DNA of 64,000 nt from Sulfurimonas aquatica (GTDB lineage Bacteria > Campylobacterota > Campylobacteria > Campylobacterales > Sulfurimonadaceae). The notes beneath the pieces were generated by a model. It had not been told where the DNA came from and searched no databases. It was given only the letters and a program-made list of their open reading frames with translations. Positions 1 to 64,000 of this stretch are shown piece by piece. Made by a program: the position numbers and the translations under genes. How positions within the stretch are numbered: the first letter of the stretch is position 1; each line of letters starts with the position of its first letter. The stretch spans positions 2,356,001 through 2,420,000 of the forward strand of contig NZ_CP046072.1 of assembly GCF_017357825.1 (NCBI RefSeq), given 5' to 3'.

Positions 1-279
1 AGCCCAGAGCAAAAAGCAAAACTCAAAAAACTCTCACCATCTGACATCACTTCTAAAACGTTAGCAAGCGAAGAGATAACGGGAATCTATACAAATGCCG
101 CTGGAAACAACCAAGCCATTGGCGGTTTGAAAGTTACAACAAAAAATGGTTGGTTTGCAGCCCGTCCATCTGGAACGGAAGATATATATAAGATATACGC
201 AGAGAGTTTTATATCTAGGGAGCATTTAGCTGCCATTCAAAAAGAGGCACAGCAGTTAGTTCTTAGCGTTATTGGCTAA
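1..279 (+). CDS. pgm: Phosphoglucomutase, C-terminal part (cut by window edge)
   Basis: This is the last 92 codons of an alpha-D-phosphohexomutase that interconverts glucose 1-phosphate and glucose 6-phosphate in the cytoplasm. The reading frame is open from base 1 to a TAA at 277-279. The C-terminal domain carries the phosphate-binding loop RPSGTEDIYKIYAESF, which is typical of the glucose-specific Pgm family rather than GlmM or ManB. The gene converges on the Entner-Doudoroff operon with only 16 bp between the stop codons. Its product, glucose 6-phosphate, is the substrate of Zwf encoded opposite, so the two units probably work together. The N-terminal domains lie outside the window. Confidence 0.88.
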   Translation, partial: SPEQKAKLKKLSPSDITSKTLASEEITGIYTNAAGNNQAIGGLKVTTKNGWFAARPSGTEDIYKIYAESFISREHLAAIQKEAQQLVLSVIG

Positions 280-295
280 GAACTGATATAACTTT

Positions 296-922
296 TTACT
301 CCAGCAGCTCTAGTGCTTCTTTTGTTAAACGAGTAACCTCATAAAATTTCTCATAATCAACAAGCTGATTGGGAACTATCCAACTTCCACCCACACAGGG
401 CACGTTATCAAGATTTAAAAAGCTTTTCGCGTTATCTGCGTTTATACCGCCTGTAGGACAAAATACTATATCTTTAAATGGACCTCCAAAGGCTTTAAGA
501 GCATCAACTCCGCCCACAATAGTTGCAGGGTAGAGCTTAAACGCGTCAAACCCATACTCGATACCACTCATAATCTCACTCGCAGTTGCTACTCCTGGAA
601 GCAGAGATATACTCCCACCATCAGCAGCCTTAGCTAAGGCAGGTGTTAGTCCTGGAGAGATTGCGAACTTTGCTCCTATGTCACTTACGGCTTTAAAGCT
701 ATCTGGGCTCATCACCGTTCCCGCTCCCGTTATAGCATCTGGGAACTCTTTTACTACCGCTTCTATAACCTTTAAAGCGTTTGGAGTACGAAGGGTTATC
801 TCAAATATATTTACCCCTCCTTCTATCAAAGCCTCAGCAAGTTGTAGCATATTTTTTGTCTCATTTACACTTATAACTGGAATGATTTTAGATACATTCA
901 TCACTTCTTTTGCGCTTAACAT
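296..922 (-). CDS. eda: 2-keto-3-deoxy-6-phosphogluconate aldolase
   Basis: Cytoplasmic class I aldolase that cleaves KDPG to pyruvate and glyceraldehyde 3-phosphate, the last step of the Entner-Doudoroff pathway. The protein has 208 residues, the usual length. Visible family landmarks are the catalytic Glu and phosphate-binding Arg in EITLRTP (from Glu41), the Schiff-base lysine in FKLYPA (Lys129) and the glycine-rich phosphate loop CPTGGI. It is the last gene of the zwf-pgl-edd-eda operon, and its ATG overlaps the end of edd by 7 bp, which suggests translational coupling. An internal Met at codon 8 is an alternative start. Confidence 0.95.
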   Translation of the reverse strand: MLSAKEVMNVSKIIPVISVNETKNMLQLAEALIEGGVNIFEITLRTPNALKVIEAVVKEFPDAITGAGTVMSPDSFKAVSDIGAKFAISPGLTPALAKAADGGSISLLPGVATASEIMSGIEYGFDAFKLYPATIVGGVDALKAFGGPFKDIVFCPTGGINADNAKSFLNLDNVPCVGGSWIVPNQLVDYEKFYEVTRLTKEALELLE

Positions 923-2751
923 GATTCTTCTCCTACACTCTCAAATATCGTAGCGCCATCTTGCGCTGAATTTACAAGTCGTCTCATGTTAGAAAAAAGC
1001 TCTCGCCCAACTCCATTCATATTTTGACTCATATCTGGTAAGCTAATCTCTCGCGTTGCTAAAACCTCATCAGCAACGTCAATGCTAAGTACTCCATTAT
1101 CACAATCAAGAGTAATCATATCTCCATCGGCTATTTTTCCAATGATACCACCATCTTTGGCTTCAGGAGAGAGGTGAATGGCCGAAGCTACCTTCCCTGA
1201 TGCACCGCTCATTCTGCCATCTGTCACTATTGCCACATAAAAACCTTTATCTTGAAGTGCTCCCATGGATGGCAAAAGACCATGTAGCTCTGGCATTCCA
1301 TTTGACTTTGGTCCCTGATATGGAAGGACTGCAACAAAGTCATGGTTGAGTTTTCCATCTGCAAATGCCTCTTTGAGAGCCTCTTGAGTATAAAAAACTT
1401 TTGCTGGAGCTGTTATAACTCTATCCTTATCTTTAAGGGCTGAAGTTTTTATAACGCTTCGACCTATATTTCCATCGAGAACTCTTAGTCCACCTTGAAT
1501 GTCGAATGGATTTTCTATACTACTTATCACTGAAGTATCGCCAGACTTCTCTATGGAGTTTTTATAGACTAGCTTACCATCTTCTAAAAACACCTCTTTG
1601 AGATACCTACTTAAACCATGTCCCATGACTGTGTTTACATCTTCGTGTAAAAGACCTACATTTAGTAACTCTTTAATAACAACCGCCATACCGCCAGCGC
1701 TATGAAAATGATTTACATCAGCGCTTCCATTTGGGTACATTCTGCACAGAAGTGGCGTTATAGAGGAGAGTTCATCAAAATCTTTCCATGTTAGTTTTAT
1801 ACCACAAGAGTTTGCCATAGCTATAAGATGTATAGTATGGTTTGTTGAGCCTCCAGTTGCGAGTAGTCCAACTATGGCGTTTACAAAACTCTTCTCATCT
1901 ATCATTTCTCCTATTGGCATATAGTTCTCACTTTGGGGTGAGAGTTCTAAAAGCTTCAAGGCTGCAGCTTCTGTAAGAGCATCACGAAGAGGCGTATTGG
2001 CGTTTACAAAAGAGCTTCCCGCTAAGTGAAGTCCCATTATCTCCATAAGCATCTGGTTTGAGTTTGCCGTTCCATAAAAGGTACAAGTCCCAGAAGAGTG
2101 ATACGAGGCTGATTCCGCTTTGAGTAGTTTCTCACGAGAGACCTTGCCTTGTGCGTACTCTTGTCTAATTTTTGCTTTTTCACTATTACTTATTCCCGAC
2201 TCCATTGGACCCGCTGGAGCAAATATCATAGGAAGGTGACCAAACTTCATAGCCCCTATAAACATACCTGGGACTATTTTGTCACAAACGCCAAGGAGCA
2301 TAGCGCCATCGTACATATTATGAGAGAGTGCAACTGCTGTACTTTGAGCGATGTTATCACGAGAGAAAAGACTTAACTCCATTCCCGGTTGAGACTGCGT
2401 TACACCATCACACATTGCAGCGACTCCACCTGCAAACTGAGCAGTAGCGCCTTTAAACGCCAGTGCACGTTTAATAAGTGGAGGAAAACTTGCAAAAGGC
2501 TGGTGTGCCGAGAGCATGTCGTTATATGCAGAGACTATGGCGATATTCTCTTTTTTCATCCCTGAGAGATTCTCTTTTTCCATCTCGCTACAGGGTGCTA
2601 TGGCATGAGCGAGATTGCTACATCCTAGATGCTCTCGTCCCACTTCTGTTAGTTTTGCGGCGTTTATTCTTTGTAGATATATGGCTCTACTTTTTTTTGA
2701 GCGCTCCACTATTCTTTGCGTTACTTCACTTATAGTTACAAGTTTATGCAT
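916..2751 (-). CDS. edd: 6-phosphogluconate dehydratase
   Basis: Iron-sulfur dehydratase of the IlvD/Edd family that converts 6-phosphogluconate to KDPG. It has 611 residues, the standard length. Conserved pieces are CDGVTQSQPGMELSL, GVCDKIVPG and SSGTCTFYGTANSNQ, which supply the cysteines for the [4Fe-4S] cluster and substrate pocket, and DGRMSGASGK near the C terminus. IlvD (dihydroxyacid dehydratase) is the main alternative, but the neighbours zwf, pgl and eda and the closer motif match settle it as Edd. The start overlaps the end of pgl by 8 bp. Confidence 0.95.
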   Translation of the reverse strand: MHKLVTISEVTQRIVERSKKSRAIYLQRINAAKLTEVGREHLGCSNLAHAIAPCSEMEKENLSGMKKENIAIVSAYNDMLSAHQPFASFPPLIKRALAFKGATAQFAGGVAAMCDGVTQSQPGMELSLFSRDNIAQSTAVALSHNMYDGAMLLGVCDKIVPGMFIGAMKFGHLPMIFAPAGPMESGISNSEKAKIRQEYAQGKVSREKLLKAESASYHSSGTCTFYGTANSNQMLMEIMGLHLAGSSFVNANTPLRDALTEAAALKLLELSPQSENYMPIGEMIDEKSFVNAIVGLLATGGSTNHTIHLIAMANSCGIKLTWKDFDELSSITPLLCRMYPNGSADVNHFHSAGGMAVVIKELLNVGLLHEDVNTVMGHGLSRYLKEVFLEDGKLVYKNSIEKSGDTSVISSIENPFDIQGGLRVLDGNIGRSVIKTSALKDKDRVITAPAKVFYTQEALKEAFADGKLNHDFVAVLPYQGPKSNGMPELHGLLPSMGALQDKGFYVAIVTDGRMSGASGKVASAIHLSPEAKDGGIIGKIADGDMITLDCDNGVLSIDVADEVLATREISLPDMSQNMNGVGRELFSNMRRLVNSAQDGATIFESVGEESC

Positions 2752-3436
2752 GATAAACCTCCAGTATTGGATTTTCTTGTTGCATCATTGAGATGATAGG
2801 CATACTTTTATAATCATCACTCTCTAGAGCTCTTTTAAAAATCAGCTCTTTCTCCCAACCTTCAATATGTAAAATCAGAGCGGTCGCGCTAAGTAAAAAA
2901 CTTCTACTCAGAGTTAAGCGCATAGTTGGTTCTACATTTGCCGTAGTAGCTAAACACAAATCTTTTGTATCAAGAGCCTCTTCAAGTTCACTCATATGTG
3001 GGAAAAAAGACGCCGTATGTGCATCCTTTCCCATTCCAAGGACAACTATGTCTAATTTTTTAATCTTCTGCAGTCTTTTTTTAATGCCCTCAACGCCTTT
3101 TTGCGCGCTACTCATCTCATTTTTTAAAGAGATAAAGTTTGCCTTTTGCGCTCTGCCTTGTAAAAAGTTTTCTCTTACTAAATGCTCATTACTTAAAGGC
3201 GAATCGACATCAACCCATCTCTCATCAACAAGTGTCACATCTACTCTTTGCCACTCTATATCTATGCTAGACATTTTTTGGAGCAATTTTTTTGGAGTTG
3301 AGCCCCCTGAAAAGGCTATGGAAGCTCTCTCATTTATTTTAAGCGACTTTTTTAGCAAATAGCATATCTTAACGCAGAGATTTTTTACTAACTCCTCGCT
3401 ATCATCAAAGCCATGAAATATATGTTTATTTCTCAT
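2744..3436 (-). CDS. pgl: 6-phosphogluconolactonase (DevB family)
   Basis: Hydrolyses 6-phosphogluconolactone to 6-phosphogluconate between Zwf and Edd. Family motifs include FSGGSTPKKLLQ near the N terminus, VTLVDERWV and the LGMGKDAHTASFFP block carrying the active-site histidine. I chose the ATG at 3434-3436 (230 residues): it overlaps the zwf stop by only 11 bp and has an upstream GAAGAAG. A longer reading from 3487 would add 17 residues and overlap zwf by 62 bp, which is unlikely. It lies between zwf and edd, overlapping both, as one operon. Confidence 0.92.
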   Translation of the reverse strand: MRNKHIFHGFDDSEELVKNLCVKICYLLKKSLKINERASIAFSGGSTPKKLLQKMSSIDIEWQRVDVTLVDERWVDVDSPLSNEHLVRENFLQGRAQKANFISLKNEMSSAQKGVEGIKKRLQKIKKLDIVVLGMGKDAHTASFFPHMSELEEALDTKDLCLATTANVEPTMRLTLSRSFLLSATALILHIEGWEKELIFKRALESDDYKSMPIISMMQQENPILEVYHA

Positions 3437-4889
3437 ACCAACTTCTTCCATCTCTTTCAATAAGTGCCATAGAGGATGATGGCCCACAAGTTCCAGCCTT
3501 ATAAGACTTAGGTTTTATCCCTTGAGACTTCCATCCCTCTATAATTTTATCAGCCCAAACCCATGCAGCTTCCACCTCGTCCCTTCTCATGAAAAGAGTA
3601 GGATTACTACGTACCACATCCAGTAGAAGATGCTCATATGCATCAGGTGATCGAGGTGCATCTTCTGAAATATTTAAATCGAGTTCAACCTGTCTTAGTT
3701 TCATTCCCTCATTGAGTCCAGGGACTTTATTCATGATGAACATAGAGATACTCTCATCTGGTTGTAGTCGTATCACAAGCTTGTTGCTATCTATACAAAC
3801 GCCACCTTTTGGAAATATAGAGTGCGGGATATCCTTAAAATCTATCACTATTTCACTATAACGCTCACTCATACGTTTACCGGTTCTTAGATAGATGGGT
3901 ACGCCATGCCATCTCCAGTTATCTATATCTGCTCGTATAGCTACAAATGTCTCTGTATCTGAGTTAGAGTTTCCTCCATCTTCTTCAAGATAACCTGGAA
4001 CTGACTTGTCTCCGCTTACCCCAGAGCCATACTGTCCCCTAACTGTCTTTAATTTTAAATCGTCCCCTTCAATAAAACGCAGAGCACGAATAACTTTTAG
4101 TTTTTCATCGCGTACTCTATCGCCATCGAGTGTAGATGGTGGTTCCATCGTGATGAGACATAGGAGCTGAAGGAGATGGTTTTGTATCATATCCCTCATA
4201 GCACCATAATTATTGTAATAGTCCCAACGACCTTCTAAGCCTACACTCTCAGCAACAGTTATCTGAATATGGTCAATATACTGAGTATTCCATATAGGAG
4301 TAAAAAGCATATTTGAAAAACGCAGGGCTAAAATATTTTGTACCGTATCTTTTCCAAGATAGTGATCTATCCTATAGATTGCGGATTCTTCAAAGTATTT
4401 TGAAACTTCATCATTTATAACTTGCGATGAAGCGAGATTATTTCCTATCGGTTTTTCTAGGACCACTCTTGATGTTGGAACTATCAACTTCATTTGAGCT
4501 AAGTTCTTACAAATAATCCCAAATAGAGATGGTGCTGTTGAGAGGTAGTTTATTCTCTCCTTATCCTCATGTCCTTTGAGAACTTTTGAGAGTTTTTTAT
4601 ATTCAATCTCGTTAGTCAAATCTATACTTATATAGATAAGGGTTGAGATAAACTTTTGAAATATCTTCTCATCATAACTCTCATCTTTAAATGATGTCTG
4701 AAATTTTTCACTTATAAGATCTGAATACTCTTTTGTACTTAGCTTTTCACGTGAAACACCAATAATCCGACTAGACTCATCTATATGTCCATCTTGATGA
4801 AGGTGGTAAAGTGCTGGCATTAGCTTACGAAGAGCTAAGTCGCCATGAGCACCAAATATAATAATGTCACACTTTTTTAAATTATCCAT
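3426..4889 (-). CDS. zwf: Glucose-6-phosphate 1-dehydrogenase
   Basis: Oxidises glucose 6-phosphate to 6-phosphogluconolactone with reduction of NAD(P)+. It has 487 residues, as usual. The N-terminal Rossmann loop is FGAHGDLALRKLMP, close to the canonical GASGDL. The active-site block RIDHYLGKDTVQN contains the catalytic histidine and substrate-binding lysine. It is the first gene of the operon zwf-pgl-edd-eda. The upstream 264 bp is shared with the divergent peroxiredoxin gene. No phosphofructokinase or gnd is seen nearby, so in this window the product can only flow to the Entner-Doudoroff branch. Confidence 0.95.
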   Translation of the reverse strand: MDNLKKCDIIIFGAHGDLALRKLMPALYHLHQDGHIDESSRIIGVSREKLSTKEYSDLISEKFQTSFKDESYDEKIFQKFISTLIYISIDLTNEIEYKKLSKVLKGHEDKERINYLSTAPSLFGIICKNLAQMKLIVPTSRVVLEKPIGNNLASSQVINDEVSKYFEESAIYRIDHYLGKDTVQNILALRFSNMLFTPIWNTQYIDHIQITVAESVGLEGRWDYYNNYGAMRDMIQNHLLQLLCLITMEPPSTLDGDRVRDEKLKVIRALRFIEGDDLKLKTVRGQYGSGVSGDKSVPGYLEEDGGNSNSDTETFVAIRADIDNWRWHGVPIYLRTGKRMSERYSEIVIDFKDIPHSIFPKGGVCIDSNKLVIRLQPDESISMFIMNKVPGLNEGMKLRQVELDLNISEDAPRSPDAYEHLLLDVVRSNPTLFMRRDEVEAAWVWADKIIEGWKSQGIKPKSYKAGTCGPSSSMALIERDGRSWYEK

Positions 4890-5153
4890 CTTTCAAACCT
4901 TTGAAGGAATCTTGACATATATCTATAGAATAATATCATTTAAACTGACTATAAATTATACAGTAGCTAAAGATTATATCTCTTTTAGAGCAAATTTCTC
5001 CTCTTTAAATCCTTATTATATAATTGAGTAAGAAAAATAATCTAAAGATAAAAACTATCCTTAAAAATCACTACTACTTAATGCCCTCTAAGAATTGTTA
5101 ATAATATTCAGCTAAAATTTCAGCATAATAAAACACAACACAAGGATATATAT

Positions 5154-5750
5154 ATGATCGTAACAAATCAAGCTCCAGACTTTACAGCAACAACAGTTTT
5201 AGGTGACGGTTCAATCGTTGAAGACTTCAAATTATCAGAGAACATGGGTGAAAAAGGTACAGTTTTATTTTTCTATCCACTAGACTTTACTTTCGTATGT
5301 CCTTCAGAGCTTATCGCTTTTGATCACAGATTAGAAGAGTTCAAATCACGTGGTGTAAATGTTATAGGTGTATCTGTAGATAGCCAATTTTCTCACTTCG
5401 CTTGGAGAGAAACTCCAATTAACAATGGTGGTATTGGCCGTGTTGGTTACCCACTAGTAGCTGACCTTACAAAACAAATTTCTAAAGATTATGATGTACT
5501 TTTTGGTGAAGCAGTAGCTTTACGTGGTTCATTCCTAATCGATGGTAAAGGTGTAGTTCGTCATGCAGTAGTTAATGATTTACCACTTGGTCGTAACATT
5601 GATGAAATGATTCGTATGGTAGATGCAATGCAGTTTACTGACGAGCATGGTGAAGTATGTGCTGCTGGTTGGCAAAAAGGTGACGAAGGTATGAAAGCTA
5701 CAACTGAAGGTGTTGCTGAGTATCTTGGTAAGCACGAAGGCGACTTATAG
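5154..5750 (+). CDS. ahpC: Typical 2-Cys peroxiredoxin AhpC/TsaA
   Basis: Thiol peroxidase that reduces H2O2, organic hydroperoxides and peroxynitrite in the cytoplasm. The protein has 198 residues, exactly the Campylobacter/Helicobacter AhpC length. The peroxidatic cysteine is Cys49 in FTFVCPSE and the resolving cysteine is Cys169 in GEVCAAGW, so it is a typical 2-Cys enzyme. No ahpF lies next to it; in Helicobacter the electron donor is thioredoxin. The start has an AAGGA ribosome-binding site. The gene is monocistronic, bounded by a hairpin at 5764-5793. Codon use (many GGT, GTT, CGT) looks like that of a highly expressed gene. Confidence 0.95.
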   Translation: MIVTNQAPDFTATTVLGDGSIVEDFKLSENMGEKGTVLFFYPLDFTFVCPSELIAFDHRLEEFKSRGVNVIGVSVDSQFSHFAWRETPINNGGIGRVGYPLVADLTKQISKDYDVLFGEAVALRGSFLIDGKGVVRHAVVNDLPLGRNIDEMIRMVDAMQFTDEHGEVCAAGWQKGDEGMKATTEGVAEYLGKHEGDL

Positions 5751-5763
5751 TCCCCTCTCTTTT

Positions 5764-5793
5764 AGAAGTTATGCCATATTTGGTATAACTTCT
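5764..5793. terminator. Hairpin between convergent genes
   Basis: A 12-bp stem (5764-5775 with 5782-5793, one G-U pair) with a 6-base loop sits 14 bp after the ahpC stop. The opposite gene ends 49 bp beyond. There is no clean T-run on either side, so termination strength is uncertain; it may act in both directions. Confidence 0.6.
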
Positions 5794-5841
5794 CTACTCA
5801 TCTCTAAAAACATATAACCTCAAGTTCAGCTATACTCACTC

Positions 5842-6411
5842 TTAAAAACCGTAGACTATCCCTGCAAATATACCATTTCCACGTGGACCCACAATACTTG
5901 TATACTCATACTCTCCTAGAAGTGCCATATGCTCACTGATTTCATACTCAACAGCAGCTGCAACAATATAACCAGTTTCATTGTTGTTTATATCTAAGCC
6001 CTTAATCTTCTCAATCTCATACTCATATCCAACTTTTGCAATTAACGCAGCTTCATGAGTTAAATGATACTTATAGTCTATATCTAATGATGTAGTAATA
6101 TATGAAGCTGAGAACTCTTCACTATCTCCATTTGCTAAAGTCTCTTTAACACTATTTTCAACATATGTAGCATCTACTTCGATAGAAAAACCATGAGTAA
6201 GTTCATATCCCAAGTCGACTCCTACTCCTTTTCCCATATCGCCTTCTAGTGTTGTAGTCTCTTCTTTTATTGAATTTCCTAATGTAGCTAATGCTTTTAG
6301 GGCTATATAAAAATCATTTTGTACACTTTTCTCTTCACTCTCTATTTTTGATGCATAAACATTAATCGAAACCATTCCACTTAATGCTAAAGCCGCTAGT
6401 ACTTTTTTCAT
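5842..6411 (-). CDS. Small outer-membrane beta-barrel protein (OmpW/OmpA-barrel-like)
   Basis: A secreted protein of 189 residues with a signal peptide (MKKVLAALALSGMVSINVYA) followed by alternating strands such as GVGVDLGYELTHGFSIEVDATYV and a C-terminal strand ending in Phe (AGIVYGF), the usual mark for BAM-dependent insertion. This pattern fits an eight-stranded porin-like barrel. I use the ATG at 6409-6411, which has a GGAG ribosome-binding site; the upstream in-frame ATG at 6438 would put nine extra residues before the signal peptide. Function is not recognisable. It could be a generic envelope-integrity protein. Confidence 0.75.
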   Translation of the reverse strand: MKKVLAALALSGMVSINVYASKIESEEKSVQNDFYIALKALATLGNSIKEETTTLEGDMGKGVGVDLGYELTHGFSIEVDATYVENSVKETLANGDSEEFSASYITTSLDIDYKYHLTHEAALIAKVGYEYEIEKIKGLDINNNETGYIVAAAVEYEISEHMALLGEYEYTSIVGPRGNGIFAGIVYGF

Positions 6412-6530
6412 ATTTACTCCATTGTATTTTTTTAACAAGGGATTATATCTATATTAATTTTAAATTATAATTTAACTAATTAGCTATCTTAAGTGTAAGA
6501 AAAAAATGTAATTACGAAGGAAGTATTGGG

Positions 6531-8768
6531 CTACAATTCTAGTAGAACTGTATCTCTTTTTGTAGCATCAAATTTTTTACATCCACTCTCAAATGCTCCA
6601 CCCTCACCAACTAATATACACTTATGCTTAGCTCGTGTTATAGCTGTATATATAAGCTTTGTGTTATGCATAATAAAGTGAGTAAAACTCATGGGAATAA
6701 CCACTATGTCATACTCCATGCCTTGAACCTTATGAATAGTTAAAGCATAAGAGAGCATTAGATGAGATTTTAACTCTTCATACTCGTACACTACTACAAC
6801 ATCCTCATTTGGGTAAAAAACGAAGGCCTGCTCATCGTCCTCTTCAAGTTTAAATAGTAAGCCACTCATACCATTAAAGATTCTTCGAGTACTTGACTCT
6901 TCACCTACTTTAAAACCATCTCCACTCCATGAAGTCATATTTTCATTTTTAGTGTGGACTACCTTATCCATCAGACGAAACTCCATCTCCCCGCGTTTGA
7001 TAAACTTACTTGGGTTTGGATTGAAATACTCTTGTAGTACTTTGTTTAGGTTTGTGCTTCCAAGGATGCCACCTTTCATTGGCGTTATAATCTGGAAGTA
7101 GTTGAGATACTCTTTTATCTGTTTGTTTTTAAGTCTATATCTCGCTTTTTCTATAGACTCCACAACTCTGTGAATTATCTCTGCCACTATCTGATTTGAG
7201 TTTTCATCTCGTAGGGCCTTGAGCTCATCTTGTGAGAGTTGGTTTTTTGCCATATAGTAATTTTCTATGCTTACGTCAACAAACTCAAAGTCATCATACT
7301 TTTGTCTGTAGTGAGGCACTTCACCTTTGCGAATATCATTTGCAATGAGAGTTATAGCCTGCTCTTCACTCTGTCTGTAAATCTTAGTCAACTTTACAAT
7401 GGGTGCGAGCTCTAAAGTAAGCGCGTCACTTAGAACATTTCCAGCACCAATAGGAGGAAGCTGCGCGTCATCTCCCACTATGATTACTATCGCGTCTTTA
7501 GATATTTTTCTCATAAGCCTAGCAAAAAGGGAGGAGTTTATCATAGATGCTTCATCTATAAGTACTACAGAGTAAGGAAAGGAGTCTGTCTTTTCATGCT
7601 TAATTAAAAGAGACTGTATAGTGGCTGACTCATACCCTGTCGTATCGCTTATTCGTTGAGATGCTATGCCACTTAAGGCACAAGTCATTATCTCTTTTTT
7701 ATCAAACCTTGTGTTTAAAATCTCTAGTATCGTTTTAGAAGTTGTACTCTTTCCCGTTCCCGCATATCCAACTAAAAAGAGTATGCTTGCACCCTCATTT
7801 ATCTTTAGAACCGCGTCTCTTTGCTGCTCACCTAACTTTAAATCTGAATCTGCTAAAAATGAGTCTAAATCTTTTACAAAACCGCCACTACTCTTTTTTG
7901 AACGCGATATAAAATCATCATATAAAAACTTCTCAGCATCATAAAGTCTAGAGGGAGAGACTCTATCGTTTTTCATTACAACTATGCTTCCCTCACCTAC
8001 TCTCTCTACGAGTGCGGCTTCATAAAGATTGTGTTTCCCGCTAAAAAGCAAGAGCTCATCTAATCCACCAAATAGTACCTCTTTAGCTATACAGCTGTTA
8101 CCTTGTGCCTCACAGTAGTTCAGAAGCACGTAATCCATTGCGGAGCTAATGCGACCCTCATTTTCTCTCTCTACTCCCATCTTAAGTGCTAGCTCGTCTG
8201 CACGTTTAAAACCTATGGAGTTGATACTTGTCAAAATGTAAGGATTCTCTTTGATTTTATCGCAGATATCTTCAACGTCTTTCATCGCAGTGGCTATGGT
8301 TGTAAGAAGTGCTGGGGAGACGTCATAAGGGCTTAAAAACTCACCAAGCTGTCTCATCGAGCGAAACTGTTTCCATGAGTTTTGAATCTTTTTAAGACGC
8401 TTCTCTTTTATACCTTTAAACTCAAGAAGTTTTTCAATGTCATTATCTAAAATCTCTACTAAGCCCTCAGAACCAAAATGTTCTATAAGCTCAGCTGAGA
8501 GTTTTTTTGTAAAGCCTTTTATTATTTTATTTAAAAAGAAGAAGAGTTCGTTTTGGTTGACTTTTAGAGATTCAAACTTGAAGGTTTTACCATATTTTTT
8601 GTGCTCTTCCCAGTAACCCTTTAGAGTTATGGCAGAGCCTTTGAGGTTTTCAACCTCACTCTCGTAGTAAGTTCCACTTATCTTTTCACCATTTTTTAAA
8701 ACAGCGATAAAAAACCCAGCATCCTCAAAAAGAATTTTATCTATTTGACCGATGAGTGTTTGATTCAA
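6531..8768 (-). CDS. recD2: RecD2-type ATP-dependent DNA helicase
   Basis: Superfamily 1B 5'-3' helicase of 745 residues. It has an N-terminal OB-like segment (IDKILFEDAGFFIAVLKNG), helix-hairpin-helix repeats in residues 90-200, then motif I GYAGTGKSTTSK, motif II VLIDEASM, motif III GDDAQLPPIGAGN and a C-terminal UvrD-like segment with TIHKVQGMEYD. The long N-terminal region separates RecD2 from the RecBCD subunit RecD, and no recB or recC is adjacent. Translation starts at a TTG (8766-8768) behind AAGGAAAC. It likely acts in replication fork or recombinational repair. Confidence 0.9.
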   Translation of the reverse strand: MNQTLIGQIDKILFEDAGFFIAVLKNGEKISGTYYESEVENLKGSAITLKGYWEEHKKYGKTFKFESLKVNQNELFFFLNKIIKGFTKKLSAELIEHFGSEGLVEILDNDIEKLLEFKGIKEKRLKKIQNSWKQFRSMRQLGEFLSPYDVSPALLTTIATAMKDVEDICDKIKENPYILTSINSIGFKRADELALKMGVERENEGRISSAMDYVLLNYCEAQGNSCIAKEVLFGGLDELLLFSGKHNLYEAALVERVGEGSIVVMKNDRVSPSRLYDAEKFLYDDFISRSKKSSGGFVKDLDSFLADSDLKLGEQQRDAVLKINEGASILFLVGYAGTGKSTTSKTILEILNTRFDKKEIMTCALSGIASQRISDTTGYESATIQSLLIKHEKTDSFPYSVVLIDEASMINSSLFARLMRKISKDAIVIIVGDDAQLPPIGAGNVLSDALTLELAPIVKLTKIYRQSEEQAITLIANDIRKGEVPHYRQKYDDFEFVDVSIENYYMAKNQLSQDELKALRDENSNQIVAEIIHRVVESIEKARYRLKNKQIKEYLNYFQIITPMKGGILGSTNLNKVLQEYFNPNPSKFIKRGEMEFRLMDKVVHTKNENMTSWSGDGFKVGEESSTRRIFNGMSGLLFKLEEDDEQAFVFYPNEDVVVVYEYEELKSHLMLSYALTIHKVQGMEYDIVVIPMSFTHFIMHNTKLIYTAITRAKHKCILVGEGGAFESGCKKFDATKRDTVLLEL

Positions 8769-8843
8769 TAAGGTTTCCTTAGTTTTAGTGAAAGTATAGG
8801 CTAACTATATTGCAGGTATTTTATTTATGACAATTTGCAACAA

Positions 8844-10124
8844 TTACTTAGTAACTATTGCAAAGCTTAGGTCTAAAATCTCTTTATGAGATTTAATATA
8901 CTCATTTAAATCTTTTAGTTGTAAATTTTGGATTTTTTCCAACTCTACAGATGAATGACCCAGTTCAAAACCTTTGTAGTACTCCATAAAAGTACGGTTA
9001 AGTCTTTGGCTCATCGTCTCTACTCTTAAAGGTTCGCTTCCAAGTAAGAACTTTTTAGTCTGCTCAAGTTCCTCTTTTTTCACGCCTTTTTTGACAAAGT
9101 CAGCTATTACGTCTTCAACTGTTTTTTTTGCTTCATCCATAGAGTCAAGTTTAGTTTGTAGGTAACCTGTCATATAAGAGTGCGACTTACTAACATGTAC
9201 TCTTGCGTAAGCAGAGTATGCAAGTCCACGTTTAACGCGAATCTCTTCCATCAAACGCGAGCCAAAGCCACCAGTTCCTAAGATATAGATTGCGACTCTT
9301 GCTTTGTAAAAATCTTCCGAGTCCACTTGAATATTATAAGGAGAACCAAAATAGATATAAGCCTGTTCAGTCTCTTTTTTTAAGATACTCTCTTGAGGTT
9401 TTTTGGCAACACTTATCTCACTAAGAGCTTCAGATTTTCCCATTGGAAGTACGGAAAGTAATTTAGCAATTTTTTTCTTCACGTCTTTAACGTCTACATC
9501 ACCACCTACGACAACAATAGCGCGAGAGAGAACTAAATGGTTTTGTATAAACCCTTTTACGTCATTTAACTTTATGCTTTTAACACTCTCAACCGTTCCT
9601 GATGTAGGATGAGATAGAACAGTATCTTTAAATAGCAGTGATTTCAACTCATTTGAAGCGATATAATCAAAATCATTCTCCTTGCTACTAAGCATTCCAA
9701 GAGTCATAGTCTTGATTTTACTCATACTCTCATCACTATAGTTTGGATCACTCAGTAGTGCTGAGAGATATCCAAGTCCATTTTTAAACTCATCTTTTAA
9801 GGAGCTCATCTCCATCACAAATGTTTCAGTTCCACTATGAGCAGATATACTAATTGCCTTAGACTCAAGAGTCTCGGCAAATGCGTTTGAACCTAGTTTT
9901 TTTGTGCCTTCATTTAAAAGCTTTGCTGAAAACTTTGCTAAACCCGCTTTTTTTGTATCTGCTATGCTTCCACTATTTGTAAAAACGATCTGCGCTGTAA
10001 CAAGAGGTAATCTCTTATCCTCTTCAAATATAAACGGTACTTTTATACCATTTACTTCTATAGTGTCTATTTTTGCCGCCATAAGAATCTGTCCTATTAT
10101 AAGTAGTGTTAAAATTATCTTCAT
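8844..10124 (-). CDS. M16 (insulinase-like) protein lacking the zinc motif, periplasmic
   Basis: A protein of 426 residues with a signal peptide (MKIILTLLIIGQILMAAKI) and the two-lobed M16 architecture. The C-terminal lobe has the conserved RVKRGLAYSAYA segment. At the site where active M16 enzymes carry HxxEH the sequence reads GLAKFSAKLLNEGT, so both zinc-binding histidines and the catalytic glutamate are absent. The rest of the domain is intact and no frameshift is visible, so this is a natural non-catalytic homologue, comparable to the inactive partner subunits of M16 pairs. Its ATG directly abuts the mqnC stop. A catalytic partner is not encoded in this window. Confidence 0.85.
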   Translation of the reverse strand: MKIILTLLIIGQILMAAKIDTIEVNGIKVPFIFEEDKRLPLVTAQIVFTNSGSIADTKKAGLAKFSAKLLNEGTKKLGSNAFAETLESKAISISAHSGTETFVMEMSSLKDEFKNGLGYLSALLSDPNYSDESMSKIKTMTLGMLSSKENDFDYIASNELKSLLFKDTVLSHPTSGTVESVKSIKLNDVKGFIQNHLVLSRAIVVVGGDVDVKDVKKKIAKLLSVLPMGKSEALSEISVAKKPQESILKKETEQAYIYFGSPYNIQVDSEDFYKARVAIYILGTGGFGSRLMEEIRVKRGLAYSAYARVHVSKSHSYMTGYLQTKLDSMDEAKKTVEDVIADFVKKGVKKEELEQTKKFLLGSEPLRVETMSQRLNRTFMEYYKGFELGHSSVELEKIQNLQLKDLNEYIKSHKEILDLSFAIVTK

Positions 10125-11177
10125 TTATTGAAAAATTTCTAATGTTTCATATGCGGTATTTCTTACCGCAGCCGTTTCACCTAAGTCTTCAATGAGATGT
10201 ACCATCTCATCTTTTGCCATACTATATGCCGCACCCGCCGAACTTACAACATTCTCTTCCATCATAGTTGAGCCTAAATCATTTGCTCCAAAACGCAGAG
10301 CCATCTGACCGATATATGGGCCTTGCGTCACCCAAGAACTCTGTATATTTGGAACATTATCAAGATAGAGACGCGCTACTGCTAGTAAACGTAGGTACCT
10401 GTTTGACGATGGTTTTTCCATATTTGGAATCTGTGCTAAAAGTTCTGTGTGCTTACCTTGAAAACTCCACATAATAAACGCGCGAAAACCACCTGTTTCA
10501 TCTTGAAGACTTCTTACCATATCAAAGTGGTTTACTATATCTTCATCACTCTCAACCGTCCCGTACATCATTGTTGCCGTAGACATAATGTCTAGCTTAT
10601 GCGCTTGACGATGTACATCAACCCAAACTTCAGAATCAATTTTTTTAGGTGCAATGATGTCACGTACTTCATCTGAGAGTATCTCGGCACCAGCACCAGG
10701 AATAGAAGCTAATCCTTTTGCTTTTAAACGCGAAAGTACCTCTTGAATTGTTATGCGAGAAACCTTAGCAATAAAATCAAGTTCAATAGAGCTAAATCCA
10801 TGAATAGTGATAGTTGGATACTTAGTATGAATATGCTCAACTAAATCCTCATACCACTCTATTTTGAGTTTTGGATGAACACCACCCTGAAAGAGTATCT
10901 GCGTTCCACCAATCTCTAGAAGTTCGTCTATCTTAGCATCTATCTCTTCAAATGTTAACACATAAGCGTCTGCGTCTTTTTCATGTCTGTAAAATGCGCA
11001 AAACTTACAGTCAACCCAACATATGTTTGTATAGTTTATGTTTCTATCAATCACAAAAGTTGTTATCCCTTTTGGGTGTAACTCTTTTTTTCTTTGTGAT
11101 GCTAAACGCCCAAGTTCTTTTAAGTCAGCATTACGGATTAAATCTAATGCCTCTTCTTTTGTTAATCTTTTTTGCAT
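10125..11177 (-). CDS. mqnC: Cyclic dehypoxanthinyl futalosine synthase (radical SAM)
   Basis: Radical SAM enzyme of the futalosine route to menaquinone, the respiratory quinone of Campylobacterota. The protein has 350 residues. The cluster-binding motif is C-x3-C-x2-C in NICWVDCKFCAF, followed by family blocks GGTQILFQGGVHP, PGAGAEILSDEVRD and GANDLGSTMMEENVVS. The last block resembles MqnC more than its relative MqnE. The start overlaps the end of the DUF302 gene by 16 bp, and the stop abuts the M16-like gene, so all three are likely co-transcribed with the cytochrome upstream. Confidence 0.9.
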   Translation of the reverse strand: MQKRLTKEEALDLIRNADLKELGRLASQRKKELHPKGITTFVIDRNINYTNICWVDCKFCAFYRHEKDADAYVLTFEEIDAKIDELLEIGGTQILFQGGVHPKLKIEWYEDLVEHIHTKYPTITIHGFSSIELDFIAKVSRITIQEVLSRLKAKGLASIPGAGAEILSDEVRDIIAPKKIDSEVWVDVHRQAHKLDIMSTATMMYGTVESDEDIVNHFDMVRSLQDETGGFRAFIMWSFQGKHTELLAQIPNMEKPSSNRYLRLLAVARLYLDNVPNIQSSWVTQGPYIGQMALRFGANDLGSTMMEENVVSSAGAAYSMAKDEMVHLIEDLGETAAVRNTAYETLEIFQ

Positions 11178-11605
11178 TGTCCAGCTTTTGTCGTTATTTT
11201 ATTAAGTGCGTTATCAACTTTTGATACCACCTTCATCTCTTTTAATTGATGCTCTTTTGATATCCAAGTTGCATCTCTATATGCTATTTTCACATCTCCA
11301 TTATCATCTTTATAGACTAAAACCTTTAGTGGTAAATCTAAGCCGATTTTCATCTCTTCATTCATTAAGATAGTGCCAACTTTAGGGTTTCCAAATATGA
11401 TAAGTTTAGACTCATTCATATTCATATCTACCCCACTAGCATTCTTCTTATGGTCAACTACAGTAAAAACAGTTAAGCCTTTTTTTGTAACGATATTTTT
11501 TATATTATTAATCGTTGTATCTACACTACAAGAACTCTTTTTGATAATTATTTCATTTGCAAAAACAGTTGTCAACATTAGCAAAACTAAAACTAGTTTT
11601 TTCAT
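11162..11605 (-). CDS. Secreted DUF302 protein
   Basis: A protein of 147 residues with a signal peptide (MKKLVLVLLMLTTVFA) and one DUF302 domain, recognisable by IIFGNPKVGTILM and DLPLKVLVYKDDNG. DUF302 proteins are small periplasmic or cytoplasmic alpha/beta proteins of unknown role that often sit beside redox genes. The start is the ATG at 11603-11605, which overlaps the cytochrome stop as TAATG and shows translational coupling. A GTP- or redox-linked function is not indicated; it may help the preceding multihaem cytochrome. It ends inside mqnC by 16 bp. Confidence 0.85.
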   Translation of the reverse strand: MKKLVLVLLMLTTVFANEIIIKKSSCSVDTTINNIKNIVTKKGLTVFTVVDHKKNASGVDMNMNESKLIIFGNPKVGTILMNEEMKIGLDLPLKVLVYKDDNGDVKIAYRDATWISKEHQLKEMKVVSKVDNALNKITTKAGQCKKD

Positions 11606-14031
11606 TATTTCCATCCCCTATTTCTTGGATTTATTGATTTTTTCTTGATAAAGATAGTATAAACAATATAAATAAACATCAAGCTCATAAATACTATAGC
11701 AACTATCTGAATGATAGCGGAGAGATTGAGTATTTTGTTTAAGATGCTCTGATGCTCTTTTTTATCTATCTTTATATTTGCCATCTCTGCCATGTGTGCA
11801 AGTCCTGAAACAGCTAAGTTTCCTTCTGGGATATCTATATGGCAAGAGATACACATGCCACTTCTGTCTAGCTTGTCTCGCTGCTCTTTTGAAAGTGGAC
11901 CTGAGAGTTTCCAGTGATGTCCAACAGTCTGAAGTTGCGTGCCATTTTCGTCTAAAAACTTTGAGTAGTCATAATTAAGATTTGCAATAGCAGGTATCTG
12001 CTCATCTATTATGGTTGGCAAGATTTTTCCATCTGCGCTCATAATATCTGTAATGGTAGTCATAGAAGGGTTTGCTGTAACACGAGAACCCATAATTCCC
12101 ATCCCCATTGCCTTAGCGGAGCTGTGACATGACTCACAACTTCGCGACTCTTTAGAGATTGTATGAGGTTGAATTGGAGACATATCTATAGCGTTTTGTC
12201 CCTCTTGACCCGCTCCTTCTACGTTTGGAATTTTGTATATATGATTTTGAAGCAGAGCTTTACCATCTGTACCAATGACTGTTATAGTAGTCTGGCATCC
12301 TGGAACTGTTGGACTTATTCGTCCTTCTCCATTTTGAGAAAGAGCTGGGTCTTCCCAGCGCAGAAAACTTCTACTCTCCGTTACTTTTCCATCCACTAGA
12401 TAATCTTTAAGATTTTTCATACCACCTGTTTTACCATGTATGTCATGGTCGTGGGATGCTTTTAAATAATCTATATTTTGCTTACCCTTAGAGTAGTCAA
12501 TCTTTACATGACACCCATAACATTGTGGTGCCCATGTTGCATGACAGGTATAGCACTCTAAATTATCATTATGTGAAGTGATAGTATCCATAGCCAGCAG
12601 CGCTTTAGGTGAGAGTTTTTTATCCTCTTTTAGTTTTTTAAGAGGTTTGAGCTGTATATCTTTTCCGCTTGCTAAATGAATAGTTATCTCATCTCCATCT
12701 TTTACGGCATGGATAAGAGGATTTCCTCGAGCAGATAAGATGTAACCATCTTTTGGCTCATTAACGCTTCCGCGTTTAAGATACTCTGCCATAGTTTTTA
12801 CAGTTCCTCGAGCTTCACCAGTTGCTACTGTAGTATTAAACTCATCACTGTATCCAAGTGGTAGTTCCCACGGATATGCAGATGTTGTTCCATGACAATC
12901 TTGACACTCAACCTCAACAGCTGCTAAGTTTGCTCCACCTAAAAAACCATCTCCATGCATATCATTAGAAGTATGGCAATCTTGACATAACATCCCTTTT
13001 TCAAAGTGAATGTCCCCTTGCATATGCATATAGCGTTTCGTATGAAGTTTAGGTTGAGGATTTCCCTCTGAGTCATATGGCCCTTCATACGGTGTTTCCA
13101 TCAAACCTTGATATGAAACACCAATGCGTTTTCCACGGTTGTGACAAGTCGTACATGTCTCAACAGGAACACCTGAGTACTCTACCTCATGAACTTTTAC
13201 CTTCACTTCTCGTGATGACTGAATAGAGTGGACTAAAAGATGTCCCTTCTCTTTTTTACTTATACTTTTATCATCACCCTCATAAAAGCCCTCGTTAGAG
13301 TATGGAATATGACATGATGCACACCCAATACCTCTAAAGTCACCGCGTTTTTGACGACCTTTTGAGCCAGTATGGCAACGCAGACACTCCTGTCTAAGAT
13401 AGGTATAAACAGCTAATGATGGGTCTTTCATTATCTCCTCAGCCGTTGGAGCTTCTGGGAGCTCTTTCATCTCACTTGGAAAGCCCTGTGGCTCCATTAG
13501 TGCTAACTTATTCATATAGTTTTGATAACGCTCAGTTCCAAGGCGTTTATGTGGATCAGTAGGATTTGAAGTTTTATAGTTTCCTATGTTATGCTCGTAA
13601 CCCTCAGCTTTTCCAAAACTCCAAAGTGCACCTTGGATTTTCCCCTGTTCAGTCATCATAAGTGAATTCATCTGAGCGTCAACTTGTTCTTGATGACACA
13701 TTCCACAAGTGTTTTGATTTATCCAAGTACTTCCAGGTGCTGGGTAGAACTCTTTTGGTCCGGGGTTATTTAAGAAGTACTTGAGTGTACCTTTATGAGC
13801 TTTTTTCTTGTGTCTTGTTGCAGGATTACCACCATGACAAACTATACAACTATTTTCAGAGTATCCTGCTTCTTTTGCTTTTTGGGCTATAGCAAGAGCC
13901 ATGCCTGAGAGAGTATCTCTAATATGCTCGATTCCACCATGACATTTTAGGCAGTTATTTATCGTTGTAAAATCAGTTTTACCAGATAAATAGACTGAAA
14001 ACAGAATGATGAGAAAGAGTATTTTTTGCAT
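11605..14031 (-). CDS. Membrane-anchored 12-haem c-type cytochrome
   Basis: A periplasmic multihaem cytochrome of 808 residues. It starts with a signal peptide (MQKILFLIILFSVYLSG) and has twelve CxxCH motifs in this order: CLKCH, CIVCH, CGMCH, CLRCH, CASCH, CTTCH, CQDCH, CQDCH, CYTCH, CYGCH, CESCH, CISCH. A C-terminal membrane helix (about residues 772-795) ends in a short basic tail, so the haem domain faces the periplasm. The family is found in sulfur- and hydrogen-oxidising Campylobacterota, but I do not recognise a substrate. It could be an oxidoreductase or an electron conduit between menaquinol and periplasmic acceptors. The ATG at 14029-14031 follows nusB by 11 bp. Confidence 0.85.
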   Translation of the reverse strand: MQKILFLIILFSVYLSGKTDFTTINNCLKCHGGIEHIRDTLSGMALAIAQKAKEAGYSENSCIVCHGGNPATRHKKKAHKGTLKYFLNNPGPKEFYPAPGSTWINQNTCGMCHQEQVDAQMNSLMMTEQGKIQGALWSFGKAEGYEHNIGNYKTSNPTDPHKRLGTERYQNYMNKLALMEPQGFPSEMKELPEAPTAEEIMKDPSLAVYTYLRQECLRCHTGSKGRQKRGDFRGIGCASCHIPYSNEGFYEGDDKSISKKEKGHLLVHSIQSSREVKVKVHEVEYSGVPVETCTTCHNRGKRIGVSYQGLMETPYEGPYDSEGNPQPKLHTKRYMHMQGDIHFEKGMLCQDCHTSNDMHGDGFLGGANLAAVEVECQDCHGTTSAYPWELPLGYSDEFNTTVATGEARGTVKTMAEYLKRGSVNEPKDGYILSARGNPLIHAVKDGDEITIHLASGKDIQLKPLKKLKEDKKLSPKALLAMDTITSHNDNLECYTCHATWAPQCYGCHVKIDYSKGKQNIDYLKASHDHDIHGKTGGMKNLKDYLVDGKVTESRSFLRWEDPALSQNGEGRISPTVPGCQTTITVIGTDGKALLQNHIYKIPNVEGAGQEGQNAIDMSPIQPHTISKESRSCESCHSSAKAMGMGIMGSRVTANPSMTTITDIMSADGKILPTIIDEQIPAIANLNYDYSKFLDENGTQLQTVGHHWKLSGPLSKEQRDKLDRSGMCISCHIDIPEGNLAVSGLAHMAEMANIKIDKKEHQSILNKILNLSAIIQIVAIVFMSLMFIYIVYTIFIKKKSINPRNRGWK

Positions 14032-14042
14032 CAAAAATCTAT

Positions 14043-14456
14043 TTATTCACTAGATGTAGAGCTATCTTTGGAGAGTGCATCTAAAACACCGTTTATAAAC
14101 TTAGGTGACTGCTCACTTCCAAATGCTTTTGTAATCTCTACGGCTTCATTTATAACAACAGCAGAATCAAGTTCACCAAACATAATCTCATAAGCAGCTA
14201 AACGCAGAGTTGCTCTTTCAATAGTTCCTATACGTTCAAAATCCCACTCTTTTAAGTGTTCAACTATTGCTTTATCACAAGCTTCAAGATTTTCCATAAC
14301 GCCATCATAAAGAGTAAGCGCAAAATCTTTCTGCTTGTTTCTAATTTTCTTCTCTTCTAAAATCTCATCCGCATGTTCTGATGTGTTTCCATTACCTAAA
14401 TCATATGCATAAAGTAAACTTACAACTGCCATGCGGGCATGATGTCTAGTTGCCAT
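14043..14456 (-). CDS. nusB: Transcription antitermination factor NusB
   Basis: RNA-binding factor of 137 residues that joins NusE and boxA RNA in antitermination of ribosomal RNA transcription. The all-helical NusB fold is visible, with LLYAYDLGN near the N terminus and the conserved AAYEIMF, VVINEAVEITKAFG and FINGVLDAL segments. The start overlaps the ribH stop by one base (TAATG). The kdsA-ribH-nusB order is the same as in Helicobacter pylori. Confidence 0.95.
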   Translation of the reverse strand: MATRHHARMAVVSLLYAYDLGNGNTSEHADEILEEKKIRNKQKDFALTLYDGVMENLEACDKAIVEHLKEWDFERIGTIERATLRLAAYEIMFGELDSAVVINEAVEITKAFGSEQSPKFINGVLDALSKDSSTSSE

Positions 14457-14920
14457 TACAGTTCCTCATAAAGGTTTAACATCTCTATAACAGTAGTCAT
14501 TGCTTCAAAACCTTTGTTTCCAGCCTTTGTTCCAGCTCTCTCTATCGCTTGCTCAATCGTATCAGTAGTTAAAAGTCCAAAACTCACTGGTTTTTGGTAC
14601 TTTAAACTCATAGTCGCTATTCCCTTTGTTGCCTCAGCAGAAACATAATCAAAGTGAGGTGTAGCACCACGGATAACTGCTCCTAGAGCACATACTGCAT
14701 CATACTTTCCAGATGCTAAAAGTTGGTCAACAATCATTGGAAGCTCAAAAGCACCTGGCACTATTACTTGAGTGATATCATCTTCATCTCCACCATGACG
14801 GTCAAAAGCATCCGTAGCACCCTCAACTAGTCTATCAACTATAAAGTGATTCCATCTTGTACTAACAACCGCTATTTTTTTACCATTTAGTACTTTTAAT
14901 TTACCTTCAATTAACTTCAT
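14456..14920 (-). CDS. ribH: 6,7-dimethyl-8-ribityllumazine synthase
   Basis: Penultimate enzyme of riboflavin synthesis, 154 residues, forming icosahedral or pentameric cytoplasmic assemblies. Family landmarks are RWNHF near the N terminus, VPGAFELP, the active-site segment [16 protein letters not shown] and the C-terminal [12 protein letters not shown]. It is coupled to nusB by a TAATG overlap. Another riboflavin gene (ribA) lies at 27012, so the pathway is not clustered. The ribosome-binding site is AAGGAAAT. Confidence 0.96.
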
Positions 14921-14952
14921 TTCATTTCCTTATATTTTATTTCATAAAATTC

Positions 14953-14970
14953 AAGGGAACCTTTTCCCTT
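14953..14970. terminator. Small hairpin upstream of ribH
   Basis: Seven-base inverted arms (14953-14959 and 14964-14970) with a 4-base loop lie between kdsA and ribH. It could weaken kdsA read-through or belong to the adjacent repeat element. No strong T-run follows on the minus strand. Confidence 0.4.
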
Positions 14971-14975
14971 TATTT

Positions 14976-15033
14976 GTCCGTAAAAGGAACAAGTCCCTTT
15001 TACTCCGCTTGCGCCGCTAAGACGACTAAAGTT
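14976..15033 (+). repeat. Dispersed intergenic repeat, copy A
   Basis: About 58 bp shared with 20829-20887, which lies in the opposite orientation. The most conserved part is a palindromic core near 14982-15001 (AAAAGGAAC, then AGTCCCTTTT) flanked by GTCCG on one side and ACT plus CGCTTG on the other. Over the conserved left 28 bp only two positions differ between the copies. The core can form a hairpin of 8-9 bp. It sits at the 3' end of kdsA. Confidence 0.65.
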
Positions 15034-15823
15034 AAATACTTTCTATAAGTTTTATTTTTTGTATTAAGTTTTCTAAATCGTTTAGTTTTAACATATTTGG
15101 TCCATCGCTTAAAGCTACGCTTGGGTCAAAATGCGTTTCAAAAAAGAAACCATCAACACCTATTGCTGCAGCTGCTTTTGCTAAGTGTGGAACCATTGAA
15201 CTGTCTCCACCTGTTTTACCATCTTGCGCCGTAGGCATCTGAACAGAGTGAGTCGCGTCAAAGATCACTGGAGCAAATTCTCTCATTATGACTAAGTTTC
15301 TCATATCTACAACCATATTGCCATAGCCAAAACTATTTCCACGTTCACAGAGATAAACCCCATGCTTTTGTGCATTTTCATAAGTGGGTTCTGAACATCC
15401 ACGAGTCTGAAGAATCTTTAAAAGTGGATATTTCATAGCATCCGCTGATAAAAATTGCCCTTTTTTGATGTTTACTTCACAAGATGTTTTTGCACATGCT
15501 ACAAGCAGGTCCGTTTGACGACATAAAAATGCAGGAATCTGAAGCATATCAACAACAGCTGCAACTTGCTCAACCTGAATCGACTCATGCACGTCTGTTA
15601 CAATTTTGTATCCAAAATCATCTTTTACTTTTTGAAGGATTCTAAGTCCCTCATCTATTCCTAAACCACGAAAACTCTCTAATGAAGTTCTATTTGCCTT
15701 ATCAAAACTAGCTTTGAAATAAAAGTCTATAGTCTCATCATTATTATATTTCTCAAGCTCGCGAGCTATTTTAAAAATATTTTCTTCGCTCTCAATAACG
15801 CAAGGTCCTGCTAAAAGTTTCAT
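15032..15823 (-). CDS. kdsA: 3-deoxy-D-manno-octulosonate 8-phosphate synthase
   Basis: Condenses arabinose 5-phosphate with phosphoenolpyruvate to form KDO 8-phosphate for lipopolysaccharide. Motifs include [10 protein letters not shown] at the N terminus, [29 protein letters not shown] and [10 protein letters not shown]. The presumed start is the ATG at 15821-15823 (263 residues), which gives the family N terminus directly and has AAGGGA upstream. The longer in-frame reading from 15868 adds 15 residues with no family resemblance. It leads the kdsA-ribH-nusB block. Confidence 0.95.
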
Positions 15824-15924
15824 AAAATCCCTTTTTGGAATGTAATGCCATATATGATTATTTGACAATATATATGCTTTAAATAAAAGTAGGAGATTAT
15901 ATCTAAAATGGTATTAATATAAAT

Positions 15925-16812
15925 TTACTTAGTTTTTGCAACCATTATTCCAGCTAAAACAATAAGAACTATTCCAAATGTTGTAATCATCGATGGTAAA
16001 GAGTCTCCAAGCAATACTCCAACCAGAATCGAAAAAAGTATATTACTATAAGACACAGCTCCAATGATTCCTGCCTTCGTCTCTCCATAAGCTTTTGTCA
16101 TCAGTAACTGAGCGATAGTGGCGAAAATACCCATTCCTAGGACATAAAACCAAACAACACCTTGAGGCATAACAAACTCACCAAGCATGAAATCTAACTC
16201 AGGTAACTTAACATAAGGGGATATTAAAAACAGAACAATCGGTCCAACAGTTCCTACTCCCATGAATGAAAGTACTATTGCTCGAGTGTCATAATAGCTT
16301 TTGAGCTCTCTTACAGCAGTGTATGCGAGTGCTGCACCTACACCTGAAAAAATCCCTAAAACATCATACTTAGAAAATCCAAGACCGGTAGGTTGTGTTA
16401 TAAATAGTATGCCAATAAAGCCTACAAAAATAGCTAGCCATGCTTGAAAAGATAATTTCTCTGACAAAAAAAGCCATGCGAATATCGCCGTAAATATAGG
16501 TGAAGTCTTTGAGTAAGTCATAGCATCACCGAGTGAGATATGTGCGATATTATAAAAAAATGCAAGCACTGCAACAAAACCCATAAATCCTCTAAAAAAG
16601 AGTAAAAGAGCTTTTCCACCTTTATTTTTCATAGGAGATTTAAGCACTGCGATTCCGACTAAAATCACACCTGCTACATTTCTAAAAAACACTACCTCAA
16701 GAGAGGGCATACTCAAACTTGCAAGTTTTGCAAATGCACCCATTATGGCAAATGCAAAAGATGCAATAAGCATATACTTTACACCCTTGTCTAATTTATA
16801 TATTCTATTCAT
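15925..16812 (-). CDS. EamA-domain (DMT superfamily) membrane transporter
   Basis: An integral inner-membrane protein of 295 residues with about ten hydrophobic helices arranged as two EamA repeats (roughly residues 13-140 and 150-290). The DMT hallmark FFRNVAGVILVG and the run YSKTSPIFTAIFAWLFLSEKLS in the first repeat are clear. DMT carriers export amino acids, nucleobases or other small metabolites; the substrate cannot be inferred here. It stands alone, divergent from the DnaJ-domain gene. Confidence 0.85.
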   Translation of the reverse strand: MNRIYKLDKGVKYMLIASFAFAIMGAFAKLASLSMPSLEVVFFRNVAGVILVGIAVLKSPMKNKGGKALLLFFRGFMGFVAVLAFFYNIAHISLGDAMTYSKTSPIFTAIFAWLFLSEKLSFQAWLAIFVGFIGILFITQPTGLGFSKYDVLGIFSGVGAALAYTAVRELKSYYDTRAIVLSFMGVGTVGPIVLFLISPYVKLPELDFMLGEFVMPQGVVWFYVLGMGIFATIAQLLMTKAYGETKAGIIGAVSYSNILFSILVGVLLGDSLPSMITTFGIVLIVLAGIMVAKTK

Positions 16813-16878
16813 AGGCGAATTATATCTATTTATTAACCTCTAGTTTGTATAATTTCTCACTTTACATTAGGATATAAA

Positions 16879-17631
16879 ATGACAAATATAATTATACTTG
16901 CAATTCTTGGATACTTTTTTTACTACATATTTAAAAGTTACTCTAAATATAGCGACTACTCTAAAGAGGCATTTAAAAACTTCTCTGTCTCACATGATTC
17001 ACTTAAAAATAGTGAACTAGGTCTCTTTGTAGCACTTGTCGCGAAGGTGGCAAAAGCTGATGGAAAGATTGATGCACTTGAGGCGCAACTTATTGGTATT
17101 ATGTTTGATGACATTTCAGCTGTTTTCCCCCAACCAGAAAAAACAAAACAGATACTAAAAGATATATTTAAAGAAGAAAAAGAGAGAAGTGACGACACGC
17201 AAGAGATTGCTCATGAATTAGCCAGAGTAATTAAACGCGACCGTGCAAAACAGCAGCAATTTATGGGCTTTTTAATCCAACTAGCATTTATTGATGGAGA
17301 AGTAAGCTCAGGTGAAGAGGAGGCTCTACAGACTATAGCCGAAGCTTTAGAGTTTGACCCAAATGCTTACCATGCTATATTTGATCAGTTTGAGCAGATG
17401 ATGAAAAATGTTCAGCCTAAAGCAAGTATAGAGGATGCATACAAACTTCTAGGGGTAAATGCTAATGATGATATGAGCACGATCAAAAAAGCATATAGAA
17501 AACTCATCCGTGAGTACCACCCAGACATCATTAAATCCCAAGGTAAGAGCGATGAGTATATGAAAGAGGCAACTGCTAAAACGCAGGAGATAAATCAAGC
17601 CTATGAGATGATAAAAAAGGCTAAATCTTAA
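16879..17631 (+). CDS. DjlA-like membrane-anchored J-domain protein with TerB domain
   Basis: A co-chaperone of 250 residues. One N-terminal hydrophobic helix (IIILAILGYFFYYIF) anchors it. A TerB-like helical domain follows at about residues 50-165, with the AKADGKIDALEAQ and AFIDGEVSSGEEE acidic motifs. The C-terminal J domain (about 185-250) carries the HPD signature in LIREYHPDIIKS. This order equals that of DjlA, which stimulates DnaK ATPase at the membrane. It converges on the phosphoribosyltransferase gene with 6 bp between them. Confidence 0.88.
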   Translation: MTNIIILAILGYFFYYIFKSYSKYSDYSKEAFKNFSVSHDSLKNSELGLFVALVAKVAKADGKIDALEAQLIGIMFDDISAVFPQPEKTKQILKDIFKEEKERSDDTQEIAHELARVIKRDRAKQQQFMGFLIQLAFIDGEVSSGEEEALQTIAEALEFDPNAYHAIFDQFEQMMKNVQPKASIEDAYKLLGVNANDDMSTIKKAYRKLIREYHPDIIKSQGKSDEYMKEATAKTQEINQAYEMIKKAKS

Positions 17632-17637
17632 AGAGGT

Positions 17638-18084
17638 CTATCCCTCTTTAAAGTCTTTCTCCCAAAAAAACTCTACCCACTCATTTGCCTCATTTATCCA
17701 AAAGTCTGGTTCATAGATAGATGTTTTTTTATAAAACAGTGCTGCAGAAGTGAACTCTATATCACTGTATTTTGATTTTAAATGCTTCATAATTGCATCA
17801 AGTGTTTCTCCACTGTCTGCTATGTCATCTACAACTAAAACTCTTTTTTCTCCATCAAACTTACAGCTATCAAAGATACTTAACTCTTCGCGTTTACATG
17901 TTTTGTCATAGAGCTCTGTTCTTAGAGTTTGAACTTCTCTAATATCTAATCCTTCAGCCATAGAGTGAGCAAGTGTGAGGCCACCTCTAGCTATACCAAC
18001 TATCATTTCAAATTCAAGAGGTCTAACTTTTTTTATTAACTTATTTGTGTCATTTTTAAAATTTTCATAATTATAATATTTCAT
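17638..18084 (-). CDS. Purine-type phosphoribosyltransferase
   Basis: A type I phosphoribosyltransferase of about 148 residues. The PRPP-binding signature is VLVVDDIADSGETL, and GIARGGLTLAHSMAEGL forms the pyrophosphate loop. It resembles the xanthine-guanine/hypoxanthine salvage enzymes used by Campylobacterota, but substrate preference cannot be read from sequence. I favour the ATG at 18082-18084 (MKYYNYENF), the common N terminus of the family; an ATG three codons earlier (18091-18093) is also possible and neither has a clear ribosome-binding site. Confidence 0.82.
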   Translation of the reverse strand: MKYYNYENFKNDTNKLIKKVRPLEFEMIVGIARGGLTLAHSMAEGLDIREVQTLRTELYDKTCKREELSIFDSCKFDGEKRVLVVDDIADSGETLDAIMKHLKSKYSDIEFTSAALFYKKTSIYEPDFWINEANEWVEFFWEKDFKEG

Positions 18085-18119
18085 AATTTGCATTATATCA
18101 AATTGTATGAATATTTTTA

Positions 18120-18138
18120 ATTTGATAAATTATCAAAT
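18120..18138. promoter_or_regulatory. Perfect 19-bp palindrome (candidate operator)
   Basis: ATTTGATAA, one central base, then TTATCAAAT. It lies between the divergent phosphoribosyltransferase and LPP20 lipoprotein genes, 35 bp from one start and 77 bp from the other. Symmetry and position suggest a dimeric repressor site; the AT-rich sequence means chance cannot be excluded. Confidence 0.4.
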
Positions 18139-18214
18139 AAATCCTTTAGTTAATAATTATTATTTAAAATTTATGCTAAGATACATTAATACATAAAAAA
18201 TTAAGGAGATCAAA

Positions 18215-18793
18215 ATGATCAAAACTTTTTCGTCGATAGCTCTTGCAGGTTTAATCGCTGCTTCAATTTCAGGATGTGGTGGTGCTACTCCAGCTCCAAA
18301 GCAAGAAGCAGATTTTCGTTGTAAACAAGAAAATACTTTAGCTCCTACATGGACATGTACACCTATGGTTGAGGGTGCTTATGCGGGTGTTGGTACAGCT
18401 GCTAAGAGTGCTGCTGGAATGGGACACATGAGAAGAGTAGCTCTAGCTAATGGTCGTTCAGACTTAGCACAGCAGATAAAATCTCAAGTAAAAGACAAGG
18501 TAGAGGTATTTACTAGAGCAACTGGTGCTGGTGATCAAGAGACTGTTGACTCTGTATCTACTGCTGTAACTAAACAAGTTGCAAAAGTTGATTTACAAGG
18601 CTCAAAAGGAGTTGATTCGTGGACTGCTCCATCAGGTACTCTTTTTATGCTAGTAACAGTTGGTGAGTCTGAAGTAAATAAAGAAGTGAAAAATGCAGTT
18701 AAAACTAGCTTTAAAAATGATCAAGCTTTGTGGCAGCAGTTTCAATCTAAAAAGGCTTTAGAAGGTTTAGAAGCGGAATTTCCTTCTGAATAA
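18215..18793 (+). CDS. LPP20-family lipoprotein
   Basis: A lipoprotein of 192 residues. The signal peptide ends in a lipobox (SISGC) followed by GG, so it is lipidated at Cys21. The mature part carries the LPP20 pattern: an APTWTCTP-like start, a helix with ARSDLAQQIKSQVKDKV-type composition, and a terminal FMLVTVGESEVNKEV segment. Helicobacter pylori Lpp20 is an outer-membrane or vesicle antigen of unknown biochemical role. AAGGAG precedes the start. It is translationally coupled to a second member of the family. Confidence 0.85.
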   Translation: MIKTFSSIALAGLIAASISGCGGATPAPKQEADFRCKQENTLAPTWTCTPMVEGAYAGVGTAAKSAAGMGHMRRVALANGRSDLAQQIKSQVKDKVEVFTRATGAGDQETVDSVSTAVTKQVAKVDLQGSKGVDSWTAPSGTLFMLVTVGESEVNKEVKNAVKTSFKNDQALWQQFQSKKALEGLEAEFPSE

Positions 18794-19197
18794 TGAGAGT
18801 AGTTTTATCTACCTTACTTTTTTTAGTCCTTTTTTTAGTAGGCTGTAACTCTCAGCCTGCCCCATCATCAAACAATGCTAAGCCATCGTGGATTATGAAT
18901 CCAAACCAAGATGGAAAGATTGGTGCTGTTGGTGTTGCAAATAGAACATATGATCAAAAGCCTTCTTCTCAAAGGAAACTTGCGATTACTCGTGCTTTAG
19001 ATGAACTTACGCTTCAACAAGGTGTTGATGTAAGTTTAAATATTGATAAACGTAATACTGTAGTTAATGACAAATCTAGTTTAACTATGGACACAAAAAG
19101 TAGCTACAGTGCATCATCATCAGTTACTGCACATATAGAAAAAGTTTGGCAAAATAAAATGACAAACGAACTCTATATATGGATGGTAATGGACTAA
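18793..19197 (+). CDS. Second LPP20-family lipoprotein
   Basis: A lipoprotein of 134 residues with lipobox FLVGC. The mature part begins with a PSWIMNPNQDGKIGAVGVA segment that matches the LPP20 fold, then a helix rich in basic and polar residues and a strand pair ending VWQNKMTNELYIWMVMD. It starts inside the stop codon of the preceding paralogue (TAATG). It is shorter and acid-poor compared with its neighbour, so the two are related but diverged. A hairpin terminator follows directly. Confidence 0.8.
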   Translation: MRVVLSTLLFLVLFLVGCNSQPAPSSNNAKPSWIMNPNQDGKIGAVGVANRTYDQKPSSQRKLAITRALDELTLQQGVDVSLNIDKRNTVVNDKSSLTMDTKSSYSASSSVTAHIEKVWQNKMTNELYIWMVMD

Positions 19198-19198
19198 A

Positions 19199-19221
19199 AT
19201 TCTCTTCTCTGTGAAGAGAAT
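19199..19221 (+). terminator. Hairpin terminator after LPP20 pair
   Basis: Perfect 9-bp stem, ATTCTCTTC (19199-19207) with GAAGAGAAT (19213-19221), loop of five bases, followed by CTCTTT. It begins two bases after the stop codon. Confidence 0.7.
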
Positions 19222-19307
19222 CTCTTTAAACAACTTTTTATCCCCTCTTATTTAGCTATAATTTCAAATAAATACTCATTTTTATATCACTTACATCAAG
19301 GTTACTC

Positions 19308-20804
19308 ATGAAAAAAATCGCCATTATCGGTCGTCCAAATGTTGGAAAAAGTTCACTATTTAATCGTTTAATTAAAAAACGTGATGCTATTACTGCTGAG
19401 ATAGCGGGTACAACTCGTGATGTTAAACGCCGGACTGTTACATTTATAGATAGAGAAGCTATGCTTCTTGACACTGGTGGACTAGATAAAGGGTGTGAGC
19501 TTTTTGATAAAATTAAAGAGATGTCACTTAAGGCTGCTTATTCAGCTGACATTATTCTCTATATGGTTGATGGAAAAAGTATACCTGAAGATGAAGATAA
19601 AAAATTATTTTATGAGTTACAGTCTATGGGTAAAGATATGGCCCTAGTTGTAAATAAAATTGATAACGATAAAATGAAAGAGAACCTTTGGGATTATTAT
19701 GAGTTTGGAACAGGTGATATTTTTGGAATATCTGTTGCACACAACCGTAATACAGTTGAACTTTTAGAGTGGATAGCAAGTAAGATTCCTGACAGCGATA
19801 TCATCAAAGAAGACGAAGAGCTTGATGAAGATGATGATATAACTATAATTGAGCCTGAACTTGATGATGAAGAGTTCTTTGCAAATAAAACTGAGCATGA
19901 TGAAGATGATGATGGCTATACATACTGGGATGAAGACGAGATGGATGGGGTCGTTGTCGATGACACAATCTTTGGAAATAATGACCGTATCAAAGAGTTT
20001 GATGAAGAAGATCTCAATCATATAAAAATAGCTATCATTGGGCGTACAAATGTTGGTAAAAGTTCCCTTTTAAATGCTCTTCTTGGAGAAGAACGCTCAG
20101 TTGTCAGTAGCGTAGCGGGAACAACAATTGATCCAATCGATGAGACTGTGGAGTATCAAGGTAAACAACTTACTTTTGTAGATACGGCAGGACTTCGTCG
20201 TCGTGGTAGAATCCTAGGAATAGAGAAGTATGCACTAATGCGTACAACTGAAATGCTTGACAACTCAAATATGGCGTTAATAGTTTTAGATGCGAGTGAA
20301 CCATTTTTAGATCTTGATGAGAAAATTGCAGGGCTTGTAGATAGCAATAGACTCTCTTGTATTATCGTTTTAAACAAGTGGGACATCTCTAAACGCGAAG
20401 AGCATGACAAGATAATTAAAGAGGTTCGTGATAGATTTAAATTTCTTGCTTATGCCCCTATCATTACTCTCTCTGCAAAGTCACATCTAAGAGTTGATAA
20501 ACTTCACGATATGATCTTAGAAATAAATGAAAACTATTCTCAGAGAATTCCAACAAGCAAAATAAATGAAGTGATAGAAAAAGCACTTCGTCGTCATACA
20601 TTACCAAGTGTAAGTGGACAGGTTATTCGTATCTACTACGGAACGCAGTATGAGACTCGTCCACCAAAGATTGCAATAATAATGAATAAACCAAGTGGTC
20701 TTCACTTCACATATAGAAGATATCTTACAAACAAAATGCGTGAAGCGTTTAACTTTACGGGAACGCCAGTTCTATTTAAAGCGAAAAAACGCGGAGAGAA
20801 ATAA
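19308..20804 (+). CDS. der: Ribosome biogenesis GTPase Der (EngA)
   Basis: Double GTPase needed for 50S ribosomal subunit maturation. The protein has 498 residues. The first G domain (residues 1-160) has GRPNVGKSS, DTGG and NKID; the second (about 235-405) has GRTNVGKSS, DTAGLR and NKWD; a KH-like domain ends the protein. Between the G domains lies an unusually acidic linker of about 65 residues (around 165-232) with long runs of Asp and Glu. The shorter linker of E. coli Der is also acidic, so function should be conserved. Confidence 0.96.
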   Translation: MKKIAIIGRPNVGKSSLFNRLIKKRDAITAEIAGTTRDVKRRTVTFIDREAMLLDTGGLDKGCELFDKIKEMSLKAAYSADIILYMVDGKSIPEDEDKKLFYELQSMGKDMALVVNKIDNDKMKENLWDYYEFGTGDIFGISVAHNRNTVELLEWIASKIPDSDIIKEDEELDEDDDITIIEPELDDEEFFANKTEHDEDDDGYTYWDEDEMDGVVVDDTIFGNNDRIKEFDEEDLNHIKIAIIGRTNVGKSSLLNALLGEERSVVSSVAGTTIDPIDETVEYQGKQLTFVDTAGLRRRGRILGIEKYALMRTTEMLDNSNMALIVLDASEPFLDLDEKIAGLVDSNRLSCIIVLNKWDISKREEHDKIIKEVRDRFKFLAYAPIITLSAKSHLRVDKLHDMILEINENYSQRIPTSKINEVIEKALRRHTLPSVSGQVIRIYYGTQYETRPPKIAIIMNKPSGLHFTYRRYLTNKMREAFNFTGTPVLFKAKKRGEK

Positions 20805-20828
20805 AACTCTAATACTTTACAAAGTATC

Positions 20829-20887
20829 AAGCTTCAGTGACCACAGCGGTCCAAGCGAGTAAAAGGGACTAGTTCCTTTTGCGGACT
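20829..20887 (-). repeat. Dispersed intergenic repeat, copy B
   Basis: Second copy of the 58-bp element at 14976-15033, in inverse orientation. Its palindromic core, AAAAGGGACTAGTTCCTTTT at 20861-20880, forms a self-complementary hairpin with G-U pairs. It fills the gap between the convergent der and hemJ stop codons, where it could serve as a bidirectional terminator. Confidence 0.65.
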
Positions 20888-20892
20888 AAACA

Positions 20893-21315
20893 CTAGAATG
20901 GTTTGAGTACTACCATTCCTACAATCAGAAGCATTAAAACTGTAGGAATTTCATTATACATTCTAAAAAACTTTCCTGACTTAATGCATCTATCTTCAGC
21001 AAACTCTTTTCTATACTTTTCCATTGAGTAGAAGTAAATTATTAAAAGAACTACAAGAGTTATTTTAGTATGTAGCCATCCATTTCCAGAAAATCCATAG
21101 AGATAGCTAAGATATGCTCCACTAATTACTGTGGCCCACATCGAAGGTACACCAATATATTTTAAGAGTTTAAACTCTTGTATTTTCACAACTTCAACAA
21201 AACCACTGTTATCAATATTTTCTGCATGATAAACAAAAAGTCTAGGCAGATAAAAAAGAACTGCAAACCAAGATATAAAAGATATTACATGAAACCATAA
21301 AACCCATTCGTACAT
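20893..21315 (-). CDS. hemJ: Protoporphyrinogen IX oxidase HemJ
   Basis: Small membrane protein of 140 residues with four hydrophobic helices. The N-terminal segment WFHVISFISWFAVLFYLPRL is the UPF0093/HemJ signature, including the conserved histidine at position 10 thought to bind haem. HemJ carries out the oxygen-independent penultimate step of haem synthesis in organisms without HemG or HemY. Haem demand is plain from the 12-haem cytochrome in this window, and hemB lies at 25974. The ribosome-binding site is AAGGAAT. Confidence 0.9.
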   Translation of the reverse strand: MYEWVLWFHVISFISWFAVLFYLPRLFVYHAENIDNSGFVEVVKIQEFKLLKYIGVPSMWATVISGAYLSYLYGFSGNGWLHTKITLVVLLIIYFYSMEKYRKEFAEDRCIKSGKFFRMYNEIPTVLMLLIVGMVVLKPF

Positions 21316-21324
21316 TTTTATTCC

Positions 21325-21921
21325 TTAAAAGTTTTTTTCTATATAGAGAGTATTATAATTGGAGCCACCTTTTGTGACTCCATTAATTAATCCAAAAATA
21401 CCTGAACGATGCTTGAGTGCCCATCCAAAATAAGTATCATACATAGGTTTAAAACAGATTAGTCTGCCCAGGTCAAAATCAAGGCTTATATCTAAATAAT
21501 TAAGATATTTTGAGGTTTTACCATCTATTTGGAGTGCCTCTAAATACTCAGTTCTTAATATGCCATGTGTATATGAAATTCCATCAGAGATACCAAATCT
21601 AGCTCTATTACTAAAAAAATCAAGATTATAATATGCTTTTATATGTATAGAAGCACCATAAATACTTTTATATTTATCTTCATTATATTTTGACAACCCA
21701 GTTTTAATGTATATATCAATTGGCATCTCAAATACATTCTCTTTTACAAGATAGCCCAAATCAAGACTATAAACTTGTAAATCTTCTGGATGAGAGCCAA
21801 TTTTTCCTATAATTACATCACCTAATGCACTCTCTGTCGCATTACCATGAGCTATACGAAGAGAGTAATCATTTTGTGCCATAAGATTGAGTGCAATAAA
21901 AAGCATTAAAAATATTTTCAA
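21325..21921 (-). CDS. Outer-membrane barrel protein, paralogue 2 of a tandem pair
   Basis: A secreted protein of 198 residues. The reading begins at a TTG (21919-21921) behind AAGGAA, giving the signal peptide MKIFLMLFIALNLMAQ. The mature protein shows alternating strands and ends HRSGIFGLING, then GGSNYNTLYIEKNF with terminal Phe, as in outer-membrane barrels. It is a clear paralogue of the gene just upstream (21931-22536), sharing the N-terminal YSLR start, the DLGYLV/DGGYEL strand and the whole C terminus. The H-x-S pair recalls PagL-type lipid A deacylases, but no other part supports that name. Confidence 0.7.
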   Translation of the reverse strand: MKIFLMLFIALNLMAQNDYSLRIAHGNATESALGDVIIGKIGSHPEDLQVYSLDLGYLVKENVFEMPIDIYIKTGLSKYNEDKYKSIYGASIHIKAYYNLDFFSNRARFGISDGISYTHGILRTEYLEALQIDGKTSKYLNYLDISLDFDLGRLICFKPMYDTYFGWALKHRSGIFGLINGVTKGGSNYNTLYIEKNF

Positions 21922-21930
21922 ATATTTTCC

Positions 21931-22536
21931 TTAAAAGTTTTTTTCAACATAGAGACAATTATAGTTTGACCCGCCATCACTAACCCCGCCATAAGCTCCA
22001 TGAAAACCTGACCTATGCTTGATAAGATAGCCTAAGTAGACCTCATCTAGATATTTTTGATGAGTAATTTTACCTAAGTCTATATCAAAAGTAATCTCCA
22101 TATAATTCAAAAAGTTTGATTGATTGTCATTCTCTTCTATGGCTTCTCTCGCTTCTACATAAGGTACTCTATGGGCATAAGAGACACCTTCAGCAATACC
22201 GATTCGCAACTCATAACCCAAAGCTTCTAGTGAATAGTACATCTTTATATAGAATGTTCCCTCTAAAAAATCTTTTTGATGATAGTTCTCATCAAAGTAA
22301 CTCAGCCCTGCTTTTAAATATATATCTAATGGTAGTGTAAAAAGATTATTATATAACTCATAACCTCCATCTATTCCATAGACTTTTGTATTATATGGGC
22401 TTGTATTAAAACCTTTAAAAGTATAAAGTTGATCAAAATCACTAGCAGAGGATTGTCCTGCTTCTAAACGCAAAGAGTATTTATCTTGTGCAACCAAATG
22501 AACAAAAAGTAAGGCGAATATAAAAAGAAGTCTCAA
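21931..22536 (-). CDS. Outer-membrane barrel protein, paralogue 1 of a tandem pair
   Basis: A secreted protein of 201 residues, also started by TTG (22534-22536) behind AAGGAAA, with signal peptide MRLLFIFALLFVHLVAQ. It ends in the same pattern as its neighbour: KHRSGFHGAYGG, then GGSNYNCLYVEKNF. The two genes are 9 bp apart and surely one transcript. Sequence drift between them is large in the middle, so the duplication is old. Function is not known; a barrel with an H-x-S motif facing the outer leaflet could be an enzyme acting on lipid, which is only a guess. Confidence 0.7.
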   Translation of the reverse strand: MRLLFIFALLFVHLVAQDKYSLRLEAGQSSASDFDQLYTFKGFNTSPYNTKVYGIDGGYELYNNLFTLPLDIYLKAGLSYFDENYHQKDFLEGTFYIKMYYSLEALGYELRIGIAEGVSYAHRVPYVEAREAIEENDNQSNFLNYMEITFDIDLGKITHQKYLDEVYLGYLIKHRSGFHGAYGGVSDGGSNYNCLYVEKNF

Positions 22537-22567
22537 GTAGTTTCCTTGAAAATGAGGGAAGTAAAGA

Positions 22568-22602
22568 AAACTTGTATGCCAAAGATATCGACATACAAGT
22601 TT
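22568..22602 (-). terminator. Terminator of hpf
   Basis: Perfect 11-bp stem (22568-22578 with 22592-22602) and a 13-base loop. On the minus strand it is followed by TTTTCTTTAC, so it fits a Rho-independent terminator for the upstream hpf gene. Confidence 0.75.
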
Positions 22603-22621
22603 ATGTATTTATGCAATTAGA

Positions 22622-22951
22622 TTATGCGTCTAATGTTTCTAAATCTTTAACTGAAGTTGCTTTGTGAGAAACAACTTTGTCATGAAGACGACGAAGTGCT
22701 TTACTTCCTTTATCAATCGCTAAGTCGATAGCTGCATCTAAAGAGTCATCACTTTGGTTAATAATAACAGGCTGTGCATGGGCAATATGAATATCAAACT
22801 CAACATTAACACCTTTTTTCTCCGCAGCAATAACACAATTAATAGTTGTAATATCTAATGAAAATTTTTGAAATGCTTCAACAGCACCTTCGATATGAGC
22901 TTTAGTAGCATCAGTTAATGTAACATCTTTTGAACGAATTTGTAAGTTCAT
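22622..22951 (-). CDS. hpf: Ribosome hibernation promoting factor (short form)
   Basis: A ribosome-binding protein of 109 residues of the HPF/RaiA (YfiA) family, which occupies the decoding region and stabilises inactive ribosomes in slow growth. The N terminus MNLQIRSKDVTLTDATKAHIE and the segment IINQSDDSLDAAIDLAIDKGSKALRR are typical. There is no C-terminal dimerisation domain, so it is the short form. I start at the ATG at 22949-22951, which has GGATTT upstream; an in-frame ATG 11 codons earlier adds residues foreign to the family. Confidence 0.9.
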   Translation of the reverse strand: MNLQIRSKDVTLTDATKAHIEGAVEAFQKFSLDITTINCVIAAEKKGVNVEFDIHIAHAQPVIINQSDDSLDAAIDLAIDKGSKALRRLHDKVVSHKATSVKDLETLDA

Positions 22952-23061
22952 AATAAATCCTTTGTCTGAAGTGTCTATCGACACCTCTTATATACTTATA
23001 TGGTAACAAAATAAAGCTGAGATTGGTATAATATTGATTAAAAAATCTAGGAAATTAATAA

Positions 23062-24027
23062 ATGAAAGTATTAACAGGTATTCAGCCATCTGGAGACTTA
23101 CATATTGGGAACTATTTTGGCTCTATAAAACAGATGGTAGATGCACAAAAAGAGAGTGAAACATTTGCCTTTATAGCAAACTACCATGCTATGAGTAGCG
23201 GAAATGGTGGAGAAAAACTAGCAAAACTTACTATGCAAACAGCTACAGACTTTTTATCCTTGGGAATAGACCCAAACAAGTCAACTTTTTGGGTGCAATC
23301 AGATGTAAAAGAGGTGCTAGAACTTTACTGGATACTCTCCGCGTTTACACCAATGGGTCTGCTAGAGCGTGCTCACAGCTATAAAGATAAAACAGCAAAG
23401 GGAATCTCTGCAAATCACTCACTTTTTTCCTATCCCGTTTTGATGGCTGCAGATATACTTTTATACTCCCCAGAGATAGTTCCTGTAGGAAAAGATCAGA
23501 TACAGCATGTTGAGATAGCTCGTGACATCGCTGTTAAGTTTAACAATGAGTATGGAGATATTTTAACTATTCCTGACTTTAAAGTTCAAGAAGAGGTTCA
23601 AACTGTTCCTGGAACTGATGGGCAAAAAATGTCTAAAAGCTATGGAAATACCGTAAATATTTTTGGTGAAGAGAAGAAACAGCTTAAAACTATTAAAAAA
23701 ATAGTAACTGAGAATGTAGCACTAGAAGAGCCAAAAGAGTTTGCCAACTGTAATGTATACAATATGGCAAAACTATTTTTAGAGGGTGAAAATCTAACTA
23801 CACTTGAGAAACGCTACCAACAAGGTGGTGAGGGGCATGGACACTTTAAAATCTATCTGGCAGAAGTTATGTGGGAATATTTTAGAGAGTATAGAGAAAA
23901 ACGCGACTACTATATGGCACACCAAGATGAAGTACGAGAGATTTTAAAACAGGGTGCACTCAAGGCAAGTAGTATAGCTTTACCAATGATAGAGAAGTTA
24001 AGAACTGCTACTGGTATAAAATACTAA
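23062..24027 (+). CDS. trpS: Tryptophanyl-tRNA synthetase
   Basis: Class I aminoacyl-tRNA synthetase of 321 residues that charges tRNA-Trp. The ATP-binding signatures are HIGNY (HIGH-type, residues 13-17) within TGIQPSGDLHIGNYFG and KMSKS in DGQKMSKSYGN. PVGKDQIQHVEIARDIA is another conserved block. The length is standard. A TATAAT-like sequence lies around 23027. Confidence 0.96.
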   Translation: MKVLTGIQPSGDLHIGNYFGSIKQMVDAQKESETFAFIANYHAMSSGNGGEKLAKLTMQTATDFLSLGIDPNKSTFWVQSDVKEVLELYWILSAFTPMGLLERAHSYKDKTAKGISANHSLFSYPVLMAADILLYSPEIVPVGKDQIQHVEIARDIAVKFNNEYGDILTIPDFKVQEEVQTVPGTDGQKMSKSYGNTVNIFGEEKKQLKTIKKIVTENVALEEPKEFANCNVYNMAKLFLEGENLTTLEKRYQQGGEGHGHFKIYLAEVMWEYFREYREKRDYYMAHQDEVREILKQGALKASSIALPMIEKLRTATGIKY

Positions 24028-24092
24028 GGGTTAAATAGAGTTATAAATATTATAATACTATTAGGGTTTGAACTAAAACTATGGGAGGAGAG

Positions 24093-25046
24093 ATGAAAGC
24101 AATTAAATACAACTTGATTGATATTAATGTTCTCCTTCAAGATTCTAACTTAAGATTTAATATTTACAAATCAAATGAATCAAACACTAAAATGTTTCTA
24201 TTTAAGGAGAAGGAAACCCTTCTCACAAGTAGAGTAAAAGAGCTTATTAGCCAATCCTCAAAACTATATATTGTGGAAGATGATCTAAAAAGCTACCAAT
24301 TTATACTTGAAAACTACACCAATACACACACTCCTATAAAGTTTGAAGAGAAATCAGAAAAAATTTATAGTAGTGCCGCAAAAGCACTTGATGATCTCTT
24401 TAGTAATCCTGAAGCATTGGGCAACTATGAGAAATCTAAAGAAGTTGTTGATAATATGGTTGGAACTATTCTAGATGACAACTTTACCATCAAATCACTC
24501 ATGAAAATAGCAAATCATGACTACTACACTCAAACTCATTCAATAAATGTCACTATATATGCTTTGAGTCTTGGCTCTTTTATAGGTCTTGAAGAGGAAG
24601 AACTCTCTAAACTTGGAGAGTCTGCACTACTTCATGACCTTGGAAAAAGTAAGATACCCTCTTCTATAATTAACAAAAATGGAAAGCTAACAGAACAAGA
24701 GTTCACTATAATGAAAAAGCATCCAGACCTTGGATTTCAATTGGCATTAAAGATGGGTATCAAAAATAAGAATATTCTTGGAGGAATAAGATATCATCAA
24801 GAGAAGATGGATGGGACAGGTTATCCGCTTGGATTAAAGAGAGATAGCATACCAAAATTTGCAAGGATTATTGGGCTTTGCGATATCTTTGATGCACTTA
24901 CAACAAGAAGAAGCTATAAAGAGCCTATGACTACGTTTGATGCACTAAAGCTAATCAAATCAAAGATGAGTCATCATGTGGATCTCGAGCTCTTAGAAAA
25001 TATAATCCATATGTTTAGCGAGCGTGCTGCGCCAGCCAAACCATAA
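24093..25046 (+). CDS. HD-GYP domain protein (putative c-di-GMP phosphodiesterase)
   Basis: A protein of 317 residues with an N-terminal region of about 130 residues that I do not recognise and a C-terminal HD-GYP domain. The catalytic pattern is complete: HDLGK for the HD pair, a downstream KKHPDLGF histidine, and [14 protein letters not shown] for the GYP loop. Such enzymes hydrolyse cyclic di-GMP. I start at the ATG at 24093, directly behind GGAGGAGAG; an ATG four codons earlier lies inside that ribosome-binding site. The 3' end overlaps the convergent argF gene by 32 bp. Confidence 0.88.
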
Positions 25047-25938
25047 GACCTTTTTGTGCATGGAGTCTATTTTCTGCTTCATTAAAAATGATTTCAGCAT
25101 GCTGATCCATTATCTCTTCTGAAACTTCTTGTCCTCTATATGCTGGGAGACAGTGTAAAAATTTTGCATCTTTTTTAGTTAAACACATCATAAGTCCATC
25201 TACCATAAAACCTTTAAAAGCTTTAACACGCTCTTCTTTTTCATCTTCTTGACCCATAGAAGCCCAAGTATCTGTTGTTACTATAGTAGCATCTTGAATA
25301 GCTTCTTTTGGATCATTCATAACCTTAATAACTGCCCCACTCTCTTTAGCCATTTTCAGTGCATCTTCTAAAACTTTTGAGTCTACTTCATAACCTTTTG
25401 GCGTTGCAATACGAAGTTCAAAGCCAATCTTTGCAGCGAGCATAAGCCATGAGTGTGTCATGTTGTTACCATCACCAATATATGCAACAACTGCATCTTC
25501 ATTAATGCCATATTCAACCATCGTCATATAGTCAGCTAAAAGCTGTACAGGATGATAAGAGTCTGTTAGTCCATTTATAACTGGAACTTTAGAGTAATCG
25601 GCAAACTCCTCTATCATGGAGTGCTCAAACGTTCTTATCATTACCATATCGCATATACTTGATATAACGCGAGCTGTATCTTTTACAGGCTCACCTCGAC
25701 CAAGATGAATATCACGGTTACTTAAAAAGAGTGCATGCCCGCCTAGTTGAAACATTCCCGTTTCAAAACTAACACGTGTTCTTGTTGAGCTCTTCTCAAA
25801 AATCATTGCTAGTGTTTTATTTTCGAGTTCTTTTTTATAGATACCCGCTTTTAAATCTTTTTTTATCTCAAGTGCTAGGTCTATAATTTCTAAAATTTCT
25901 TTTTTTGTAAAATCTCTTAGTGTTAAAAAGTGTCTCAT
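25015..25938 (-). CDS. argF: Ornithine carbamoyltransferase
   Basis: Makes citrulline from ornithine and carbamoyl phosphate in arginine synthesis. The 307 residues include the carbamoyl-phosphate loop [11 protein letters not shown], the [11 protein letters not shown] segment, and HCLPAYRG with the catalytic cysteine. It precedes nothing on the same strand in this direction except its convergent overlap with the HD-GYP gene, and hemB lies 35 bp upstream. argF-hemB with divergent ribA is also the gene order in Campylobacter jejuni. Confidence 0.95.
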
Positions 25939-25973
25939 AATTTTTCCTAAATTTTCAATAAGTAAGTATTATA

Positions 25974-26945
25974 CTATCTTTTAAGCATTTGTGCCACTTC
26001 TTTGGCATGATAAGAGATAATGATGTTTGCACCGGCTCTCTTAAATGCCACCATCGTCTCCATTACAACTCTATCATAATCTATCAAGTTGTTTAAGCCT
26101 GCGTGTTTTAGCATCGCATACTCGCCACTTACATTATAAACAGCCATTGGTAAAGAAGTCGCATCTTTTATCTCTCGAACAAGGTCAAGGTATGCAAGAG
26201 CGGGTTTTACCATAAGGATATCCGCTCCTTGCATCTCGTCACTCACTGACTCCGCAATTGCCTCACGACGATTTGCAGGATCCATCTGATAAGTAGAGCG
26301 GTCTCCAAAACTAGGAGTAGACTCTGCTACATCACGAAATGGTCCATAATATCCTGAAGCAAATTTTGTTGAGTAGCTCATAATAGGTAAATTCTCAAAG
26401 CCTGCTTCATCTAAAGCAGTTCTTAGCGTTTCAATGATACCATCCATCATTCCTGATGGTGCTATCATATCAGCTCCAGCCTTTGCATGGATAACTGCTT
26501 GCTCACCTGAAATTTCCAAGGTAGCATCATTGTTTACAGTCTCTAATTTTTCATCGATTATGCCACAATGTCCATGGTCTGTATATTCACAAAAACATAA
26601 GTCGGTCACAACAAACATATCGGGATGAGCCTCTTTTATGGTACGAATTGAAGAAGCGATAATTCCATGTTCACATAAAGAGTCTGAACCTATAGAGTCT
26701 TTTACATCAGGAATCCCAAATAAAATAATAGAGTAAATACCAAGCTCTTTTAAAACTTCGCACTCTTTTAACACCTCATCAATACTCATCTGAAAAACAC
26801 CTGGCATAGATGCAACTTCCGTTTTGATGCCCTTACCACTTCTAATAAATAAAGGGTAGATAAAATCTTCTACACTTACATTTGTCTCTCTAACAAGGGA
26901 GCGAAGATGTTTGTTTAAACGAGTACGACGAAATCTTTGAAACAT
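25974..26945 (-). CDS. hemB: Delta-aminolevulinic acid dehydratase (porphobilinogen synthase)
   Basis: Second common step of tetrapyrrole synthesis, joining two 5-aminolevulinate molecules. The 323 residues contain the metal-binding region [17 protein letters not shown] with the cysteine cluster, the first Schiff-base lysine in [15 protein letters not shown] and the second in [13 protein letters not shown]. The cysteine-rich site suggests a zinc-type enzyme. It is probably co-transcribed with argF. Confidence 0.96.
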
Positions 26946-27011
26946 TCTTAAACCTTTTTTTTGCTATAATAATTTTTATAATAATATTTTACCCTTTTAA
27001 AGATTAAATAA

Positions 27012-27575
27012 ATGAATATAGAAATTTCCGAAGTTGCCAATTTACCATCGCGTTTTGGTAACTTTAATGTAAAAGCTTTCAAAGAGGGCGAAAAAGAACA
27101 CCTTGTAGTTTATGCAAAAAAACTAGATGCCATACCTCTTGTTAGAGTGCACTCTGAGTGCTTAACCGGAGACGCCATCGGTAGCCTCAAATGTGACTGT
27201 CGAGACCAACTTGAATATGCCCTCTCACTTATAGACAAAGAGGGAGGTATGGTTATCTATCTTAGACAAGAGGGACGCAACATCGGCCTTTTAAATAAGA
27301 TAAACGCTTATGCCCTTCAAGATAAAGGTTTAAACACTATAGAAGCAAATCATCAGTTAGGTTTTGCGGCGGATGAGCGAACGTATGAAGTAGTGACGTA
27401 TATACTAGAGTATTTTAATATAAAAAAAATAAATCTGCTTACAAACAATCCAGATAAAATGAACTCAATTAAAGACATTGAAATTGTTAATAGAGTTCCA
27501 GTCATCATAACGCCAAATGAGTTTAATAGTGGTTATTTAGATACTAAACGCGACGAAATGGGGCATCTTTTATAG
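27012..27575 (+). CDS. ribA: GTP cyclohydrolase II
   Basis: First committed step of riboflavin synthesis. The 187 residues hold the zinc site CLTGDAIGSLKCDCRDQ, the catalytic region IYLRQEGRNIGL and the guanine-binding NLLTNNPDKM. It is a stand-alone RibA without a fused DHBP synthase domain, as the short length shows. It is divergent from hemB with 66 bp between the starts, so promoters must overlap. Confidence 0.96.
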   Translation: MNIEISEVANLPSRFGNFNVKAFKEGEKEHLVVYAKKLDAIPLVRVHSECLTGDAIGSLKCDCRDQLEYALSLIDKEGGMVIYLRQEGRNIGLLNKINAYALQDKGLNTIEANHQLGFAADERTYEVVTYILEYFNIKKINLLTNNPDKMNSIKDIEIVNRVPVIITPNEFNSGYLDTKRDEMGHLL

Positions 27576-27651
27576 TTCTTTAAAACTAATTCTAAAGGCC
27601 CTCTCCTCTACTCAGAACTCCCTTTATTCCGACATACAAGCTACTATCTGT

Positions 27652-27680
27652 TTGACATATTAATTTGATTTAACTATATT
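27652..27680 (+). promoter_or_regulatory. Near-consensus sigma-70 promoter of put operon
   Basis: TTGACA at 27652-27657, a spacer of exactly 17 bp, then TATATT at 27675-27680. The putA start lies 36 bp downstream with GAGGAG as ribosome-binding site. A perfect -35 is unusual among the AT-rich promoters of Campylobacterota, which often lack one. Confidence 0.75.
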
Positions 27681-27716
27681 AAGCATCAATTGTGTAGATG
27701 ATTTGAGGAGAAAGAG

Positions 27717-30700
27717 ATGGGTATACCAGATAAAGTGGCACAGGATGCAAAAGTTCTTGCCTATCAATGGCAAAAGAAAATCCAAGTTTTTCGAAAGAGT
27801 AAAGAGCAAGATTTTCATGAGATGATGTTAAAAATGTTAAACAATCCTATGAATAAAATTTTTCTCATTGAGTTACTAGATCAAAGTTTTCGTTCTCATA
27901 ATGAAAACCGTGTATCTGACCAATTAGAACATATCTTTTCAAAATACGAAAATACTGATTTTTTCTCCCAATTTGAGAAAATACTCATTTGGTTATTTCG
28001 TGAAGTTGGCATCTATGTCAACTCTATCTCCATCCCTTTGTTTATACAGTATTTACGCCGTGATATAAGCTCCATTGTTATCCCAGGGGAGGAGAATCTT
28101 CTATCAAAACATCTCAAAGAGAGAAAATCTCAAGGAACGCGAGTAAATATCAATGTAATTGGAGAGATTGTTCTAAGTGAGCAAGAAGCCAATGAGAGAA
28201 CTTCTAAGTATATACATATGCTTGAAAATCCAAACATCGATTATCTCTCTATTAAAATTTCTAATCTATTTTCCCAAATCATTCCACATGCTCATGAGCA
28301 CAGTGTGCAAAAAATCAGTATTCAGCTAGAGAAAATCTATGCTGCAGCTATTAAAAACAGCTATACAAATGCCGAGGGTATTCAAAATAGTAAATTTGTA
28401 AACCTAGATATGGAAGAGTATAAAGATATCGAGATAACAATCAGTGCATTTAAAAATGTTTTGTCTCAAGAGCAGTTCAAAAACCTTCATGCCGGCATAG
28501 TTATTCAGACCTATCTCCCCGATGCGATGATTTACATTCGAGATTTATATGAGTGGGCAAAACAGCGAGTTGATAGTGGGGGTGCACCTATAAAAATTCG
28601 TATCGTTAAGGGTGCAAATCAGGAGATGGAGTTAACAGAAGCATCTCTTAGAGGATGGCCAAGTGTCACTTACTCTTCAAAAGCCGAGTCAGACGCAAAC
28701 TTCAAGATAGCTATGGACTTTTTACTTCATCCAGATGTAGCACCTTACATCCATACAGGTATCGCCTCGCATAACCTTTTTGACCATGCTCTCGCACATC
28801 TTTTAGCTAAAGAGAGAGCTGTAGAGGCGTATGTCAGTGCAGAGATGCTAGAGGGTATGAGTGAAGCAGCTTATGAAGTACTCAAAGAGAATAAACTCAG
28901 TGTGATTTTATATGCGCCTACTGCTACAAAAGAGACGTTTACTAACGCCATCGCTTACCTTGTACGACGCTTTGATGAAAATACAGCTGAGCAAAACTTT
29001 TTACGTCATAGTTTCGGATTAGAGGTTGACTCCGCTCAGTGGGAAACGCTTCTAAAAAGTTATGATGATGCGCTTGCTCTCATTCCATCTATAAGACAGA
29101 CGCCTTATAGAACGCAAGATAGAAATCAAACGCCAACTAAAGAAGTTATTGATTTAAAACATTATCATTTTAAAAATGAGCCAGATACAGACTTTGTTCT
29201 ACCTGCAAATAGAGCATGGGCAGAGGCTATTAGAGATAAATGGAAAAATATTGGCAGCAGTGGTGGATTTGACGCTCATATAGTTGTAGCAGGTGAAACT
29301 CTTCAAAGAGAAGGCGCTAAAACCGTAATTGATAAAAGCCAGTATCATGATAAAAAAATAGTAGGAAGCTACGCGCAAGCTACAGCTGAAGATATGAAAC
29401 TAGCCATTGCAACTGCAAAAGCGGATCCTGATGGATGGAGAGAGTTAAGCCTAACACGTAGACAAGAAATTTTAATGAACGTCGCTCACGCTCTTTCTTG
29501 TGCGAGAGGTGATCTCATCGGAATAGCCGCAGCCGAAGTTGGAAAAGTTTTTACCGAGACAGATGTCGAGGTAAGTGAAGCAATAGACTTTTTAAACTTC
29601 TATCCATATAGCGTTTCTAAGATAGAAGCCCTCAATGGCATAGAGACTATCGCTAAAGGCGTCGGACTTGTGATTAGCCCATGGAACTTCCCCATAGCAA
29701 TTCCCGCCGGGGGAATAGCCGCGTCGCTTGCAGCTGGAAATACGGTAATACTCAAGCCTGCAACAGACTCTATCCTCTGCGCTTACATGATGTGTCAATG
29801 TTTTTGGCAAGCGGGCGTGAGTAAAAATACCCTTCAGTTCATCCCCTCTAATGGCTCAGATGTTGGCGAGTTTATGATTCCAAGTAAAGATATAAACTTT
29901 ACAATCTTTACAGGAGGCGAAAAAACTGCCTATGATATCATAAATACAAGACCAGATATAGCGCTAAGCGCTGAGACAGGTGGTAAAAATGCCACTATTG
30001 TCACAGCATTAGCAGATAGAGAACAAGCACTCAAAAATGTTTTAGTCTCTGCATTTCATAACTCAGGTCAAAAGTGCTCAGCTAGTTCACTTTTGGTCTT
30101 AGAAAAAGAGGTCTATGAAGATGCTAGCTTCAAGCAAGCATTAAAAGAGGCAGTAGAGTCTCTTCAAACTGGCTCTGTCTGGAACTTTGAAAATCGCATA
30201 GGCACACTCTCAAATTTACCCTCAGGCGACCTAGAAAAAGCTCTTTCTTACCTAGATGAAGGGGAAGAGTGGCTTGTTAAACCTAGTTTAGCTGACAGAG
30301 AGAACCCTTATATGCTAACACCATCTGTGAGATGGGGTACTAAAGAGAATGACTTTTGTCATATGAACGAACTCTTTGGCCCTGTGCTATCTGTTATGTA
30401 CGCAGATAACTTAGAACATGCCATAGAGATAGTAAATGAAACAGGATATGGCCTCACCTCAGGAATAGAAACGCTTGATAAACGCGAGCAAGAACTTTGG
30501 AAAGAAAAGATTATAGCGGGCAACCTCTATATAAACCGTGGAACTACAGGAGCTATAGTCACAAGGCAACCATTTGGCGGTATGAGAAAGTCAGCTATTG
30601 GTAGTGGTAAAAAAGCAGGTGGTTTTAACTATGTGAGTCAATTTATGCACATATCGTGTAAAGACATTCACATAGATGAATCTAACTCTAACCAATTTAC

Positions 30701-31301
30701 AGACCAATTAGAAAGCCTGCTTACATGTGATACCCACTTTAATGATGAGTGCCAAAGTGCTCTGCGACATATTAGTCATTTTGCATATTGGTATGATACA
30801 GAATTTTTAAAAGAGCACGATTACGTACATATACGAGGCGAAAGTAACATAATTCGATACCTTCGCGTCCCAAGCGTACTTTTGAGAGTCGAAGAAGATG
30901 ATAAGCTAGGTGAAGTTATAGCATCCATAATGGCCATCAAAATGATAGGCGCGAAATTACATATTTCCATACCTTCTAAGACGCAAAAAGATGAGCTTGT
31001 TTGGTTAAAGTCTAAAGAGGCGGAGTTTCTTGATGAGAATGACTCTTTTACGAGAGATGACGAGGAGGAGCTAATAAAGTTGATTCCAACAGTCGCTAGA
31101 GTTAGGTTTTTAAACCCAAAAAACGTAACTCAAAACATCTATAAAAAGATTTCTCATGAAGCTATTTACATCGCTAGCGAGCCTTTTGTTTCACACGGTA
31201 GATTGGAACTTATGCACTATTTTGTTGAACAAAGCATATCTAACTCCTATCATAGGTATGGTAACCTCGGAATCAAAAGCTTAACAATGAAGGAGCTTTA
31301 G
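27717..31301 (+). CDS. putA: Bifunctional proline dehydrogenase / glutamate semialdehyde dehydrogenase
   Basis: Oxidises proline to glutamate in two steps, passing electrons to the quinone pool via FAD and making NADH. The protein has 1194 residues. The proline dehydrogenase barrel spans roughly residues 90-450 (YLPDAMIYIRDLYEWA, IRIVKGANQEMEL, FLRHSFGLE). The aldehyde dehydrogenase covers about 500-1000, with SPWNFPIAIPAGG, TGGEKTAYDI, SAETGGKNATIV and the catalytic cysteine in HNSGQKCSASS. About 180 further C-terminal residues form an extra domain, as in other campylobacterial PutA. There is no N-terminal DNA-binding helix-turn-helix, so it does not repress itself. Confidence 0.94.
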   Translation: MGIPDKVAQDAKVLAYQWQKKIQVFRKSKEQDFHEMMLKMLNNPMNKIFLIELLDQSFRSHNENRVSDQLEHIFSKYENTDFFSQFEKILIWLFREVGIYVNSISIPLFIQYLRRDISSIVIPGEENLLSKHLKERKSQGTRVNINVIGEIVLSEQEANERTSKYIHMLENPNIDYLSIKISNLFSQIIPHAHEHSVQKISIQLEKIYAAAIKNSYTNAEGIQNSKFVNLDMEEYKDIEITISAFKNVLSQEQFKNLHAGIVIQTYLPDAMIYIRDLYEWAKQRVDSGGAPIKIRIVKGANQEMELTEASLRGWPSVTYSSKAESDANFKIAMDFLLHPDVAPYIHTGIASHNLFDHALAHLLAKERAVEAYVSAEMLEGMSEAAYEVLKENKLSVILYAPTATKETFTNAIAYLVRRFDENTAEQNFLRHSFGLEVDSAQWETLLKSYDDALALIPSIRQTPYRTQDRNQTPTKEVIDLKHYHFKNEPDTDFVLPANRAWAEAIRDKWKNIGSSGGFDAHIVVAGETLQREGAKTVIDKSQYHDKKIVGSYAQATAEDMKLAIATAKADPDGWRELSLTRRQEILMNVAHALSCARGDLIGIAAAEVGKVFTETDVEVSEAIDFLNFYPYSVSKIEALNGIETIAKGVGLVISPWNFPIAIPAGGIAASLAAGNTVILKPATDSILCAYMMCQCFWQAGVSKNTLQFIPSNGSDVGEFMIPSKDINFTIFTGGEKTAYDIINTRPDIALSAETGGKNATIVTALADREQALKNVLVSAFHNSGQKCSASSLLVLEKEVYEDASFKQALKEAVESLQTGSVWNFENRIGTLSNLPSGDLEKALSYLDEGEEWLVKPSLADRENPYMLTPSVRWGTKENDFCHMNELFGPVLSVMYADNLEHAIEIVNETGYGLTSGIETLDKREQELWKEKIIAGNLYINRGTTGAIVTRQPFGGMRKSAIGSGKKAGGFNYVSQFMHISCKDIHIDESNSNQFTDQLESLLTCDTHFNDECQSALRHISHFAYWYDTEFLKEHDYVHIRGESNIIRYLRVPSVLLRVEEDDKLGEVIASIMAIKMIGAKLHISIPSKTQKDELVWLKSKEAEFLDENDSFTRDDEEELIKLIPTVARVRFLNPKNVTQNIYKKISHEAIYIASEPFVSHGRLELMHYFVEQSISNSYHRYGNLGIKSLTMKEL

Positions 31302-31304
31302 AGT

Positions 31305-32774
31305 ATGCAAATAGAGATAATAATATCGTTTGCTGGATATATGATAGTTATGTTAGCTATAGGATTTTACTTTTACTTTAAAACAGAAGATTTAAGCGAT
31401 TATGTTTTGGGAGGACGTGGATTAAACCCAAGCGTAACAGCGCTAAGTGCTGGAGCTTCTGACATGAGTGGGTGGCTACTTTTAGGTCTTCCAGGGATGA
31501 TATATAGCGATGGTTTAGTCGGTTCTTGGATAGCGGTTGGTTTAGTTATTGGTGCCTATCTTAACTGGCACTATGTTGCAAAACCATTAAGAGTTTATAC
31601 TCACCATCTCAACGACTCTTTAACTATTCCAGATTATTTGGCCAATCGTTTTGAAGATAAAGGAAATATGATTAGGGTGGTAACAGCCGTAGTGATTTTA
31701 TTTTTTTACACCCTTTACACGTCTTCTGGTCTTGTCGGTGGCGCTAAACTTTTTCAAGCAACTTTTGATATTCCCTATTCCGACGCCTTACTTATAGGAA
31801 GTTTTATCATCATCTCCTATACTTTTTTAGGTGGCTATAACGCTGTGAGTTGGACGGACTTTATTCAAGGTATTTTGATGATGCTTGCGTTAGTCGTAAC
31901 GCCACTTGTCGTACTCTTTGAACTTGGCGGAGTAGATAATGCTATGGCCATTATAGAATCAGTGGACCCTTCTCGCGTAGATATCATAGGAAGTGCTTCT
32001 ATCATATCTATCATCTCTTTACTTGCATGGGGTTTAGGCTATTTTGGTCAGCCTCATATTTTAGTTAGGTTTATGTCCATAAGAGATAAAAATGAAGTGA
32101 GTACCGCAAAGAAAATTGGTATCACTTGGATGATAGTTTCAGTTATTGGCTCACTAAGCGTTGGTTTCTTTGGTCTTGCGTATGTAGTGGCAAATGGTAT
32201 CGACTTAGCAGATAGCGAGAAGGTTTTTATAACGCTCTCTCAACTTATCTTTAAGCCTTGGATAGCAGGTTTTTTACTTGCAGCAATTTTAGCCGCTATA
32301 ATGAGTACAATTGATTCGCAACTGCTTGTTTCCTCTTCCGTACTGACTCGTGATATATATCATGCTATAATACATAAAAGTGCAAGTAACATAGAGTTGG
32401 TTTGGGTAGGTCGTGCGACTGTTATTATAGTTTCTATAGTTGCTTGGCTGATATCTGCTGATAAAGACTCGAGTGTCCTCCAACTTGTCTCATATGCTTG
32501 GGCAGGTTTTGGAGCTGCATTTGGACCACTGATAATACTCAGTCTATACTCCCCAAATATTACAAAACTGGGAGCTATATCTGGTATGCTAGTTGGTGCG
32601 TTAACCGTGATAGTGTATAAACAACTAGAAGGTGGAGTGTTTGATATATTTGAACTACTCCCTGGTTTTATACTCTCTTGGATAACAATCTTAGTAATAA
32701 GTAGATATTCAAGCCCAAATTCAAGTTCAATATCTAGAACATTTGATGAAGTACAAGAGCAACTAAAAAGTTAG
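31305..32774 (+). CDS. putP: Sodium/proline symporter
   Basis: Solute:sodium symporter (SSS family) of 489 residues with about 13 membrane helices. Family motifs GGRGLNPSVTALSAGASDMSGW near the N terminus, GGYNAVSWTDFIQG and LAWGLGYFGQPHIL correspond to the PutP sodium and proline binding region. It starts 3 bp after putA, so uptake and oxidation of proline are co-expressed. Proline may serve as carbon and energy source or be accumulated under osmotic stress. Confidence 0.94.
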   Translation: MQIEIIISFAGYMIVMLAIGFYFYFKTEDLSDYVLGGRGLNPSVTALSAGASDMSGWLLLGLPGMIYSDGLVGSWIAVGLVIGAYLNWHYVAKPLRVYTHHLNDSLTIPDYLANRFEDKGNMIRVVTAVVILFFYTLYTSSGLVGGAKLFQATFDIPYSDALLIGSFIIISYTFLGGYNAVSWTDFIQGILMMLALVVTPLVVLFELGGVDNAMAIIESVDPSRVDIIGSASIISIISLLAWGLGYFGQPHILVRFMSIRDKNEVSTAKKIGITWMIVSVIGSLSVGFFGLAYVVANGIDLADSEKVFITLSQLIFKPWIAGFLLAAILAAIMSTIDSQLLVSSSVLTRDIYHAIIHKSASNIELVWVGRATVIIVSIVAWLISADKDSSVLQLVSYAWAGFGAAFGPLIILSLYSPNITKLGAISGMLVGALTVIVYKQLEGGVFDIFELLPGFILSWITILVISRYSSPNSSSISRTFDEVQEQLKS

Positions 32775-32802
32775 AAAAAAGATAAATAAATAAAGGATAA
32801 AA

Positions 32803-33576
32803 GTGAAAAGAGTAGTAATTAAAGTTGGAAGTAGTGTTTTAACAGAGACAACAACTATTGCAAAAGAGAGAATGTTAAATTTAGTATCTTTGATTGTTGA
32901 AGCTAGAAAAAAGTATGAGATAATATTAGTAACCTCAGGTGCAGTTGCAGCTGGATACACATCAGTTCAACTTAACCGTAGTATTCCTACAAGTAAAAAA
33001 GTACTTGCTTCAGTCGGTCAGCCAATACTTATGAGCGCATATAAAAATAAGTTTGATATTTTCAACGTGGCAATTTCTCAAATCTTATTGACTGAAGAGG
33101 ATTTTAACTCTCGTGTGCATACGCAGATAGTACAAGATATTATCAATAGAACACTTACTAATGACATTTTACCTATTGTAAACGAGAATGACATCTCTAC
33201 AACTCCAGACCAACTTTTTGGAGACAACGACCAACTCTCAGCTCATGTCGCTTTTTATACGGGAGCGGATATGCTTGTCATTTTAAGTGACATTGATGGC
33301 TACTATGACTCTAATCCAAAAGACAACCCTAAGGCAAAGATAAGAAAGGTTGTTCATGAGATAGAAAAAGAGGAGTTAGAGCAAGTACATACGCCAAACA
33401 ACCAGTTTGCTTCGGGTGGTATAGTTACAAAACTTATGGCTGCAAAATATATCATGGAGAAGAAAAGAAAAATGTTTTTATGTAATGGTTATGACTTAGC
33501 CGCCGCTAGAGACTTTTTGATACATGACAAACATACAAAAGGAACGCTTTTTATAAGTAAAGAAAAAGATAAATAA
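32803..33576 (+). CDS. proB: Glutamate 5-kinase without PUA domain
   Basis: First enzyme of proline synthesis, phosphorylating glutamate. The 257 residues form only the amino-acid-kinase domain (VIKVGSSVLTE, LVTSGAVAAGY, NENDISTT, FGDNDQLSAHVA, FASGGIVTKLMAAKYIM); the C-terminal PUA domain of E. coli ProB is missing, as in Helicobacter and Campylobacter. The start is GTG (32803-32805) behind AAAGGAT. It lies 28 bp after putP, in the transcript of the opposite pathway, which is odd and is discussed as a finding. Confidence 0.92.
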   Translation: MKRVVIKVGSSVLTETTTIAKERMLNLVSLIVEARKKYEIILVTSGAVAAGYTSVQLNRSIPTSKKVLASVGQPILMSAYKNKFDIFNVAISQILLTEEDFNSRVHTQIVQDIINRTLTNDILPIVNENDISTTPDQLFGDNDQLSAHVAFYTGADMLVILSDIDGYYDSNPKDNPKAKIRKVVHEIEKEELEQVHTPNNQFASGGIVTKLMAAKYIMEKKRKMFLCNGYDLAAARDFLIHDKHTKGTLFISKEKDK

Positions 33577-33594
33577 TAAACTTTTTATTTATCT
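33567..33594. terminator. Bidirectional terminator between proB and response regulator
   Basis: Ten-base arms (AGATAAATAA at 33567-33576 and TTATTTATCT at 33585-33594) enclose an 8-base loop; a run of A precedes it and T lies in the loop side. The arms cover the stop codons of both convergent genes. Confidence 0.65.
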
Positions 33595-34279
33595 ACTCTA
33601 TTTTATATCCAACGCCAAAAACGTTTTTTATACTCTCATCTGGTAATTTTCTTCGTAGATTTTTCACCAGTGTCTTTAAAGAGTTGATTTTATTTTCACT
33701 ATAATCATTCCAGAGATAATCAACTATATTATCATAAGTAAAAACCTGGGAAACCCTTGAGGCTAAAAGTGATATAACTTTTGTTTCCGTTTTAGTTAAG
33801 CTCACTAGCATCTTGTTTTCATATAGCTCCTCTTTTTCATAATCCCAAAAAAAACCCTCTTGAAGCTGAAAAATTTTATTTGCTACGACACTGTACTCTT
33901 TGATGCCATTCTCCGCTAAGACCAATGCCTCTTTTAAAGCTTCTCTAGGAACAGGCTTAACAAGGTACTTTACAAGGTTAAGCTCGACCGCTTGAAGAAG
34001 ATACTTTACGTCTGCATATGCTGTGAGCATTATTATTTTTGTAGATTGGTCACTCTCTCTTATTTTTTTTACAAGATCTAAGCCATTTAGTTTTGGTAGG
34101 TTAATATCTACTATCATTATATCTGGCTGCTTTTCTCTATAAATTTTTAAGGCACCCTCTCCATCTTCAGCTTCATATACGTCTCTATAATAGCGTTTAA
34201 GATAACTAATATAATTTTTACGCGTAGACTCTTCATCTTCTACAAAAAGTAACTTATATGTAGTTAGTTTCTCATTCAT
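33593..34279 (-). CDS. OmpR-type response regulator
   Basis: A two-component regulator of 228 residues. The receiver has the acidic pair EDEE, phospho-acceptor Asp58 in IVDINLP and lysine in VKPVPREA. The C-terminal winged helix ends with the recognition part LKTLVKNLRRKLPDE and the GVGYKIE wing. No histidine kinase lies beside it, so its partner is unlinked. It follows the DcaP-like porin on the same strand with 107 bp between, and may regulate that cluster. It is clearly different from the three PhoB-like regulators further on (VPREA instead of FNI/FDI after KP). Confidence 0.88.
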   Translation of the reverse strand: MNEKLTTYKLLFVEDEESTRKNYISYLKRYYRDVYEAEDGEGALKIYREKQPDIMIVDINLPKLNGLDLVKKIRESDQSTKIIMLTAYADVKYLLQAVELNLVKYLVKPVPREALKEALVLAENGIKEYSVVANKIFQLQEGFFWDYEKEELYENKMLVSLTKTETKVISLLASRVSQVFTYDNIVDYLWNDYSENKINSLKTLVKNLRRKLPDESIKNVFGVGYKIE

Positions 34280-34350
34280 ACTCTATCCTTAGGCGGTCAA
34301 ACTTTAAAATTATATTTATATAATTGTAGTGTAAACTAATGAAATTTTAG

Positions 34351-34366
34351 TGAGAAAATATTCTCA
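34351..34366 (-). terminator. Weak hairpin after the DcaP-like gene
   Basis: TGAGAA and TTCTCA pair around a 4-base loop. It is 20 bp past the porin stop on the minus strand and is followed by CTAAAATTT. Stem is short, so this is tentative. Confidence 0.4.
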
Positions 34367-34386
34367 ACTCTTATCGATTCTTAGGA

Positions 34387-35598
34387 TTAAAAATCATACC
34401 TTACAATGAGAGTTAACATATCTAACTCTCCTATATCTTCATTTTCTACATGTCTTATAGCTCTAGAGTGCTCAATCCCAACTAATAGGTTACTAATTGG
34501 CGTCCATAAGAGGTTAGCTTGTGAAGCGTATGCATCTCTATTTATCTTTTTTAAAGCGACTAGATTTATCTCTTCTAAGTTATTTTTAGAACCCGCATAC
34601 GACAGTGCAAGTGTTGAGCGAAGCTTCTTACTCCACCAGTGTCTATAAGCGATATGTGCGCCATAAGAAGTTTGAAGTTTTATCTCACCCTCATTATTTA
34701 TACTTCCTGCAGTATATGCGTTATATGCAAAGTATCTACCCATTCCATCACCATACTGCACATCAAAACGGATATCGTCAAGAGCATTAGTTTTCATTTT
34801 TATAGAGAGATTTACTCCCCAACCAAGAGCTGATGAGCTACTATTGACACTATTTCCATCACTTAACTTTACATCATTTTGAGTGATATAGCGGGCTAAA
34901 AAAGCGATGCTTCCCTCAGTAAGTGAGGAAAAATAACGCACCCTTGTAACCATATCTGGAACTTTGTCATCTTTAGGGATAATACTAGTTCCATTGGGAT
35001 CTAAAAGTGTACTCTCAGGTTGCTCAAATGCTATATCATAGCTCAAAGCATTATCATCAATAGTGTAACGCACCAGAGGCTGTCTAACAAGTGTATTATT
35101 CATAGCATATGTAATTGTATCTAGCGTTACATAGGAGTTAAAAGTAGAGTTAGTCTGACCAAAAGTAAAGCCGAACGCTTCAACGTAAGCGTGTCTCATT
35201 CTAGGACCATGTGAGTTAGAATATACCTCAGTTCCAGCCACACCTAAAAAGTCCATCTCGACTAAGGCTCGTATTGGACCATGTTCTGAGGGAGTTCTTG
35301 TTTTGATCCATAACCTACTCTCTCTAGCACTCATAGTAAACTGATTATATTCAGCTTTGCTGGAGTTTTTCAAAGGTATGCTTCCTGCATAAAATGAGCC
35401 ATCTGGAGATGCCGATATGCTCTGAAGCTCTATTCTTCCACCCACGCTTAAAACGGTATCCTCACTTCTAAGTTCTACCTTTTTTGAGAGTAGTTCAACT
35501 TGGGCTTTTAGTTTTTCTATCTCTAAAGTGTTTTCATTAGCATACAAAGAGAAGCTCAAGCAAAGAAGTAAAAAAGCTTTAAATCTAAATTTTTTCAT
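34387..35598 (-). CDS. DcaP-like outer-membrane porin
   Basis: A protein of 403 residues. A signal peptide is followed by a short coiled coil (LEIEKLKAQVELLSKKVEL, about residues 25-43) and a barrel with the DcaP-family pattern of SARESRLWIKTRTPSEHGPIRALVEMDFLG in the first strands. The C-terminal strand ends in RYDF. DcaP proteins are trimeric porins for dicarboxylates and other small anions. Its start overlaps the stop of the upstream cytochrome gene (TAATG). The actual solute is unknown. Confidence 0.78.
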   Translation of the reverse strand: MKKFRFKAFLLLCLSFSLYANENTLEIEKLKAQVELLSKKVELRSEDTVLSVGGRIELQSISASPDGSFYAGSIPLKNSSKAEYNQFTMSARESRLWIKTRTPSEHGPIRALVEMDFLGVAGTEVYSNSHGPRMRHAYVEAFGFTFGQTNSTFNSYVTLDTITYAMNNTLVRQPLVRYTIDDNALSYDIAFEQPESTLLDPNGTSIIPKDDKVPDMVTRVRYFSSLTEGSIAFLARYITQNDVKLSDGNSVNSSSSALGWGVNLSIKMKTNALDDIRFDVQYGDGMGRYFAYNAYTAGSINNEGEIKLQTSYGAHIAYRHWWSKKLRSTLALSYAGSKNNLEEINLVALKKINRDAYASQANLLWTPISNLLVGIEHSRAIRHVENEDIGELDMLTLIVRYDF

Positions 35599-36038
35599 TA
35601 CTGCTTTCTAAATTTAACATGACAATTATTGCAGATGGAGTCCATCGTCTCTAGTCTGTTTTCAAGCTTTTCTAGCTCATACTTTCTTGCAAGTGATTCT
35701 ATCTCTTTTGCATTCTCATCTAAGTCATTTATATACTTGTTATAAAGCTCTTTTTCATCTATATCTAAATCTTTATATGGCTTGCGTTGTGATGATGTTT
35801 TCATTTTTACAACTAACTTGTGAAGCGTATCTGCCAATGTAAGCGCATATCTTCTGCGTTTATTATCTTTATCTAATTCACTTTTTAGTTGTTCATAAAC
35901 AACCATGTCAAGTTGGTGAAGTAGGACGCTTAGTTTTTCACTCTCTTGCATATGTTTTTTTGTATCGTTCACACTGTTTTGTTTGAGCGAACAAGCGCTA
36001 AACGCAAGTATGAGCAAAACTAAAAAAATGTTTTTCAT
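35598..36038 (-). CDS. Cytochrome c'-like haem lipoprotein
   Basis: A protein of 146 residues with lipobox AFSAC, so it is lipid anchored. The mature part is almost all helical and highly charged, and the single haem site CNNCH stands nine residues from the C terminus (CNNCHVKFRKQ). A helical bundle with C-terminal haem is the class II (cytochrome c') layout, associated with NO or CO binding rather than fast electron transfer. It is coupled to the porin by a TAATG overlap and lies 39 bp after the desaturase gene. Confidence 0.78.
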   Translation of the reverse strand: MKNIFLVLLILAFSACSLKQNSVNDTKKHMQESEKLSVLLHQLDMVVYEQLKSELDKDNKRRRYALTLADTLHKLVVKMKTSSQRKPYKDLDIDEKELYNKYINDLDENAKEIESLARKYELEKLENRLETMDSICNNCHVKFRKQ

Positions 36039-36077
36039 ATCTTAACCTTTATAGATAAAGCTATCTTAGTATTTTTA

Positions 36078-37067
36078 CTAGTAGCCTTTTAAGACATTAT
36101 TTATCTGTACGTATGCTTCAATCGGACTAGTCTCAAAGTAGTTCATATTATGCTTTCTAGCAAAATCTTTTGTCATTTTTTGCACCTTAAGTAGATTAAA
36201 ACGCGGTGCTTTTGGAAAGAGGTGATGTTCTATTTGTGTGTTGAGTCCGCCATAAAACCAGTGTGTTAAAATCCCACCTCGAAGTGAACGCGATGTTCTC
36301 ATTTGCAACTCCATCCATGAGAACTTCTCACCAACCTCTTTTTCAAATACTTCACACCCTAAGTGGTTGGTTATAAAACCAAATGCCAACCATGGAGATA
36401 AAACAAAGTTAAGAGTTGCAAGGACAAGAAGTGCGTCCATAATTGGAAGAGAGTAAAAAATAACTCCCCAAACAAGAGGCCAATGCATAAGCATTAAAAA
36501 GAGTTCGCCCCATAACTTGCGTTTAATGACAAAGTTATAAGATTGCACGATAAACGCTGGATACATAAAAAACATCGCACCCCAAAATATGAGATACTTT
36601 GAGTTTCTAAGCCAAGTTTTATTACCCGTGTGGCCAGGAGCAAAAGCACCATCCATAGCAAGGATATCCTCATCTTTTTGAGGAACGTTACACCAGGTAT
36701 GATGGTTGACATTATGTTTAAAGTCCCACCATGAAGATGAGTTAGAGAGTATAAACGCAGAAAATGGATAACTTATTTTCATTGAAAAAGATTTAGACTT
36801 AAAGTACTGTCTATGAAGAATATCATGAGAGACAAAAACTGCACGGGTAAACACTATACACATAAAAAGACCAAGAGCTATGGACTTATAGATTGAATCT
36901 ATCTCAATGGCATCCCAAAAAAGGACTATAGCGTAAATAATACCCATACTAAGTATAATCGCTGCCATTTCAATGGAGCCCCTTACAGGAACGCGATCAA
37001 GCAGACCGGCTCTTCGTACTTCTTCTTTTAACTCATGAAAATTATCTGGATATGTAGCTACGGACAT
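36078..37067 (-). CDS. Membrane fatty acid desaturase
   Basis: An integral membrane di-iron desaturase of 329 residues. The three histidine clusters are visible: HDILH (about residue 103), HNVNHH (about 137) and QIEHHLFPK (about 295). Membrane helices fill residues 28-75 and 150-220. Such enzymes insert double bonds into acyl chains of membrane lipids using oxygen. It is divergent from the repeat lipoprotein gene, with the Pho-box promoter in the 156-bp gap, but I see no matching Pho box in its own direction. Confidence 0.88.
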   Translation of the reverse strand: MSVATYPDNFHELKEEVRRAGLLDRVPVRGSIEMAAIILSMGIIYAIVLFWDAIEIDSIYKSIALGLFMCIVFTRAVFVSHDILHRQYFKSKSFSMKISYPFSAFILSNSSSWWDFKHNVNHHTWCNVPQKDEDILAMDGAFAPGHTGNKTWLRNSKYLIFWGAMFFMYPAFIVQSYNFVIKRKLWGELFLMLMHWPLVWGVIFYSLPIMDALLVLATLNFVLSPWLAFGFITNHLGCEVFEKEVGEKFSWMELQMRTSRSLRGGILTHWFYGGLNTQIEHHLFPKAPRFNLLKVQKMTKDFARKHNMNYFETSPIEAYVQINNVLKGY

Positions 37068-37140
37068 TCTTTTACCTATATTAAATTGTAAAATTGTAAC
37101 ATCTCTTTACTAAAATGCCATTTAGATACTCTAGAGTACA

Positions 37141-37196
37141 TTGTTACTATCTTGTAACCTTGATGAAATAGATTGGTAATCTTCCTCTTTTATACT
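37141..37196 (+). promoter_or_regulatory. Pho-box promoter of the repeat lipoprotein
   Basis: Four half-sites at strict 11-bp period: TTGTTAC (37141), TTGTAAC (37152), ATGAAAT (37163) and TGGTAAT (37174-37180). Ten bases later comes the -10 TATACT (37191-37196). No -35 hexamer is present, as expected for a PhoB-activated promoter. Confidence 0.75.
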
Positions 37197-37223
37197 TCCA
37201 TAAATTTTAAATCGGAGAATAAT

Positions 37224-40200
37224 ATGAAACTATCGACTACAATCATTCCAAGCTTTCTTGCAGCATCTTTATTACTATCTTTTACAGGGTGTGGTGGAGG
37301 TAACTCAACAACGCCTACTACAACAATCACTAATACTACTACAAGTGATACTACAAGCTCATCTACAAGTACATCTACAAAAGAGACTCTATCAGGTGAG
37401 ATAACAGCAGATAAGACACTAACTGCAGATAAAGTATGGCTACTTACTGGTCTTGTTGCTGTTAAGAATGGAGCAACTTTAACTATCGAGCCTGGAACGA
37501 CTGTTATCGGTAAAGCTGGTACTGGCGCTAATACTTCTTACTTAGTTGTGGACGCTGGTTCTAAGATAAACGCAGCTGGTACTGCAGCTAAACCTATTAT
37601 CTTTACTTCTGAGACTTCTTATGATGGTGGAGCTGACGCTTGGGGTCAATGGGGTGGTTTAACTATCATCGGTAACGCTGGTAACGCTCAAGTTGATCCT
37701 TATGAAGTTAACCCTGCATTTGTAGCTGGGACATCTAACATGGCTGACAACTCTGGTGTTTTAACTTATGTAAAAATTCTTAACTCTGGTATTACTATGG
37801 AAGAGAACAAAGAGATAAATGGTCTCTCTCTTGTTGGTGTTGGTTCAGGTACTACTGTTGATAACATCACTGTTGATTTATCTGATGATGATGGTATTGA
37901 GATTTGGGGTGGAACAGTTAATCTTTCTAACGTAACTATTAGTAGATGTTCTGATGATCACTTTGATATTGATGATGGCTTCTCTGGTAAGGTTACTAAC
38001 TTAAATCTTAACGTAACTACTGGTAATGCTGGTATTGAGATGAGTGGAGAGACTGCAGCTACTTTTGATGGCTTTAACATCGCTGTTAGCAACTCTGCTA
38101 AAGAAGGTGGTATTTACTTCAAGAAAGCTGGTATTGGTGGTCACTTCAAAAATGGTATCATCACTTACGATACTACGACTAATGGATATGGCGCAATACA
38201 CTCTTCAGAGAACAATAATGCAACTAATACAAGTTTTACAAATGTAACTCTTAAGGGTTCTAACGCTGACAAGTTCACTGGTGACTCGGCTGCTTCTATT
38301 GAAGCCTCTTTTGATGCTGGTTTAAAGAACATAAAATATGTAGAGAACTTATCTGGTGAAATAACTGCAGATAGAACGTTAACAGCAGATAAAATATGGG
38401 TAATTAATGGTTTAGTAGCTGTAAAAAATAGTGCTACACTTACTATTGAAGCTGGAACTACCATACTTGGTAAAGCTGGAACTGGGGCGAACACAGCATA
38501 TATGGTTGTAGATAAAAACTCTAAAATCATGGCAGCAGGTACTGCTGATAAGCACATTGTCTTTACATCTGAAATAGCTTACGACAGTGGGGTATCAGCG
38601 GTTGGTCAATGGGGTGGTTTAACTATCATCGGTAACGCTGGTAACGCACAAGTTGATCCTTATGAAGTTAACCCTCTATTTGTAGCTGGCTCTTCAGATA
38701 TGGCTGATAACTCTGGCGTTTTACAATATGTCGATATCTTAAACTCTGGTATAACTATGGAAGAGAACAAAGAGATTAATGGTCTCTCTATGGTTGGCGT
38801 TGGCTCAGGCACTACGGTTGAAAATATTACAGTAAATAAAAGTGATGATGACTGTGTTGAGATTTGGGGTGGAAGCGTAAACCTAACAAACGTAACTCTT
38901 TCAGAGTGTACTGATGATCACTTTGACATTGATGATGGTTACAACGGTACTGTTAAAAACTTAAGCGTTGTAGGAACTATAGGAAACGCTGGTATTGAGA
39001 TGAGTGGAGAGACTGCAGCTACTTTTGATGGTTTTAACATCACTATGATAAAGTCTGCTAAAGAGGGTGGCATCTACTTCAAAAAAGCTGGTATTGGTGG
39101 TCACTTTACAAACGGTACAGTTACTTACAATGTAGCTACAAATGGTTATGGTGCAATTCACTCTGCGGAAACTTACAGTGCTGCTAATACGTCTTTTACA
39201 AATGTAACTTTAAATGGTACAAACACTTCTAAGTTTACAGGTGACTCAGCGACTGGTTTAGAGTCAACATTTGATTCGGGGACGGGAAATATCAAAACTG
39301 TTACAAAAGAGACTCTATCAGGTGAGATAACAGCAGATAAGACACTAACTGCAGATAAAGTATGGCTACTTACTGGTCTTGTTGCTGTTAAGAATGGAGC
39401 AACTTTAACTATCGAGCCTGGAACGACTGTTATCGGTAAAGCTGGTACTGGCGCTAATACTTCTTACTTAGTTGTGGACGCTGGTTCTAAGATAAACGCA
39501 GCTGGTACTGCAGCTAAACCTATTATCTTTACTTCTGAGACTGCTTATGATGGTGGAGCTGATGCTTGGGGTCAATGGGGTGGTTTAACTATCATTGGTA
39601 ATGCTGGTAACGCTCAAGTTGATCCTTATGAAGTTAACCCTGCATTTGTAGCTGGGACATCTAACATGGCTGACAACTCTGGTGTTTTAACTTATGTAAA
39701 AATTCTTAACTCTGGTATTACTATGGAAGAGAACAAAGAGATAAATGGTCTCTCTCTTGTTGGTGTTGGTTCAGGTACTACTGTTGATAACATCACTGTT
39801 GATTTATCTGATGATGATGGTATTGAGATTTGGGGTGGAACAGTTAATCTTTCTAATGTAACTATTAGTAGATGTTCTGATGATCACTTTGATATTGATG
39901 ATGGCTTCTCTGGTAAGGTTACTAACTTAAATCTTAACGTAACTACTGGTAATGCTGGTATTGAGATGAGTGGAGAGACTGCAGCTACTTTTGATGGCTT
40001 TAACATCGCTGTTAGCAACTCTGCTAAAGAAGGTGGTATTTACTTTAAGAAAGCTGGTATTGGTGGTCACTTCAAAAATGGTATCATCACTTACGATACT
40101 ACGACTAATGGATATGGCGCAATACACTCTTCAGAGAACAATAATGCAACTAATACAAGTTTTACAAATGTAACTCTTAAGGGTTCTAACACTGACAAGT

Positions 40201-40265
40201 TCACTGGTGACTCGGCTGCTTCTATTGAAGCCTCTTTTGATGCTGGAACAAATAATATAAAATAG
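37224..40265 (+). CDS. Secreted lipoprotein with three 320-residue beta-helix-like repeats
   Basis: A lipoprotein of 1013 residues. The lipobox is SFTGC, followed by a Thr/Ser-rich linker (about residues 27-55) and three repeats (about 58-377, 378-699, 700-1013). Each repeat opens with GEITAD-TLTADK, has GATLTIE-type strands, GNAGNAQVDPYEVNP, an Asp-rich loop (DDHFDIDDG) and a closing NATNTSFTNVTL-type segment. The periodic Gly/Asn/Val pattern suggests a right-handed parallel beta-helix with possible calcium sites. Function is unknown. I start at 37224 behind CGGAGAAT; an in-frame ATG 17 codons earlier lies before the signal peptide. A Pho-box promoter links it to phosphate starvation. Confidence 0.8.
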   Translation: MKLSTTIIPSFLAASLLLSFTGCGGGNSTTPTTTITNTTTSDTTSSSTSTSTKETLSGEITADKTLTADKVWLLTGLVAVKNGATLTIEPGTTVIGKAGTGANTSYLVVDAGSKINAAGTAAKPIIFTSETSYDGGADAWGQWGGLTIIGNAGNAQVDPYEVNPAFVAGTSNMADNSGVLTYVKILNSGITMEENKEINGLSLVGVGSGTTVDNITVDLSDDDGIEIWGGTVNLSNVTISRCSDDHFDIDDGFSGKVTNLNLNVTTGNAGIEMSGETAATFDGFNIAVSNSAKEGGIYFKKAGIGGHFKNGIITYDTTTNGYGAIHSSENNNATNTSFTNVTLKGSNADKFTGDSAASIEASFDAGLKNIKYVENLSGEITADRTLTADKIWVINGLVAVKNSATLTIEAGTTILGKAGTGANTAYMVVDKNSKIMAAGTADKHIVFTSEIAYDSGVSAVGQWGGLTIIGNAGNAQVDPYEVNPLFVAGSSDMADNSGVLQYVDILNSGITMEENKEINGLSMVGVGSGTTVENITVNKSDDDCVEIWGGSVNLTNVTLSECTDDHFDIDDGYNGTVKNLSVVGTIGNAGIEMSGETAATFDGFNITMIKSAKEGGIYFKKAGIGGHFTNGTVTYNVATNGYGAIHSAETYSAANTSFTNVTLNGTNTSKFTGDSATGLESTFDSGTGNIKTVTKETLSGEITADKTLTADKVWLLTGLVAVKNGATLTIEPGTTVIGKAGTGANTSYLVVDAGSKINAAGTAAKPIIFTSETAYDGGADAWGQWGGLTIIGNAGNAQVDPYEVNPAFVAGTSNMADNSGVLTYVKILNSGITMEENKEINGLSLVGVGSGTTVDNITVDLSDDDGIEIWGGTVNLSNVTISRCSDDHFDIDDGFSGKVTNLNLNVTTGNAGIEMSGETAATFDGFNIAVSNSAKEGGIYFKKAGIGGHFKNGIITYDTTTNGYGAIHSSENNNATNTSFTNVTLKGSNTDKFTGDSAASIEASFDAGTNNIK
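37377..38320 (+). repeat. Lipoprotein repeat unit, copy 1
   Basis: A 944-bp block that recurs without gaps at 39303-40246, at a constant offset of 1926 bp. By reading I count seven base differences, five of them silent. The coding unit is about 960 bp including the junction. Confidence 0.9.
38337..39302 (+). repeat. Lipoprotein repeat unit, copy 2 (diverged)
   Basis: The middle unit is homologous along its whole length to copies 1 and 3 but much more divergent in DNA and protein. Examples are DKIWVINGLVAVKNSATLTIEAG against DKVWLLTG-type starts and the VVGTIGNAG segment in place of NVTTGNAG. Some sub-blocks, such as that around 38605-38660, stay nearly identical. Confidence 0.85.
39303..40246 (+). 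repeat. Lipoprotein repeat unit, copy 3
   Basis: Near-identical to copy 1 (seven differences in 944 bp by reading). Two amino acids change: Ser to Ala in the SETxYDGGAD segment and Ala to Thr in the GSNxDKF segment. Confidence 0.9.
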
Positions 40266-40275
40266 TTTTCCCCTT

Positions 40276-40306
40276 GTAACTAAGTAGAGTTAAACTACTT
40301 GGTTAC
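40276..40306 (+). terminator. Terminator of the repeat lipoprotein
   Basis: Twelve-base arms (GTAACTAAGTAG at 40276-40287, CTACTTGGTTAC at 40295-40306, one G-U pair) with a 7-base loop, followed by ATTTATAT. It starts 11 bp after the stop codon. Confidence 0.7.
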
Positions 40307-40329
40307 ATTTATATACCACTTTTATAACC

Positions 40330-40358
40330 TTGTAACCATTTTGTCACTTTCGCGTAAT
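40330..40358 (+). promoter_or_regulatory. Pho box of the DUF3450-TonB operon
   Basis: Three half-sites at 11-bp period: TTGTAAC (40330-40336), TTGTCAC (40341-40347) and GCGTAAT (40352-40358). TTGTCAC equals a classical E. coli Pho half-site. Unlike the other sites, no good -10 stands 10 bp downstream; TATATT at 40378 is further off. Confidence 0.65.
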
Positions 40359-40418
40359 CTTTCTAAAACCTACTTCATATATTCTTTCACCAATATTCCA
40401 TAACACCACGGAGAAAAA

Positions 40419-41192
40419 ATGAATTTTAAAACAAAAAAAATAGTTTATTCACTTGCTTTATCTGCAAGCCTACTCTCATCAACTCTTAACGCTAGCACAA
40501 ATGAGAAACTTGTAAACTCTATCATAGAGCTTAGAGGAGATGTTGAAAATCTTTATACAGACATTAAAGAGAACAAAGAGAGTTACCACTCTCAGATGAA
40601 ATCTCTCTCTATGCAGATTACAGATTCTGAGGCTCAGATAAACAGAAAGTCTACCGCTATTAAATTAGCGAAAAATGAGTTAGAAAAAATCAAGACTCAG
40701 ATTAAAGAGACTTCATCTGGAAACTCTGAGATTAAACCTTTAGTTTTAAACGCTCTTACTCTTTTAGAGCAAAGTATAAATGAAGGCTTACCTTTTATGG
40801 TTGACTCTCGCGTTGCTGATCTTCATAAAATCAAAGCAGACCTTGAAGAGGGACTTATCACAAATGAAAAAGCACTCTCTCTTACTTGGGCGTCATATGA
40901 CGACACTATTCGCGTTACTAAAGAGATAGGACTTTTCAAACAGCAGATAGACTTTAAAGGTAAAAAAGTTTTGGCTCGTATTGCGAAACTCGGTTCAGTC
41001 GCAATGTTTTTCTCAACGCCATCAAACGAAGTTGGATTTGTAGTAAAAGAAGCTAACAAGTACAGCTACAAACACATCACAAATCCTGAAGACATTAAAA
41101 AGATAGTTACTCTTTTTGACGCGCTACAAAAGCAGATTAGAACTGGATACTTTGAACTTCCAAATGCATTAGTTTTACAAGGAGCTAAATAA
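40419..41192 (+). CDS. DUF3450 periplasmic coiled-coil protein
   Basis: A secreted protein of 257 residues with a signal peptide (to about LNAS) and long helices with heptad-like pattern over residues 25-110, then a DUF3450 C-terminal part (RVADLHKIKADLEEGLI, FKQQIDFKGKKVLARIAKLGSVAMFF). DUF3450 proteins are the constant first partner of TtpC-ExbB-ExbD-TonB systems in Vibrio and Shewanella. They are thought to work with TtpC in the periplasm, though their exact action is unknown. It is coupled to ttpC by TAATG. Confidence 0.88.
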   Translation: MNFKTKKIVYSLALSASLLSSTLNASTNEKLVNSIIELRGDVENLYTDIKENKESYHSQMKSLSMQITDSEAQINRKSTAIKLAKNELEKIKTQIKETSSGNSEIKPLVLNALTLLEQSINEGLPFMVDSRVADLHKIKADLEEGLITNEKALSLTWASYDDTIRVTKEIGLFKQQIDFKGKKVLARIAKLGSVAMFFSTPSNEVGFVVKEANKYSYKHITNPEDIKKIVTLFDALQKQIRTGYFELPNALVLQGAK

Positions 41193-42499
41193 TGAAAATC
41201 TTAACACTTATATTTTTAATGGCGTTTAGCCTTTTAAACGCAGATGAGCTTTCTAACGCTTATCAAAAAGAGTTCACTTTCTTAAAAGCACAAAAGTCAG
41301 AGCTTCAAACTAGACTCAAAAAAGAGAAATCTTTTCAAAAAAAAGAGTTAGCAAAAGCAAAAGCAAAAGTACAAAGCTTACAAAACAAGCTTGTAACTCT
41401 TTCACAAACTAATGAGACAATAGCAAAACAGATAGACAAATCTGCTCTAATGCTAGAAGACAAAAACTCTAACAAACAGATATCTTCATCTGTAGTTATA
41501 CAAGCGAAGTCTCTTCTTGGCGAGTACGCCATAGCTGTAAATGACACTAAAGATATGGACGTAGTTGCAGTAATGGATAAGGCATTTAAAGAGACCTCTT
41601 CTTTATATAAAAAGCTCTCTTCAGTTCAAACTACTAAGGGTAAGTTTTATCTAGTAGATGGAACAACTGCTGAGGGAGAGATAGTAAAAGTTGGAAATAT
41701 TGCAGCTTATGGAATGAGTTCAAATGCTAAAGGTGCACTCGCACCAGCTGGAAATGGCGAGTATAAAGTATGGAATAAAGATACAACAGCTGACGCTTTG
41801 GCATTTGCAACTGCACAGCCTAAACGCGATGTTAAAATCTTTATTTATGAGAACCTTGACAAAGATATCGAGTACACAAAAGAGAAGAGTATAGAGGAGA
41901 CATTAGCAGGTGGTGGAACTATCGGTTACATTATTTTAGCTCTTGGAGCTTTAGGTGTACTTCTTATTCTTGCTAGAATCTTTCTGCTTGCAAAATCTGG
42001 CTCAAACGTAAAAGAGATCACAGATGTTGTAATCTCAAAAGTTGAAGCGGGTCAGGCTCACGAAGCTCTTGAAGCTATTAAATCATACAAGGGTGCAACC
42101 GCTCGCGTTATTAAAGCGACACTTAGAAATATTGACAAAGAGAGAGACCATATCGAAGATATCGTAACTGAGAACATCCTAAATGAGAGCTCAAACATAG
42201 ATAGATTTGGCAACTTTGTGCTTGTGCTTGCAGCTGTTGCTCCACTACTTGGACTTCTTGGAACTGTAACGGGAATGATTGCGACTTTTGACATCATTAC
42301 AACTCATGGTACGGGTGATCCTAAACTTCTTTCAGGCGGTATCTCTGAAGCACTTGTAACAACGATGCTTGGTCTTGTTGTAGCGATTCCTCTACTTCTT
42401 TTAGGAAACCTTATGAGTGGATGGGCTCAGAGTATTAAAGACTCTATGGAGCAATCCGCTCTTCACATTGTAAACCTGTTTGAGATAAACAAAGCGTAA
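41192..42499 (+). CDS. ttpC: TtpC-like MotA/TolQ/ExbB proton channel protein
   Basis: A protein of 435 residues. It starts with a cleavable-type signal (MKILTLIFLMAFSLLNADE) and a large periplasmic coiled-coil part (about residues 20-240), which ordinary ExbB lacks. Three membrane helices follow: GGTIGYIILALGALGVLLILARIF, then the TolQ/ExbB core FGNFVLVLAAVAPLLGLLGTVTGMIATFD and VTTMLGLVVAIPLLLLGNL. This is the layout of TtpC, the extra subunit required by the Vibrio TonB2 system. Its start and stop overlap both neighbours by one base. Confidence 0.9.
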   Translation: MKILTLIFLMAFSLLNADELSNAYQKEFTFLKAQKSELQTRLKKEKSFQKKELAKAKAKVQSLQNKLVTLSQTNETIAKQIDKSALMLEDKNSNKQISSSVVIQAKSLLGEYAIAVNDTKDMDVVAVMDKAFKETSSLYKKLSSVQTTKGKFYLVDGTTAEGEIVKVGNIAAYGMSSNAKGALAPAGNGEYKVWNKDTTADALAFATAQPKRDVKIFIYENLDKDIEYTKEKSIEETLAGGGTIGYIILALGALGVLLILARIFLLAKSGSNVKEITDVVISKVEAGQAHEALEAIKSYKGATARVIKATLRNIDKERDHIEDIVTENILNESSNIDRFGNFVLVLAAVAPLLGLLGTVTGMIATFDIITTHGTGDPKLLSGGISEALVTTMLGLVVAIPLLLLGNLMSGWAQSIKDSMEQSALHIVNLFEINKA

Positions 42500-43113
42500 T
42501 GTTAGCCCTATCACTCTACTTCGATCAGTTTATTCATTTTATGAACGCTGGTGGGATTGTTATGTGGGTTCTTTTTGTTTTGAACCTGCCACTATGGTAT
42601 GCATTGGGATATAGATACTTTACGCTCAAACGTGGAACTCGAGGTAATATTAGACGTCTTATAGAGAAACATGAAAAACGCAAAAGCGAAAAAGTTTATG
42701 TAGGACTTTTAGATTATGCTATTGCCGATGCACTAACAGCTGCAGAGACTGCGAAGAAGATATCTAAAAAACCTAGAGAGTATATGTATGATGCGCTGTT
42801 TCCATACATCATCATTACTTCAAAATACTCTGTTTTAGTAAAAACAATAGTTATGCTTGCTCCACTCATAGGTCTTTTAGGAACTGTTGGAGGAATGATT
42901 GAGACATTTGACGCTTTACAATCAAGCTCAATGTTCGCTCAAGGCGACTCAATAGCAGGCGGTATATCTAAGGCACTTTTTACAACTGAACTTGGTTTGG
43001 TCGTAGCGGTTCCTGGTCTGATAATTGGAAAAATTTTAGATAAAAAAGAAGAGCAATTTAGTTTAGAGTTTGAACAGATTGTAGACATAATAAGTACAAA
43101 GGATGAGAAATGA
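42499..43113 (+). CDS. exbB: ExbB proton channel subunit
   Basis: An inner-membrane protein of 204 residues with three helices. The conserved core is MLAPLIGLLGTVGGMIETFDALQ, and SKALFTTELGLVVAVPGLIIG forms the third helix. With ExbD it uses the proton gradient to energise TonB. It is the second MotA/TolQ/ExbB-type gene in the operon. The start overlaps the ttpC stop (TAATG) and the end overlaps exbD by four bases (ATGA). Confidence 0.92.
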   Translation: MLALSLYFDQFIHFMNAGGIVMWVLFVLNLPLWYALGYRYFTLKRGTRGNIRRLIEKHEKRKSEKVYVGLLDYAIADALTAAETAKKISKKPREYMYDALFPYIIITSKYSVLVKTIVMLAPLIGLLGTVGGMIETFDALQSSSMFAQGDSIAGGISKALFTTELGLVVAVPGLIIGKILDKKEEQFSLEFEQIVDIISTKDEK

Positions 43114-43514
43114 GATTTAGACAAAAAAGCCAAAATGTTGATACGGTAGACGTATCACCACTTATAGATATGGTTTTCATACTTTTAATCTTTTTTATGG
43201 TTACCACGACTTTTGTTAAAGATATGCAACTTGAACTCAATCGCCCTTCTGCGGCTTCGGCTTCACTAGCATCCACAAAGATAACTCGCGTTTACATCGA
43301 TAACTCTAACGAGATTTACATCGACAACCAGCCAGTTAAACTTTGGGCGGTTCAGAGTAAACTAAGAGACATATTAAGAACTGCGACTGAAAAGTCAGTT
43401 TTAGTCATCACAGATACAGACATTCCCGTTGGAACGCTTATAGACGTTGTAGATGAGTGTCGTATGAGTGGTGCTAAAGACGTTGCCGTTTCTACTACTA
43501 AAGAGATGGGATAA
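43110..43514 (+). CDS. exbD: ExbD biopolymer transport protein
   Basis: A protein of 134 residues with a single membrane helix containing the essential aspartate (SPLIDMVFILLIFFMVTTTF) and a periplasmic domain that ends with the conserved TLIDVVDECRMSGAKDVAVS. It partners ExbB in the TonB motor. The ATG overlaps the exbB stop (ATGA), and tonB starts 8 bp after its end. Confidence 0.93.
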   Translation: MRFRQKSQNVDTVDVSPLIDMVFILLIFFMVTTTFVKDMQLELNRPSAASASLASTKITRVYIDNSNEIYIDNQPVKLWAVQSKLRDILRTATEKSVLVITDTDIPVGTLIDVVDECRMSGAKDVAVSTTKEMG

Positions 43515-43522
43515 GCAAGTTC

Positions 43523-44158
43523 ATGTCTCAAAAAAAATATAGCTCAAAGGGTAGAAGCTTTTTAGCGTTTCTTGTAATGCTTGGAGGTGCTGTACTAATG
43601 ATGATATTGGTAGTTTCCTTTAACAAAAGCGTAAAAGAAAAAGAGCAAGTGGTAAAAAAAGAGGTAAGACAGATAAAGTCTGCTAAAACACAGAAAAAAG
43701 CAAGTAAACCTAAGCCTAAACCAAAGAGTAAGCCTAAAAAAGCGCAACCAAAAGCTCCACTACCAAACATGAACTCTCTGCTTGGTGGCGTAGCGATGAA
43801 TATACCAGAGTTTACAACTGATAATATCGCAGGAGATTCTAACCAACTCCTTGAAGATATAGCAGAAGATGCGATTATGAATGAGAACACGGTAGACGTT
43901 AAACCTAAGGTTCTCTCCCGCCCTCCTCTGGAGTATCCTGCAGATGCCGCAAAAAACGGTATTAAAGGTTATGTGGTTATTAACCTTCTAGTAGGAAAAG
44001 ATGGAAGTGTGGAACTTGCTAAAGTTTTAGAGTCTCAGCCTGTTGGCGTGTTTGACGAAGCTGCCCTAAACGCTGTTCGTACTTGGAGATTTTCTCCCGC
44101 AATGTACAAAGCAAAGCCTGTAAAAATGTGGGCTAAGCAAAAAATTAGATTTCAATAA
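43523..44158 (+). CDS. tonB: TonB energy-transducing protein
   Basis: A protein of 211 residues with an N-terminal membrane helix (FLAFLVMLGGAVLMMILVVSF), a Lys/Pro spacer (KPKPKPKSKPKKAQPKAP, about residues 62-79) and the C-terminal TonB domain with the pattern RPPLEYPADAAKNGIKGYVV, then FDEAALNAVRTWRFSPA. It should contact the TonB box of the receptor encoded two genes downstream. The operon structure suggests a dedicated rather than general TonB. Confidence 0.92.
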   Translation: MSQKKYSSKGRSFLAFLVMLGGAVLMMILVVSFNKSVKEKEQVVKKEVRQIKSAKTQKKASKPKPKPKSKPKKAQPKAPLPNMNSLLGGVAMNIPEFTTDNIAGDSNQLLEDIAEDAIMNENTVDVKPKVLSRPPLEYPADAAKNGIKGYVVINLLVGKDGSVELAKVLESQPVGVFDEAALNAVRTWRFSPAMYKAKPVKMWAKQKIRFQ

Positions 44159-44169
44159 AGGACTTGATT

Positions 44170-45483
44170 ATGATAAGCAATAAATTGCAATGCAAAAAAT
44201 CACTAAATGATTTTTGTAAAAAAACAATACTAACAACTTTATCTCTGCTAGTCCTTTTAAACGTGTCTAGTTATGCTAAAACTATTGATGACAGCGTAGA
44301 TCATATTGGTCTTGCGACAATGATGATATATGATGCAAGGTATAAAAAAGCTAAAGAGGAGTTAGACCTAGTAGATAAGAAATCTCCTAAATTTGATGCT
44401 GCAAATTACTATACGGTTCTTGGTGTTTACAACTCTAAACTTACAAATACAAAAGAGGCGATAGAAGCTTACAAAAAAGCGATAGAGGCGACTAAAACAA
44501 AAGAGTTTCTTGCTCCTAAAGTTATAACGCAGGAGAAGTATCTCTTCTCTATAGCTAGTTCAAAAAAAGAAGAAAACACAACTCCTAAATTTGACACGGA
44601 GGCTAAACGCCAAGATAAGATAGAGCAACTTTATATGTACCTAACGCAAGAGTACTACAAGTTAAAAGATTACAAAAACACAGTTGATTCACTCCAAAAC
44701 GCAGGCGAGAGAGGAAAAAGTCGTGCTGGTCTTTATACTCTCAGAGCTGAGTGTTACTACAAACAAGCTAAGCATTCTGAAACTTTTACTGCTTTAAACG
44801 AGGGGATCAAAAGATTTCCTGATGATAGTAAACTGTTAAAACAGAAGTTCTACTACTTTGCAGACCTAAAACTTTATCAAGCGGCGATTGACGCGTCAAA
44901 AGTTTATATGGACAAGGTTGGCGTTAGCTCTAAAGAGTATGTAGCACTTGCACAAATGCTTATAGGTGCAAACCAGATAGATAGTGCCATAGCACTTTTA
45001 GAAGAGGCAAAACTAATGTTTGCTAAAGATGCGAAAATTGGCATTTTACTTGGGCATATGTATCTTAAAAAAGATATGAAAAACACAACCGCTCACCTTT
45101 TTGAAGAGAGCTCTTACTACGACAAGCAGTATTTAAAAGACGCAGTTGAGATGAACCGTCGCGCTGGAAACAATCTCCATGCACTTTACCTCAACACTCA
45201 AAACATTGACAAAGTAGAAAAACTAAAACAGAAAATCGCTATCTATCTAAACGCAGGTGAATACAGAAAAATTATAGGTTTACAAAAAGCTCTTAAACGC
45301 TACAAGATGCTTGATGATGAGAACTTAAGATATGCGCTTGCTTACTCATACTACTCTGTAGGTGATTATGAAAACTCTGAATCTCATCTAAAGTATATCT
45401 CTGATAGTGAGCTATTTAGCAAAGCGACAGTGATAAGAAAAAATATAGAAAAATGTACAAATGACTCTATGGAGTGCTTATAA
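44170..45483 (+). CDS. TPR-repeat protein of the TonB operon
   Basis: A protein of 437 residues with a signal-like N terminus (ILTTLSLLVLLNVSSYAK) and helical repeats typical of TPR, e.g. AANYYTVLGVYNSKLTNTKE, YLTQEYYKLKDYKNTVDSL and AQMLIGANQIDSAIALLEEA. A TPR protein occupies the same slot after tonB2 in Vibrio and Shewanella operons. It is probably periplasmic and helps assembly of the TonB machine. The ATG at 44170 has AAAGGA upstream; a TTG at 44164 is an alternative. Confidence 0.85.
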   Translation: MISNKLQCKKSLNDFCKKTILTTLSLLVLLNVSSYAKTIDDSVDHIGLATMMIYDARYKKAKEELDLVDKKSPKFDAANYYTVLGVYNSKLTNTKEAIEAYKKAIEATKTKEFLAPKVITQEKYLFSIASSKKEENTTPKFDTEAKRQDKIEQLYMYLTQEYYKLKDYKNTVDSLQNAGERGKSRAGLYTLRAECYYKQAKHSETFTALNEGIKRFPDDSKLLKQKFYYFADLKLYQAAIDASKVYMDKVGVSSKEYVALAQMLIGANQIDSAIALLEEAKLMFAKDAKIGILLGHMYLKKDMKNTTAHLFEESSYYDKQYLKDAVEMNRRAGNNLHALYLNTQNIDKVEKLKQKIAIYLNAGEYRKIIGLQKALKRYKMLDDENLRYALAYSYYSVGDYENSESHLKYISDSELFSKATVIRKNIEKCTNDSMECL

Positions 45484-48400
45484 ATGAAAGCCTTATTTAA
45501 AACTATTACCCTACTTTTACTACTCTCATCATCAATTTTAGCAGATGAGACTGGTTCTGCTTCAATCTTCTCATTCTTAAATGGAGTGGCATTAGAGAAA
45601 AATGAAGTTCTCATCGATGGATCTTACAAGTACTTTAGCGATGAAGATGGAAGTGTTGAGCTTATCCTTGAAGTTGGAACACACCAGATAGAGATATTTG
45701 CAAAAGATGAAAATGGTGCAAACCTTGGTTATGCTAAAAAATCTATAGAGATTAAAGAGGGACGTGACACTCAAGTTATCGCTACATTTAATGATGAAGG
45801 ATTAATACCTCAAATAGAAGTGGATACTCCTCTTGGAAATTCAGATACGATAACGGCAGATAAAGAGAACACTGGACTACTCCATGGTCTTGTTCTAACT
45901 TCTGATAAAAATCTTCCAATACCTAATGCTAGGGTATTTGTTAAAGGTACCTCTATAGATGCTAAGAGTGATGAAAATGGTAACTTTTATGTTGAGATAC
46001 CTGCTGATGTAAACATAAGCATATCTATAGTTCACTCTGAGTACAGCTCTCAAACACTCAACAATATAGTTGTGCAAAAAGATGACACTATCAACAAAGA
46101 GATAAAACTTACTCCTGCGAGTATGGAACTTGAAGAGTTTATAGTTCTTGCACCTAAGGTACAAGGTTCTATCGCTACTATTATGGCTGAAGAAAAAGAG
46201 AATAGTGCTATAACAAACATAGTTGGTGCTGCTGAGATGTCTAAAAAAGGCGATTCAACTGCAGCTGGTGCACTTAGACGTGTAACAGGTGTAACACTTG
46301 TTGATGGAACAGATGTTTATGTTAGAGGCCTAGGTGGTCGCTACTCTAATGTTGAGATGAACTCACTCCCTCTACCTTCTCCAGACCCACAAAGAAGAAC
46401 GGTTCCTCTTGATATCTTTCCATCTGCAGTAATCAGTTCTATGAAAGTTCAAAAGAGTGCAACTGCTGATATTCCCGCTTCATTTGGTGGTGGATACGTT
46501 GACATCAGAACTAAAGGAAAAACGAAAGAGAACTATTTGAAAATCACCACTGAGATGAAACAAAACTCAAACAGTGGAAAAGCTGTAAACTCTTATGAAG
46601 GAAGTACGACTGACTGGATGGGAGTAGATGATGGGTATAGATATATCCCAGTAGAAATTCTTAATGCTTCACAAATAGTTGTAGGAGAAGTAGTTCCTAC
46701 TTTTGATGCACGCAACAACCAAGCATATACGACTGCAATTACAAACAGACTATTTACTTCAAATAAAGAGACTCTTCCTTTAGGTGGAAAAATGACACTA
46801 GAGGGTGCCTATAACTTAGAGATAGCAGATAAACATGAGCTCTCTTTTTTCGCGAACTACTCTTATGGTCAAGATCATACTTATAGAGAAGAGAAATACT
46901 TCAAATACTCTTATAATAAAACAACTGACTCTCTATACACAGATCCTGAACAGTATGGAGACAACTACACAACACTCAACAGATACACAAACGCAGGTAT
47001 GTTTAACCTTCACTACAACTATGCAGACGTATTTAACCTCAAATACACAAAACTTTATAGTAAAATTTCTGAAAAGGTGACTAAGGTATCTGATGGTATT
47101 GCAAACTCAGATGATGACTGGAAAATCCGTTATGACCTTAACTGGGAAGAGAGAACTCTTGATGTTAACCAACTCACGGGTGATCTTAAGTATGAAGTAG
47201 CCGATTTTGAAAATATTTTTACATTTGGTAGTGAGCTTGCACTTGCTGACCTTAACCAACCATCTAATTATAAATATGCTTATCTTAGAGATGTTAGGTT
47301 TGATGGTGTTGTAGTTGGAGAACCTTACTTAGATAGGTTTTCTCCAAATGCGTTTTTAAACCTTACATCACAAGATGAGCTCTTTGCTCTCTCACTAAAC
47401 AACAAGACTATCTTAGATTTTTTCAGTGAAAAAGATTACATAGAAGTTGGTCTTATTAATAGTGCAAAAACTAGAGAGTCCAGATATAACAAGTACTTAA
47501 TGAACAAGAGTACTTCTGATAAGTTAACTGATGATATCGACTCTATTTACGATGCAAGTATAAGAAATAACTACGATGAAACATTTAGACTTGATATCGC
47601 GTTTCAACCAGCTTACTGGTACGATGCACAAGTTGATGAAACTAGCTACTTCACAAACTTCTTCTTAAAGCCTCTTAAAGAGCTAGAGATATTAATAGGA
47701 GCTAGACAGACTAACTTTACTCAAACTGTTTACCAATATACAAACAACAATGACGCGTTAGCGCCGATAGAGAGTGTGCCAGAGTCTTTAGCGTTTAACT
47801 CTTTACTTCCAAGTTTGGGGATAAAGTATATCTTTGATAAGAAAAACCAGCTTAACTTTGCGTTTGCTCAAACTTATATAGTTCCCGATCTAAGAGAATT
47901 TACTAGTGCTGAGTACTTTCATCCTTATGAAGTAGCTACGGTTCAAGGTAATCCAGACCTTGTAAATACAAATATCTATAACTATGATTTGAAGTATTCA
48001 CACTACTTTTCTGATACTGAAAGTTTAAGCTTTGGAGTATTTTACAAGTACCTAGATAAGCCAATTGAAGATGTACAGCTACCATCATCGTCACTACCGC
48101 GTTATAGTTATGATAACGCTGACTATGCGACTCTTTATGGATTTGAGATAGATGGTCGTAAGAGTTTTAATACAATTCACAGCTACTTAAAAAATTACTA
48201 TATATCAGGAAACTTCTCATATACAAAATCAGTAGTATCTCTTAGAGAAGAGCAAATAAGTACTTATACAACAAACAACCGCGAGCTCCAAGGTCTTTCG
48301 CCTATGGTCATAAATGCATCTCTTGGTTATGAAAGTAAAGGAAGAGATGTGACTCTATCATATAACAAAATGGGTGAGCGTATTCGCAAGGTAGGAATGG

Positions 48401-48618
48401 TAGATGGTAATGATGAGTTTCCAGACTTCTATGAAGTACCTCCTCAGGTTCTTGACTTTGTATGGATAGAGGGTTTTGACAATGGTCTTAGCCTGAAACT
48501 CAAATGTCAAAACCTACTTGATGAGGAGACTATTTGGTATCAAGGAAGTACAAACAACATTACCAATAAGTTTAAAGTTGGTAGGTTTTATAGTTTGGCA
48601 ATCGCTTATAAGTACTAA
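45484..48618 (+). CDS. TonB-dependent outer-membrane receptor
   Basis: A protein of 1044 residues with signal peptide MKALFKTITLLLLLSSSILA. Two small beta-sandwich domains come first (about residues 22-105 and 125-210; the second is carboxypeptidase-regulatory-like, with NARVFVKGTSIDAKSDENGNF). The plug follows at about 215-345, with VYVRGLGGRYSNVEMN and the PASFGGGYVDI segment. The rest is the barrel, ending FYSLAIAYKY. The start directly abuts the TPR stop. Because the whole operon is headed by Pho boxes, the ligand is probably phosphate or an organophosphate, but this is inference. Confidence 0.88.
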   Translation: MKALFKTITLLLLLSSSILADETGSASIFSFLNGVALEKNEVLIDGSYKYFSDEDGSVELILEVGTHQIEIFAKDENGANLGYAKKSIEIKEGRDTQVIATFNDEGLIPQIEVDTPLGNSDTITADKENTGLLHGLVLTSDKNLPIPNARVFVKGTSIDAKSDENGNFYVEIPADVNISISIVHSEYSSQTLNNIVVQKDDTINKEIKLTPASMELEEFIVLAPKVQGSIATIMAEEKENSAITNIVGAAEMSKKGDSTAAGALRRVTGVTLVDGTDVYVRGLGGRYSNVEMNSLPLPSPDPQRRTVPLDIFPSAVISSMKVQKSATADIPASFGGGYVDIRTKGKTKENYLKITTEMKQNSNSGKAVNSYEGSTTDWMGVDDGYRYIPVEILNASQIVVGEVVPTFDARNNQAYTTAITNRLFTSNKETLPLGGKMTLEGAYNLEIADKHELSFFANYSYGQDHTYREEKYFKYSYNKTTDSLYTDPEQYGDNYTTLNRYTNAGMFNLHYNYADVFNLKYTKLYSKISEKVTKVSDGIANSDDDWKIRYDLNWEERTLDVNQLTGDLKYEVADFENIFTFGSELALADLNQPSNYKYAYLRDVRFDGVVVGEPYLDRFSPNAFLNLTSQDELFALSLNNKTILDFFSEKDYIEVGLINSAKTRESRYNKYLMNKSTSDKLTDDIDSIYDASIRNNYDETFRLDIAFQPAYWYDAQVDETSYFTNFFLKPLKELEILIGARQTNFTQTVYQYTNNNDALAPIESVPESLAFNSLLPSLGIKYIFDKKNQLNFAFAQTYIVPDLREFTSAEYFHPYEVATVQGNPDLVNTNIYNYDLKYSHYFSDTESLSFGVFYKYLDKPIEDVQLPSSSLPRYSYDNADYATLYGFEIDGRKSFNTIHSYLKNYYISGNFSYTKSVVSLREEQISTYTTNNRELQGLSPMVINASLGYESKGRDVTLSYNKMGERIRKVGMVDGNDEFPDFYEVPPQVLDFVWIEGFDNGLSLKLKCQNLLDEETIWYQGSTNNITNKFKVGRFYSLAIAYKY

Positions 48619-48626
48619 CATAAAAA

Positions 48627-48660
48627 GCGTAACCAAAAAGTAATGCAAAGTCTCTATAAT
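48627..48660 (+). promoter_or_regulatory. Pho-box promoter of the orphan phoB-like pair
   Basis: Half-sites GCGTAAC (48627-48633) and AAGTAAT (48638-48644) are 11 bp apart. After a gap of 10 bp comes a perfect -10, TATAAT (48655-48660). The first gene starts 26 bp later. Confidence 0.75.
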
Positions 48661-48686
48661 ATAAGCATATAAATAAGAGGTTTGAT

Positions 48687-49361
48687 ATGAGTCATAAAAT
48701 AGTAATAGTTGAAGATGAAGAGGATTTACTAGATTTACTTGAATACAATCTCTCTAAAGAGGGCTTTGACGTTGTTGGGTTTTTAAACACTAAAACAGTT
48801 GAGACTCTTTTAGAAGAAGAGGAGATTGATCTTATCATCATGGATAGAAATCTTCCCGGTGTTGAGGGAAGCGAGTATATACAATCTTTAAGAGACAACG
48901 GCATTCAAACGCCAGTTATTTATCTCAGTGCTAAAGATAGCGACTCAGAAGTTGAAGAGGGTTTTTTGCGCGGTGGCGATGACTACATGACGAAACCTTT
49001 TAATATGAAAGAGCTTATTCTTCGGATAAAGTCCATCTTAAGACGTACTGTTAAAAGTACATCTCAAGGGAGCATTCGCCATAAAGATTTACTCTTAGAT
49101 ATGGATGCGAGAACTCTAATGGTAGATGAAATGGTAGTTGAGATAACTAAACTGGAGTTTGACCTACTTTATGAGTTTATCCTCAACAAGAACACTATTT
49201 TAGATCGTGACTATCTCTTGCAAAACGTATGGAAAAATTCTGAGCAAAACCAGTACAAAACCGTAAACGTAGCCATCACAAGACTTAAAGATAAGATAGA
49301 CCCACAAAAGACAAAAAACTATATCCAGACTATACGCGGAATAGGTTATAAACTATCATAA
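48687..49361 (+). CDS. PhoB-like response regulator, paralogue 1 (orphan)
   Basis: An OmpR/PhoB-family regulator of 224 residues. The receiver has VEDEED, phospho-acceptor Asp53 in IIMDRNLPG, LSAKD and TKPF; the DNA-binding winged helix ends in KTVNVAITRLKDKIDP and the GIGYKLS wing. It is very similar to the two other PhoB-like regulators at 49375 and 55956, but has no kinase beside it. A Pho-box promoter precedes it, so it is probably induced by phosphate starvation itself. GAGG precedes the ATG. Confidence 0.88.
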   Translation: MSHKIVIVEDEEDLLDLLEYNLSKEGFDVVGFLNTKTVETLLEEEEIDLIIMDRNLPGVEGSEYIQSLRDNGIQTPVIYLSAKDSDSEVEEGFLRGGDDYMTKPFNMKELILRIKSILRRTVKSTSQGSIRHKDLLLDMDARTLMVDEMVVEITKLEFDLLYEFILNKNTILDRDYLLQNVWKNSEQNQYKTVNVAITRLKDKIDPQKTKNYIQTIRGIGYKLS

Positions 49362-49374
49362 GAGGATAGAGAGA

Positions 49375-50055
49375 ATGAAAGAGCAAATACTTATAGTCGA
49401 TGATGACAATGATATACTAGAGCTGCTAGAGTATAACTTGAGTGCTGCTGGTTATGATGTTCTTGGGTTTTTAAGCACAAAGCATGTCAGAAGCGTGCTT
49501 ACTCAAGAAAATGTCGACCTCATCATTATGGACAGAAACCTTCCGGACATCGAGGGAAGTTACTATGTTGAGATGCTAAGAAGTAAAAATATCAACACTC
49601 CCGTTATCATGCTCTCAGCCAAAGACTCTAGTGAAGATATCAAAGAGGGTTTTTTAAAGGGTGCGGATGATTATGTCACTAAACCTTTTGACATAGAGGA
49701 ATTGATTCTTCGTGTAAAGGCTGTTCTTAAACGCTCAAATAGAGAGTTTAAAGAGATAGTCGAAGATCTTGAGTACAAAGATATGAAGTTAGATTTAAAT
49801 CTACATAGAGTTTTGATTCAAGGAGTTGAAGTTACGTTAACAAACCTTGAAACATCTCTTTTACAAATCCTAATATCCAACAAAGGAAAAGTCTTAGATA
49901 GAGATTTTTTACTTAAGTACGTATGGAAAAGCATAGAAGATATTCACCCAAAAACAGTAAATGTAGCTATGAAAAGATTAAAAGAGAAAATCGACCCACT
50001 AAAGAGTAAAGATTATATTAAAACTATTAGAGGTGTTGGGTATATGATGGTATAA
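49375..50055 (+). CDS. PhoB-like response regulator, paralogue 2 (orphan)
   Basis: A regulator of 226 residues, 13 bp after paralogue 1 and certainly in the same transcript. It keeps VDDDND, Asp53 in IIMDRNLPD, LSAKD and TKPF, and the recognition region KTVNVAMKRLKEKIDP with the GVGYMMV wing. In its receiver, ADDYVTKPFDIEEL differs from the GGDDYxTKPFNxxEL of the others. The recognition helix is nearly the same in all three, so they may bind the same Pho boxes. Confidence 0.88.
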   Translation: MKEQILIVDDDNDILELLEYNLSAAGYDVLGFLSTKHVRSVLTQENVDLIIMDRNLPDIEGSYYVEMLRSKNINTPVIMLSAKDSSEDIKEGFLKGADDYVTKPFDIEELILRVKAVLKRSNREFKEIVEDLEYKDMKLDLNLHRVLIQGVEVTLTNLETSLLQILISNKGKVLDRDFLLKYVWKSIEDIHPKTVNVAMKRLKEKIDPLKSKDYIKTIRGVGYMMV

Positions 50056-50057
50056 AA

Positions 50058-50079
50058 GAAGACTCACTAAAGAGTCTTC
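50058..50079. terminator. Bidirectional terminator between phoB paralogue 2 and the porin
   Basis: Perfect 8-bp stem, GAAGACTC with GAGTCTTC, loop of six. On the minus strand it is followed by TTTTATA, which fits termination of the porin transcript; it begins two bases after the stop of the plus-strand gene. Confidence 0.7.
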
Positions 50080-50092
50080 AAGTAAGGAGAAA

Positions 50093-50149
50093 ATGAAATC
50101 TGTTTTATTGGGTACTTTACAAAGCCAAGGAGATGACTCTGTATTTTAA
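50093..50149 (+). CDS. Candidate 18-residue small ORF
   Basis: ATG to TAA, 18 codons (MKSVLLGTLQSQGDDSVF), behind AAGGAG with a spacing of three bases. It lies between the hairpin and the end of the porin gene, downstream of the orphan phoB pair. It has no recognisable family. The ribosome-binding site is a little too close, and a hairpin stands before it, so translation is unproven. It may be a chance ORF. Confidence 0.25.
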   Translation: MKSVLLGTLQSQGDDSVF

Positions 50150-50164
50150 GGGAGTGAAATATTA

Positions 50165-51352
50165 TTAAAAAGTTATTATCGCGTCTAACTGCACACGCTC
50201 GTAATCTGTGTCTGCAGCTTCACCATCTTTACTAGCATAGCGTGTATTATAGAACCAAGTCCCTGCAAGATACGTGTTCTTACCAAATTTATATTTTGTT
50301 CTAATAGCATGACCTTTTGAAGCTGTACCACCACCAAAGTTATCTGAGTCAGAGTGTGCACCAAGTGTAGCATCTTCTTGCAAGTCCGTATATGAGTACT
50401 TTAGCTGCCAGTCAGTAACTTCTTTAGCCTTACCTATTTGAAAAGCTACGTCATATCCAAAATTTTTCTCTGTTGCAGCAGTGTTATAGACTACTCCTGC
50501 AGCTAGTGCAAATGGTAGACCAAGTACATCTTTGAATTTAAGTTCACTAAATGCTTCTACGATATGATAGTCATTTGCAAATAGACCGCTTACCATAGTA
50601 TTACCCATGCCAGAAGTACCATTGCTATTAGAGTTATAAAGAGGTGTATTACCTTTTACTCCATCATAGTAGTAAAGTCCTGCACCTAGATTAAGTTTTG
50701 CACTCTCTAGTTTTGTTGTTCTTACATATTGTGCTAAAACAAGATTTACATCATTTTTACTTACTGAAGCCTCTGCTAGACTAGTTTGATTCATACCAAG
50801 AGTGATTATATTTGAATCATCATTGTATTGGTAGTTAATACCATCTAATGAGATATCATTATCCCAAACGAGTTGTGATTTAATAGGTCTATACATCATA
50901 TATGGTGCTCTACCTACTTTTAATATAGAGTTGCCAAATGTATAATCAATTGCTACAGCATTGAATCTCATTGAGTCCACAAAGTACTCTGAAATACCTC
51001 GTGTATCCTTATTTGCCTCTACAAAAGTTTGGTTACCTGAAGTTGGATTAGCGTTACCACTTCTCATACCAACTTCAACTTGAAGATGATCTGTAATATC
51101 AACATGTGAACCTAGTCTTAAACGGTAACGACCAAGATACTGTTTTTTTTCACTACCATCAAAGTAGTAATACTCTTTACTCTCATATCTTATTCTTAAA
51201 TCACCTTTGAAATGAAACCTATCGATTATGTTTTTTTCATGTACATTAGTTGAGTCTTTTACTTCTTCTATACGTTCGATAGGATGATCTATGTCCGATT
51301 CAGCTATTGCTAAAGTAGTGAGCATTAAAGTAGATAAAACTATTTTATTCAT
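50165..51352 (-). CDS. Outer-membrane porin, Pho-box regulated
   Basis: A protein of 395 residues with signal peptide (MNKIVLSTLMLTTLAIAES) and a barrel beginning RFHFKGDLRIRYESK, the pattern of the putative-porin family seen in many Campylobacterota. It ends in DAIITF with terminal Phe. It is divergent from pstS and has its own Pho-box promoter in the shared 141-bp gap. It is therefore probably a phosphate-starvation-induced porin, playing the role of PhoE/OprP, to which I see no sequence likeness. Confidence 0.82.
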   Translation of the reverse strand: MNKIVLSTLMLTTLAIAESDIDHPIERIEEVKDSTNVHEKNIIDRFHFKGDLRIRYESKEYYYFDGSEKKQYLGRYRLRLGSHVDITDHLQVEVGMRSGNANPTSGNQTFVEANKDTRGISEYFVDSMRFNAVAIDYTFGNSILKVGRAPYMMYRPIKSQLVWDNDISLDGINYQYNDDSNIITLGMNQTSLAEASVSKNDVNLVLAQYVRTTKLESAKLNLGAGLYYYDGVKGNTPLYNSNSNGTSGMGNTMVSGLFANDYHIVEAFSELKFKDVLGLPFALAAGVVYNTAATEKNFGYDVAFQIGKAKEVTDWQLKYSYTDLQEDATLGAHSDSDNFGGGTASKGHAIRTKYKFGKNTYLAGTWFYNTRYASKDGEAADTDYERVQLDAIITF

Positions 51353-51381
51353 TTTAATTCCTTAAATTATTTGTTGGTGGA

Positions 51382-51415
51382 ATTGTAAATCATTTCGGTT
51401 ACATAATGATTACGT
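51382..51415 (-). promoter_or_regulatory. Pho-box promoter of the porin
   Basis: On the minus strand: ACGTAAT (plus coordinates 51409-51415), 11 bp on ATGTAAC (51398-51404), a gap of exactly 10 bp, then the -10 TACAAT (51382-51387). It shares the gap with the pstS promoter. Confidence 0.75.
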
Positions 51416-51427
51416 TAAATTACAAAA

Positions 51428-51461
51428 ATGTAACCAAAAAGAAACCAACAAGTTTTATAAT
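51428..51461 (+). promoter_or_regulatory. Pho-box promoter of pstS
   Basis: ATGTAAC (51428-51434) and AAGAAAC (51439-51445) are 11 bp apart, then a gap of 10 bp and a perfect TATAAT (51456-51461). The pstS start is 32 bp further on. Confidence 0.78.
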
Positions 51462-51493
51462 TTCGCCATCTAAAATATAAAAGGTATATACAT

Positions 51494-52498
51494 ATGACTC
51501 AAATGATTAAAATTGCATTAGCAAGTACAGTTTTGTTAACATCACTAAACGCTGGTGAGATTATCAAAGGTAGTGGAGCTTCATTTCCATATAGCGTTTA
51601 CCAAAAATGGCTAAAAGCATATAATAAAGAGAGCGGTGTTAGAGTTGACTACATTAAAAAAGGCTCATCTAAAGGTATTAAAGACGCTAAAGCAAGAGCT
51701 GTCGACTTTGCTGGAACTGATAAACCACTAAGTCCAAAAGTACTTCGTAAAAATGGACTTTTACAATTTCCAGGTGTTGTTGGTGCAATCACTATGGGTT
51801 ACAATGTTCCAGGTGTTGATGGACTTAAACTTAGCAGAAGTGCAATAGTAGCTATAGCAGATGGTTCAATTACTCACTGGGATGATGCTTTAATCGCTAA
51901 AGAGAATGCAAATGTTAAGCTTCCACATGAAAAACTTACATTTGTTCACCGTGCAGATGGAAGTGGAACTACTTACAACTTTACATACTACCTAAGTAAG
52001 GTTTCAAAAAAGTGGAGAAAAAGCTTTGGTGCTAAAAAGTCTCTTTCATGGCCAGGAGATCATCATATAGGTGGTAAAACAAACTCTGGTGTTGCCGCTT
52101 TACTTAAGCAAACAGAGTATTCTGTAGGTTACATAGACTATGCAGATGCTAAAAACAATGACATAACGATGGCAACTGTAGAAAATCGTGAGGGCAACTT
52201 TATAGTTCCAACGCTAAAATCTTTTCAAACTGCCGCTGCAAAAGCAAGTCTAGATCCGAAGAAAGATTTTTATGCTGTTATAGCTGATCCAAAAGGAGCT
52301 GAGTCTTACCCAATGGTAGCTGCAACTTTTATACTTATTCCTTCGGAAAAAGCTAAGACAAATAAAGATGTAACTAAGTTTATCGACTGGTGTTATGTAA
52401 ACGGTCAAGATATAGCTATGGGCCTTGGTTTTGTACCACTACCAGACTCATTAACTGCTAAGATTAGAGCTTACTGGGATGCTAAAGGCATTAAGTAA
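51494..52498 (+). CDS. pstS: Periplasmic phosphate-binding protein PstS
   Basis: High-affinity phosphate-binding subunit of the Pst ABC importer, 334 residues with a signal peptide ending at LNA. The mature start GEIIKGSGASFPYSVYQKW, the FAGTDKPL segment and HRADGSGTTYNFTYYLS are the classical PstS phosphate-contact motifs, with the Ser/Asp/Arg/Gly residues in place. It keeps the VGAITMGYNVPGVDGL strand. It is followed by a hairpin and a second Pho promoter before pstC. Confidence 0.96.
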   Translation: MTQMIKIALASTVLLTSLNAGEIIKGSGASFPYSVYQKWLKAYNKESGVRVDYIKKGSSKGIKDAKARAVDFAGTDKPLSPKVLRKNGLLQFPGVVGAITMGYNVPGVDGLKLSRSAIVAIADGSITHWDDALIAKENANVKLPHEKLTFVHRADGSGTTYNFTYYLSKVSKKWRKSFGAKKSLSWPGDHHIGGKTNSGVAALLKQTEYSVGYIDYADAKNNDITMATVENREGNFIVPTLKSFQTAAAKASLDPKKDFYAVIADPKGAESYPMVAATFILIPSEKAKTNKDVTKFIDWCYVNGQDIAMGLGFVPLPDSLTAKIRAYWDAKGIK

Positions 52499-52525
52499 CT
52501 CTTTTTAAATTTCATACTTCAAGTG

Positions 52526-52541
52526 TCACTCTTTTGAGTGA
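52526..52541 (+). terminator. Hairpin between pstS and pstC
   Basis: TCACTC, loop TTTT, GAGTGA, 28 bp after the pstS stop, followed by a pyrimidine-rich stretch. It may let pstS mRNA exceed that of the membrane subunits, as in many binding-protein operons. Confidence 0.5.
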
Positions 52542-52558
52542 TGCTGCTTCTCCCTTGT

Positions 52559-52592
52559 TTGTAACCCTAATGTAACCAAGTTTTTATAAAAT
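52559..52592 (+). promoter_or_regulatory. Second Pho-box promoter, in front of pstC
   Basis: TTGTAAC (52559-52565) and ATGTAAC (52570-52576) at 11-bp period, then a 10-bp gap and TAAAAT (52587-52592). It is a near-perfect pair of half-sites. The pstC start lies 33 bp after. Confidence 0.75.
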
Positions 52593-52624
52593 TCCATATC
52601 AAATTTAAATAGGCTATATTCTTT

Positions 52625-53623
52625 ATGGAAAAAATATTTCAAAAACTCTCTATCAGTAGTGCGACACTTGTTTTTGTCATTCTTATTGGTATCTTCATTA
52701 CTCTTTTTATTGCTGCTAAACCAGCCATAGATGAGTTTGGATTTGACTTTATCGTAAATCCTGACTGGAACAAAGAAGTTGTGGTTGAGATTACTGACAC
52801 CCAAATTGCAGTAGAAGACTTGAGCGACCAGGGTAATGAAATCATCGATGAAGATGATATGGAAATTACTGATGAAGATGACATCATCGAAGATGAAGAC
52901 GAAGTTATGTTTGATGAAGATGAAGAAGGTACTTTAACTACAACTATCTATGGTGGCCTTGTCCCAATAGTAGGTACACTTCTTACAACTCTCATAGCTC
53001 TTGCTTTTGCTCTTCCCATCGCTATGGGTATTGCGGTGTTTTTAGCGGAAATCGCTCCTAAAAACATCTCTCACATTGTCGGTATCGCTATTGAACTTTT
53101 AGCGGCTATTCCTTCTATCATATTTGGTATGTGGGGGCTTTACTACTTCGCTCCTATAGTTGCCGATTTAGTTGGTGGTTATCAAGTTTCTCTTTTAACG
53201 GCTGGACTTGTTCTTGGCGTTATGATACTTCCATTTATGGCGGCAATTACTAGAGATAGTATGAACACAACTCCAGGCGTGCTTAAAGAATCGGCTTATG
53301 CACTAGGTGCTACAAAATTTGAAGTTATAAAAGACATCATCTTTCCATACTCAAGAACGGGTATCATCGGCTCCATTATCTTAGCATTAGGACGTGCTTT
53401 AGGCGAGACTATGGCTGTTGCGTTTCTTATTGGTTCTATCTTTGTTCTGCCATCAGCGATTAACGACCCAACAATATCTATACCTGTTGCAATGGCAAAC
53501 AACTTTGGTGAAGCAAGTGGACTCGGTGAGTCAGCGCTATTTTATCTAGCATTAATTCTTTTTGTAATAAGCTTTGCCGTAATTTCAATAGCTAAATTTT
53601 ACTTCCTAAAAAAGGCTCACTAG
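52625..53623 (+). CDS. pstC: Phosphate permease PstC with an acidic loop insert
   Basis: Inner-membrane subunit of the Pst importer, 332 residues, six helices. The permease EAA loop is at AYALGATKFEVIKDIIFP. Compared with E. coli PstC, the first periplasmic loop carries an insert of about 45 residues between Asn45-Pro-Asp-Trp and Gly102: residues 51-101 hold 26 Asp/Glu and no Lys or Arg (e.g. DEDDMEITDEDD). By topology this loop faces the periplasm, where PstS docks. The pstA gene follows without a gap. Confidence 0.94.
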   Translation: MEKIFQKLSISSATLVFVILIGIFITLFIAAKPAIDEFGFDFIVNPDWNKEVVVEITDTQIAVEDLSDQGNEIIDEDDMEITDEDDIIEDEDEVMFDEDEEGTLTTTIYGGLVPIVGTLLTTLIALAFALPIAMGIAVFLAEIAPKNISHIVGIAIELLAAIPSIIFGMWGLYYFAPIVADLVGGYQVSLLTAGLVLGVMILPFMAAITRDSMNTTPGVLKESAYALGATKFEVIKDIIFPYSRTGIIGSIILALGRALGETMAVAFLIGSIFVLPSAINDPTISIPVAMANNFGEASGLGESALFYLALILFVISFAVISIAKFYFLKKAH

Positions 53624-54427
53624 ATGCGATTATTAGCAAATAAGATATTTTTAGCGCTTTCAGTTCTCTCAGCGATGATAGGCCTTGCTTTTTTAGCTTG
53701 GATACTCATCACTCTATTTATAAAGGGCTTAGGTTCTTTTCACTTCAACCTATTTTTAAATGACCTTATCAATGGTGGTCTTAGAAACCTTATCATCGGT
53801 CAGTTTATCTTAGCAGGTCTTGCTGCGGCTATTGGTATTCCTTTAGGGATGGCAGCTGGTATCTACTTGCAAGAGTATGGCCGTGGAAAATACGCTTCGC
53901 TAATTCGTGACCTGAGCGACATCATGATGTCTGCGCCATCTATAGTTATAGGTGCGTTTGTATATGCGGTAGTTGTTGTCCCAACTGGCGGAACAAGTGG
54001 TTTTGCGGGAGCCATAGCGCTTGCAATCATGATGATACCAGTCGTTATAAATACAACTGACAATATGCTTAGCCTTGTTCCCCGTGAACTCCGTGAAGCT
54101 GGAATCGCTCTTGGCGCTTCTAAGTATCGCGTTATTTTAGATATCGTTATTAAAGCCGCTAAGGTTGGAATTATGACGGGTATACTGCTAGCGTTTGCTC
54201 GTATTATCGGTGAGACTGCACCTCTACTTTTTACGTCTGAGACGTCTAACTACTTTAGTCTTGATCTGACTGAGAGTTTTCCATCTCTCACGGTTAGTAT
54301 CTACGACTTAGCAAACGAACCTGAAGAGTCTAGCCGTGATTTGGCATGGGCTGCTTCATTTATACTTACAGTTTTGGTTTTAATCATAAACCTAACTGGA
54401 AGATTTATCACAAGAAATAAGGACTAA
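53624..54427 (+). CDS. pstA: Phosphate permease PstA
   Basis: Second membrane subunit of the Pst importer, 267 residues with six helices. It has the EAA-type cytoplasmic loop [21 protein letters not shown] for contact with PstB and [16 protein letters not shown] near the second helix. Its ATG follows the pstC stop without a base between, and pstB starts 4 bp after its end, so the operon is tightly coupled. Confidence 0.95.
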
Positions 54428-54431
54428 TACA

Positions 54432-55214
54432 ATGCCAGTAATGAACATCAAAAAATTCTCTTTTACTTATCCTGGAGTTGAGCATCCCTCTCTTCGCAAC
54501 ATTACTCTTCCAATAGAGAAAAATAAAATCACTGCGCTTATCGGTCCAAGTGGTTGTGGAAAGTCAACACTACTTCGTAGCATGAATAGAATCCATGACG
54601 TATACCCTGGAAACAAGTACGATGGAAAAATAGAGCTTCTAGACGCCGTTACGGGTGAGCGAAACAATATCTTAGAGATCCAAAAAGAGAATGAACTTAT
54701 CAAACTTCGTCAACAAGTTGGAATGATTTTTCAAAAGCCAACGCCATTCCCAATGAGCATATTTGACAATGTCGCTTATGGTCTTAAAATAGCGGGTTTA
54801 AAAAATAAAACAGAACTAGCAGATAGAGTTGAGCAAGCTTTAAAAGATGGAGCACTCTGGAAAGAGGTTCATGATAGACTAGGTAAATCGGCAATGGGTC
54901 TCTCAGGTGGACAGCAGCAGCGTTTATGTATAGCACGCGCAGTTGCCGTTAAGCCAGAAGTCATCCTTTTTGATGAGCCTACATCTGCACTTGATCCAAT
55001 TAGCACCGGAGCTATTGAAGAGCTTTTAGTTGAACTTAAAAAGGACGTAAGCATAGCGATTGTTACACATAACATGCAACAAGCTTCACGTATAAGTGAC
55101 TATACGGCGTTTATGTATCTTGGTGATTTAATCGAGTATGATAAAACAGAAAACATCTTCTTAAACCCTAAAGAGAAAAAGACTGAAGATTACATCACTG
55201 GCCGTTTTGGATAG
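54432..55214 (+). CDS. pstB: Phosphate ABC transporter ATPase PstB
   Basis: ATPase of the Pst importer, 260 residues. Walker A is GPSGCGKST, the signature [14 protein letters not shown], Walker [13 protein letters not shown] and the switch histidine in IVTHNMQQA. The PstB-specific segment [12 protein letters not shown] after Walker A and [12 protein letters not shown] in the Q-loop make the assignment safe against other ABC families. Confidence 0.96.
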
Positions 55215-55265
55215 AATCTTAAACTTTAAACTATATATAAAATAAATTGAAGGAAATAATAGAAT

Positions 55266-55925
55266 ATGCTACCAACATTTCAAACTAATTTAGACGGAAT
55301 AAAAAGTAAACTCTTAGAGATAGGCAATGGACTCCTAGAGTCAAACAAACTTATACTCTTAGCTCTTAATGATTGTGATAATGAAAAGTTCATTGAAGCC
55401 AGAGCTCATATAAAAAACATCGGGGCAAAGACTGATAAGATTGACAATGAAATCATAAAGGTTCTTGCACTCTATACACCAGAAGCAAGAGACTTAAGAC
55501 GTGTTATCGCTTACTTAAAAATCACAAATGAACTTTCACGTGCTTGTTCAAACACAAGAAGCTTCATCAGAGGTTTTACAGATGTATGCGTTGATGTTGA
55601 TGTTGCTACTATTAACGAGTATGCAGTTCCTATGCAAACATCAACAGTAAAAGCGATAGAGCTCACTCTGAGTATGATTGACTATGAAGATGAAGAGGAG
55701 ATTCAAGAGATTTATAATGATGTTCTTATAGAAGAGAACAAGACTGATGATTTGTATGAAATGGTAGAGAGAAATCTATCTCTTCAAGCAGACTCTTTGC
55801 AAAATTTTGAGAAGTTTCATAAGATGCTTAGAGCCCTTAGAAAAAGTGGTAAAATCGCTTCACGTGCTATAAGCATAGCAAATCTTCTAGTATATGCAAA
55901 GGTTGGTGGTAACTTTCATAACTAA
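55266..55925 (+). CDS. phoU: Phosphate signalling protein PhoU
   Basis: Cytoplasmic helical protein of 219 residues with two PhoU repeats; the conserved acidic patterns ETDKIDNEI-like AKTDKIDNEIIKVLALYTPEA and LIEENKTDDLYEM match the metal-binding motifs of the family. It links PstB to the PhoR kinase and keeps the Pho regulon off when phosphate is ample. It lies 51 bp after pstB and 30 bp before phoB, in the order pstSCAB-phoU-phoB-phoR. Confidence 0.94.
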   Translation: MLPTFQTNLDGIKSKLLEIGNGLLESNKLILLALNDCDNEKFIEARAHIKNIGAKTDKIDNEIIKVLALYTPEARDLRRVIAYLKITNELSRACSNTRSFIRGFTDVCVDVDVATINEYAVPMQTSTVKAIELTLSMIDYEDEEEIQEIYNDVLIEENKTDDLYEMVERNLSLQADSLQNFEKFHKMLRALRKSGKIASRAISIANLLVYAKVGGNFHN

Positions 55926-55955
55926 AAATTAGGCGACATTTGCTACAATAATGTC

Positions 55956-56624
55956 ATGAATAAAACAGTATTAATCGTTGATGATGAAGAAGATATTTTA
56001 GACTTACTTGAGTATACCTTGAGTAGTGAGGGCTATGATGTCATTACATGTGTAGATACGTCAAATATTAGAGACATACTTGATGAAGAGGATATCTCTC
56101 TCATACTTATGGATAGAAACTTACCAGGAGTCGAAGGCAGTATGTTTATAGAGAGGATTCGAACTGAGGGCTACAACCAGCCTGTTATCTATGTAAGTGC
56201 CAAAGATTTATCTGATGATATCGTAGAGGGTTTTGAACGTGGCGGTGATGACTATATAACAAAACCTTTTAATATTAACGAGCTTAAAGCTCGAGTAAAA
56301 GCTCTGATTCGTCGTACAAGTAAAACTCAAGATGTCCTCAAATACAAAGACATCTCCTATAGTCCATCAAACAAAACTTTCCAAATTGATTCTAAAGAGA
56401 TAAAACTTACAAGTCTGGAGCATGATCTTCTTTTGGAGTTCATGAAAAATCAAAATATTTTGCTCTCGCGTGAGACCCTGCTTGAAAACGTATGGAAAGA
56501 CAGTATCAATAAGCAACTCAAAACCGTTAATGTAGCCATCAAACGCCTCAAAGAAAACATAGACCCAACGGGTGAAAAAAACTATATTCAAGCAGTCCGT
56601 GGCGAGGGCTATATATTTTGTTAA
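55956..56624 (+). CDS. phoB: PhoB response regulator, paralogue 3 (paired with PhoR)
   Basis: OmpR-family regulator of 222 residues. The receiver has VDDEED, Asp53 in LILMDRNLPG, VSAKD and ITKPF. The winged helix ends KTVNVAIKRLKENIDP with wing GEGYIFC. It is the one of the three PhoB-like genes that is joined to a histidine kinase: phoR starts 7 bp before its stop. It should bind the Pho boxes listed here when phosphorylated. Confidence 0.92.
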   Translation: MNKTVLIVDDEEDILDLLEYTLSSEGYDVITCVDTSNIRDILDEEDISLILMDRNLPGVEGSMFIERIRTEGYNQPVIYVSAKDLSDDIVEGFERGGDDYITKPFNINELKARVKALIRRTSKTQDVLKYKDISYSPSNKTFQIDSKEIKLTSLEHDLLLEFMKNQNILLSRETLLENVWKDSINKQLKTVNVAIKRLKENIDPTGEKNYIQAVRGEGYIFC

Positions 56625-57997
56625 ACTTTCACCAACTTGTACTTAGAAAATTTCTTCTTATCTTTTCGCTACTTTTTATAGCTCTTGGCATAGTTGTATA
56701 CTACTGGGTCAAAGAGTTTCAAATAGAACAGACAAAAAATGCCCTTATAGATAACATCAAAGTTTTATCTTTGAATCTTCCTCGCTGTGAAAATTTGGAT
56801 AAATTAGCACAAGATATAAAAAATGATTTAGGGCTTAGACTCACTCTTATAGATTTTGATGGAAACATCATTGCAGAGTCCCATAAAGACAAAACAAAAA
56901 TGGGAAATCATAAGTATAGAGATGAAGTTGTTGCATCAAACGATAAAGAGTATGCATATAAAATAAGACGCTCTAATACCCTCAAAAAAGATTTTCTTTA
57001 TGTAGTCAAACGCTACGAGAGTTTTAAAACTCCTATGTACATTAGACTCTCGCTTGAGATTAAAGGTATTGAGCAAGATATCCTCTCTTTAGGAGAGGAG
57101 ATACTTGTTTTACTCTTACTTTTTTTCATAGTTCTATTTTTTGTTACTTATAAAATAAGTAAAAGAATAGAAGAAGAGGTGCAAAAAATCGTAAACTTTT
57201 TAACCTCACTAACAAAAAAAGACAAAGAGACTTATATAAGTTCAAACTTCTCTTTAGAGTTTCATAAGATCACTTCACTTCTAACGAAAGTATCACAAAT
57301 CCTTGTGAAAAAAGAGAAACAAAAAAGTAAGTTTACACAGAAGCTTCAGATTTCCAACAAACAAAAAGATGACATCATATCTGCAATAAGCCATGAGTTT
57401 AAAAATCCAATCGCTGTCATAAACGGCTACTCACAAACGCTAATGGATGATAAAGATATAAACCCTAATATTAGACAGAAGTTCTTAACTAAAATCTATA
57501 AGAATGGCATCAAGCTTAGTGAACTTATAGACACGCTAAGACTCTCTTCAAAACTAGATAGTGGCCAACAAGAGATGCAGTTTAAAACTATAAATATTTA
57601 TGAACTTGTGACAGAGACTGTAGAAAACATACAACTAAACTATCCTAAACGCCAAGTTATTGTAAATGGGGATAAGGATATAACCCTAAAAGGAGATAGT
57701 TCGCTTTTTAGCGTAGTCATTACAAACTTGGTTGAAAATGCTTTTAAATATTCTGAAGATGAAGTAATAATCGAATTTGATGCACAAAAGATAAGTGTTA
57801 TCGATACGGGGATTGGGATTTCTAAAAAGAACTTAGAAAATATTACAAATAAGTTTTACAGAGTCAATGAAAATAGTTGGAATAACTCTTTAGGGTTGGG
57901 ATTGTTTATCGTTAACAATATACTGAACCTTCACAACTTTAAACTTGAAGTTCAAAGCATAGAAAATGAAGGTTCAACATTTAGCGTTAAGTTTTAG
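56618..57997 (+). CDS. phoR: PhoR sensor histidine kinase
   Basis: Membrane kinase of 459 residues. Two helices (about residues 9-30 and 160-178) enclose a short periplasmic domain with LTLIDFDGNIIAES, a PAS/Cache-like strand. The HisKA H-box is SAISHEFKNPIAV, followed by HATPase motifs NLVENAFKYSE, DTGIG and LGLGLFIVN. It starts with TTG (56618-56620), with GAGGG upstream and a 7-bp overlap with phoB. By context it senses the PstSCAB-PhoU state and phosphorylates phoB and perhaps the two orphan paralogues. Confidence 0.9.
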   Translation: MLNFHQLVLRKFLLIFSLLFIALGIVVYYWVKEFQIEQTKNALIDNIKVLSLNLPRCENLDKLAQDIKNDLGLRLTLIDFDGNIIAESHKDKTKMGNHKYRDEVVASNDKEYAYKIRRSNTLKKDFLYVVKRYESFKTPMYIRLSLEIKGIEQDILSLGEEILVLLLLFFIVLFFVTYKISKRIEEEVQKIVNFLTSLTKKDKETYISSNFSLEFHKITSLLTKVSQILVKKEKQKSKFTQKLQISNKQKDDIISAISHEFKNPIAVINGYSQTLMDDKDINPNIRQKFLTKIYKNGIKLSELIDTLRLSSKLDSGQQEMQFKTINIYELVTETVENIQLNYPKRQVIVNGDKDITLKGDSSLFSVVITNLVENAFKYSEDEVIIEFDAQKISVIDTGIGISKKNLENITNKFYRVNENSWNNSLGLGLFIVNNILNLHNFKLEVQSIENEGSTFSVKF

Positions 57998-58007
57998 AGT
58001 AAAACTT
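57989..58007. terminator. Terminator at the phoR / histone-like junction
   Basis: AAGTTTT and AAAACTT pair around a 5-base loop (57996-58000), followed by ATTTTTTC on the plus strand. The hairpin covers the phoR stop and the end of the convergent gene, so it can serve both. Confidence 0.7.
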
Positions 58008-58245
58008 ATTTTTTCTTTGAAGTTGTTTTTTTAGCAGCTTTTTTAGGAGCTGCCGCTTTTGTAACTTTCTTAGCTACTTTTTTAACTTCTTTCTTTGCCG
58101 TAGGCTCTGCTTTTGTAGCAACTTTAACTACTTTTTTTGTAACTTTTTTAGCCGCATCTTTGGCAACTACTTTTTTAGCTACCGCTTTTTTAACTGCTTT
58201 TTTAGCAACTGCTTTAACCACTTTTTTCTTTAATACTTTTGCCAT
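58006..58245 (-). CDS. Lysine/alanine-rich histone H1-like protein
   Basis: A protein of 79 residues with 32 lysines and 18 alanines, built of short KKAV-, KKVA- and KKVTK-type repeats, without acidic stretches (only four Asp/Glu). It resembles eukaryotic H1 tails and the bacterial HctB/AlgP C-terminal repeats. Such proteins bind DNA non-specifically; binding to polyphosphate is another option because of its place in the Pho island. A perfect consensus promoter drives it. It is not a chance ORF: the low-complexity coding is kept on codons AAA, GCA/GCT and GTA/GTT, and it has a GGGGT ribosome-binding region. Confidence 0.8.
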   Translation of the reverse strand: MAKVLKKKVVKAVAKKAVKKAVAKKVVAKDAAKKVTKKVVKVATKAEPTAKKEVKKVAKKVTKAAAPKKAAKKTTSKKK

Positions 58246-58277
58246 GATAAAACCCCTTATTTTAAACTTACAAATCT

Positions 58278-58306
58278 ATTATAAAACTTTTAATAACAAT
58301 TGTCAA
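58278..58306 (-). promoter_or_regulatory. Perfect-consensus sigma-70 promoter of the histone-like gene
   Basis: On the minus strand TTGACA (58301-58306), 17 bp, TATAAT (58278-58283). Both hexamers and the spacing match the ideal sigma-70 promoter. Confidence 0.85.
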
Positions 58307-58312
58307 TGATAA

Positions 58313-58357
58313 TCGTAACCATACTGTAACAATTGAGTAATCTAAAGTTTCTATAAT
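58313..58357 (+). promoter_or_regulatory. Pho-box promoter of olsF
   Basis: Three half-sites at 11-bp period, TCGTAAC (58313), CTGTAAC (58324) and GAGTAAT (58335-58341), then a 10-bp gap and a perfect TATAAT (58352-58357). The gene starts 28 bp later. The histone-like promoter lies back to back with it. Confidence 0.8.
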
Positions 58358-58385
58358 CTATCTAAATTACTTATAGAGGTTTTAT

Positions 58386-60101
58386 ATGATTAATGTTCAA
58401 ATGATGATAAAAGAGAAATACCCTAAACTTAAAGATAATAAAATAATCAAAGGTGCCATTAACAAATTTGCCGATGCGATAGTCCATCAAGAGGAGATAA
58501 ACAGATTTCTTGAAGAAAATATACATTTGGGAAGTTTCGAGTTTATTGAAAGTGCCTTAGAGACTCTTGACTTCACATACTCATTATCAAATAAAGATAT
58601 CCAAAACATTCCTGCTACAGGAAGAGTTGTAATAATCTCCAACCATCCACTTGGCGGACTGGATGCCTTAGCTCTTATCAAGGCTATTAGCACAGTACGA
58701 AAAGATATTAAGATAGTAGCAAATGACTTTTTAAATGCTATCAAACCGCTTAGCCCAATTATAATCGATATAAACAACTTCCAAAGTAGGCAATCTAAAC
58801 ACTCTATTAATAAGATATATGATGCTCTAAATTCTGAAGAAGCACTCATCATTTTTCCAGCTGGAGAAGTAAGTCGTGCTACACCAAAGGGAGTAAAAGA
58901 TGGGCATTGGCATAAAAGCTTTCTAAAGTTTGCTTCAAGAACTTCTTCACCTATTCTTCCCATACTCATCGGCGGCAAAAACTCAAAAACTTTCTACTCT
59001 GTCTCCGCACTTAGTAAACCTCTCTCAACTATACTCTTATCACATGAGATGTTCAAACAAAGAGGAAATGAGATAGAGTTAACCATAGGAGAGATTATTC
59101 CTCATGAGAACACTCATCCTCACTCAATTCCAAAAGATAAGCTTATTAGCCTTTATAAAAAACATCTCTACTCTTTGAAAAAAAAGGTAAGTTACTTTGT
59201 AACACAAAAAGCCATAGCACATGCAGAAGATAGAAGAGAGATAAAAAAAGAGTTGAAAAACTCTAAACTTCTTGGTTCAACAAAGGATGGTAAAAAGATT
59301 TATCTTTACGAGTGCTTACAAAACAACTCTAGTGTTTTAAACGAAATAGGAAGACTAAGAGAGATCTCTTTTAGACAAGTAGGAGAAGGTGTAAACAAGA
59401 GTAGAGACATAGACAAGTATGATAGATACTACAAACACATAGTACTTTGGGACAATGAAGACTTAGAAATAGTAGGTGCATATAGAATCGGCATAACAAG
59501 TGATATTATCACTTCATACAACGAAGAAGCACTTTATACAAACTCTCTCTTTCAATATACAGAAAATTTTAATAAATACCTCGACAATTCCATAGAGCTA
59601 GGAAGAAGTTTTGTGCAGCCAAAATATTGGGGGAGTAGAGCACTTGATTATCTATGGCAAGGTATAGGTGCATACTTAAAAAGCAACCCTCAGATAAAAT
59701 ATCTCTATGGAGCTGTCAGTATTTCACAAAGTTATCCTAAAGTTGCAAAAGATATGATTTTATATTTTTACAGTACATATTTTTCTGTAAAAAAGGAACT
59801 GGCAATAGCAAAGATTCCATATATATTTGACTTTAATGATGAGTATATGAAAACATTTCAAGCTGAGTTAGTTCTCAATGATTATAAAAAAGACTTTAAA
59901 ACACTCAAAAAAGCGCTTAGTTTTTTAGAGTTAAGTGTGCCAACCATGTATAAACAATATGCCGACCTTTGCAATGAAGATGGAGTAAAGTTTTGTGCAT
60001 ATAATATAGATGCAGAGTTCTCTGATTGTGTAGATAGTTTTATCATTCTTGATGTTAACAAGATAAAAGACAAACAGAGACAGAGATACTTTGGTGATTA
60101 A
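58386..60101 (+). CDS. olsF: OlsF-type bifunctional ornithine lipid synthase
   Basis: A protein of 571 residues with two acyltransferase domains. The N-terminal half is an LPLAT/PlsC-type O-acyltransferase with the HPLGGLD (H-x4-D) motif near residue 80 and FPAGEVSR. The C-terminal half (about 295-480) is an OlsB-like N-acyltransferase of the GNAT type, with LREISFRQVGEG and EIVGAYRIG. This order equals OlsF of Serratia, which makes ornithine lipid from ornithine in both acylation steps. Ornithine lipids replace phospholipids under phosphate starvation, and a three-site Pho box precedes the gene. A hemolysin-type annotation would be an older name of the same fold. Confidence 0.85.
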   Translation: MINVQMMIKEKYPKLKDNKIIKGAINKFADAIVHQEEINRFLEENIHLGSFEFIESALETLDFTYSLSNKDIQNIPATGRVVIISNHPLGGLDALALIKAISTVRKDIKIVANDFLNAIKPLSPIIIDINNFQSRQSKHSINKIYDALNSEEALIIFPAGEVSRATPKGVKDGHWHKSFLKFASRTSSPILPILIGGKNSKTFYSVSALSKPLSTILLSHEMFKQRGNEIELTIGEIIPHENTHPHSIPKDKLISLYKKHLYSLKKKVSYFVTQKAIAHAEDRREIKKELKNSKLLGSTKDGKKIYLYECLQNNSSVLNEIGRLREISFRQVGEGVNKSRDIDKYDRYYKHIVLWDNEDLEIVGAYRIGITSDIITSYNEEALYTNSLFQYTENFNKYLDNSIELGRSFVQPKYWGSRALDYLWQGIGAYLKSNPQIKYLYGAVSISQSYPKVAKDMILYFYSTYFSVKKELAIAKIPYIFDFNDEYMKTFQAELVLNDYKKDFKTLKKALSFLELSVPTMYKQYADLCNEDGVKFCAYNIDAEFSDCVDSFIILDVNKIKDKQRQRYFGD

Positions 60102-60108
60102 TAACTTA

Positions 60109-60849
60109 TCAACTTGTTTCATCTTTTTGATCATCGATGTAATGAGTAATTGCATCTTTAATATTCGTTAATTTATTTGGATTACCTTGTAAATTTTTAA
60201 AATGCAGTGAAGGGTCTTCATTTTTCTCAAGTTTTAAATCTGCAATTTTTGAGCAGACTTGCAGAAAAACTTCATAGGGAACATCATCTCCGCGTTTTAA
60301 AAAGTAGATGGCGCGTTGGAGCGAAACAAAAGGATTAAGACTTACCCTTTGCAAATGATTTATTCTTGTATTAATGTAAGTCACAAACTCCTCTCTCATA
60401 TCACATGCAACTATTGTAAAGAGTCTCTTTTTTGTATTGTAGTTACACTCAAACGCTATTTTAGTTGAGTCAAAGTCAAAACCACTCACTAGTTCTTCAA
60501 GTGTGGCGTTATCAAATCTTTCTCTGTATACAAGTTGATATATGTCATTTTTATAACTATATGTGTAGGAGTTATTTTCATACTCAAAATAGTCTTGATT
60601 CATTGCACTATTTATAAGTTCTCTATCCTCTTTAGAAGGGAAAAAGAGATCTAAGTCTCTAAAAGTATCAGCCTTCAAACAAGAACCAGCAAGATAGAGT
60701 TTAATATTTTGCTTTTTAATATTTTTAATAATCAATCTTTGAAAAAAGATATTTAATTTTATTGCAATACTATCAAGTCGATAATCTAGAAGTGACGCTT
60801 GGTCATATGAGAGTAACTCCTCATACTCCTTAAAAAATTCATAAATCAT
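60109..60849 (-). CDS. Nucleotidyltransferase-fold protein of unknown function
   Basis: A protein of 246 residues. The middle has LYLAGSCLKADTFRDLDLFF, which fits the Pol-beta-type nucleotidyltransferase pattern: Gly-Ser, then a D-x-D pair (Asp-Leu-Asp). The third carboxylate is not obvious; candidates lie in the FDSTKIAFECN or CDMREEF segments. No other domain is seen. It converges on olsF with 7 bp between the stops. It could be a tRNA- or antibiotic-modifying enzyme, or an orphan toxin-like enzyme; there is no antitoxin-like gene beside it. Confidence 0.6.
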   Translation of the reverse strand: MIYEFFKEYEELLSYDQASLLDYRLDSIAIKLNIFFQRLIIKNIKKQNIKLYLAGSCLKADTFRDLDLFFPSKEDRELINSAMNQDYFEYENNSYTYSYKNDIYQLVYRERFDNATLEELVSGFDFDSTKIAFECNYNTKKRLFTIVACDMREEFVTYINTRINHLQRVSLNPFVSLQRAIYFLKRGDDVPYEVFLQVCSKIADLKLEKNEDPSLHFKNLQGNPNKLTNIKDAITHYIDDQKDETS

Positions 60850-60965
60850 AAATCCTCCATTTATCCCTAGTAAGTTAAATTAAAATATTATATCTTAAGA
60901 AAGCCTCAAGATACTCTAATGGATTATAAATAAGTATCTATATCACTATATGAAACAAATCTTGC

Positions 60966-60988
60966 AGTTGATGAATATTTAATCAACT
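60966..60988. promoter_or_regulatory. Inverted repeat upstream of glnA
   Basis: AGTTGAT (60966-60972) and ATCAACT (60982-60988) surround nine bases, 63 bp before the glnA start. A TATACT (60988-60993) overlaps its right arm, so a bound regulator would block or direct a -10 there. The rest of the 201-bp gap is AT-rich without other clear sites. Confidence 0.4.
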
Positions 60989-61050
60989 ATACTTCTCTAG
61001 GTAAATTTAAATAAGATATACTTGTGTAAATATAATTTCAGGAGAATTAA

Positions 61051-62481
61051 ATGGGAAAATTTGTTAATAACGTAGAAGAGTTTTTTACTTTTTGTGAAGA
61101 AAATGATGTTCAGTTTGTAGATTTTAGATTTACAGATATCAAAGGTGCATGGCACCATATTAGTTACAGAATGAGTGCTGTAAGTGCTGGTCAACTTGAG
61201 AACGGTCTACCTTTTGATGGTTCTTCTATCGAAGCTTGGCAGCCGATTAATAAGTCGGATATGCTTCTTAAAGTTGACATAGGAACTGCATTTTTAGACC
61301 CATTTACTGCTGATCCAACTATCATTGTTTTTTGTGATGTTTATGACATCTACAAAAACCAAGCTTATGAGAGATGTCCACGTTCAATCGCTAAAGCGGC
61401 ACTCAAGCATGCTGAAGATTTAGGTATTGCAGATGCAGCTTATTTTGGTCCTGAGAATGAATTTTTTATGTTTGACTCTGTAACTTTTGTTGATAACATC
61501 AATGAAGCTGGTTACAAAGTGGATACTGAAGAGGGTGAGTGGAACTCAAACAATCCTTACCCAGATATGTACAATACAGGTCACAGACCAGGAACTAAGG
61601 GCGGTTACTTCCCAGTAGCTCCTACAGATTCTGCTGTTGACATCCGTGCTGAAATGATGCAAGTACTAGAGCAAGTTGGTCTTGAAGTTGTTCTAGGTCA
61701 CCACGAAGTTGCACAAGCTCAACACGAACTAGGTATAGTTTTCTCTGACATCATCGGTGCAGCTGATAATGTTCAAAAATACAAGTATGTTGTAAAAATG
61801 ATAGCACACCTTAATGGTAAGACTGCTACATTTATGCCTAAGCCACTCTATGGTGATAATGGTAATGGTATGCATGTTCACCAGTCACTATGGAAAGATG
61901 GGAAAAATCTTTTCTATGCGCCAGGTAACTATGCAAACCTTTCTGAAATGGCTCTTAACTATACTGCTGGTATATTCAAGCACGCTCGTGCAGTTGCTGC
62001 GTTTACGAACCCAACAACTAACTCGTACAAAAGATTATTACCAGGTTTTGAAGCTCCAAGTATCTTAACTTACTCTTCTCAAAACCGTTCTGCAGCTTGT
62101 CGTATTCCTTACGGTGCGGGTGAAATGGCTACTAGAATTGAGATGCGTTTCCCAGACTCTACTGCTTGTCCTTATTTAGCATTTGCTGTAATGATGATGG
62201 CTGGTCTTGATGGTATTAAAAACAAAGATATTCCTGTTGGTCCAATGGATGAAGATTTATTTGAGCTTTCTCTTGATGAAATTCGTCAAAAGAAAATCCC
62301 TCAAATGCCTCACACTCTACGTGGTTCACTTGAAGCACTTATCCGTGACAACGACTTCTTAAAGCCAGTATTTACACAAGAGTTTGTTGACGCTTACCAA
62401 CAATACAGATTTGAGCGTGATGTTTTCCCAGACGAAGGTCGCCCTACTGCTTACGAGTTTAAAACTACGTACCAGTGCTAA
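61051..62481 (+). CDS. glnA: Glutamine synthetase, type I
   Basis: Joins ammonium to glutamate with ATP, dodecameric and cytoplasmic. The 476 residues hold FDGSSIEAW, the metal-ligand motifs [10 protein letters not shown] and the [10 protein letters not shown] block, NGMHVHQSL and NRSAACRIP. At the position of the E. coli adenylylation tyrosine (NLYDL) the protein reads DLFEL, with Phe at about residue 404, so it cannot be adenylylated; the same is reported for Helicobacter pylori GlnA. No glnE, glnB or amtB is near. The ribosome-binding site is AGGAG. Confidence 0.96.
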
Positions 62482-62486
62482 TCTAA

Positions 62487-62505
62487 GTAGAGATTCTATC
62501 TCTAC
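62487..62505 (+). terminator. Terminator of glnA
   Basis: Perfect 8-bp stem GTAGAGAT with ATCTCTAC around TCT, starting 6 bp after the stop and followed by CCTCTTTATCC. A second small stem (62517-62521 with 62531-62535) holds a T-rich loop. Confidence 0.7.
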
Positions 62506-62588
62506 CCTCTTTATCCGCTCCTTTTTTATGGGAGCAAGAGCCAATTTAAAAATAAACCTTTTATATATTTTTTGGTATAATATTTCCC

Positions 62589-63503
62589 ATGACACCAACC
62601 TCCAATCAACAAACTATTGATGACATTGTTCAAATCAGCCAGTCATGTGATAAAACATTAAAAAGTAAGTTAACAAAACTTATCATAATGTACAAAAAGC
62701 AAGAAGAGTACTGCAATAAAATATATGATGAAAATCAAGCTTTTATAAAAAAATGTAACGAAATGCATAGTCTTTCAAATGAAGAAAAAGAGAAAAAAGA
62801 CAAACTAATTGAGCAGAGTGCCCGTCAAGCTGCCATGGGTGAAATGATAGATGTCGTTGCACACCAATGGAAACAACCTCTTAACTCCATAAGTATGATA
62901 ATGGACATGCTAAAAAACGACTTCGAAAGCAGTGAAGTTGATAAAAGATACATTGAAGACCTTAATCAGACTGTGCATATGCAAATTGAGCACATGGTAA
63001 ATACACTTGGTGAATTTAGAAACTTTTTAAGACCTTCAACTAAAGATGAGACTTTTGTACTCAATAATGTAATAAACAATGTTCAGCTCCTTCTAAAAGA
63101 TGAACTTCTATCTCAAAATGTAAAACTCACTGTTGATATTGAAGATGATATTTCCATTTTAGGAAATAAAAATGAGTTTAAACATATTTTTATAAACCTC
63201 ATAAGTAACTCTGTAGATGCTTTTAATGAAAATGATTCTACTGATAGAAATATCTTTATCAATGCCTATAAAGTAAGTGGTTATATCTATATAGAGTTCC
63301 AAGATAACGCTGGTGGAATTTCAAAAGAGATAATTTCACAAATATTTAAGCCTAACTTTACAACTAAAGCTGAAGGAAAAGGTACAGGTGTAGGTCTCTA
63401 TATGAGTAAACAGATTGTTAAAAAGAACCACGGTAGCATAAATGTACGCAACTCAAATATAGGTGCTTTGTTTACAATTAAACTAAGAGAACAAACTATT
63501 TAA
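62589..63503 (+). CDS. Soluble orphan sensor histidine kinase
   Basis: A kinase of 304 residues without membrane helices. Residues 20-75 form a charged coiled coil; the H-box is of the MGEMIDVVAHQWKQPLNSIS type, common in Campylobacterota (His near residue 95); the ATPase part has NLISNSVDAFNEND, DNAGGI and GKGTGVGLYMSK. It has no receiver and no response regulator is near. It must act with a distant partner, and the sensor input could be another protein bound to the coiled coil. Upstream TATAAT-like sequence lies around 62577. Confidence 0.85.
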   Translation: MTPTSNQQTIDDIVQISQSCDKTLKSKLTKLIIMYKKQEEYCNKIYDENQAFIKKCNEMHSLSNEEKEKKDKLIEQSARQAAMGEMIDVVAHQWKQPLNSISMIMDMLKNDFESSEVDKRYIEDLNQTVHMQIEHMVNTLGEFRNFLRPSTKDETFVLNNVINNVQLLLKDELLSQNVKLTVDIEDDISILGNKNEFKHIFINLISNSVDAFNENDSTDRNIFINAYKVSGYIYIEFQDNAGGISKEIISQIFKPNFTTKAEGKGTGVGLYMSKQIVKKNHGSINVRNSNIGALFTIKLREQTI

Positions 63504-63574
63504 ATTAGGTATAATTTCGAAATAATAACAGATGTAAGAGTGTGTTATTTAAATTTCAAGTTAAAGGGTTCATA

Positions 63575-64000
63575 ATGAATCACATTCCTAATGGTAAGTA
63601 TAAGCCTTATCCAAAGATAGATTTGCCAAATAGACAGTGGCCAAACAATAGTATAACAACTGCTCCAGCATGGTGTAGTGTTGATTTAAGAGATGGAAAT
63701 CAAGCTCTTATCAACCCTATGACAATGTCGAAAAAACTTGAACTTTTTACACTCTTACTTAAACTCGGTTTTAAAGAAATAGAGGTTGGTTTTCCATCTG
63801 CTTCAAAAGTAGAGTTTGACTTCTTACGTCGTCTTGTTGATGATAAACTAATCCCTGATGACGTAACTATTCAAGTACTTGTTCAAGCTCGCGAGCACCT
63901 TATACAAAAGACGTTTGAATCATTAAAAGGTGTAAAAAAGGCAACTGTTCACCTTTATAACTCAACCTCAGTCGCACAAAGAAAGATAGTTTTCTCAAAA
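63575..64000 (+). CDS. leuA: 2-isopropylmalate synthase, N-terminal part (cut by window edge)
   Basis: First step of leucine synthesis, joining acetyl-CoA and 2-oxoisovalerate. The first 142 codons are present. The start [13 protein letters not shown], the [26 protein letters not shown] segment and [18 protein letters not shown] are those of the long LeuA type (about 550 residues, as in actinobacteria and many Gram-negatives). AAAGGG precedes the ATG at 63575-63577. Confidence 0.93.

Follow-up and report, generated by a model that had tools for sequence, protein, structure and literature searches.

Under phosphate scarcity, passage of phosphorus across the Gram-negative outer membrane is usually credited to passive porins. 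In the sulfur-oxidising, marine-type bacterium Sulfurimonas aquatica, a TonB energiser operon ending in a TonB-dependent receptor lies close to the pst and pho genes, which raises the question of what this machinery moves and in which direction. We addressed this question in a window of 64,000 nucleotides, the whole stretch of DNA analysed here, whose features are collected in Table 1.

Table 1. Features of the receptor module and the adjoining phosphate genes.
Feature	Position	Strand	Evidence
Tandem Pho box TTGTTAC-TATC-TTGTAAC, 5' of lipoprotein gene	37141..37158	+	12/12 match
ElpS-like lipoprotein, 1013 aa	37224..40265	+	Lipobox FTGC; linkage; homology
Pho half-sites, energiser-receptor operon promoter	40330..40358	+	TTGTAAC 40330, TTGTCAC 40341, GCGTAAT 40352
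DUF3450 protein (TtpB-type)	40419..41192	+	PF11932 E 6.2e-25; genome's only copy
TtpC, long MotA/TolQ/ExbB protein with N-terminal extension	41192..42499	+	PF01618 E 1.2e-27, residues 302-420
ExbB	42499..43113	+	PF01618 E 1e-20
ExbD	43110..43514	+	PF02472 E 8.8e-28
TonB	43523..44158	+	PF03544 E 1.2e-21
TPR protein (TtpD-type)	44164..45483	+	TPR_14 E 5.5e-8
TonB-dependent receptor, 1044 aa	45484..48618	+	PF13715 E 1.5e-11, PF07715 E 2.9e-9
PhoB-like response regulator 1	48687..49361	+	Best NCBIfam match TIGR02154 PhoB, 178 bits, under curated cut-off; tree
PhoB-like response regulator 2	49375..50055	+	TIGR02154, 170 bits, under cut-off; tree
Porin (PF16930), divergent from pstS	50165..51352	-	10/12 Pho-like box, - strand, 51436
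pstS, pstC, pstA, pstB, phoU, phoB, phoR	51494..57997	+	
Pho box ahead of pstC	52559		11/12 match

The seven genes of the operon (40419–48618) are intact, all open and co-directional, and follow one another almost without gaps in the order DUF3450, TtpC, ExbB, ExbD, TonB, TPR protein, receptor. A preliminary description had compared this order with TonB2-type systems, and profile matches bore this out, giving the six energiser genes of Vibrio in unchanged order and then the receptor. Its placement of the operon in a Pst-Pho region also held. The genome encodes four TonB C-terminal domains, that of the operon among them. No phosphatase gene was found within the operon, and an Rfam scan of 36900–52700 returned zero RNA families. 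The module as a whole is eight genes (37224–48618) and starts upstream of the operon first described, with a lipoprotein gene. This partner gene, its Pho box and the two PhoB-like regulators behind the receptor had been missed in the preliminary description.

Phosphate control of both the lipoprotein gene and the operon is strongly supported by the promoter sequences. The three Pho half-sites previously noted at the head of the operon stand at an exact 11-bp period, the third (GCGTAAT) being degenerate, and are conserved in orthologues. When the genome's Pho regulon was surveyed by pattern search, the perfect form TTGTNAC-N4-TTGTNAC was observed three times in 2.85 Mb against 0.66 expected by chance, and two of these sites are those at 37141 and 40330. 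The third (G000:C1:1544603) has about 1.2 kb of flank without a phosphate gene and was not counted as a promoter. With pst promoters as positive controls and both shuffled sequences and unrelated genes as negative ones, we found a tandem box of at least 10/12 in 64% of orthologous DUF3450 promoters, compared to 3.3% of shuffles and 5% of unrelated genes. The box was kept in 67% of orthologous lipoprotein upstreams (about 3% in shuffles). In most relatives, PhoB-like regulator 2 likewise comes after the receptor. A separate signalling system formed by the two adjacent regulators was considered and rejected, as they group with PhoB in the tree, with an almost identical recognition helix.

The lipoprotein is the receptor's partner. 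Of 40 relatives, 31 have its gene next to the operon, and eight of the remaining nine loci are cut by contig ends. Co-occurrence of lipoprotein and receptor was pronounced (51/6/5/138, Fisher p 8e-35), and the two co-vary at r = 0.92, compared to 0.58–0.73 for the energiser, whose genes co-vary among themselves at 0.90–0.95. The protein carries a signal with a cysteine lipobox, read by eye as MKLSTTIIPSFLAASLLLSFTGCGGG, and three right-handed beta-helix repeats of ~320 aa each. Judging by sequence, it is of the ElpS (Caulobacter)/FII (Flavobacterium) kind; the likeness to ElpS is drawn through ElpS-locus proteins of other species and not the ElpS sequence itself, with 37% identity (E 1e-15) to a Sphingomonas protein of an ElpS-type type II secretion system (T2SS) locus. 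An alignment of 22 sequences contained invariant residues, and the paired acidic residues D167, D168, E171, D189, D190 and D193 are kept across phyla. Fold comparison placed the repeat only in the generic right-handed beta-helix class, where its best alignments (Z about 23) were to alginate epimerases and polysaccharide lyases; this fold is little guide to function, as it is common to many unrelated carbohydrate-active and phage proteins. GH28-like DD motifs were spotted by eye in the repeat, for which we claim no enzyme class.

The receptor comprises an N-terminal beta-domain, CarboxypepD_reg, a TonB box (~EEFIVLAP, residues 217–224, read by eye), Plug and barrel. Against NCBIfam it matched TIGR01782 at 173.8 bits, under that model's cut-off of 310. 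Its AlphaFold model (10 rows) had a pLDDT of 53, too poor for binding-site inspection or a fold search, and a sequence search of the PDB gave zero matches for receptor and lipoprotein.

A comparison of receptor and pstS across genomes, as proposed in the preliminary description, was informative in terms of distance. PstS is near-universal (161/200 of the family), so bare co-occurrence says little; however, PstS lies <20 kb from the receptor in six of nine closed genomes (p about 2e-9; four of the nine are one genus). In three relatives (L086, L087 and L089) the cassette is divergent, at 31–52% identity to the window, while the flanking pst and regulator genes are mostly 65–94% identical, and it therefore behaves as one exchangeable unit. 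A further relative (L084) has a phytase-like plus choice-of-anchor I protein at the lipoprotein gene's usual place. Naming the substrate from neighbouring genes was rejected, as phosphatases and nucleases are not among the genes found repeatedly next to the cassette. Its commonest clustered neighbours are porins, and PPK2-like and PitA-like proteins, recognised by eye only, recur at a few loci.

Proximity to pst, homology to ElpS/FII and the phytase-like protein replacing the lipoprotein in one relative make a role in acquiring phosphorus likely, by association. Since gate, motor and lipoprotein are all under phosphate-starvation control, TonB energy is probably spent on phosphorus scavenging. 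The reading we favour, and consider fairly probable, is that the module uses TonB energy to take up a phosphorus compound after its capture or release at the surface. Low phosphate would activate PhoR and one or more of three PhoB-type regulators, which would bind the tandem 11-bp arrays present at both promoters and induce transcription. The lipoprotein, with one to three beta-helix repeats, would by analogy with ElpS sit at the cell surface and capture or process a polymer or ester containing phosphorus. The matched receptor would import the product to the periplasm through its own motor, recognised by homology as DUF3450-TtpC-ExbB-ExbD-TonB-TtpD, and PstSCAB would next move phosphate inward. 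A PhoX homologue encoded in the genome could free phosphate, in keeping with this reading. Against it count the neighbouring porin, which may already serve free phosphate, and the absence of a phosphatase gene from the operon. Of the earlier proposal of phosphate or organophosphate transport, the Pho control thus stands firmly and the phosphorus role is likely, while outer-membrane transport itself is putative. Calling such a use of TonB largely unexplored was an overstatement, because TonB-dependent transporters that are Pi-induced or under PhoB control have been documented, with examples in Flavobacterium (PMC8115612) and Caulobacter (PMC11208175). A Pho-controlled receptor, lipoprotein and private motor would provide a compact genetic unit for testing outer-membrane phosphorus passage. 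Low-phosphate exoproteomes are rich in ElpS/FII lipoproteins, and such a unit would also help to establish what these proteins do.

The direction of transport could also be outward. The receptor would then be an Oar-like TonB-dependent secretion channel exporting the beta-helix lipoprotein, with the dedicated motor powering export, not import. The lipoprotein is the receptor's one-to-one partner with the tightest co-variation, and the receptor shares the CarboxypepD_reg N-terminal extension plus Plug with Oar, which is required for PopC secretion (PMC6434023). ElpS likewise does not need T2SS to become surface-exposed and takes a route yet to be explained (PMC2996285). Nevertheless, we regard export as unlikely: CarboxypepD_reg is missing from the receptors that accompany this lipoprotein in alpha- and gammaproteobacteria, L084 has a different surface-type protein in the lipoprotein's place, and the Bacteroidota homologues are Asp-rich after the lipid cysteine (CSDDDD, CSSDDS). 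Such a stretch is an ordinary surface-export signal in Bacteroidota. In Caulobacter, ElpS production persists on deletion of CC0171, with localisation not reported (PMC2996285). A phosphate-starvation secretion device, in which receptor and private TonB2-type motor push the multi-repeat lipoprotein to the surface, is slightly more doubtful still; if true, it would account for the T2SS-independent passage of ElpS through the outer membrane as well.

It is similarly doubtful that the receptor imports a non-phosphorus need of phosphate starvation, such as a glycan fragment that the beta-helix protein sets free or a metal for PhoX-type phosphatases. In its favour are the epimerase and lyase alignments, the conserved acidic pairs, the iron service of vibrio TonB2-type motors (PMC6957404) and the presence of the PhoX homologue. 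However, the fold match is generic, and glycan or metal genes are not consistently linked to the cassette, whose linkage is strongest to pst and PhoB-type genes. An ordinary iron or haem system lying beside pst by chance is very improbable. Vibrio TonB2, the nearest of the characterised machines, is Fur-regulated and serves iron (PMC6957404), but the Pho boxes in two promoters are kept across the family, pst is linked, and low phosphate, not low iron, induces the homologous Flavobacterium pair, FII and its receptor in a phoBR operon (PMC8115612). No Fur site of at least 14/19 to the E. coli-type consensus was found upstream, in a test of low power; the genome's other receptors are mostly without one too, and the one that scores 14/19 is inside the shuffle range.

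Among known systems, Caulobacter crescentus likewise has a lipoprotein, ElpS (CC0170), beside a TonB-dependent receptor (CC0171) in a phosphate-starvation context. ElpS is made in phosphate starvation and is surface-exposed; intracellular phosphate was unchanged, and CC0171 expression was reported to be constitutive, two observations that count against the uptake reading (PMC2996285). In Sphingomonas and Indioceanicola, related beta-helix lipoproteins occur in loci of the Caulobacter order (lipoprotein-receptor-gsp genes). The Caulobacter-type locus continues into a type II secretion system without a dedicated energiser, whereas in the window PhoB-like and pst genes take that place downstream. 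The Campylobacterota receptor also differs from that of Caulobacter in its CarboxypepD_reg plus extra N-terminal domain. PUSIII/PUSIV of Flavobacterium johnsoniae likewise combine FI/FII beta-helix (IPR011050) lipoproteins with a Plug/CarboxypepD_reg_2 receptor and are induced by low phosphate (PMC8115612), but the cluster described has no TonB-ExbBD-TtpC-DUF3450 genes. The receptor-plus-lipoprotein logic resembles SusCD/PusCD; unlike there, SusD is absent among the scanned window genes and the receptor matches TIGR01782, not SusC-type TIGR04056.

The motor itself has its counterpart in Vibrio TonB2/TonB3, where the six genes TtpB-TtpC-ExbB-ExbD-TonB-TtpD have the identical order. TonB2 is iron-related, an ElpS-like partner is not described, and in TonB3 the receptor gene comes first (PMC6957404); this iron paper was the only one found in a literature search for a TonB2-type energiser with phosphate. 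Genes for this lipoprotein and receptor also stand together with all six of the energiser on Alteromonas macleodii pBGP9 and on a Pseudoalteromonas chromid, for which no literature on function was found. The Alteromonas plasmid reads phoB-phoR-pstS-oxygenase-lipoprotein-receptor-energiser, with an 11/12 Pho box ahead of the lipoprotein gene and a receptor that, unlike the window's, has no CarboxypepD_reg; the Pseudoalteromonas order is energiser-lipoprotein-receptor. The full package with its dedicated motor appears undescribed, whereas the receptor-lipoprotein pair is known from other phyla: the unit occurs in Campylobacterota and Alteromonadales, with related pairs in Bacteroidota and Alphaproteobacteria.

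All seven genes in the preliminary description (DUF3450, TtpC, ExbB, ExbD, TonB, TPR and receptor) were present, intact and closely packed. Pfam assigned DUF3450, ExbD, TonB and TPR to one protein each and MotA/TolQ/ExbB to two, of which the first is long and TtpC-like; the receptor combines CarboxypepD_reg with Plug. Because the genome encodes nine Plug-domain proteins and four TonB C-terminal domains but a single DUF3450 gene, the machine stands among several TonB proteins and is the only one of its type. The description as a whole was confirmed and strengthened, with the unit now reaching back to 37224 to include an ElpS-like lipoprotein gene directly 5' of the operon. Among 40 orthologous loci from the family, the lipoprotein gene adjoined the operon in 31. 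The receptor lay near a contig end in eight of the other nine, one of which (L078) kept a lipoprotein remnant at the edge. In the ninth, a Phytase-like plus choice-of-anchor I protein, truncated by the contig start, occupied the usual place of the lipoprotein (L084:2-2077). Across 200 family genomes, 51 carried both receptor and lipoprotein, six the receptor alone, five the lipoprotein alone and 138 neither (Fisher p 8e-35, inexact as the genomes are related); the one-sided genomes were mostly fragmented assemblies.

Features of the window (positions in nucleotides)
Feature	Position	Strand	Details
Lipoprotein gene	37224-40265		1013 aa; lipobox ...SFTGCGGG; three ~320-aa repeats
Predicted tandem Pho box, lipoprotein promoter			TTGTTAC-TATC-TTGTAAC
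Predicted Pho half-sites, DUF3450 promoter			TTGTAAC-CATT-TTGTCAC-TTTC-GCGTAAT
Seven-gene operon	40419-48618	+	DUF3450 to receptor
Two PhoB-like regulators	48687-50055		after the receptor
Porin_5-type porin	50165-51352	-	divergent from pstS
Pho-like box, porin	51436	-	10/12
Third PhoB-like regulator	55956-56624
Palindromic Pho-like box, OlsF gene	58313-58332
OlsF, bifunctional ornithine lipid synthase	58386-60101	+	NF052615, 802 bits vs cut-off 620; directly 3' of phoR

The proposed phosphate control was supported by perfect tandem Pho boxes (TTGTNAC half-sites with an 11-bp period, scored out of 12) at two promoters and by box conservation in orthologues. A genome-wide pattern search found three perfect tandem sites (0.66 expected), two of them at the lipoprotein and DUF3450 promoters. 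In orthologues, boxes of at least 10/12 occurred in 64% of DUF3450, 67% of lipoprotein and 79% of pstS/pstC upstream regions. The corresponding figures were ~2–3% for shuffles, 5% for unrelated genes and 3% for genes internal to the operon. The boxes mostly lay 82–91 nt upstream of the start codon. The array consensus showed up to four half-sites ahead of the operon; at pst it showed two, together with a TATA-like -10. We infer that one or more of the three PhoB-type regulators bind both promoters and induce the cassette. A comparison with the Fur consensus had little power, as the genome's other receptors, its intended positive controls, scored no higher than shuffles. In six of nine closed or near-closed genomes pstS lay within 20 kb of the receptor (p ~2e-9, which assumes independence, four of the nine belonging to one genus).

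Two PhoB-like regulators followed the receptor, compared with one in most relatives. Both matched the PhoB model best, under its curated cut-off, as did the window's PhoR-linked PhoB, and the receptor-linked regulators clustered with PhoB in a tree. One PhoR was seen in the region. OlsF likely makes a phosphate-free membrane lipid in phosphate starvation. The porin is possibly a passive phosphate entry route, and porin-like proteins recurred at its place in relatives. Elsewhere in the genome, a PhoX homologue, an apparent lipoprotein (G000:C1:39553-40680, locus L134), had a 10/12 Pho-like box ~120 bp upstream.

Pairwise distances of lipoprotein and receptor were strongly correlated (r = 0.92), as were those among the energiser components (0.90–0.95), whereas correlations between the two groups were only 0.58–0.73 (Mantel p 0.001 throughout). 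In the closer subset alone, the lipoprotein-receptor r was 0.73, below several receptor-energiser correlations, so it is the full set and the divergent subset (0.91 vs. ≤0.48) that carry the contrast. We read these sequence distances as two matched blocks, the motor and the receptor-lipoprotein pair. In L086, L087 and L089, the cassette was divergent (31–52% identity to the window), while the flanking regulator and pst genes were mostly 65–94% identical, as expected if the cassette were exchanged as one unit.

The lipoprotein repeat was confidently predicted to form a right-handed beta-helix (pLDDT 91). Among its best structural matches were AlgG, an alginate epimerase, and numerous further beta-helices (Z ~23, ~10% identity), a resemblance that speaks for the fold only. 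Two acidic groups (D167, D168, E171; D189, D190, D193) and their glycines were conserved across phyla, and because these pairs are conserved and spaced one coil apart, they suggest a candidate metal or catalytic site. Repeats 1 and 3 were 99% identical, which suggests recent duplication or conversion. The repeat number ranged from one to three across orthologues, as seen in the window protein (three), L056, L071, L055 and L057, and several genomes had a second, single-repeat ElpS-like gene (~420 aa) some kb from the multi-repeat one (G007:C140, G025:C1:2157090, G049:C37:37600).

The preliminary interpretation is supported in part: Pho control stood, phosphorus uptake is likely, and the proposed substrate and transport direction are putative. 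The main rival reverses the direction, with an Oar-like receptor (PMC6434023) exporting the lipoprotein; we consider this improbable. The phytase-like protein at the lipoprotein's usual place in L084 argues indirectly against it, as do other receptors paired with such lipoproteins but lacking the Oar-like domain. Bacteroidota homologues, moreover, carry an Asp-rich stretch after the lipid cysteine, which is typical of the ordinary surface-export route. We favor import: a surface-located lipoprotein would handle a phosphorus-bearing compound, the receptor, presumably in contact with it, would import that compound driven by its private motor, and Pst would provide the subsequent inner-membrane step.

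Published precedents exist for several parts. ElpS is made in phosphate starvation, is protease-accessible at the surface, crosses the outer membrane independently of the T2SS and, when overproduced, raises extracellular phosphatase activity (PMC2996285). In Flavobacterium johnsoniae, the phoBR operon encodes FII, a beta-helix lipoprotein with 31–36% identity to the Caulobacter protein, together with a receptor that combines Plug and CarboxypepD_reg; both rise strongly when phosphate is low, and neither does so under iron or nitrogen limitation (PMC8115612). Several Caulobacter TonB-dependent receptors are under PhoB (PMC11208175). Phosphate-responsive TonB-dependent receptors are therefore already known; in the open-licence papers searched, none was reported to come together with a TonB2-type motor.

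A plasmid protein search recovered lipoprotein relatives in Pseudoalteromonas, Alteromonas, Marinobacter, Sphingomonas, Indioceanicola, Hymenobacter, Parabacteroides, Phocaeicola, Bacteroides and Aureibacter, nearly all adjoining a receptor also recovered by the receptor search. In Sphingomonas and Indioceanicola, lipoprotein, receptor and T2SS genes followed in the same order as Caulobacter CC0170 (ElpS)-CC0171-gsp (PMC2996285); this synteny, and similarity to the Sphingomonas and Indioceanicola proteins rather than to ElpS itself, would place the window lipoprotein in the ElpS group. The motor corresponds to the six-gene TtpB-TtpC-ExbB-ExbD-TonB-TtpD energiser of Vibrio TonB2 (PMC6957404), to which the window adds a receptor. 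Alteromonas macleodii pBGP9 carries phoB-phoR-pstS-oxygenase-lipoprotein-receptor-DUF3450-TtpC-ExbB-ExbD-TonB-TPR, with an 11/12 Pho box ahead of the lipoprotein gene, and Pseudoalteromonas shares the eight lipoprotein, receptor and energiser genes.
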